From a bacterium (GTDB taxonomy: Bacteria > Myxococcota_A > Bradymonadia > UBA7976 > UBA1532): a stretch of 32,483 nucleotides of DNA. The stretch covers positions 1-32,483 of the forward strand of contig JAUHYW010000095.1 of the NCBI GenBank assembly GCA_030426085.1, read 5' to 3'. The position numbers and the translations under genes are program-made. Of the stretch, positions 1 through 32,483 are shown piece by piece (the stretch's first letter is position 1; every line of letters begins with the position of its first letter). The notes under the pieces are model-generated. The model did no database searches. It saw nothing but the letters and a program-made list of their open reading frames with translations, and was not told the origin of the DNA.

Positions 1-6
1 GGGGGA

Positions 7-266
7 CGTCGCTCGGGGCATGGATCGACGCCGGCTCGGGCGGGCAGCGCTCCACCGACGAAGCGGCCGGTCGGCGGCTCGGACCGAGGGGGGCGTCGCT
101 CGGGGTATGGATCGACGCCGGCTCGGGCCGGGATCGGGCCACCCGCGCAGTGGCGGGTCGTCGGCTCGGGCCGGGGGTGGCGTCGCTCGGGGTGTGGAGC
201 GATGGCGGCTCGGGCCGACAGCGCTCGACCGGGGAGGTGGGCGAGCTTCGGCCGGCTCGGGGGTAG
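7..266. repeat. 87-bp tandem repeat, three degenerate copies
   Basis: The motif cgtcgctcgggg recurs at 7, 94 and 181, an exact spacing of 87 bp (29 codons). Copies 1 and 2 agree over about 35 bp after this motif and the third copy is more diverged. Several frames stay open across it. Frame 3 (+) reads SLGVWIDAGSG-type units and stops at 264-266. A minus frame reads PEPASIHTPSDA-type, proline-rich units that could start at a GTG at 310. The unit length is a multiple of three, which fits a coding repeat, but I cannot choose the strand or show that a gene is present. The array may continue left of the window. Confidence 0.75.
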
Positions 267-406
267 GCGCGCGGCGGGTGAACCCGCGGCCGGAGCGGCT
301 GGCGTTTCACTGTCCGGGTGAGCCGGGCCTGCTCCGGAGCGCAGGCCCGGCCGGGGCGGGTCGCTTCAGGGGGTGGGTCGCGCTGGGCGGGGCGGCGCCC
401 GGCGGC

Positions 407-1414
407 TCACTCGCTGCCGCCGCCGGGGTTCAGCGGGCGCAGCGGGGGTCGCGCGATGGGGCTCTCCCCACCGTCGCCCGCGGCTGGCGCCGCGCCGCCG
501 TCCGACTCGTCCGACGCCCCGCCGTCACCCACGGCTTGCGGCGGCCCGGCGCCCGGCTCGGCCGATCCGCCTTCGCCGTCGGCTCCTGCGCCCCCGGCGC
601 CCGGCTCGGCTGAGCCACCGGCGCCTTCACCCATCTCGTCGCCGCCTTCGCCCTCTTCCGAGGCGGTCCGGTCGCGACCGGCGCCGGCCGCCTGGCCTCC
701 GCGGGCCGCGGTCACCGCGGCGGCGATCCGGGCGTCGAGCATGGCGAAGATGCGCGCGGGCAGGTCATCGGGCAGGTCGTCCCGCCAGCTCACTTCGCCT
801 TCGATCGTCACCCGCATGCGGGTGACCAGCTCCCGAGCCTCGTGCAGCAGGTTGCGCCCGCTGCTCTCGGCGCGCGCCTGCGCGATCGCCGCCTCGGCGT
901 CCGCCCGCTGCGTGAGCAGCTCGCGGATTTCTTCGCCGCCGCCGATGAAGAGCTCGGCCAGGTCGAGCGCGGTCAGCCCGTCGGGGCCCACCGGCATCGC
1001 CCGCAGCGTGTCGGCGCACTTGGGCAGCGCGGCCCGGTTGCGCCCGGCGGCGGCGGCTTCGTCGGCGTAGCTGGCCTGGGTCAGCCGGGGTTCGGTGGTG
1101 AGGGTGCGGCGCACCTGATCGGCCATCGGGCCCATGGCGGCGAACTCGGGCAGGGCCCCGAGCAGGGTGTAGAGGCGGCAGGTGAGGTCGAGCGCGGCGC
1201 AGCCGATGTCGTGCCGCTTGTCGGCGGCGGCGAGCTCGGCGGCGAGGGGTCTGCCGTCGTGCACGATGAGCGCGAGGCGGTCGACGACCTCCTCGATGGA
1301 CGGCATCGCCCGGGGCCCGGTGTCGGTCTGCGCGATGAGGGCGCGCTTGGCGTCGGTGAGGAGGTCGAGTAACGCAAGGTATATCGCGTTGGTGTCGAGC
1401 AGCATGATGCTCAT
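407..1414 (-). CDS. Hypothetical protein with acidic, Gly/Ala-rich C-terminal tail
   Basis: 335 residues, family not recognised. Residues 1 to about 235 look globular and alpha-helical, rich in Ala, Leu, Arg and Glu, with no signal peptide or membrane segment. From about residue 240 the chain becomes a low-complexity tail of Gly, Ala, Glu, Asp, Ser and Pro. The tail holds two copies of GGSAEPGAG, which also appear as a DNA repeat near 545-615. The ATG at 1414 follows a GGAG ribosome site about six bases upstream and gives a clean start. The N-terminal part resembles a cytoplasmic helical bundle. The tail suggests a disordered linker or surface-exposed extension. No neighbour gives a functional hint. 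The minus frame stays open past the stop into the 87-bp repeat array, so an older read-through or a longer ancestral protein is possible but not shown. Confidence 0.7.
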   Translation of the reverse strand: MSIMLLDTNAIYLALLDLLTDAKRALIAQTDTGPRAMPSIEEVVDRLALIVHDGRPLAAELAAADKRHDIGCAALDLTCRLYTLLGALPEFAAMGPMADQVRRTLTTEPRLTQASYADEAAAAGRNRAALPKCADTLRAMPVGPDGLTALDLAELFIGGGEEIRELLTQRADAEAAIAQARAESSGRNLLHEARELVTRMRVTIEGEVSWRDDLPDDLPARIFAMLDARIAAAVTAARGGQAAGAGRDRTASEEGEGGDEMGEGAGGSAEPGAGGAGADGEGGSAEPGAGPPQAVGDGGASDESDGGAAPAAGDGGESPIARPPLRPLNPGGGSE

Positions 1415-1627
1415 GGCGTGCTCCAGTGATGGATGGTGAGGAGAGTGTGCACGGCGTCGTGACGTCTGGCAAGTATGTTTTGGGGCGGAGTTGGCGGGCG
1501 GTTTCGCTGGTGACGTTTGGTGCTGGCGGGGTGGGGTGTGGTTGGGCGATGGAGTGGGGGCGGCGAAGGCGAAGCTGTTGTATGGGGGGTGTCGGTGCTG
1601 TAGGTTGCTGCGCGTGATGTGGCTGGA
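1415..1627. other. Gene-free spacer, G-rich on the + strand
   Basis: About 210 bases between the hypothetical gene (leftward) and the tRNA-like element (rightward). It is strongly G-rich and T-rich on the + strand compared with its surroundings. The short + frames in it (for example from 1426 and 1491) have poor codon character and no recognisable product. It should hold the promoters of both flanking units, but I see no convincing -35/-10 pair. Confidence 0.4.
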
Positions 1628-1701
1628 TGTCAGGGAGCGGAGCGCGCGGGCAGCGGATTCAAAATCCGCGTGTCGGTGGTTCGAATCCGCTCCTGGTCAC
1701 C
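1628..1701 (+). tRNA. tRNA-like element, anticodon CAA (Leu), atypical or degenerate
   Basis: The 3' half is convincing. The anticodon stem is gcgga/tccgc (1653-1657/1665-1669) around the loop TTCAAAA with anticodon CAA at 1660-1662. A T arm with loop TTCGAAT (1680-1686) follows, then an acceptor strand cctggtc (1692-1698) and ACC. The 5' strand tgtcagg (1628-1634) gives six of seven acceptor pairs, two of them wobble. No clean D stem is visible. The variable loop is only five bases, whereas bacterial tRNA-Leu is class II with a long variable arm. The element may be a degenerate tRNA, a tRNA-derived fragment left by integration, or an unusual functional tRNA. The strong terminator directly downstream argues that it is, or was, transcribed. 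Confidence 0.5.
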
Positions 1702-1711
1702 GCGTAAGATC

Positions 1712-1749
1712 AAGCCCCGCCGAGGTTTTTAGCCCGGTGGGGCTTTTTC
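1712..1749 (+). terminator. Rho-independent terminator after the tRNA-like element
   Basis: An 11-bp stem pairs aagccccgccg (1712-1722) with cggtggggctt (1735-1745). The only wobble is one G-T pair. The loop is 12 bases and a run of five T ends the structure (1744-1748). It lies about ten bases past the tRNA-like 3' end and about 110 bases before the asparaginase start, so it would separate the two transcripts. Confidence 0.85.
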
Positions 1750-1859
1750 GTTTGCGCGGCGAAAACACGCAGGGCCACGCCAGGACACGCGGGTAGTGGC
1801 AGATATGTGGTAGTGGGACGGCGTACGGTCGCAAGCCCCAAGATGGCGGGAGCGGGAGT

Positions 1860-2918
1860 ATGGTGGCTGGAAGAGTCTACATTGCGTATACCGGCGGGAC
1901 GATCGGGATGAAGGTCGCGGGGCGGGGTCTGCGCCCGGCTCCGGGGCTATTCGAAGAGCTATTCTGGCAAATGCCCGAATTCAGGAATGTCGACAGGGCC
2001 CAGGTGGTGATCCGTGAGTACAAGGACCTCATCGACAGCGCGAATGCCAAACCGACCGACTGGGAGAATATCGCGCTGGATATCCAGGACAACTATGAGG
2101 ACTTCGATGGATTCGTAGTTGTCCACGGCACGGACACCCTCGCCTACACGGCCTCGGCACTCTCTTTCCTCCTGGAGTATCAGCGCAAACCGGTGGTTGT
2201 GACGGGTTCTCAGGTTCCGCTGGTCTATCCTCGCACCGATGGCAGGAACAACCTCGCTGCCAGCGTAGAACTGGCTTCTCGTTACCCGAAATTGAACCAA
2301 GTCGTTGTCTGCTTTGGCAGTAAGATTCTCCGCGGCAACCGCACCACAAAGACCAGTACCTCGCACTTCGACGCATTCGAATCGCCAAAGGTTGCGGACA
2401 TCGGATCTGTTGGTATCAGGGTCAGATTGGAGCCCCACGCGACCCGAGCGAAAGGGAAAGCTGCGTTCGACGACACGCCTTTCTCGGTCAGCACGGTACC
2501 TCGACGCCCCACAGTAGGCTCGCTCCGTCTATTTCCTGGGATCCAGGCTTCCTTCATCAGCAGTCTGGTCTCGACAGGCGTCGATGGACTGGTGCTGGAA
2601 GCCTACGGGTCGGGCACTGCTCCAGATGAAGACGAGGACTTGATGAAGGCACTACGCGAGGGGGTCGACGCGGGTGTGTCTATCGTTGCCGTCAGTCAGA
2701 CGCTGCGGGGAAGGACCAGCCTGAGTACCTATGCCGCAAGCTCCGCCCTTCGAGACTGTGGTGTCTTGGATGGTCGTGATATGACTACCGAGGCCGCAAC
2801 AACGAAGCTGTACTACCTTCTCGCGCAGGATCGAGGTTCGGGTTTCGTGAGGGCTCAGATGAACCGCTCTATCCGGGGGGAAGTCTCGATACCGAGGAGA
2901 CGAAGGGCCTCATCGTAG
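1860..2918 (+). CDS. ansA: L-asparaginase, type I (cytoplasmic)
   Basis: Hydrolyses L-asparagine to aspartate and ammonia. The 352-residue protein matches the AnsA-type cytosolic enzyme in length (E. coli AnsA is 338) and motifs. TGGTIG at 11-16 carries the nucleophilic Thr14. HGTDT at 89-93 carries Thr91 and Asp92. Lys164 lies in the conserved RGNRTTK stretch. There is no signal peptide, as expected for type I. The ATG at 1860 follows gggagcggga immediately upstream, a good ribosome site. Codon use is clearly less G+C-biased than in all neighbours, with many A- or T-ending codons, which suggests recent acquisition. It stands alone: a tRNA-like element with terminator lies upstream and a repeat-filled gap lies downstream. 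Confidence 0.93.
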   Translation: MVAGRVYIAYTGGTIGMKVAGRGLRPAPGLFEELFWQMPEFRNVDRAQVVIREYKDLIDSANAKPTDWENIALDIQDNYEDFDGFVVVHGTDTLAYTASALSFLLEYQRKPVVVTGSQVPLVYPRTDGRNNLAASVELASRYPKLNQVVVCFGSKILRGNRTTKTSTSHFDAFESPKVADIGSVGIRVRLEPHATRAKGKAAFDDTPFSVSTVPRRPTVGSLRLFPGIQASFISSLVSTGVDGLVLEAYGSGTAPDEDEDLMKALREGVDAGVSIVAVSQTLRGRTSLSTYAASSALRDCGVLDGRDMTTEAATTKLYYLLAQDRGSGFVRAQMNRSIRGEVSIPRRRRASS

Positions 2919-2985
2919 CTGGAGGGCGTACCTCGCGTTGCATGAGTCGTCGGTTGCGCCCCTCCCTAATGTCGCAGTGGGGCCG

Positions 2986-3225
2986 GGGATCCAGGTGCGG
3001 GTTGAAGGTGCCGGGGATCCAGGTGCCGGGCACCTTGTTCGGGCAGGGATCCAGGTGCCGGGCACCTTGTTCGGGCACCTTGTTCGATGGGCAGATCCAG
3101 GTGCCGGGCACCTTGTTCGGATCCAGGTGCCGGGCACCTTGTTCGCCGGCAGGCACCTTGTTCGCCGGCACCTTGTTCGCCTTGTTCGATGGGCACCTTG
3201 CTCGATGGGTTGAAGGTGCCCGACG
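2986..3225. repeat. Palindrome and direct-repeat cluster (REP-like)
   Basis: The 15-bp palindrome AGGTGCCGGGCACCT (7-bp arms, one central base) occurs exactly at 3021-3035, 3053-3067, 3099-3113 and 3125-3139, each preceded by GATCC or ATCC and followed by TGTTCG. A partly decayed copy lies at 2991-3012. Half copies of GGCACCTTGTTCG follow, including a perfect tandem pair at 3061-3073 and 3074-3086 and others near 3151-3196. Each unit could fold as a hairpin or cruciform. Translations in several frames stay open (for example NKVPGTWI-type on the minus strand), but they only mirror the repeat and I do not call a gene. The layout resembles REP/BIME-type intergenic repeats. Confidence 0.85.
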
Positions 3226-3243
3226 ACCCGCGGACCCGAGCCC

Positions 3244-3269
3244 GGCACCTGTGCGTGGCACCTGTGCGT
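3244..3269. repeat. 13-bp direct repeat, two copies
   Basis: ggcacctgtgcgt is repeated exactly at 3244-3256 and 3257-3269. It shares the ggcacct core with the palindrome cluster just upstream, so it is probably a diverged member of the same family. The remainder of the 2919-3307 gap shows nothing else. Confidence 0.7.
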
Positions 3270-3307
3270 GTGGCAGGCGATGGCGGGCGATGGGTGAGCC
3301 CGCCGGG

Positions 3308-4024
3308 CTACGAAGCGCCGGCCAGCGCCGTCAACGCGTCGAGGGCCGCGCGCAGATGAGGGCAGCGGGCGATGATCGACGCCTCGTTGCCGACGACGTA
3401 CCGCTGGCTCAGACGTCGCCAGCGCTTGGGGCTCTTGCGCAGGTGGCCCGGTGCACGCCGACGCTCGAGAGCCGGATCCGACGCGATCAGCGCCGCCACC
3501 GGATCGACCGCCTCCGGCTCGACCAGATCCGGCCGGGCGCCAGCCACGATCCACGACTCCGTCGCCTGGACGGCGGCCAACGATACATGCTGCGCCGGGC
3601 GCTCGCGCCGGATCGGCTCGGGCTTCGGCCACAGCCAGGCATCCAGGGCGCGGCGGATCACCGCGCCCCGCTCAACCGGTGAAGGCGCCGGCCCGAGCGA
3701 TGGGAGGAAGCCCAGCTCATCGGCCACCGCGTCGGCGATGTCGGCGTCGAGGTGGATGAGCAGCGCGTCGCACGCCCGATCCCCGGCGAAGATCGGCCGC
3801 AGGAACTCACCGACCCGCGAGGTCGGGGCGTAGCGCACACACCAGGCCTGGACCTTGCGCCACCCGGCGTCCTCCCAGGTGCCGCTCGTCGCGTCATACC
3901 TCGGGTGGAGGTTGCGCACCTCGACCGGCCCCCGCCCCTCGGCTTCGAACGCCGCCCCGAGAAGCTGTTCGATGACGGGCAGATCGGTCTTGCCCTCGGC
4001 GACCACGCCCACGACGAACGCCAC
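3308..4024 (-). CDS. Toprim-like DUF4276-type protein, partner of the adjacent ATPase
   Basis: A longer frame is open from 4102, but it overlaps the ATPase. I prefer the GTG at 4024, two bases after the ATPase stop (4027-4029), which gives 238 residues. Toprim-style acidic motifs are visible. VAEGKTD at 8-14 provides the Glu. LIHLDADIAD at 89-98 provides the DxD pair Asp93/Asp95. TESWIVA at 155-161 matches the ESW element common in DUF4276-type proteins. Toprim-fold proteins bind metal and often cut or rejoin nucleic acid. Pairs of an SMC/RecF-like ATPase with a Toprim-like protein occur in anti-phage systems of OLD, PARIS and RloAB type. The tight spacing implies one translational unit. The nuclease role here is inference. 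Confidence 0.72.
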   Translation of the reverse strand: MAFVVGVVAEGKTDLPVIEQLLGAAFEAEGRGPVEVRNLHPRYDATSGTWEDAGWRKVQAWCVRYAPTSRVGEFLRPIFAGDRACDALLIHLDADIADAVADELGFLPSLGPAPSPVERGAVIRRALDAWLWPKPEPIRRERPAQHVSLAAVQATESWIVAGARPDLVEPEAVDPVAALIASDPALERRRAPGHLRKSPKRWRRLSQRYVVGNEASIIARCPHLRAALDALTALAGAS

Positions 4025-4026
4025 GT

Positions 4027-5313
4027 TCAGCCCAACGCCTCGCGGATGCGCCCCTGGATCCACAGCTCGGAGAGGTTCAGCCCGCTCTGAGCCACCACCC
4101 ACTCATCCCGTGTCATGCCGGGTGGCGGTTGGAGCCGATAGAAGCGGGTCGCGCCGGCCGGCTTGCCGCCCGTGTCCCGATAGACGATGTAGACCCGATG
4201 GTCGGGGTCGAACAGATCGAGCGCGTCGAGCGCGGTCGGGTTGTGGGTCGTCAAGAAGACCTGCTGCGGCAGCCACGGATGCTTCCGGGCCGTCGTCGAG
4301 CAGACCGTCGCGACGATCTGCTCGACCAGCCGCCGCACCAGCGCCGGGTTGAGCGTGCCGTCGACGTTGTCGAGCGCGAAGATCGGCGGCGTGTTCCGGT
4401 GCCCCATGAGGGCCCCGACGAAGGCCAGGTACAGCGTGCCCTCGCTCGCGTCGTACGGTGAGAGGTAGCTGCGATCGGATCGCATGAAGCGATCCCTGAA
4501 GTAGAGGACGAGTTCGCCCGCCGCGACGTTGACCGACTTCGGCAGGATCTCCGGGTCGGGTTCGTCCACCTCGACATCAGCGGTCCAGCCGGTCAGCGCC
4601 CACAGGTCGAGGATGCGACCCAGCCGCCGGCGGAGCTTCGATCGGCCGCCCAGCGCATTGTGGGCGTCGATCACGTCGCCGAGGCACCGCGCCAGACCCG
4701 AGCCGGACAGCCCCAGCGGCAGCAGCGGTGACTCGACCCGGGCGACGCCGCGCATCACCGCGGTCTGGGGCGAGAAGATCGCGTAATGGGCGAGGGTGTC
4801 GATGACGTCGAGCGCGGGCCCGTCGACGCTGGCGAGCTGCGAGGCGATGTCCCACAGGCTGCGCTCGGGTTCCAGGCGCTCGGGCTTGATCGCCGGGCCG
4901 CCGTGGATCCTGGCGCCGTACCGCGGCGTCCGGGTCAGGACGTCGGCCCCATCCACCGTCAGCTTCTCGGTGTGGAACCGCAGCTCGGCGTCCTTGCCCC
5001 CGTAGAACGCGCACTTGTAGGTCGACGCCCGCTCGTCGCTCTCGGCGAAGTCGGCTTCGAGGCCGAACGTCAGCGGGTGGTCGTACCCCCGGAAGCTCGA
5101 CTTGAACAGGTTCGGGCGCGAGAGCCGCACCCCGCGCTGGGCGAGCGTGACGGCGTCGACCCCCCGCCCCAGCGCGGCGCTGACGATGCCCAGCGCTTCG
5201 AGCACGTTCGACTTGCCCGCGCCATTGCCCCCGATGAAGAGGTTGACCCGGCCGAAATCCAGCGTCGCGTCGTGGATCGATCGGAACCGCTCGATGTGCA
5301 GGCGCCGGAACAT
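4027..5313 (-). CDS. AAA-family (SMC/RecF/OLD-like) ATPase
   Basis: A 428-residue predicted ATPase of the AAA_15/AAA_21 group. The N-terminus is the classic strand, then HIERFRSIHDATLDF, then Walker A GGNGAGKS at 28-35. An ABC-signature-like segment DASEGTLYL lies at 288-296. Walker B is PIFALDNVDG at 310-319, followed by LNPAL, and a switch histidine sits in TTHNP at 355-359. The usual catalytic Glu after the Walker B Asp is Asn here (DN instead of DE), a variant I recall from ATPases paired with Toprim-like partners. The start at 5313 has only a weak ribosome site, but the protein begins exactly where the family does. The gene is followed two bases later by the Toprim-like gene. Likely role: nucleotide-driven sensor or activator of its partner. 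Confidence 0.85.
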   Translation of the reverse strand: MFRRLHIERFRSIHDATLDFGRVNLFIGGNGAGKSNVLEALGIVSAALGRGVDAVTLAQRGVRLSRPNLFKSSFRGYDHPLTFGLEADFAESDERASTYKCAFYGGKDAELRFHTEKLTVDGADVLTRTPRYGARIHGGPAIKPERLEPERSLWDIASQLASVDGPALDVIDTLAHYAIFSPQTAVMRGVARVESPLLPLGLSGSGLARCLGDVIDAHNALGGRSKLRRRLGRILDLWALTGWTADVEVDEPDPEILPKSVNVAAGELVLYFRDRFMRSDRSYLSPYDASEGTLYLAFVGALMGHRNTPPIFALDNVDGTLNPALVRRLVEQIVATVCSTTARKHPWLPQQVFLTTHNPTALDALDLFDPDHRVYIVYRDTGGKPAGATRFYRLQPPPGMTRDEWVVAQSGLNLSELWIQGRIREALG

Positions 5314-5374
5314 GCGGCGGGCGTACCACGGGCCCCGGAGGAGGACAAGGCGCTGGGGCCTTCATGAGATGGTT

Positions 5375-5398
5375 GGCACTCTATTCGGCACTCTATTC
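5375..5398. repeat. 12-bp tandem direct repeat upstream of the ATPase gene
   Basis: ggcactctattc occurs twice in exact tandem (5375-5386, 5387-5398) and is followed by gg. It lies in the 142-bp gap between the ATPase start and the end of pfaC. It matches the left-hand repeat GGCACCTTGTTCG at 10 of 13 positions, in the same orientation. I see nothing else definite in this gap, and no T-run hairpin that would terminate the pfa operon. Confidence 0.7.
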
Positions 5399-5455
5399 GG
5401 CCGGGCCACCGTCGATCACCTCAGCGACGACGACGCCGAGCCGCGGGCCTCGGGC

Positions 5456-8400
5456 TCACCCGCCCGGCTTGAGCCGCCGGGCCATCTCGGCCAGCCATCG
5501 GCCCTCGGGGCTGTCGTCGACGTCCGGCGGATCGGCCAGCAGGCGGCGGCTGCCGGGGGTGAGCTGCGCCCGCCCGGTCAGCAGCGCGCCCAGCGTCGCG
5601 TGGGGGTGCTCGGCGCCGTGGCGCGCCTGCCAGCGGGCCACCGCGGCGGCGAAGGGCGGATCGCCGGCGATGGGGGCCTCGTCGGCGTTGGGCGGGCCGA
5701 GGCGGTTGATGCCGTCGATGACCCGCCGCTTGCGCTCGCCGTAGTGCAGCGGGGCCAGTTCTTCGGGCAGCAGCGGGCGGCCGAACCAGATGTCCTGACG
5801 GCCGGTCTCGGCCCCGTCGCCGATGGGGAACTCGACGCGGCGCTCCACGGGCGCGGCGGGCAGGCCGCCGACGAAGCGCACCGGCACGATGGGCGCGCCG
5901 ACGGCGAGGGCCATGTCCACGAAGGCCCCCGACATCTTCTGCACCGGCGGGCGGCAGCTCAGCGCGCGGGTGCCCTCGACGTGCACCATCACCGAGCGCT
6001 TGCCCGAGGCCATCTCGGCGCCGAGGTCGCCGATGATGCCGGTCAGCGAGGCCTTGTCGGTGCGGTCGAAGAAGGTCATCACCCGCGGATCGGCGACGCC
6101 GGGGTAGGCGAAGCAGTGGCGGATGAGCCGGCCGAGCCACGTCTCGCGGTGCTCGATCTTGGCCAGGGTCACCGTGGGCACCCGGGTCAGGCCGGCGGTG
6201 ACGATGGAGAAGACGAGCGACTCGACGCCGGTCTGGTGGTTGGCGAGGTAGAGCACGCTGCGGTCGCCGATGGCGGCGAAGCCGTCGGGGTCGTCGAGCA
6301 CCACCCGCCCGAGGAAGCGCTCGATGAGGCCGTAGTAGAGGTCTTCGACGGGCCACGGGTCGCGGTCGAACCAGGCGGTCCAGAAGGCGCGCACGGCGGC
6401 GATGTCGAGGGCCCCCCGGCCGTCGCCGGTGACCCGGATGCGGTCTTCGTCGACGGCGGTCGTCAGGTCGAAGCGGGTCACGGGCAGGCGGTCGAAGATG
6501 CGGTGGGGGTGCAGGCCGTGGGCCCGGGCGGCGTGCTCCTGGCGGGCGATGGCCGGCGGGTCGTCGGCGCCGTAGAGGGCGGCGACGGTGCCCGGCAGCC
6601 AGTCCGAGGCCCGGACGGCGGCCGGGTCGAGCGCGGTGGCGTCGCCGTCGGTCACCGAGAGCGTCGGCCCGGGCTGACGGTCGCGCAGGAACGCCCGCCG
6701 CTCGATCGGGTCGGCCCGGCCGATGGGGCCCTTGGGCAGGCAGACCTCGACCAATCGCATCGCGGCCCGGACGCGCCCGCCGGCGATGAGCTGGATGGCG
6801 AAGGTCGGCATCTCGCCCAGCAGGCCGTCGAACCGCACCTCGCAGCGCACGTCGCCGGCGGTGGGCGGCGGGCCGAAGAGGTCGAGCGCGGGGATGGTCG
6901 CCGGGTAGGCCACCCGATCGGGGTCGAGGGCGGCGTGCCAGCGGTGCAGCGCGTCGTGGGGGATGCCGTGGGTCGCGCCGTCGAGCAGGGCCGGGTGCAG
7001 GCGGCCGACGGGCACCGACGTGGCGGCCCGCAGGCGGCTCGACGCGGCGCCGGGGCGGGTCACCAGCGACTCCAGGATCTGGAAGGCGGGCCCGTGGAAG
7101 AGCGCGCCGCTGGCGTAGGGGTCGGGGGCCGCCTCGCCGTCGATGGCCGGCAGCGGCGGGGGCGGCTCGGGGTAGCGCCCGGTGAGCACCCGGGCCGAGG
7201 CCAGCTCGCGGTCGCCGTCGAGCAGGCGCACCCGGTCGCCGTCGCGCACCCGGGTCAGGGTGCGGGGGCCGTCGACCACGAGCCATCCGCGGACCCGCAC
7301 GTCGCGCAGGCCGATGACGGTCTCGTCCGGTCCGACGCCGTCGGCGAGCAGGTCGGCGATGCTCGTCATCGGCAGCGCGGGCACGGTGAAGGTGGGGCGG
7401 TGGTCGTCGATCCAGGCGTCGCGCGCGGGGTCGAGCGTGACGGTGTCGGGCTGCGGGTCGTCGGCGAGCGGGCCCCCGACGACCCGCATCGCCAGCCCGT
7501 CGGCCTCGTAGATGCGCTTGCCGTCGACCCACAGCGACCCGCGGGCGGTGGCGACGACCCCGCCCGCCTCGCGCTCGACGGCGGTCACCTCGAGGGTGCT
7601 GGTGATGCGCCGGTTGTGGGTCAGCACCTGCCCCCGGTACTTCCAGCCCATGGCCCGGCCGGTGGCGATGGCCTGGAAGCGCGGGCGCTCGACGTCGGCG
7701 TCCAGCCCGGCTTCGAGCATGGCGCATTGCAAGAGCTGGAGCAGCGCTTCGAGGCCCAGCGAGCCGGGCTGCACCGGGTCCTGGAAGAAGTGGGCCCGGA
7801 AGAACCACGCGTCGGGGGCGACGTCCTTCTCGGCCCGGATCAGGCCCAGCCCCGCCTCGCCGTCGGCGGGCCAGTAGCCGGTGATCCGGTCGAGCATCAG
7901 CAGCTCGCCGTCGGCCAGCGGGGCCCGCCCGGGGCCGTAGCCGTGGGCGAGGTCGCGGGGGCGGGTCACCGGCCGGTCGAAGAGGGCCCGGGCGTCGGCG
8001 CCGACCGGCAGCCCGGCCTGATTGGCCAGCGCGGCGGGGGGGAAGAAGCCGAAGACGGTCTCGAGGGTGTAGACCGGCGCGTCGTCCAGCGTGCACTCGA
8101 CGGTGAACGACTCGATGATCATGCCCCCGGTGGCCGAGACGCCGTCGAGCCGGACCCGGGTCACCAGGGTGCCGGCGCCGGGGCCGATCTCGCGGTGCAC
8201 GGTGCCCTTGCCGTCGAGGTTGCGGAAGCCCAGCTCGCCGTCGACGGTGAGCGCCGATCCGACGTAGGACGCCAGCCACCCGCACGGCTGGAGCACGGCC
8301 TCGAGCAGGACCGCGTACGGCATCACGCCGCCGCTGTCCTCGAAGTACCAGGCCGACTGGGGCACGTCGTAATGCACCTCGACCCGGGCGCCGGCCTTCA

Positions 8401-11400
8401 TCACGCCGATCTCGCCGTCGACCCGCGCGACCCGGCTGAGGAAGTGGTACGGCGGCCCGGGCAGGCGGGCGACGCGGCGGTGGCTGTCGAAGCGGGCGTA
8501 CATCGGCCCGAAGGCGTCGCTCGGGCGGCCCCAGGCGCAGGCCAGCAGCGAGGCGTAGTCGAAGCGGAAGCCGTCGACCTCGGCGATGGGGCCGGGGTGG
8601 GCCGGGATCTCCAGCAGCTCGGGGCGGGCGTCGAGCGGCCACGCGGGCACCAGCTCGAGGGCCACCCGGCGGGCGTGGAACGCCTTGAGGCCGTCGACGG
8701 TGCACAGCAGATCGGCGTAGAGCGTCGGGTGGGGGCCGGCGACGACCTCTTCGACGAAGACCTCGGTCACCAGCAGCCGGCTCTCGGGGGTGACCTGCCC
8801 CCGGCAGCGCAGCGCGTAGTCCAGCTCGGGCACCGGGCGGAACCGCCAGCCGTCGCGGTCGAGGGTGTGGCCCAGCGCGGCGAGGTAGAAGGCCATCGCC
8901 TGGGTGCAGCCCTCGAACATCAAGGTGCCGGGCATGCAAGGGTCGTTATGGAAGTGGCCGTCGAAAAACCACCGGCCGGGGGTGACGGTCATCTCGGCCC
9001 GCAGGTAGCCCCGGCCCCAGGGGCCGCCGTCGATCGCGAGGTCGGTGATCCGATCGAAGAGCTGCATGCGCCCGGGCTGGATGCGCGGGCTGCGCACATG
9101 GGACGCGGCCCGCTCGAAGCCTTCGCCGAAGCAGGCGTAGGCGTCGCCCGCGGCGAAGGCGGCCACCTGCTCGGCGTCGAAGGCGGCCCGGGTGCAGCGC
9201 ACCGCGGGCGGGTCGAGCTGCGGGCGGGCGACGATGGCCTGCTCTTCGGGGGTCCACAGGCAGCCGGCCGACTCGGCCAGCTCGGCGTCGGTGAAGAAGC
9301 CCGCCTGTCCGTCGCGCACCGAGAGCTGGGGCCGGTCGCCGTTGTGGCAGTCGTAGTGGAAGAAGAAGAGCCGCACGTCGCCGTGGGCCGCGTGGCCGTC
9401 GATGTGGATGTCGAAGCGCAGCGTCTCGTCGAACCGGGGCAGGTCGCCGTGGTAGCGCAGGGTGCAGCCGAGCAGCCGATAGACCCGGTCGGCGGGCACG
9501 TTCAGGTCGACCCCGAGGTACGAGATGAGCATCAGGTCGGCCTGGCCCGACTCGATGAGGACGCCCGGCGGCATGTGCCCCTGGTGCAGATACCACGCGT
9601 CGCGGGTGACGTCGGTCTCGGTCCAGATGGTGCCGGTGCCCATGGACGCGGGCTCGGCGTCGATGCCCGTGACCCGGTCGGCGAGCAGCAGCGGCGGCAG
9701 CGGCATGCGGACCTGCCGCGCGCGGGTATCCTGCGCGGTGAACTGCGGGCCGAAGAGGGCGCTGATGCGCCCGCCGGCGTGCACGATGAGGGCGTCCCGA
9801 TCGAACGTAGGGCCCGTCGGCGGGCGGGGGCCATCGGGCTGCGGGCGGGTCGGCGCGGGCGGCGGCTCGGCGGCGACGGTCGGGGGCGGGTCCGGATCCG
9901 GCGGGCTCGGCGGTCGGGGGGCCGGGGTGACGGCCGGCGGCGGCGGGGCGCTCGTCGGCGTGACATCCGGGGTGACGGCCGGCGCGGCGCCGGACACGGC
10001 CGAGAGCAGCATGCGGGCGGCGTCGGCCCGCTGCCCGAGGAACCGCGCGTGCACGCCCTCCTGCCGGGTCAGGAAGGCCTCGTGGGCGCGGGCGATCTGC
10101 GCGATCTGACGCCGGTAGGCCGCCACGGCGGGATCCACCGATGCGTCGACTCGGCCGGCCCGGACCGGCTCGGGCGCGGGCGGGCGCGGCGACGCGGTCG
10201 GGCGGGCGCCGGTCAGCGGCGTCAGGCTCGGCGGCAGCGGAGGGGCCGGGGCCATCACTTCGAAAGTCATCGCGGTCTCCGGCGGGGCCTGCGCAGGTTC
10301 GGGTGCAGCGGGCGGGTCGACGCGCGGGGCGGGCGCCACATCCGGCCAGTGGCCGGGCAGCGTCAGCGCCCGCGCGGGCGGCTGAGCCGGGGTCGCGCCC
10401 AGCGCGGCGTCGAGCCGATCGAGGCGCACGTCGACCCCGGCGGTCCACAGCGCGGCGACCGCGTCGAGGGCGGCGTCGACGCCCCGGCCGCGCTGGTCGT
10501 AGGCCACCGCGAGCCCGTCCCGATCGCCGATGATCCGGCGGATCCACCGGGTGCAGGCCGACTGCGGGCCGTGCTCGACGAAGATCCGGACCCCGTCGGC
10601 CCACGCCGCCTCGATGGTCGGCGGCAGCACCAGCGGGCGGTCGGCCTGCTCGAGGATCGCCCGGGCGCACGCCTCGGGGTCGGGGGTGTAGGCCCCGTGA
10701 TGGGCGTTGCCGTAGATCCGGACCGGCGTGGGGTGGGTCGGGCGCCGATGCAGCGACAGCCAGCGGTCGCGCACCGCGGCCAGCTCGGGCACGTGCACCG
10801 CGACGGTGTAGTCCAGGCGGCGGCACCGCTCGGCGCCCAGGCGCGCGACGACGGCGTCGCAGGCGGCGGGCCGACCGGCGATCACCCCGTCGTCGGGGCC
10901 GTGCACGATGGCCAGATGCACGCCCGCGCGCCCGGCGAGCGCGTCGCGCACCGCGCCCAGCGGCGCCCGCACCGCCCAGCAGTTCCACGCGCCGCCGACG
11001 GCCTCGAAGCGGCCCGACAGGTCGCGCTCGAAGAGGCCGCACGCCTCGCTGTCGGCGACCAGCGCGTCGACGTCGCGCCAGACCCCGGTGGCCAGCAGGG
11101 CGTTGGTCTCGCCCGAGGAGTAGCCCAGCGCCGCGTCGGGGCGCAGGCCCAGCACCTCCCGGCTGAGCGCGGCGTGGAGCTGGCACAGCGCCGAGCTGCC
11201 CCAGAGCTGTTCGAGGGTCGTGCCGGGGCGCGCCGCGTCGCTCCAGGCCCACGCCAGCCCGGGCAGGAGGCGGTCGCTCGTGCGCCGGACCGCGGCGCCC
11301 AGATCGGGCAGCGCGGCCAGCAGCGATCGGCCCATGCCGCGGTAGGCGGCGCCCGCCCCGGCGAACACCCAGGCCACCTGACCGGCCAGCGGGGCCATGC

Positions 11401-13819
11401 GCGCGTGCACCCCGGGGCCGGCGGGGCCGCCGTCGCGCAGGTGGGCGATGGCCCGGGCCCGCCGCTCGGCGAGCTGCTCGTCGGTGGCCACGATCGCCAG
11501 CCGCGCCGGCCCCGCGCCGCCCGGCCGATCGGCGCGCACGGCGTCCAGCAGCGCACTTCGATCGGCCGCGGCCCAGGTGTGGATCCGCGGCCCCCGCCGG
11601 TGGCGCGGCGCTGGCGCGTCCACCGCAGAGAACGTGACCGCGGGGGCGCCGGTGACGCGCACCCCGATCGTCGGCGTCGGATCGATCAGCGGCGCGCCGC
11701 CCGGGGCGACCCGATGGGCCAGCGCCACCAGCCCGGCGGCGCTCTGAACCAGCCCCGCCGCGGCGGACGCGTGGCCCAGGCGCGCGCTCAGGGCCCGCCC
11801 GGCGTCGGTCTCACCGAGCGTCAGCCCGCCGTCGGCCGCGTCGCCCGAGAGCGCCCCGTAGATCCGGTCGCCGTCGCGCTCGGCGTCGGCCCGCCGCTTG
11901 AGGACCAGCACCACCGCCGCGTCGCCGGTCGGCTCCGGCGCGCCGACCGCGGCGCACGCCGCGCGGTGCACCGGCTCGCAGCCGAAGTCGACCGCCCCGA
12001 CGAGCGCCGTGTCCAGCTCGCCCGCCCGCAGGGCCCGGGCGGCGATGTCGAGCGCCACCAGCCCCGAGCCGGCGCCCGACGAGACGGTGAAGGCCGGCCC
12101 GCGCAGGTCGAACTGACTGCTCAGCCGGTTGGCGGGCATGTTGGGCATCGTGCCGACCACCCCCGGCGCCCGCAGCGCGGGGATCAGGCGGCCGCGGTCG
12201 GCGTCGGCGGTGCGCCAGCGGGCCCCGTAGCGGGTGACCTCGGCGTCGGGCTCCATGCCGACGAAGACCCCGGCGCGGTCGGGCGACCCGGTCGAGGTGG
12301 CCCCCAGCGCCTCGCGGGCGGCGGCGAGCACCGCCACCTGCTGCGGCAGGGCCTGCTTCAGATCGGCCGGCGGGAAGCGCAGCCCCACCAGCTCGACGTC
12401 GAGCGAGCCGATCCGGGGGTCGATCGCGTCGTCGCCCAGCGCCGCCTCGGTGAACGCCGCCCGGCCCGCCGCCTCGCCGACGCGGGCGCCCAGCGCCACG
12501 ACCACCACCGGCGCCCGCGGCGCCCGCGGCGGGTCGTCGGCGATGCCCGGATCGTGCTGCGAGACGATGAGGTGGGCGTTGTTGCCGCCGAAGCCGAACG
12601 CCGAGACGCCCGCGACGCGCAGGTCGCTGTCGGGCCAGGGCTCGGCGGCGGTCAGCAGCCTGAACGGCGTGTCGCGCAGCGCCGGGTTGGGGCGATCGAC
12701 GTGCAGCGTCGGCGGGCGTACGCCGGCCTCGAACGCGCCGAGCACCTTGAGCAGACCCGCGGCGCCGGCGGCGGTGATGAGGTGGCCCAGGTTCGACTTG
12801 AGCGATCCGATCGGCAGCCCCGGGTGATCGGCGAAGATCCGGGCGCTGCTGCGCAGCTCGGCGGCGTCGCCGACCGAGGTGCCGGTGGCGTGGCACTCGA
12901 GCAGCCCGCAGCGCCGGGGGTCGAGCCCGCTCTGGCGCCAGGCGGCCTCGATCGCCCGCGCCTGCCCGGCGGGGCTCGGCGCCAGCAGGCCCTTGCCCCG
13001 CCCGTCGTTGCTCAGCCCCACCCCGCGGATGACCCCCAGGATCCGATCCCCGTCGCGGTGGGCGTCGGCCAACCGCTTGAGCGCGAGGCACGCCGCGCCC
13101 TCGGCGGGTACGAGGCCGTCGGCGTCGGCGTGGAACGGTCGGCTGCGCCCGCTCGGGCTCAGCGCCTCGAGGGCGGTGAAGCCGACGTGCAGGAAGAGGT
13201 CGTCGGCCGCCTGCACCGCTCCGGCGAGCACCAGATCGGCCCGGCCGTCGTGCAGCCGGTCGCAGGCCAGCTTGATCGCGTACAGCGCGCTGGCGCAGGC
13301 CGCGTCGACGCAGAACGCCGAGCCGACGCCCAGCGCCGCCTCCAGCATGCGGGCCGGCCCGCTGCCGTGGAAGCGGTCGCGGGGGTCACCGCCGGGGCGG
13401 TCGAGCCAGCGGGACTCGGCGAAGGCGGCGAAGCCGGCGCTGGGGAAGCCCAGGTTGCCGAACACCGCCGCCACCCGCGGCCCGCCGACGGCGCCCGCCT
13501 CGCCCAGCGCCTGCCGGGCGGCGTGCAGGGTCCACAGATAGACCGGGTCGAGCCCGGCGAGCCGGGCGGCGGGCACCGCGAAGCCCTCGGGGTCGAAGGC
13601 GAAGCCCCGGACGTAGCCCCCGCGGTCGTGCCAGGACCGGTCCCGTCGATCGTGATCGTGGCCGACGAGGGCCCGCTCCGGCTCGACCCGCCAGCGGCCG
13701 GCGGGCGCCCGATCGACGAGGTCGCGCCCGGCGACGACCGCCCGCCACAGCGCGTCGGGGTCGGGGCCGGTGGGCAGGATGCAGCCGCGCCCGACGACGG
13801 CGACGGGGGCGAAGCTCAT
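5456..13819 (-). CDS. pfaC: PUFA synthase subunit PfaC (Pfa3 type): KS-CLF-AT-DH-DH-DH'-AGPAT
   Basis: An iterative megasynthase subunit of 2787 residues. The frame is open further upstream, but the ATG at 13819 overlaps the pfaA stop by ATGA and begins the KS correctly. Domains: KS 1-425 (Cys175 in DAACAS, His310, His346); chain-length factor 430-735, with the Cys replaced by Ala583; AT about 815-1110 (GYSSGE, Ser901, His1009); Pro-rich linker 1150-1340; FabA-type double-hotdog DH1 1345-1720 (GHFHNDPCMPG, His1622); DH2 1745-2115 (AHFFQDPVQPG, His2010); PKS-like DH' about 2120-2360 (LDGATH); and a PlsC-type acyltransferase 2500-2700 (NHQTGVE, His2528; VEGTR 2614-2618). A C-terminal AGPAT is known from myxobacterial PUFA synthases and suggests direct loading of PUFA onto lysophosphatidate. 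DH' lacks a clear HxxxGxxxxP motif and may be inactive. Confidence 0.93.
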   Translation of the reverse strand: MSFAPVAVVGRGCILPTGPDPDALWRAVVAGRDLVDRAPAGRWRVEPERALVGHDHDRRDRSWHDRGGYVRGFAFDPEGFAVPAARLAGLDPVYLWTLHAARQALGEAGAVGGPRVAAVFGNLGFPSAGFAAFAESRWLDRPGGDPRDRFHGSGPARMLEAALGVGSAFCVDAACASALYAIKLACDRLHDGRADLVLAGAVQAADDLFLHVGFTALEALSPSGRSRPFHADADGLVPAEGAACLALKRLADAHRDGDRILGVIRGVGLSNDGRGKGLLAPSPAGQARAIEAAWRQSGLDPRRCGLLECHATGTSVGDAAELRSSARIFADHPGLPIGSLKSNLGHLITAAGAAGLLKVLGAFEAGVRPPTLHVDRPNPALRDTPFRLLTAAEPWPDSDLRVAGVSAFGFGGNNAHLIVSQHDPGIADDPPRAPRAPVVVVALGARVGEAAGRAAFTEAALGDDAIDPRIGSLDVELVGLRFPPADLKQALPQQVAVLAAAREALGATSTGSPDRAGVFVGMEPDAEVTRYGARWRTADADRGRLIPALRAPGVVGTMPNMPANRLSSQFDLRGPAFTVSSGAGSGLVALDIAARALRAGELDTALVGAVDFGCEPVHRAACAAVGAPEPTGDAAVVLVLKRRADAERDGDRIYGALSGDAADGGLTLGETDAGRALSARLGHASAAAGLVQSAAGLVALAHRVAPGGAPLIDPTPTIGVRVTGAPAVTFSAVDAPAPRHRRGPRIHTWAAADRSALLDAVRADRPGGAGPARLAIVATDEQLAERRARAIAHLRDGGPAGPGVHARMAPLAGQVAWVFAGAGAAYRGMGRSLLAALPDLGAAVRRTSDRLLPGLAWAWSDAARPGTTLEQLWGSSALCQLHAALSREVLGLRPDAALGYSSGETNALLATGVWRDVDALVADSEACGLFERDLSGRFEAVGGAWNCWAVRAPLGAVRDALAGRAGVHLAIVHGPDDGVIAGRPAACDAVVARLGAERCRRLDYTVAVHVPELAAVRDRWLSLHRRPTHPTPVRIYGNAHHGAYTPDPEACARAILEQADRPLVLPPTIEAAWADGVRIFVEHGPQSACTRWIRRIIGDRDGLAVAYDQRGRGVDAALDAVAALWTAGVDVRLDRLDAALGATPAQPPARALTLPGHWPDVAPAPRVDPPAAPEPAQAPPETAMTFEVMAPAPPLPPSLTPLTGARPTASPRPPAPEPVRAGRVDASVDPAVAAYRRQIAQIARAHEAFLTRQEGVHARFLGQRADAARMLLSAVSGAAPAVTPDVTPTSAPPPPAVTPAPRPPSPPDPDPPPTVAAEPPPAPTRPQPDGPRPPTGPTFDRDALIVHAGGRISALFGPQFTAQDTRARQVRMPLPPLLLADRVTGIDAEPASMGTGTIWTETDVTRDAWYLHQGHMPPGVLIESGQADLMLISYLGVDLNVPADRVYRLLGCTLRYHGDLPRFDETLRFDIHIDGHAAHGDVRLFFFHYDCHNGDRPQLSVRDGQAGFFTDAELAESAGCLWTPEEQAIVARPQLDPPAVRCTRAAFDAEQVAAFAAGDAYACFGEGFERAASHVRSPRIQPGRMQLFDRITDLAIDGGPWGRGYLRAEMTVTPGRWFFDGHFHNDPCMPGTLMFEGCTQAMAFYLAALGHTLDRDGWRFRPVPELDYALRCRGQVTPESRLLVTEVFVEEVVAGPHPTLYADLLCTVDGLKAFHARRVALELVPAWPLDARPELLEIPAHPGPIAEVDGFRFDYASLLACAWGRPSDAFGPMYARFDSHRRVARLPGPPYHFLSRVARVDGEIGVMKAGARVEVHYDVPQSAWYFEDSGGVMPYAVLLEAVLQPCGWLASYVGSALTVDGELGFRNLDGKGTVHREIGPGAGTLVTRVRLDGVSATGGMIIESFTVECTLDDAPVYTLETVFGFFPPAALANQAGLPVGADARALFDRPVTRPRDLAHGYGPGRAPLADGELLMLDRITGYWPADGEAGLGLIRAEKDVAPDAWFFRAHFFQDPVQPGSLGLEALLQLLQCAMLEAGLDADVERPRFQAIATGRAMGWKYRGQVLTHNRRITSTLEVTAVEREAGGVVATARGSLWVDGKRIYEADGLAMRVVGGPLADDPQPDTVTLDPARDAWIDDHRPTFTVPALPMTSIADLLADGVGPDETVIGLRDVRVRGWLVVDGPRTLTRVRDGDRVRLLDGDRELASARVLTGRYPEPPPPLPAIDGEAAPDPYASGALFHGPAFQILESLVTRPGAASSRLRAATSVPVGRLHPALLDGATHGIPHDALHRWHAALDPDRVAYPATIPALDLFGPPPTAGDVRCEVRFDGLLGEMPTFAIQLIAGGRVRAAMRLVEVCLPKGPIGRADPIERRAFLRDRQPGPTLSVTDGDATALDPAAVRASDWLPGTVAALYGADDPPAIARQEHAARAHGLHPHRIFDRLPVTRFDLTTAVDEDRIRVTGDGRGALDIAAVRAFWTAWFDRDPWPVEDLYYGLIERFLGRVVLDDPDGFAAIGDRSVLYLANHQTGVESLVFSIVTAGLTRVPTVTLAKIEHRETWLGRLIRHCFAYPGVADPRVMTFFDRTDKASLTGIIGDLGAEMASGKRSVMVHVEGTRALSCRPPVQKMSGAFVDMALAVGAPIVPVRFVGGLPAAPVERRVEFPIGDGAETGRQDIWFGRPLLPEELAPLHYGERKRRVIDGINRLGPPNADEAPIAGDPPFAAAVARWQARHGAEHPHATLGALLTGRAQLTPGSRRLLADPPDVDDSPEGRWLAEMARRLKPGG

Positions 13820-16800
13820 CGGGGGCGGGCGACGGTGGTGATGCCCGACAGCGCCATGACCGGGCGCCCGTCCCGATCGCCGATGACCGCCTGGCTGGTG
13901 GCCTGGATCGCGCTGGACGCGCCGCGGTGCAGCACGCAGGTCAGCGGCCCGTGAGTCGGCGGGTGGCCGCTGAGGCGCACGGTCTCCACCCGGGTGGGCA
14001 GGCTGGCGACGTCGGCCTCGGCCTCGGTGAGCAGCAGGGCCGCCTGCAAGGCGCCGTCGAGCGCGGCGACGTCCACCGCCCACTCGCCGGGCCAGCCGGT
14101 GGAGACCCCGTTGAGGGTCGCGGCCAGCGCGCCGTCGGCGATCCCGTCGACCCGCTCGACGACCCGGAAGCGGCCTTCGTGGAAGAGCGCGCCGCCGTAG
14201 ATCGGGCGGTTCCAGGGCCCGGCGGGCGCGGCGGGGCGCTCGACGTCGATGGCGCCGGGCACCCCCATCTCGGCCTCGGCCCGGTAGCGGGGCACCCCGG
14301 CGGCGTCGTGCAGCATCAGCTGCACCCGGTCGCCGACCACCGCCGAGACCACGAGCCGCTCGACCGCCGGGTCGCCGTCGAGGCGGATGCCCTTGAGCAC
14401 CTGCAAGCCGTGCAGCGCCCGCACGACGAAGCCGGGGCGCACCGCCCGCGCCATCCGGGCGAACCACTCGGCCACCAGCGCCATCGGCACCACCGGCCCC
14501 CCGGCCACGGCGTGCCCGGCCAGCAGCGCGCGCAGCGCCTCGTCGACCCGGATCTCTCGGACCACCCGGGCCCCGTCGCTGCCGTCCATGCGCAGCGCCT
14601 CGGCCCGCGGCTCGCCACCCAGCACCAGCTCGACCGCGTCGGGCCGGGCGCCCGACAGCTCGTCGACCATCATCCGGGCCCCGACGTCCAGCGGGATCAG
14701 CGGCACGCCCAGCGACGCGAAGTGCTTCGCCAGCGCGGGGGTCACCATGCCGCCGGCCCACGGGCCCCAGCCCAGCGACTTGACCCGCATGCCCGGCCGC
14801 CGCCGCCGCAGGTCGAGGCAGACCTTGGCCAGGATCTCGTTGGACAGCGCGTAGACCGCCTGCCCGGTGTTGCCGCAGCGCCCCGAGACCGACGAGAAGA
14901 CGCACAGCAGCGCGAGGTCATCGGCGGCGGTGGCGTCGAGCAGCGCCCGCAGCCCGTCGATCTTGGTCCGGAAGACCCGTTCGAATTGGGCGTCGGTCTT
15001 CTCGGCGATGCGCTTGTCGGCCAGGACCCCCGCCCCGTGCACGACGCCGGTGATCGGGCCCCACTCGGCTCGCACGCCGTCCAGGGCCGCGGCGACGGCG
15101 GGCCCGTCGGTCACGTCCACCGCCACGTAGCGCGCCTGTCCGCCGGCGGCCTCGACCGCGGCCAGCGTGGCCCGGATCTCACGCCCGGAGGCGATCCGCC
15201 GCACCGTCGATCCCAGCGCCGCGGGGGTCGGGGTCTCGCCCCGGGCCCGGGCGTCGGCCAGCAGGGCCCGCTTGAGCCCGGCGTCGTCGGTGATGCCCGC
15301 GCAGCACGCCGGCTCGGGGGTCAGCGGGGTCCGCCCCAGCAGCGCGAAGCGGGCGCCGGTCGCCTCGGCCCAGGCGATCACGCAGCGGGCGGTCACCCCC
15401 CGCGCGCCGCCCGAGACGACGAAGACGCTGTCGGCGCCGAAGCCCTCGGCGGCCCGCTCGACGGGCACCGCGACGCTGCGCAGCGTGATCCGCCGCCCGT
15501 CGGCCCGCAGGCCCACCTCGGCCTCTCCCCCGCCCCGCAGCAGCTCGTCGGCCAGCGCGGCGGCGATGGCGTCGGCGGGGCGCCCGGCCCGCTCGATGTC
15601 GATGGCCAGGGTCGTGGCGTCGGGCCACTCCAGATCGGCGGTCTTGGTCATGGCCGGCAGCCCGCCGAGCCACGCTCGATGCTCGGGCATCGGCGCGAAG
15701 CCGAACGCCCCGCCGGTGTCCTGCACGGTCACCCACAGCGCGGGCGCGCCCCGAGCCACGGTGCGTGCAGCGCCGAACGCCTCGCGGTCGACGGCGAGGG
15801 CGTCGTCGATGCGCGCCACCGGGCGCAGGCCGCCGAGGAAGACGACCCGGTCGGCGCCGGGCGGCACCGCCTCGACGACCCGGGCCCGGACCCCGGACGC
15901 GGTCAGCGCGCGGGCCAGGGCCGGGGCGACGTCGCCGCCGTCGGGCGTGATCAGCACCTCGCCGTCGAAGAGCCCGGGCAACGCGAAGCCCGCGGCCGGC
16001 ACGCCGACCGGGTGCAGTTCGAAGCGGCCCAGCCCGGGGGGCGCGATCGCGGTCGGCTCGGACGGGGCGTCGTCGGCGGGCGGCGCCAGCGGGGTCGAGC
16101 CGGCGGCTTCGAAGTGAGCGACGATGGCGCCGAGGGTCTGGAGCGCGCCCAGCTCGGCGGGCTCGATCTCGGGCAGCTCGGGCGCCGCCTCGCGCACCGC
16201 CGCCAGGATCTCCACCCGCTTGATCGAGTCGATCCCCAGGTCGCCTTCCAAGTCCATCTCCAGCGTCAGCATGTCCGCCGGGTAGCCCGTCTTCTCGGCC
16301 ACCACCGCCAGCATCACCGCCTTCAGGTCGACCGCGGGCGCCGCGGGCGTCGGCTTCGGGGCCGCCGCCGGGGCTGCGGGCGCCGCCTCGTCCAAGTGCG
16401 CCACGATCTCGCCCAGCGTCGCCAGCGCCCCCAGCGCGCTCGGATCCAGCTCGGGCAGCCCCGGCGCCGCCTCGCGCACCGCCGCCAGGATCTCCACCCG
16501 CTTGATCGAGTCGATCCCCAGGTCGCCTTCCAGGTCCATCTCCAGCGTCAGCATGTCCGCCGGGTAGCCCGTCTTCTCGGCCACCACCGCCAGCATCACC
16601 GCCTTCAGATCGACCGCCGACGCCGCGGGCGCCGGCTTCGGGCGCGCGATAGGCGCCGCCTTCGGGGCCATGACCGGCGCCGGCTGCGGCTGCGGCTGCG
16701 GGGCGACATACGCTGGGGCCGTGGGGGGCGCGGCCGGAGCCGCCGCCATGGGACGGGGCGCCGGCTGCGAGGCATCAGCGTGCCCGAGCTCGGCCGGCGC

Positions 16801-19800
16801 GGCGCCGAGCATCGTCGCCAGACCGGTCAGCCCGGTCTGCATCGTCTCCAGGAACGCCTCGTGCGCCCGAGCCATCGTCTCCTGGTAGGCCGCGTGCGCC
16901 TGCGCGGTCTGGCGCTGGGTCTCCTCGAACGCCTGGAGCCAGCCGGGCGACGGATCCCGAGGCGCGCCGCTGGCCACCCGGCGCACCGCCACCGTCGGCG
17001 CGTGGACCGGGCTGCTCGCGACCGCGGCAGCGCGCGGAGGCGCCACCGGCGTCGCGATCGGCCGCGCGGCGGCCACCGACGGGCGCCGCGGCGCAGGCGG
17101 CGCCGAAGGAGCCGTCGGCGCGGCGTCGACCGGCTTCGAGACCGACGCCGGCCGCGGCGGGTTGGGTGGCGGCAGCTCGGCGGCGCCACCCGGCGGCGGA
17201 TAGGGCTTGCCGTGGTTGCTGCCGCAGATGGGCACCGCCAGCCGGGCCTTCTTCACCGTCGCCGGGTCGATCGGCGCGCGATAGCGACGCCACAGCGCCC
17301 CGACGTCCAGCCCGAGCCCGGCGACGGCCAGCTCGCCGACCGCGCGCAGGAACGACTCGACGCCGCCCCGCCCCTTGCGATCGAGCGGCACCGCGCGATG
17401 CGGGCGGTCGCCGAGGATGCGCCCGATGAGCCCGGTGAGCACCGCCCCCGGGCCGACCTCGACGAACGTGCGCACGCCGTCGGCGTACATCGCCTCGATC
17501 ATCTCGACGAAGCGCACCGGGCTGACGAGCTGCTCGGCCAGCCGGGCCTTCACCGCGTCGCCGTCGGCGGCGTGCGGGGCGGCGGTGACGTTGGCGTAGA
17601 CCGGCCGCGCGGGCGCGGCGAACGCGATATCCCCCAGGAACTCGGCGAACGGCGCCCGGGCTTCGGCCACGACCGGCGAGTGGAAGGCGGTGGCGACCGG
17701 CAGCCGCCGGCCGCTCATCCCGGCCTCCGACAAGGCCGCCTGCGCGGCGTCGATGGCCTCGACCGGGCCCGAGAGCACCACCTGCCGGGGGCCGTTGTGG
17801 TTGGCCACGACCACCGCCGGGTGCCCCTCGACCGCCGCCCGCACCGCGTCGATGGGGGCCCGCACCGCCAGCATCGCGCCGGGGGTCTGCGCAGCCTCGG
17901 CCATCAGCTCGCCTCGGCGGCGGGCGACGCGCAGCATGTCGTCGGCCCCGATCACCCCCGCGGCGTACAGCGCGGTGACCTCGCCGAAGCTGTGCCCGGC
18001 GACCCGCGCCGGCGCGAGCCCCATCGCGTCGAGCAGGGCCAGCATCGACAGCGAGGTGCAGCCGATGGCCGGCTGGGCGTTCTCGGTCGCCGTCAGCCGC
18101 GCCGCGTCGCGGGCCGCCTGATCGTCGGCGAAGCCGGCGCGCGGGAAGCAGACCCCGTGCAGATCGATGCCCAGCGCGGCGGCCCGATCCCACGGGGCGC
18201 GCGCGGCGTCGAACGCCATCGCCAGCTCGGCGCCCATGTCGACCGCCTGGCTGCCCTGACCGGGGAAGACGAAGGCCACTTCGCCCGCGTGCGGTCCGGT
18301 GGCGTAGACGCTGCCGTCGGGCAGCAGCAACGCGCGCTCGGGATCGGCCTCGACCCGGGCGGCCAGCGCGTCGAGCCGGCTGCGGGCCGCCTCGGGGCTG
18401 TCGGCGATCACCGCCATCCGGGCCGGGGCGGTGGCGTCGAACGCGCCCTGGCTCTGCCGGGCGGCCCACGCCAGATCGGCGTCGCTGCGGCAGCGCCCGG
18501 CCAGGGCCCGCGCCTCGGCGACGGCCCCCGCCCCGTCAGCCGCCGAGATCAGGAGCAGCCGCGCGGCGATGGGATCGAGCCGCTCGGCGGGCGTGGCCCC
18601 GGTGTACTCCTCGAGGGTGACGTGGAAGTTGGAGCCGCCGAAGCCGAACGAGCTGACCGATGCCCGCCGGGGGTGGTCCGCGCCCCGGATCCAGGGGCGG
18701 GCCCGGGTGTTCAGGCTGAAGGGGCTGTCTTCGAGGGCCAGCGCGGGGTTGGGCCGGTCGATCTTGATGGTGGGCGGCAGCACCTTGTGGTGCAGGGCCA
18801 TGATGGCCTTGAACAGCCCGGCGGCGCCGGCGGCGGCCTTGGTGTGGCCGATCTGCGACTTCACGCTGCCCAGCGAGCACCACTGGCGATCGGCGCGCCC
18901 GGCGTCGTCGAAGACCATGCGCAGGCCCTCGAACTCCGCGGCGTCTCCGGCGATCGTGCCGGTGCCGTGGGCCTCGACCAGCTCGACGGTCTCCGGGCCG
19001 TAGCCCGCCCGCGCGTAGGCCCGGCGCAGCGCCCGGGCCTGCCCCGACGAGACCGGGGCGTAGACGCTCTTCGACCGCCCGTCCGACGAGGTGCCGACGC
19101 CCTTGATCACGGCGTAGATCCGGTCGCCGTCCCGCTCGGCGTCGGCCAGCCGCTTGAGGGCGACCATGCCCAGCCCCTCGCCGAGCATCGTGCCGTCGGC
19201 CCGGTCGGAGAAGGGCCGGCAATCCCCGCTGGCGCTCAGGGCCGGGGTCTTGCTGAAGCACATGAACATGAAGATGTCGTTGAGGGTGTCGACCCCGCCG
19301 CTGATGACCAGATCGCTGGTGCCGAGCTGCAGTTCGGAGATGCCCATCGCCAGCGCCGAGAACGTCGACGCGCAGGCGGCGTCGGTCACGCAGTTGGTGC
19401 CGCCGGTGTTCAGCCGGTTGGCGATGCGCCCGGCGACCACGTTGCCCAGCAGCCCGGGGAAGCTGCTCTCCTGCCACGGGGTGTAGTGATCGGCGATGCG
19501 ATCGCAGGCCGCCTGCACCTCGTCCTCGGGCAGCCCGGACTCGCGCAGCGCCTTGACCCACACCGGCCGCTGGAGGCGGCTGACCATCGACGCCAGCAGT
19601 TCCTGGGCCGAGGTCACCCCCAGGATCACCGAGATGCGCGAGCGATCCATGGTCTCGAACTGAGCCCCGGCGGCGTCTTCGAGCACCCGCCGGGCGAGAA
19701 TGAGCGCCAGGAGCTGCGAGGTGTCGGTGGCCGGGATGATGTTCGGCGGCACGCCCCAGCCGAGGGCGTCGAAGTCGACGTGACCCAGGAAGCCGCCCCG

Positions 19801-20007
19801 GCGGGCGTAGGTCTTGTCCGGCGCGCGGGGGTCGGGGTCGTAGTAGTCCTCGACCAGCCAGTGGCTCGGGGGCACGTCGTCGATGAGGTCGCGCCCGGCG
19901 AGGATGTCGCGCCAGAACCCGGAGGCGTCGAGCGAGCCGGGGAAGAGGGCGCTGACCCCCACGACGGCGATGGGCTGGGAGGCCGGCGACGGCGGCGTCT
20001 GGGACAT
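13816..20007 (-). CDS. pfaA: PUFA synthase subunit PfaA (Pfa2 type): KS-AT-ACP-ACP-KR-DH
   Basis: A 2063-residue condensing subunit. KS 10-470 has the full triad (Cys212 in DAACAS, His347, His388). The malonyl-type AT at 575-880 has FPGQGSQ, GHSFGE with Ser673, and AFHSP. A Pro/Ala-rich linker at 940-1130 includes an amphipathic helix with RAHEAFL (1047-1053). Two ACPs follow, with attachment Ser1167 and Ser1261 in LGIDSIKR. KR spans about 1390-1800, with the nucleotide site VSGGARG and SSVS/Tyr1719. The C-terminus is a PKS-like DH with HxxxGxxxxP at 1832-1841 and DxxxQ at 1984-1988. Two ACPs is few, since marine PfaA proteins carry roughly five or more. A GAGG site lies upstream of the ATG. 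pfaD ends 16 bases before it and pfaC overlaps its stop by four bases, so the three genes form one operon. Confidence 0.95.
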   Translation of the reverse strand: MSQTPPSPASQPIAVVGVSALFPGSLDASGFWRDILAGRDLIDDVPPSHWLVEDYYDPDPRAPDKTYARRGGFLGHVDFDALGWGVPPNIIPATDTSQLLALILARRVLEDAAGAQFETMDRSRISVILGVTSAQELLASMVSRLQRPVWVKALRESGLPEDEVQAACDRIADHYTPWQESSFPGLLGNVVAGRIANRLNTGGTNCVTDAACASTFSALAMGISELQLGTSDLVISGGVDTLNDIFMFMCFSKTPALSASGDCRPFSDRADGTMLGEGLGMVALKRLADAERDGDRIYAVIKGVGTSSDGRSKSVYAPVSSGQARALRRAYARAGYGPETVELVEAHGTGTIAGDAAEFEGLRMVFDDAGRADRQWCSLGSVKSQIGHTKAAAGAAGLFKAIMALHHKVLPPTIKIDRPNPALALEDSPFSLNTRARPWIRGADHPRRASVSSFGFGGSNFHVTLEEYTGATPAERLDPIAARLLLISAADGAGAVAEARALAGRCRSDADLAWAARQSQGAFDATAPARMAVIADSPEAARSRLDALAARVEADPERALLLPDGSVYATGPHAGEVAFVFPGQGSQAVDMGAELAMAFDAARAPWDRAAALGIDLHGVCFPRAGFADDQAARDAARLTATENAQPAIGCTSLSMLALLDAMGLAPARVAGHSFGEVTALYAAGVIGADDMLRVARRRGELMAEAAQTPGAMLAVRAPIDAVRAAVEGHPAVVVANHNGPRQVVLSGPVEAIDAAQAALSEAGMSGRRLPVATAFHSPVVAEARAPFAEFLGDIAFAAPARPVYANVTAAPHAADGDAVKARLAEQLVSPVRFVEMIEAMYADGVRTFVEVGPGAVLTGLIGRILGDRPHRAVPLDRKGRGGVESFLRAVGELAVAGLGLDVGALWRRYRAPIDPATVKKARLAVPICGSNHGKPYPPPGGAAELPPPNPPRPASVSKPVDAAPTAPSAPPAPRRPSVAAARPIATPVAPPRAAAVASSPVHAPTVAVRRVASGAPRDPSPGWLQAFEETQRQTAQAHAAYQETMARAHEAFLETMQTGLTGLATMLGAAPAELGHADASQPAPRPMAAAPAAPPTAPAYVAPQPQPQPAPVMAPKAAPIARPKPAPAASAVDLKAVMLAVVAEKTGYPADMLTLEMDLEGDLGIDSIKRVEILAAVREAAPGLPELDPSALGALATLGEIVAHLDEAAPAAPAAAPKPTPAAPAVDLKAVMLAVVAEKTGYPADMLTLEMDLEGDLGIDSIKRVEILAAVREAAPELPEIEPAELGALQTLGAIVAHFEAAGSTPLAPPADDAPSEPTAIAPPGLGRFELHPVGVPAAGFALPGLFDGEVLITPDGGDVAPALARALTASGVRARVVEAVPPGADRVVFLGGLRPVARIDDALAVDREAFGAARTVARGAPALWVTVQDTGGAFGFAPMPEHRAWLGGLPAMTKTADLEWPDATTLAIDIERAGRPADAIAAALADELLRGGGEAEVGLRADGRRITLRSVAVPVERAAEGFGADSVFVVSGGARGVTARCVIAWAEATGARFALLGRTPLTPEPACCAGITDDAGLKRALLADARARGETPTPAALGSTVRRIASGREIRATLAAVEAAGGQARYVAVDVTDGPAVAAALDGVRAEWGPITGVVHGAGVLADKRIAEKTDAQFERVFRTKIDGLRALLDATAADDLALLCVFSSVSGRCGNTGQAVYALSNEILAKVCLDLRRRRPGMRVKSLGWGPWAGGMVTPALAKHFASLGVPLIPLDVGARMMVDELSGARPDAVELVLGGEPRAEALRMDGSDGARVVREIRVDEALRALLAGHAVAGGPVVPMALVAEWFARMARAVRPGFVVRALHGLQVLKGIRLDGDPAVERLVVSAVVGDRVQLMLHDAAGVPRYRAEAEMGVPGAIDVERPAAPAGPWNRPIYGGALFHEGRFRVVERVDGIADGALAATLNGVSTGWPGEWAVDVAALDGALQAALLLTEAEADVASLPTRVETVRLSGHPPTHGPLTCVLHRGASSAIQATSQAVIGDRDGRPVMALSGITTVARPR
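16180..16613 (-). repeat. 282-bp tandem repeat encoding the two ACP domains
   Basis: The DNA for the two carrier domains repeats with an offset of 282 bp (94 codons): the block at about 16180-16331 recurs at about 16462-16613. By eye only two mismatches fall in roughly 150 bp, both third-position G/A changes. The surrounding linkers have diverged much more, so the ACP cores look recently duplicated or kept alike by gene conversion. Confidence 0.85.
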
Positions 20008-20023
20008 GGCGATGGACCTCGGC

Positions 20024-21604
20024 TCAGGCGAGCGGACGGGGGCGGAAGTCGAAGGCGGCGGCGGGCATCGGCACGCCGAACGTGCGGAGCTGGTGGGCGC
20101 GGGTGACCACCGCGGCGCCTTCGAGCAGGTTGAGGGCCACCTGGGCCACTCTCCTGTTCTCCGCGGGTTCGAGGAAGGAACCCCGCACCCACGCGTTGAA
20201 GGCGCCCATGGCCGGGCCGCACCAGATCTGGTAGTCGGCGGCGCGGTCGGACTGCCCGGCGATGGCCCACTTGCTGGCCTGCCCCAGATACGAGCGGAAG
20301 ACGAGCGCCATGCGATGCCGCGGGTCGCGCTCGGCCCGGGTGACCTCGCGCGGGTCGCGGCCCTGCCAGAAGGCCCGGGTGGCGGCCCAGGCCTCGTCGA
20401 AGCCCGCCCGCAGGATCTGCGCCTCGACCCGGGCCCGCTGGTCGGGAGGGATGGCGTCGAGCGACGGGTGGGCCCGGTACAGCTCGAAGAGCTTGCGGGC
20501 CCGCATCGCGAAGAGCGTGCCCCGCTTGAGGACCTGCACCTCGACCCCCATCTCGAACATGTCGGCGGCGGGGGCCATGACCACGTCCCCCAGATCGGCC
20601 CGGGCCAGCATCGCCCGGCCGTCGGCGGCCAGCCCCGACTCGACGCACGCCTGGTTGACGCTGCCGGTGAGCACGTAGGCCGCGCCCAGCCCGAAGGCCG
20701 CGGCGACCGCCGACGGCGTGCCCAGGCCCCCGGCGGCGCCGATCCGGATCGGGCGCAGCTCGCCCCGCTCGCGCAGGACGGCGTCGCGCACCGCGGCCAC
20801 CGCCGGCAGCAGGGCCGAGAGCGGGCGGTTGTCCGTGTGTCCGCCGGAGTCGGCCTCGCAGGTGATGTCCTCGGCCACCGGCACCTGCCGGGCGAGCCGG
20901 GCCTCGTCGGCGGTGAGCAGCCCCTTGTGCACCAGCCCGTCGAGCATGGCCGCCGGCGCCGGCTCGATGAAGTGCCGGGCGACGTCGGGGTGGGAGATCT
21001 TGGCGAAGACGTGGTGCCGCCGCTCGATCCCCGAAGGCCCGGACCGCAGGCCGCTGGCGGCGTAGCGCACCAGGGCCGGGGTCAGCGCCATGTAGGCCGC
21101 CGCCGAGACCCGCCGCACGCCGCGGCGGATGTAGAGATCGGCGACCGCCATCTCCTGGTCGGGCTCCTGCGGGTTGTGGATGAGGTTGCTGCCCCACGGC
21201 AGGCCCTCGGGCCCCAGCTCGGCTTCGAGGCGATCGAGCGCCGCGGCGATGCGCTCGGGGCTCAGGCCCGCTGCGCCGAAGAAGCCCAGGCAGCCGGCGC
21301 GGGCGGCGGCGCAGACCAGCTCGACGGTGGCGATGCCGTTGGCCATGGCCCCGGTCACGTACGGGAAGCGGCAGCCGTGCACCTCGCCGAAGCCCCGGTC
21401 GCCGAGCCACTCGGGGTACATCGGCGGCAGGTGGGCGGTGGCCTCGACGCCGGCCGGCAGCGGGGCGTCGGGGCGGGCGAGGCCCGGGCGGCCGTCGGGC
21501 CCGCGCACGACGACCATCGGCGCCCGCGGGGCGAGGGCCTGCATCAGGGCGTCGGCGGTGTACGCCGGCGCGGGGCCGGGTGCGGTCGGGGGAGAGCCGG
21601 TCAT
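20024..21604 (-). CDS. pfaD: PUFA synthase enoyl reductase PfaD (Pfa1 type)
   Basis: Flavin-dependent trans-acting enoyl reductase of the 2-nitropropane dioxygenase-like TIM-barrel group. It saturates selected double bonds during PUFA chain building. I chose the ATG at 21604 (526 residues) over an upstream one at 21682. It has a GAGGTGGA ribosome site just before it, and the upstream option would run through the divergent promoter and into tetR. Recognisable segments include PYVTGAMANGIATVELV (81-97), LPWGSNLIHNP (135-145), ITCEADSGGHTDNRP (247-261), the glycine-rich IGAAGGLGTP (288-297), YVLTGSVNQACVESG (310-324) and MGVEVQVLKRGTLFA (352-366). Length is close to the usual 540 or so. First gene of the leftward pfaD-pfaA-pfaC operon. 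Confidence 0.94.
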   Translation of the reverse strand: MTGSPPTAPGPAPAYTADALMQALAPRAPMVVVRGPDGRPGLARPDAPLPAGVEATAHLPPMYPEWLGDRGFGEVHGCRFPYVTGAMANGIATVELVCAAARAGCLGFFGAAGLSPERIAAALDRLEAELGPEGLPWGSNLIHNPQEPDQEMAVADLYIRRGVRRVSAAAYMALTPALVRYAASGLRSGPSGIERRHHVFAKISHPDVARHFIEPAPAAMLDGLVHKGLLTADEARLARQVPVAEDITCEADSGGHTDNRPLSALLPAVAAVRDAVLRERGELRPIRIGAAGGLGTPSAVAAAFGLGAAYVLTGSVNQACVESGLAADGRAMLARADLGDVVMAPAADMFEMGVEVQVLKRGTLFAMRARKLFELYRAHPSLDAIPPDQRARVEAQILRAGFDEAWAATRAFWQGRDPREVTRAERDPRHRMALVFRSYLGQASKWAIAGQSDRAADYQIWCGPAMGAFNAWVRGSFLEPAENRRVAQVALNLLEGAAVVTRAHQLRTFGVPMPAAAFDFRPRPLA

Positions 21605-21675
21605 TCCACCTCGAAGTGCCACCGAGTGACATTTCCTGTTCGAGGCCCGACGGTATACTCTGTCGGGCAGGTGCA
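21605..21675. promoter_or_regulatory. Divergent pfaD/tetR promoter with candidate TetR operators
   Basis: This 71-bp region carries three dyads. The best operator candidate is TGCCAC-CGA-GTGACA at 21617-21631, one mismatch between arms and extended by further A/T pairing to 21614-21634. Around it, CCTCGAA (21609-21615) and TTCGAGG (21639-21645) form a 7-bp inverted repeat. A second dyad CCCGAC-N10-GTCGGG (21646-21667) encloses TATACT (21654-21659), a good -10 hexamer for tetR. No clear -35 was identified on either strand. The first dyad sits just upstream of the pfaD ribosome site, where a bound repressor could block both genes. Confidence 0.65.
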
Positions 21676-22323
21676 ATGCCACGATTGAGTGAAGAAGAAG
21701 TGGTCGAGCGGTCGAGCGGCGACGAGGGCAAGCGCATCGGGCGACGAGAGGCCCGCAAACGGGCGACGTACGCGGCCCTGGTGACGGTCGCCCACCGCCG
21801 ATTCCACGAGGACGGCTTCGACGCGACGACCCTCGACGACATCTGCGCCGAGGTCGGCATCTCGCGCCGCACGTTCTTCCGCTACTTCAAGTCCAAGGAA
21901 GATCTGGTCTTCCCCAACCGGGCCGAGCGCCTCGAGCGCTTCGTGCAGGTGCTCACCGACGCCCCGGCCGACGAGAACCCATTCGATACGCTGCGCCGGG
22001 CGACCCGGCAGTTCGGGCCGGAGTACATGGCCCACCGGGCGCAGCTCGTCGCCCAGCAGGCGCTCATCGCCCGCACCCCGAGCCTGCGGGCCCGCGAGGC
22101 GGAGATCGATCGCGACTGGGAGGCGGTCATGGCCCGGGCCATCATGGCGCGCACCGGCACCGAGCGGGCGGCGGCGGTGCGGGCCCGGGTCATCGCCGGG
22201 GCCTGTATCGGCGTCATCCGGGCCACGATGCGCCACTGGTTCACGACCGGGGGGGTCGAGGATCTCACCCAGATGGGTGAGGACGCGCTCGACTGCCTCG
22301 AGCGGGGGTTCGCCCTCGAGTGA
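21676..22323 (+). CDS. TetR/AcrR-family transcriptional regulator
   Basis: A 215-residue protein with an N-terminal TetR helix-turn-helix at about 28-76, including TTLDDICAEVGISRRTFFRYFKSKEDL in two adjoining stretches (51-60 and 61-77). The helical C-terminal ligand domain is variable, as usual. The start at 21676 (MPRLSEEE) is preferred over the in-frame ATG at 21580, which lies inside pfaD. GGCAGG precedes it by a few bases. It is divergent from pfaD and shares its 71-bp promoter, so it most likely represses the PUFA operon and itself. The ligand could be an acyl-CoA or fatty acid, by analogy with lipid-sensing TetR proteins; this is inference. It ends convergently with msrA. Confidence 0.88.
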   Translation: MPRLSEEEVVERSSGDEGKRIGRREARKRATYAALVTVAHRRFHEDGFDATTLDDICAEVGISRRTFFRYFKSKEDLVFPNRAERLERFVQVLTDAPADENPFDTLRRATRQFGPEYMAHRAQLVAQQALIARTPSLRAREAEIDRDWEAVMARAIMARTGTERAAAVRARVIAGACIGVIRATMRHWFTTGGVEDLTQMGEDALDCLERGFALE

Positions 22324-22413
22324 TCGCCCGCCGCCCGCAGGTCGGCATCACAGAACCATCGATGTCATGCGGGGTGTCATCACGGGCGGGCAGTCGGGGG
22401 ACCGAAGGCGCGC

Positions 22414-23097
22414 TCAGGGCCTCTTCTTGCCGCCCGCCTCGTCACCCCAGAGATCGGTCAATCGCTGGTCCCGCCCACAGCCGAGGCGGTAGCGATAATA
22501 ATGCTGCGGCTGCTTCTTGTAGAAGTCCTGGTGATACTCTTCGGCCCGGTAGAACGGCGTCGCCGGGTCGACCTCGGTCACGATCGGGCCCGGCAGGCGG
22601 CCGCTCTTCGCGATGGCATCCCGGGTCTTCTCGGCCAGCGCCTTCTGGGTCTCGTCGTGGTAGTAGATCCCGCTGCGATACTGGTCGCCGCGATCACAGA
22701 ACTGGCGGTCCTTCTGGGTGGGATCGATGTTGCGCCAGAAGACATACAGCAGCTCTTCGTAGCTGATCTGCCTGGGGTCGTAGACGATGCGCAGAGCCTC
22801 GGTGTGGCCGGTGCCGCCCCGGCTGACCTGCTTGTAGGTGGCGTGGGGCACGTCGCCGTCGGTGTAGCCGCTGATGGTGGCCTCGACCCCGGGCAGCGTG
22901 TCGAAGGGGCTCTCCATGCACCAGAAGCAGCCGCCGGCGAAGGTCGCGATGGCCTTGCCCGGCGGGGGCGTGTCCGACTCGAGGGGGCTGCCCTCGGCGG
23001 CGGTGGGGGCGGCGGGCTGGCTGCCGGGGGCGCCGTTGGCGCTGGTCTGGCAGCCGAAGGCGAGCAGGGCGATGAGGCTGATGAGCGCGCGGGGCAT
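22414..23097 (-). CDS. msrA: Peptide methionine-S-sulfoxide reductase MsrA, lipoprotein
   Basis: Reduces methionine-S-sulfoxide in oxidised proteins. The 227-residue precursor starts with a lipoprotein signal (lipobox LAFGC, Cys16) and a short Ser/Pro/Gly linker to about residue 48. The MsrA domain follows: GCFWCME at 56-62 with catalytic Cys57, then GYTDG, and HAEALR-like HTEALRIVYDP. A further Cys in GCGRDQR near the C-terminus may be the resolving residue. The frame is open upstream to 23268, but the ATG at 23097 has a strong GGAGGAC site and begins the signal peptide, so I use it. A membrane-anchored periplasmic location is implied, protecting envelope proteins. It converges with tetR. 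Confidence 0.93.
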   Translation of the reverse strand: MPRALISLIALLAFGCQTSANGAPGSQPAAPTAAEGSPLESDTPPPGKAIATFAGGCFWCMESPFDTLPGVEATISGYTDGDVPHATYKQVSRGGTGHTEALRIVYDPRQISYEELLYVFWRNIDPTQKDRQFCDRGDQYRSGIYYHDETQKALAEKTRDAIAKSGRLPGPIVTEVDPATPFYRAEEYHQDFYKKQPQHYYRYRLGCGRDQRLTDLWGDEAGGKKRP

Positions 23098-23114
23098 GTC
23101 GTCCTCCGAGTGGA

Positions 23115-23131
23115 GCGGACGCGAAGTCCGC
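23115..23131 (-). promoter_or_regulatory. Small hairpin in the msrA leader
   Basis: Six-base arms gcggac (23115-23120) and gtccgc (23126-23131) enclose a five-base loop, just upstream of the msrA ribosome site (about 23102-23108). It may influence transcript stability or ribosome access. There is no T-run, so it is not a terminator. The rest of the 220-bp msrA-MscS gap holds a short ggggg/ccccc hairpin at 23300-23312, just past the channel gene stop. Confidence 0.35.
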
Positions 23132-23317
23132 GTGATGAGTCCCCGAGTCATTTCGACCCCGATCAAGGCGGGCCGACGACGGCGTGCCAAGGGCACGTCG
23201 AGGAGAACCAACGCCGAGCGGGGCGAAAGGGCCGTGGAATCGTCATGCGGAACTCGCGGACGCCCCACGCAGTCGGCAGTGGGATGTGCCTCGACCTACG
23301 GGGGTCGCCCCCGAGCG

Positions 23318-24130
23318 TTACGCGGCCTCGTCGCCCTCGACGACCTTGGCCGGCAGGTGCACGTCCATCTGGGGGTACGGGATGCCGATGGCCTTGGCGT
23401 CGAGCGCGATCTTGATCTGGCGCACGAGGGCCTGCTTGACGCCGAGCAGGTCGGCGGTGTTGGCCCAGACCCGGACCTGCCAGTTCACCGAGGAGTCGCC
23501 GAAGCCGTCGAGCACGACCATCGGGGCCGGGTCTTCGAGGGCGCCCTCCATGGCGGCGACGGCGGCGGCGGCCTCGATGAGCGTGGCCCGGGTCTCGTCG
23601 ATGTCGGCGTCGTAGCTGACGCCCACGGCGATGTCGGCCCGCCGGCGAGGGTGGAAGGTCAGGTTCTCGATGTTGCCCCCGAACACCGTCTTGTTCTGCA
23701 CGATGATGCGCCGGTTGTCGGGGGTGTTGAGCAGCGTGGTGAACATGCCGACCTCGACCACGGTGCCGGTCTCACCGCCGGCCCGCACGAAGTCGCCGAC
23801 CTTGAACGGCCGCTGCACGAGGATGAGCACCCCCGCGGCGAGGCTCTGCAGGATGCCCTGCAACGAGAGGCCGATGGCCAGGCCGGCGGCGCCGAGCACG
23901 GCGGCGAAGCTGTAGGTCGTGATGCCGATCGCGCCGAGGGCGCTGACGATGATCAGCGTGAGGATGCCCCACCGGGCGAGGCTGGACGCGAAGCGCACGA
24001 GCATCGCGTCGACCTTGAGCCGGTTGAGCGACCGCTCGATCAGGCTCTCGCCGAGCCGGGCGGCCCACCATCCGCCGATGAGGAAGACAAGCGCGATGCC
24101 GATGCGGATGAGCAATCCGGTGAAGGTCAT
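23318..24130 (-). CDS. MscS-family small mechanosensitive channel
   Basis: A 270-residue membrane protein that should open under membrane tension and release solutes in osmotic downshock. Three hydrophobic helices lie at about 5-25, 48-70 and 74-105. The last is the pore-lining helix, rich in Ala and Gly (AVLGAAGLAIGLSLQG) as in MscS. It is followed by the conserved RPFKVGDFV (107-115) and the beta domain with GTVVEVGMFTTLL and PDNRRIIVQN (137-146). The C-terminal alpha/beta domain is present. Length matches E. coli MscS (286) slightly shortened. The ATG at 24130 follows an aaaaggag-type site. It runs the same way as msrA but 220 bases separate them, so co-transcription is uncertain. Confidence 0.92.
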   Translation of the reverse strand: MTFTGLLIRIGIALVFLIGGWWAARLGESLIERSLNRLKVDAMLVRFASSLARWGILTLIIVSALGAIGITTYSFAAVLGAAGLAIGLSLQGILQSLAAGVLILVQRPFKVGDFVRAGGETGTVVEVGMFTTLLNTPDNRRIIVQNKTVFGGNIENLTFHPRRRADIAVGVSYDADIDETRATLIEAAAAVAAMEGALEDPAPMVVLDGFGDSSVNWQVRVWANTADLLGVKQALVRQIKIALDAKAIGIPYPQMDVHLPAKVVEGDEAA

Positions 24131-24227
24131 GGGCGGGGCTCCTTTTGAGTGTCGTTGGCCGGGTTAGCACACGGGGCTGCCCGATGTCGATGGCACGAAC
24201 CGGCACGGGGTCGCATCGCGCCGGGGT

Positions 24228-25208
24228 CTACTCTCCGCGGCAGGCCCGGTGGGCGTCGACCGCGCAGCGGTCGCGGTCGAGGTGGATGGCCGCGCAGTCG
24301 ATCGCCGCCGCCCGGGCGGCGTCGTCATAGCCCGGGCAGTCGGCGCGGCAGTCGGCGTCGTCGAGATCGCAGGCGGCGAGGCTGTCGCAGACGAAGGCGC
24401 ACCGGTCGGCGGGGGTCGGGGGCGCGCTGCCGCAGGTCAGGAAGCCGAGGCCGTCGCACCGGCCCCCGGCGACGTGCTCGTCGACGCAGCGGGCGAGCCG
24501 CTGGCGATCGGGGCCGGGCTCGTCGGTGCAGGTCTCGGCGCAGTCGGGGCGCGCGGGCAGGTCCTCGCAGCCCGACAGCGCGTCGCAGGCGACGACGCAG
24601 TGGGGGTCGAGCGGCAGCGGCTCGTCGCTCATGCACGTTTGCAGCGCGGGCACATCGCACCGGCCGTCGGCGATGTGGGCCGCGACGCAGTCGTCGAGGC
24701 GGGCGGCGGCGCCCGGGTGGTCGTCGTCTTCGGCGAGGCACTCCCGGCGGCACTCGGCGGGGTCGGGGCCCGGGCCGCAGGCGGTGATCGCCTCACAGGC
24801 CCGGTCGCAGAGATCCTCGGGGGCGACCGGCCCGAGGTCGGGTTCGAACCCGCCGTCGAGGCCCGTGTCCGGCGCACCGTCGGGCAGGTCTCCGTCGGGC
24901 AGGTCTCCGTCGGGCAGGTCTCCGTCGGGCAGGTCTCCATCCATCGCGGCGTCGGCGGCGCCGTCGGGCAGCTCGCCCATGTCGGGCGGGTCGTCGGGGA
25001 ACGCGTCGGCGGCGCCCGCGTCGGGCTCCATCGCCGCGTCGACCGGCGGGGGCAGCGCGTAGTCCTCGGCCGCGAAAGCGTCCACGCCGCCGAGGTCCGG
25101 CTGACCCGCCCCGCCGTCCTTCGACTCGGCGAAGCCGCCCGGGTCGGGCTCGTTGGTGAAGCTGCATGCGGACAGCGTCAGGGCGAGCGCGAGCGCGAGG
25201 TGCTTCAT
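24228..25208 (-). CDS. Cys-rich lipoprotein with DLPDG repeats and three 8-Cys modules
   Basis: A 326-residue precursor with a lipoprotein signal (LSAC, Cys15). A long Asp/Pro/Gly/Ala-rich linker (16-130) includes four tandem DLPDG or GLPDG-type units at about 92-111. After it come three modules, at 134-192, 204-259 and 270-323. Each has eight Cys spaced Cx3C, x5, C, x6-8, C, x3, C, x13-16, C, x9, C, x7, C. I do not recognise the module as a named family. Cys-rich lipoproteins with acidic linkers are common in Myxococcota. The disulfide-rich modules should lie outside the cytoplasm. The ATG overlaps the RDD gene stop (ATGA), so it is translationally coupled to the MoxR operon as its last gene. 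Confidence 0.82.
   Translation of the reverse strand: MKHLALALALTLSACSFTNEPDPGGFAESKDGGAGQPDLGGVDAFAAEDYALPPPVDAAMEPDAGAADAFPDDPPDMGELPDGAADAAMDGDLPDGDLPDGDLPDGDLPDGAPDTGLDGGFEPDLGPVAPEDLCDRACEAITACGPGPDPAECRRECLAEDDDHPGAAARLDDCVAAHIADGRCDVPALQTCMSDEPLPLDPHCVVACDALSGCEDLPARPDCAETCTDEPGPDRQRLARCVDEHVAGGRCDGLGFLTCGSAPPTPADRCAFVCDSLAACDLDDADCRADCPGYDDAARAAAIDCAAIHLDRDRCAVDAHRACRGE
24876..24935 (-). repeat. 15-bp tandem repeat, four copies, within the lipoprotein gene
   Basis: tccgtcgggcaggtc repeats four times in perfect 15-bp register (the first copy begins with a instead of t) and encodes the DLPDG units of the linker. Such perfect copies are prone to slippage, so copy number may differ among strains. 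Confidence 0.9.
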
Positions 25209-26074
25209 GATCGGTCTCCGGGGCTCCGGGCGGCGCGGGCGGCGGCCTTGTCGGCGTGGCGCCGCCCGAAGAGCAGGCCCCGCTCGAGGCCCGCCCGCTG
25301 GGCGGCGTAGAAGTCTTCGAGGAACCGGCGGGGCTCGACCGGGCTGTCGTCGGGCCAGCCGATGCGGCGGCGGATCTTCTCGCTGATCACCCGCAGCGTC
25401 GCCGGCTCGACATACGGCCGCCGCAGCACGTCTTCGAGGACGTGCAGCTCACGGTTGCCGTAGTGGCCGAGCTGGGCCGGGGTGAAGGCGTACAGCGCGT
25501 CCCGCTCGGTGATCGGCGCGGCGGCGAGATCGGGCAGCAGCGCCACCTCGGGCAGCGCGACGACCCGGGTGCCGGCGACGATGTCGCCCAGCCGCAGCCG
25601 CTCGCGGGTGATCACCGGCAGCAGGCCGAAGACGATGAGCCAGGCGAGGGTGATCCAGCGGGTGAGCGCGGTGCCGCCGTCGATGAGCATCTCGGGCTCG
25701 AAGGCGGCGACGAGCGGGATGAAGGTCTCCAGCTCGCGGGTGAGGTTGCGGGCGACGATGGCCCCCGGGCTCAGCACGCCGCCCCGGGCGTCGACGACCC
25801 GCAGGCCGAGCCGCTTCTTGCCCGGGGTGCGGCCCCGCCGGCGCCATTCGAACAGCGTGAAGTAGAAGGTGCGGGCCAGAAAGCCCACCAGCAGCGCGAG
25901 GGCGATGGCGAGGTCGCCGCCGCCGATCCAGACGGCCGGCAGGAAGGCGGCGATCACGACCAGCGAGATGATCCCCATGTCGACGAGAAACGCCGCGAAG
26001 CGGTCGCCGAGGTTGGCCCGGCGGAAGCCGAGCGCGATGCCTTCGGGGGTGGTGATGCTGTATTCGCGCTTCAC
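25205..26074 (-). CDS. RDD-family membrane protein
   Basis: A 289-residue protein. The frame is open to 26848, but the GTG at 26074 overlaps the preceding stop (GTGA) and starts the conserved segment, so I use it. Residues 15-30 (FRRANLGDRFAAFLVD) carry the Arg/Asp signature, followed by hydrophobic stretches at about 32-52, 55-75 and 140-156. GRTPGKKRLGLRVVD (81-95) and RLRLGDIVAGTRVV (159-172) are typical RDD elements. A hydrophilic C-terminal 115 residues, rich in Arg and Glu, extends past the usual RDD domain and probably faces the cytoplasm. RDD proteins have been linked to ion exchange in some bacteria, but here the neighbours (SpoIIM-like, DUF58, MoxR) point to a role in the MoxR membrane complex. 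Confidence 0.85.
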   Translation of the reverse strand: MKREYSITTPEGIALGFRRANLGDRFAAFLVDMGIISLVVIAAFLPAVWIGGGDLAIALALLVGFLARTFYFTLFEWRRRGRTPGKKRLGLRVVDARGGVLSPGAIVARNLTRELETFIPLVAAFEPEMLIDGGTALTRWITLAWLIVFGLLPVITRERLRLGDIVAGTRVVALPEVALLPDLAAAPITERDALYAFTPAQLGHYGNRELHVLEDVLRRPYVEPATLRVISEKIRRRIGWPDDSPVEPRRFLEDFYAAQRAGLERGLLFGRRHADKAAARAARSPGDRS

Positions 26075-27084
26075 GGGTCGCCCTCGCCCGCGCCGTCGGT
26101 CTCGCGCCCGACGAGCACGATGTAGGCCGCCCAGCCGATCGCGGTGGCTCCGGCGACGGCGTAGCGGACCACGATGTCCTGCACGAGCTGGCGGAACAGA
26201 CCCTCGATCAACCCCGCGACGAAGAGCATCACCACCGCGCCCATGACGACCCCCGCGGCGGTGCGCCCGGCGTGCACCAGCGCGTCCCACCGGGTGCGCC
26301 GGCCGGGGTAGAGCACCGCCCGGGCGAGCGCGACGCCGGCCCCGCCGCAGATGACGACGGCCCCCAGCTCGGTGACGCCGTGGGGCAGCAGCCAGCCCCA
26401 CAGGTCGAGGGACAGCCCGCGGACGTGGTACAGGCCGGCGAAGGCCCCGAGCAGCAGGCCGTTGGAGAGCATCAGGTACAGCGTCGGCAGGCCGAAGAGC
26501 GCGCCGAGGCCGAAGGCGGCGATGCCGATGCGCGCGTTGTGGCCGAAGAGGAACGAGGCGAACGTGAGCAGCATGTCCCGCCCGTCGTGCTCGCCGTAGA
26601 GGCCGTCGCGCAGCTCCGCGGTGGGCGTGGTCGGGTCGCGGCCCTGGGCGTAGCCCTCGGCGACGAAGGCGTAGAACAGGTCGATGTCGCCGACGGTGAG
26701 CGCGAAGCCGGCGATGGCCCCGGCGACGAGCGCGAGGGCGGCCAGCCCGATGGGGCCGCCGAGCCGACGCACCGCGGCCGGCCACCAGCGGGCGAAGCGG
26801 GCGAGGCTCTCCCCCACCCGGCGCTTGGGCCCGTAGACGCACAGCCACGCCCGGGCGGTGAGCGACTCGAGGTAGTCGAGCAGGTTGCGGTCGAGGGCGA
26901 TGGCCCGGGCGACGCTGAGCGCGCTGGCGGTGGCCCGGTAGAGGCGCGGCAGGGCCCGGGCGTCGTCGGCGTCGAGCGCCTCGGGGCCGCGCTGCTCGAC
27001 CCGCTCGACCAGCGCTTCGAGCCGGCGCCAGGTGGCTTCCCGGCTGCGGCGGAAGGCGACGCTGCGCGGCTCGCCGGCCATCAC
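26071..27084 (-). CDS. SpoIIM-like (stage II sporulation protein M / DUF95) membrane protein
   Basis: About 337 residues. The N-terminal 100 residues are charged and helical (cytoplasmic). From about 105 on there are five or so membrane helices, including one near 108-130 ([21 protein letters not shown]) and others near 195-215, 220-240, 245-265 and 290-315. The segment [32 protein letters not shown] is characteristic: internal NxRI..., then SNGLLLGAF, then [11 protein letters not shown], as in SpoIIM/DUF95 proteins. The start is GTG at 27084 (GTGA overlap, as at the other junctions) or ATG at 27081 (TGATG). It is not evidence for sporulation, since the family is often encoded beside MoxR/RDD/DUF58 genes. 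Confidence 0.85.
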
Positions 27085-28391
27085 ACCAGCTCCCGGCGGC
27101 TGATCTCGAGGTAGCGGTTGATCATCGCCGCCGAGACGGCGTCAGGGGCGGCGTCGATGCAGAATACGCCCGACCGGCGCAGGCGCTCGAGCACGGTCTC
27201 CCGGTCGAGGATCAGGTCGTGGGCCGCCACCGCCCGGTGCACGTCGAGCATCTCGGACGGCCGGGCGGTCAGCAGCGCGTCCAGCTCGGGGTCGCGCAGG
27301 GCCACGAAGACGACGACGTGCCGCCGGGCGAGGTGCACGACGTTCTCCACCATCAGCTCGGCGGTGATCGGGTCGACGAAGTCGGTGAGCACGACGACCA
27401 GCGAGCGCCGGCGCAGGCGGGTGACGAGGTGGTTGAGCCCGAGGGTGTAGTTGGTCTCGTGGTCGGCGTAGGCCAGCTCGGCCGCCCGCCGCTGGAGGAC
27501 GCCGAGGGTGCCCACGCCGCCGGTGGGCTCGGTGAAGAGGCGCACCGCCGAGTCGAAGGCGAAGAGCCCCACCCGGTCGCCGGCCCGCAGGCCGAGGTAG
27601 GCCAGCAGCAGGCCGGCGTTGATGGCCCGGTCGATGCGGGGCACGCCGTCGAGCGGCTCGCCCATCAGCCGCCCGGTGTCGAAGGCGAGGATGATCTGGT
27701 GGTTCCGCTCGGCCTCGAACCGGCGGACGATGAGCTTGCGGTGGCGGGCGGAGGCTTTGTAGTCCATCGCTTTGTGATCGAGCCCCGGGCGGTACTCCTC
27801 GAGTCGATCGAAAGACGAGCCGTCACCGATGAACTTACGGCGGCGCACGCCCACGATGAAGTCCCGCGACTTGACCAGCCGCAACGCCGCCTCGCGCACC
27901 GCCCGGATGTCGGGCACCACCGCCAGCGACGCACTCACCGGGTGGCGCAGCGTGCGGCGCCACAGGCCGAGGGGGCCGGTCCACCGCAGCCAGACCGCCT
28001 CGACCGTCGCCGTGCCCCGCCGCCGGGGCTCGAGGGTGACCTCGACGACGCCGCCTCCGGGGGGCAGGGTCGTGGTCACCGGCGGCTGGGGGGTCAACAG
28101 CGGGTCCAGATCGACGATCAGCTCGACCGTCAGCGCCCGCCGCCGGCCGTGAGGGATCAGGTGGATGGGCAGCGGATCCCGATCGCCGATGTACAGCGTC
28201 TCGGGCAGGTCGATCTCGAGGCCCATGCGCCGCCGAGGCATGCCGGCGAGCGCGTCGACGAACACCGCCACCACCGACGCGGCGAAGACCGCCAGCCACG
28301 CGGTCCACAGGCGCGCGTCGACCACCGCCGGCAGCAGCGCGACGGGCAGGCCGGCGGCGAAGAGCAGCGCCGATCGGACGGTGGGCTGCAC
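27081..28391 (-). CDS. DUF58 (vWA-like) protein
   Basis: A 436-residue MoxR partner. Two membrane helices lie at the N-terminus (about 6-24 and 29-48). A beta-rich domain to about 170 follows. Then comes the DUF58 hallmark: [19 protein letters not shown] (199-217) and [11 protein letters not shown], running into a vWA-like fold with FDTGRLM at 237-243. Its DxG is a reduced MIDAS (metal site) motif. [11 protein letters not shown] in the second half matches the vWA strand with Asp. Such proteins are thought to bridge MoxR ATPase to a substrate. The ATG at 28391 lies 36 bases after the MoxR stop, the only non-overlapping junction among the seven consecutive genes from the Nudix gene to the lipoprotein gene. 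Confidence 0.92.
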
Positions 28392-28427
28392 GGCGGTGGG
28401 ATCTCCTTTCGCGGCGGGCGGCCGGGC

Positions 28428-29386
<959 letters not shown>

Positions 29387-29390
<4 letters not shown>

Positions 29391-30634
29391 CGGCTCCTCC
29401 TGTCGGTCTTCGAAGCGGGCCTGGCGAGCATCGCCCGCCGCCATCGATGGATCCGGCGAGCGGTGGCCACCCGCTCGGCGGGCCCGACGCTCTCGGCGGC
29501 GTGGGCCAGGGCGATGGGGCCGTCTTCGACCCCCCGCCCCTCGCCGATGCGGGTCAGCCAGCGATACAGCCCCGCCCGATCGAGCGCGCCCGGGGCGTGC
29601 AGCGCCTTGCGCACGCCGGTCAGCGTGGTCTGCCAATACCGCTCGAGCGCCGGGGCGTCGTGCCCCGCGTAGCGCCCGAGGGCGGCGGTGTTCTCGATGA
29701 GCACCCGCCGTCCGCCGCGGGCGGGCGGACGTGGCTGGGGGGCGCCGAAGCGGCGCATGCCGGCCAGCAGCGCCAGGATGAGCATCGCCGCCGCCTGAGC
29801 GGTCAGCGCCGCGAGCGGGAACTCGAAGAGCTGGCGGGCGAGGCTCGCGGTGGACAGATAGCCATGCAGCGTCTCGTCGACCACCAGCGCCCGGGGCGGC
29901 TCGGCGAGCAGCGGGCGCAGGACCTCGACCAACAGCGGCGCGTGGGTGACGAGGCCGGCGTTGCCCAGCAGGTCGGGATCGGCCACCACGTAGAGCGGCG
30001 TGCCGTCCCGCTGGACCCGCCCGATGACGACCGCCTCGCCCCGGCTCAGCAGCGGCTCGATGGCCCCGGTGACGCCCACCGGCGCCCGCAGCGCGACCTC
30101 GCCCGGCGGCGTATCGCCCTGCCAGTCCCAGGCGCCCTCGCCCGCGTCGACGCTGCGCAGGTCGAGCCCCAGGCGGTCGAGGATGCGGTCGCGCTCGTCG
30201 TGCGAGACGGGCTGCAAGCGCGCGATCCAGCCGTCGGTCTCCCGATGCTCGCGCCCGGTCCACTTGGGCAGCGCGAGGATCACCGCGTCGGCCGACGCCT
30301 CTTCGATCAAACGGGTCAGGCGGCCGGTCTCGTCCTCGAACGGGGGCTCGAAGATCGCCAGCACCGTGCCCTCGCGGGCCTTGCGCGCCGAGCCGGCCCG
30401 GCTGACCACGACCGGGACGTCCAGCGCGCGCAGCCAGCGGACCAGCCCCCGGTGCCCGATGGCCGAGCGGCTGAAGGTGTCGGCTTCATAGGACGCGACC
30501 GCGGTCTCGCCCGGATCGAGCACCGCCAGCAGGATGCCGCCGACGAACGACAGCGCGCCGAAGACGGCCAGCGCCAGGATGAGCCGCCGGCTGCGCCGGG
30601 CGTCGGCGGTGGGGGCGTGCTCGGCGGGCTTCAC
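29387..30634 (-). CDS. DUF4350-family membrane protein
   Basis: 415 residues from a GTG at 30634 that overlaps the DUF4129 stop (GTGA). A shadow frame runs on to 31054. There is one membrane helix near 18-39 and a second near 271-293. Between them is an extracytoplasmic domain with a flavodoxin- or GATase-like layout: VLAIFEPP (91-98), [14 protein letters not shown] (215-228) and VVDETLHGY (251-259), the conserved DUF4350 elements. The last 120 residues are Arg-rich and cytoplasmic. DUF4350 genes are regularly found between DUF4129 and MoxR genes, as here. Exact function unknown. Confidence 0.85.
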
Positions 30635-31287
30635 GTCGCCCCCAGCGCGGCGCGGATGCGCTCGAAGCACGCCACGCAGCGGGCGTAATCCTCGGCGCCG
30701 GCCGGCCGGCCCCCGAAGCGGGTCAGCTCCACCGCCTGCACCAGATCGCCGAAGGCCGCCCGGGCTTCGTCGGGCAGACCCGCCCGCTGCTCGATCTCCC
30801 GGCTGGTCAGCGCCCGGGGCACCGGCATGTGCCGCCCGAGCGCCTGAATCGTGCGCAGCAGCAGCGCGTGCACCGCCTCGGCGAAGCGCCCGGCGGCGGC
30901 GAGCGCGTCGGCCTCGTCCACGATGGCCTTGTCGGGCGGGGGCGGCGGCGTCGTCGGGCGAGCGGCCGCGGTCGTCGTCGGCGCCGCGGGGCCCATGCGC
31001 TCCCGCAGGAAGACCGCGACGAGGCCCAGCGCGAGCAGGCCGCCGACCACCCACAGCACGAGCTCGCCCAGACCGTGGCCCCGCGACGGGGGCGGCGCCG
31101 CCGATCCGCTCGATCGACGGGTGCGTGGGCGACTGCGAAGATCCATCGGAGACGGCGCCCGGGCCTCGGCGTCCTCGGGCATCTCCGGCTGGAGCGCCTC
31201 GTCGGCGACGACCTGCCGGGCGGCCTGCCGGGCCTGTACGGGCGCGGGCCAGCCCATCAGCCCGAGCACGAGGGCGAGCCCGATCAC
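30631..31287 (-). CDS. DUF4129-family protein, secreted N-terminus and one membrane helix
   Basis: 218 residues from a GTG at 31287 that overlaps the Nudix stop. The longer frame to 31743 is a shadow of the Nudix gene. A signal peptide is visible at 1-19 (ends VQA), then a charged extracytoplasmic stretch, a membrane helix at about 75-97, a Pro/Thr-rich linker, and a cytoplasmic helical domain. The C-terminal domain has LTSREIEQRAGLP and LVQAVELTRFGGRP, the core DUF4129 elements. Its neighbours DUF4350, MoxR and DUF58 are the usual context for this family. Molecular role unknown. Confidence 0.85.
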   Translation of the reverse strand: MIGLALVLGLMGWPAPVQARQAARQVVADEALQPEMPEDAEARAPSPMDLRSRPRTRRSSGSAAPPPSRGHGLGELVLWVVGGLLALGLVAVFLRERMGPAAPTTTAAARPTTPPPPPDKAIVDEADALAAAGRFAEAVHALLLRTIQALGRHMPVPRALTSREIEQRAGLPDEARAAFGDLVQAVELTRFGGRPAGAEDYARCVACFERIRAALGAT

Positions 31288-31871
31288 CGGCTGGGGGCCA
31301 CGACGCGGCGGCGCAGCTTGCCGAGCACCCGCCGCACCGCCGGATCGATGCCCAGGGCCTCGACCGCGTCGAGCGCGAACCACCGCAGGTCGTCGCTCTC
31401 GTCGGTGATCGCCAGGGCGTCGGGGCGCTCGGTCAGCAGCGCGTAGCGGATGTCGAGGTGGTCGTGGGCCGCGTCGCGCTTGCGGGCCGGGATGCGATGC
31501 ACGTCGACATCCAGCGGCCGCCGACCGATCGCCGGGTGGAAGCGCAGGTCGGGCAGCCCGCTCTCTTCCCGGGCCTCGCGCAGCGCGGTATTGGCCGGGT
31601 CGAACTCGCCGGGGTCGCTGTGCCCGCCCACCTGGAGCCACCGCTCCAGCTTGCGATGCAGGGTCATCAGCAGCCGGTGATCGGGGTCGAGCACGAAGGC
31701 CGACGCGGTGATGTGCCCCACCGGATCGGCCTTTCCGAAGCACCGCGGGTGGGTGGCGACGAAGTCGCTCACGAAGCGCACATCGGCCGCCTCGGCGGCG
31801 TCGGCCGGATCGTGCTCGGCGAGCAGGCGCAGGATGAGTCGGCGGGGATCGTCGGGGGGCAGGCGATGCAT
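31284..31871 (-). CDS. Nudix hydrolase
   Basis: A 195-residue protein that should cleave a nucleoside diphosphate linked to another group. The Nudix box is GHSDPGE followed by eight residues and REAREESGL (roughly residues 83-106), with the catalytic REAREE intact. The spacer has one residue more than the textbook pattern, as in the GGHxEPGD subgroup. ASAFVLDPDHRLLMTLHRKLERWLQVGGH is the usual strand layout before the box. A helical N-terminal 50 residues is extra. It overlaps the DUF4129 start by four bases, so it is expressed with the MoxR operon although no functional link is known. Substrate cannot be read from the sequence. Confidence 0.9.
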   Translation of the reverse strand: MHRLPPDDPRRLILRLLAEHDPADAAEAADVRFVSDFVATHPRCFGKADPVGHITASAFVLDPDHRLLMTLHRKLERWLQVGGHSDPGEFDPANTALREAREESGLPDLRFHPAIGRRPLDVDVHRIPARKRDAAHDHLDIRYALLTERPDALAITDESDDLRWFALDAVEALGIDPAVRRVLGKLRRRVVAPSR

Positions 31872-31998
31872 CGAGCCGTCATACCGCCGCCCGCCGACGG
31901 GCTCAAGGCGATGGTCGTCGGCGGTTCATCCGGACCCGCACTGGCGGCCGCGTCGCCGGCCGCACCCCGGGTCGGCGTCGGCGGTCTGAGGCGGGGAC

Positions 31999-32196
31999 TC
32001 AGTCCCGGGTGCGCAGGGCGAAGGCGAGCATCACCGGGAGGATCAGCATCGGCGAAGGCAGCGACGAGCGCGCGTGCTCGACGGCGGGGGCCGCGTCCGC
32101 GTCGACCGCGCCGACGATCAGCAGGCCGACCGCCACGACGACCGCCGCCAGCGCCATGTGCCGGGGTCGAACGAGGATCCGGGGGTCAGGGTTCAT
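31999..32196 (-). CDS. Small membrane protein, hypothetical
   Basis: 65 residues from the ATG at 32196, which has a GGAGG site eight bases upstream (an upstream in-frame start at 32319 lacks one). Two hydrophobic stretches lie at about 15-32 and 47-61, joined by an acidic and Ser/Pro loop, so a two-helix hairpin in the inner membrane is likely, or a signal peptide followed by one helix. The short Arg-rich start favours the N-in orientation. It lies 127 bases upstream of the Nudix gene in the same direction and may be the first gene of the MoxR operon. No family recognised. Confidence 0.6.
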   Translation of the reverse strand: MNPDPRILVRPRHMALAAVVVAVGLLIVGAVDADAAPAVEHARSSLPSPMLILPVMLAFALRTRD

Positions 32197-32399
32197 GTCG
32201 CCTCCGACGCGCGCCGCGGGCCGCCTCCGCTGAGTCTCGCGCCGGGAAGCTATCACGATGGTGATGTCTGATTCGGCGGTAGATACCCGTATTCCGGCCA
32301 TTCGACCGGCGGCCATCACGGCTGATCGCAGGCCGGCGACCCACGCTTCGGTCGCTCTGTTCTACTACATCGGGATTTCCTCGCGCCGCGCGGTGATTT
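32197..32399. other. Gene-free spacer upstream of the MoxR run
   Basis: About 200 bases between the 65-residue gene and the next leftward gene end. It should contain the promoter of the MoxR run. It is less G+C-rich than the flanks (atttctacg, tctactac), but I see no certain -35/-10 pair, no terminator hairpin with a T-run, and no RNA gene. Confidence 0.4.
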
Positions 32400-32483
32400 C
32401 TACGCGGCCTCGCGCAGTAGCTGCTTGACCGTGGCCTTGCGGGCCGCGGTGAGGGCGGCGGTCAACTGCTGACCCTTGCTCGT
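32400..32483 (-). CDS. C-terminal end of a protein cut by the window edge
   Basis: A minus frame enters from the right edge and ends with TAG at 32400-32402. The 27 visible residues end in ARKATVKQLLREAA and are Ala/Lys/Arg-rich and helical. The third codon positions look coding. Too little is visible to name a family. Confidence 0.45.
   Translation of the reverse strand, partial: TSKGQQLTAALTAARKATVKQLLREAA

Follow-up and report, generated by a model that had tools for sequence, protein, structure and literature searches.

Do the two adjacent genes described here form an under-described anti-phage or DNA-damage system, as a first-pass annotation of the sequence had proposed, or do they belong to a kind that is already catalogued, and how might such a pair act? 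The genes lie in a window of 32,483 nucleotides, by which we mean the whole stretch of DNA that was analysed, and both open reading frames were found on the minus strand where that annotation had placed them. The longest open reading frame of the second gene opens at 4102 (-). We took the GTG at 4024 as its start because this codon is supported by the alignment of homologues, which leaves 2 bp between the stop of the ATPase gene and the start of its partner.

4027..5313, minus strand: M31A (PDC-M31A), a predicted OLD/Rad50-type ABC ATPase of 428 aa (PADLOC, Pfam AAA_21, AF2, VIA)
3308..4024, minus strand: M31B (PDC-M31B), a Toprim-like predicted nuclease and remote DUF4276 relative of 238 aa (PADLOC, hhalign, AF2, VIA)

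Compared with the copies in a congener, dN/dS stands at ~0.13 in the ATPase gene and ~0.15 in the partner gene; these low values point to purifying selection and therefore to two maintained genes.

The PDC-M31A model of PADLOC-DB matches the ATPase with E=8.1e-85 (residues 1-423, profile positions 1-389 of 395), and two M31B models match the adjacent partner gene with E=1.9e-14 and 1.2e-12. Gene order and overlap-like spacing are also the same as in PDC-M31. The runner-up models for the ATPase (HEC-01A, AriA and PDC-M07A) score >60 orders of magnitude worse, and a Pfam search recognised nothing in the ATPase beyond the generic AAA_21 domain, with no match for the partner. Judged by model E-values alone, the pair is a divergent member of the catalogued 'phage defence candidate' PDC-M31. 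Typical PDC-M31 ATPases score ~1e-175 to 1e-184, whereas the window pair and that of the congener sit on a divergent branch (E=8e-85 and 2e-14). Since both subunits match the PDC-M31 models, the pair is not the under-described type without clear match that it was first suspected to be, but a divergent member of a catalogued one. PDC candidates derive from a guilt-by-embedding survey and mostly lack experimental validation (PMC12988326); within the searchable library, our literature search found no paper naming PDC-M31 and no experimental study of it.

The motifs first read in the two proteins, an intact Walker A, an Asn in place of the catalytic Glu and a switch His in one, and E...DxD and ESW in the other, are all present (GGNGAGKS, ALDN and THNP; EGKTD, DAD and ESW). 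Those of the ATPase are located as follows.

5209..5232, minus strand: Walker A GGNGAGKS, residues 28-35 (GxxGxGK invariant in 22 homologues, last residue S/T)
4438..4455, minus strand: ABC signature-like YDASEG, residues 287-292 (E291 and G292 invariant in 22 homologues)
4345..4386, minus strand: Walker B and D-loop PIFALDNVDGTLNP, residues 310-323 (Asn316 at the catalytic-Glu position of ABC ATPases)
4237..4248, minus strand: switch His motif THNP (His357, invariant in 22 homologues)

YDASEG may thus be the ABC signature motif of M31A. The AF2 model of the protein (pLDDT 89.5) shows an ABC-type fold, matching Rad50 and SMC heads (Z ~20), PtuA (19.2) and retron Eco8 OLD (17.9) when compared with solved folds by VIA.

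The Walker B motif of M31A reads ALDN, with Asn316 replacing the catalytic Glu. Glu occupies this position in 0 of 41 distinct homologues, where the Walker B dipeptide is DN in 37, DS in two, EN in one and ES in one, and the Asn of the window copy is therefore not due to chance. In an alignment to P2 Old, DNVDGTLNP of M31A stands opposite the DEPE motif (IDEPE), and DEPE is kept in same-phylum ATPases that are paired with ordinary DUF4276 proteins, one of them in the window's own genome. These alignments therefore indicate that loss of the Glu is a trait of the whole family rather than a quirk of the window copy. Such a replacement would be expected to slow ATP hydrolysis.

The missing Glu could, however, be substituted by D318 (DNxD), which is nearly invariant (21 of 22 homologues). 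M31A would then hydrolyse ATP normally, with Asp318 as catalytic base, and the pair would work exactly as PARIS or OLD do, with no latch. The archaeal OLD protein Cran1, whose ATPase activity is unaffected by Walker B substitutions, offers a precedent for such insensitivity (PMC12796447). Set against this reading is the contrast between the replacement of Glu in 41/41 homologues and the DEPE retained by same-phylum ATPases that have a DUF4276 partner, and we regard normal hydrolysis as possible but rather doubtful.

Homologues were drawn from same-phylum genomes, plasmids, one phage record and viral contigs. A single-query search (P0001) recovered one relative from genome_contigs and nothing from viral_contigs, whereas a profile returned 19 near-full-length relatives; in E. 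coli genomes, there was no DNA-level match to the pair of an Enterobacter plasmid. Within the phylum, the module is patchily distributed, being present in 16 of 379 genomes. A partner gene lies directly downstream of every M31-clade ATPase with readable downstream DNA (40 loci in several phyla), usually overlapping it by 1-8 bp or starting within ~15 bp. At one locus (G297:C97; L053 4300-5260), the partner has decayed through an internal deletion, with DxD and ExW gone and the ATPase reading frame open. The distance matrices of the two proteins are strongly correlated across 38 pairs (Mantel r=0.88), a value reached in 0 of 5000 permutations, the highest of which gave 0.21. This co-variation indicates that M31A and M31B evolved as a unit.

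Two orphan ATPase paralogues, G000:C92:53494-54558 (L055) in the window's genome and G209:C94 (L056) in the congener, have no partner and were set aside. In both congeners, an alpha-2-macroglobulin-like gene adjoins these M31A-like ATPases, which may be a relative that is inherited vertically and has a different role. The window's genome also carries a second, more typical PDC-M31 pair (G000:C10:29992-31796; L046 8932-10796), whose ATPase is 35% identical to that of the window and which has no obvious defence neighbour. ATPases with canonical Walker B motifs (IDEPELGLHP-type and SEEPENHLNP) are paired with DUF4276 or DUF4276-like proteins at G000:C114:66806-68517 and G000:C164:56824-58508. Counting these two and the M31 pairs, two-gene modules of this sort number at least four in the genome.

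Comparison with the congener delimits the unit that moves.

3321..5330, unstranded: extent of the mobile unit, the sole stretch homologous to congener contig G209:C71 (75% DNA identity)

The flanks of the module differ between the window and this contig. In the congener copy of the polyunsaturated fatty acid (PUFA) locus that adjoins the module in the window, other genes are found at the module's position; at the site that holds the module in the congener, an unrelated gene is found in the window's genome. As the two genes alone are common to the congeners, and each genome has a module-free version of the other's site, we conclude that they form a mobile two-gene cassette; a module fixed at a conserved chromosomal place was ruled out by the same comparison. 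The PUFA locus, a large polyunsaturated fatty acid/polyketide synthase locus at 5456-21682, contains ketoacyl synthases, FabA-like dehydratases and a PfaD-like enoyl reductase. Repeats also flank the module: a cluster of short repeats with the palindromic core AGGTGCCGGGCACCTTGTTCG lies directly downstream (2979-3209), and a double GGCACTCTATTC lies upstream (5375-5401). Copies of the 26-nt repeat are scattered through the genome, with 24 sites at ≤3 mismatches compared with none in a reversed control. These palindromic repeats were considered as RAYT/REP-transposase elements, which we rejected as no Y1 transposase was found in the genome.

Elsewhere, the pair resides among defence genes. In G038:C378, it is embedded in a type I restriction-modification (R-M) operon, flanked by HsdS and an HsdR-like gene (HsdM-HsdS-M31A-M31B-HsdR); in G011, it directly follows HmaA-HmaB, and in G226 it directly follows HmaB, beyond which that contig ends. 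On an Enterobacter conjugative plasmid, it lies beside CBASS genes and an integrase, and M31 pairs are also carried on viral contigs and, alone, on small mobilizable plasmids of 5.8-12.8 kb. Clear R-M or Hma neighbours occur at only 3 of the 16 phylum loci, and none of 100 control proteins, taken from distal parts of (for the most part) these contigs, matched an R-M or Hma model. It should be noted that neighbour counts from PADLOC are qualitative, as control stretches also match generic kinase models (e.g., PD-T4-6). In the window, no recognisable defence gene surrounds the module, whose neighbours there are asparaginase, PUFA synthase, MsrA and MscS. Given the mobile carriage and the R-M, Hma and CBASS neighbours, the anti-phage role originally suggested is the most plausible reading.

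Mobile carriage would also suit a toxin-antitoxin or plasmid-stabilisation system, in which M31B is the toxin, M31A neutralises it and the benefit goes to the mobile element rather than to the host. The pairs on 5.8-12.8 kb mobilizable plasmids, the constant two-gene layout and the mobility of the cassette all fit this explanation, but the copies within a type I R-M operon and behind HmaA-HmaB suit defence better, and M31A, at 45 kDa, is big for an antitoxin. We consider it improbable; since toxin-antitoxin action overlaps with abortive defence, the two readings are not exclusive.

The case for a nuclease in the pair turns on the partner, M31B, whose conserved positions are listed here.

3983..3997, minus strand: Toprim motif 1 EGKTD, E10-D14 (E, G and D invariant in 19 partners; just after strand 1 of the model)
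3740..3748, minus strand: Toprim DxD, D93-A-D95 (both Asp invariant in 19 partners; end of strand 87-93 of the model)
3551..3559, minus strand: ESW motif, E156-S-W158 (W invariant in 19 partners, E in 17 of 19)
3434..3436, minus strand: invariant Lys197 (19 partners)

In total, E10, G11, D14, P41, W55, D93, D95, W158 and K197 are invariant among the 19 aligned partners. In the AF2 model (pLDDT 85.8), E10 follows strand 1 and D93/D95 close a later strand within an alternating alpha/beta core, which is the Toprim arrangement. OLD Toprim domains rank first, third, sixth and ninth among the nine best VIA matches of this model, and among these nine have the longest aligned lengths; their scores (Z 7.3 over 163 residues for 6nk8, BpOLD; 6.6 for 6njv; 6.3 for 6njw; 6.0 for 6p74) all lie beneath the safe threshold of 8. 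Foldseek alone gave nothing significant for M31B (best E 0.045), hhalign against the Toprim part of P2 Old was not significant, and the M31B sequence profile had no match in the PDB. The structural check named in the first-pass annotation thus favours a Toprim fold, weakly (Z 7.3 < 8).

Profile comparison connected M31B to DUF4276. A profile of 27 partners aligns to that of DUF4276 over 204 columns (hhalign probability 97.9%, E=3.6e-13), three of 10 aligned partners match Pfam DUF4276 (PF14103) directly (best 2.5e-7), and one cyanobacterial-plasmid partner is annotated as DUF4276; the window partner does not reach the curated cut-off of PF14103. On this evidence of sequence, M31B is a remote relative in the DUF4276 superfamily, and it is a predicted nuclease. 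Alternatively, M31B might have a Toprim-like fold with no nuclease role, its part in the pair being regulatory or inactive. The weak structural match would be compatible with this, as would the Gly that replaces E156 in one homologue, the Enterobacter plasmid copy, but E10, D14, D93 and D95 do not vary among the 19 diverse partners, and we find a non-nuclease role distinctly improbable.

A RecF/RecN-like housekeeping pair for DNA repair or recombination is very unlikely, for although the ATPase fold and N-terminus match Rad50/SMC/RecF and Toprim domains occur in RecR too, the module is patchy in its phylum (16/379 genomes), sits at a mobile site, is carried on plasmids and by viruses, and has defence neighbours. 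Homologue loci are not consistently in housekeeping operons, a finding that the first-pass annotation had named as one that would speak against its reading, and the DNA-damage alternative gained no direct support.

How does the pair relate to defence systems that combine similar proteins? OLD-ABC and Toprim pairs are known as modules of defence or backup, and BREX and Hma-like systems recruit them as backup effectors (PMC12839542), so that in this respect, too, the type had already been described. The closest systems with a worked-out mechanism are PARIS and GajA. In PARIS (AriA-AriB, class 4 OLD), Ocr, an anti-restriction protein, is sensed by the OLD-type ATPase AriA, which then sets free AriB, a Toprim tRNase (PMC12839542, PMC12409363, PMC12796447) that is a two-metal enzyme (PMC12409363). 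PDC-M31 likewise joins an OLD-type ABC ATPase and a Toprim-like protein in adjacent genes and has been recruited beside restriction systems, as PARIS has (PMC12839542, PMC12796447), but differs in the Asn that replaces the catalytic Glu. The AriA model PDLC02980 matches the ATPase with E=3.7e-19, far more weakly than M31A does and with the same profile span as generic AAA_21, and the window partner matches no PADLOC AriB model up to E=1. We therefore do not consider M31 a member of PARIS, given the lack of an AriB match and the different Walker B.

Class 1 OLD and Gabija GajA (class 2 OLD) also combine an ABC ATPase with a Toprim domain, and GajA binds ATP and has likely lost hydrolysis (PMC12796447). 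Unlike in class 1 OLD, the ATPase and Toprim parts of M31 are two genes with a stop between them, and unlike in Gabija, there is no adjacent UvrD-like helicase GajB, the neighbours in the window being asparaginase and PUFA synthase. The initial reading, in which a Toprim-like protein is coupled to an OLD-like ATPase and the pair resembles OLD and PARIS but is cleanly neither, thus holds. Pairs of ATPase and DUF4276 have the same two-gene layout and a remotely homologous partner, but their ATPases keep DEPE and their partners use EGxTE, TTxxDxY and HEFEAL, whereas M31B uses EGxTD, DxD and ExW. PtuA of Septu and retron systems is among the closest solved ATPase folds; its partner PtuB, however, is an HNH nuclease rather than Toprim-like. 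RloAB was set apart by family searches, in which the window partner matched no Pfam or NCBIfam family up to E=1.

We think it fairly probable that the pair is a split OLD-type module of PDC-M31 that moves horizontally and joins a sensor to an effector in the manner of PARIS, an ATP latch restraining a Toprim nuclease until infection; the E/D/D residues of M31B, invariant in 19 partners as they are in Toprim enzymes, are in keeping with this. M31A would bind ATP in engaged heads and, its catalytic Glu being replaced by Asn (or Ser), would probably hydrolyse it slowly or not at all, from which we propose that ATP acts as a latch. In the ATP-held state, M31A would keep M31B, a small Toprim-type metal nuclease, inactive. 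A cue of infection (for instance, an anti-restriction protein of the phage, or a change in nucleotides or DNA) would then release or activate M31B, which would cut nucleic acid (tRNA or DNA) and stop the infection, possibly via growth arrest. Within restriction systems, the module may serve as a backup when restriction is blocked. We also put forward, as a tentative and more specific proposal with a limited chance of being correct, that PDC-M31 is, across the whole family, a hydrolysis-deficient branch of split OLD (nearly all members have DN rather than DE, and none has the Glu). In this proposal, the ATPase, as an ATP-occupied latch, would keep a Toprim nuclease of the DUF4276 superfamily in check and would protect restriction systems when they are inhibited or ATP is depleted.

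Overall, these data describe a real, conserved and mobile module that is a probable defence unit of a kind already catalogued, and the PDC-M31 pair is most likely an apparently untested type of anti-phage defence unit. Our findings add to PDC-M31 the family-wide loss of the catalytic Glu, the link to DUF4276 and the embedding in R-M and Hma loci, which together make the module testable. They tie an uncharacterised catalogue entry to a testable mechanism, an ATP latch with a Toprim nuclease, and connect M31B to DUF4276, a functionally uncharacterised but widespread domain that is paired with similar ATPases in 93 of the 379 phylum genomes.
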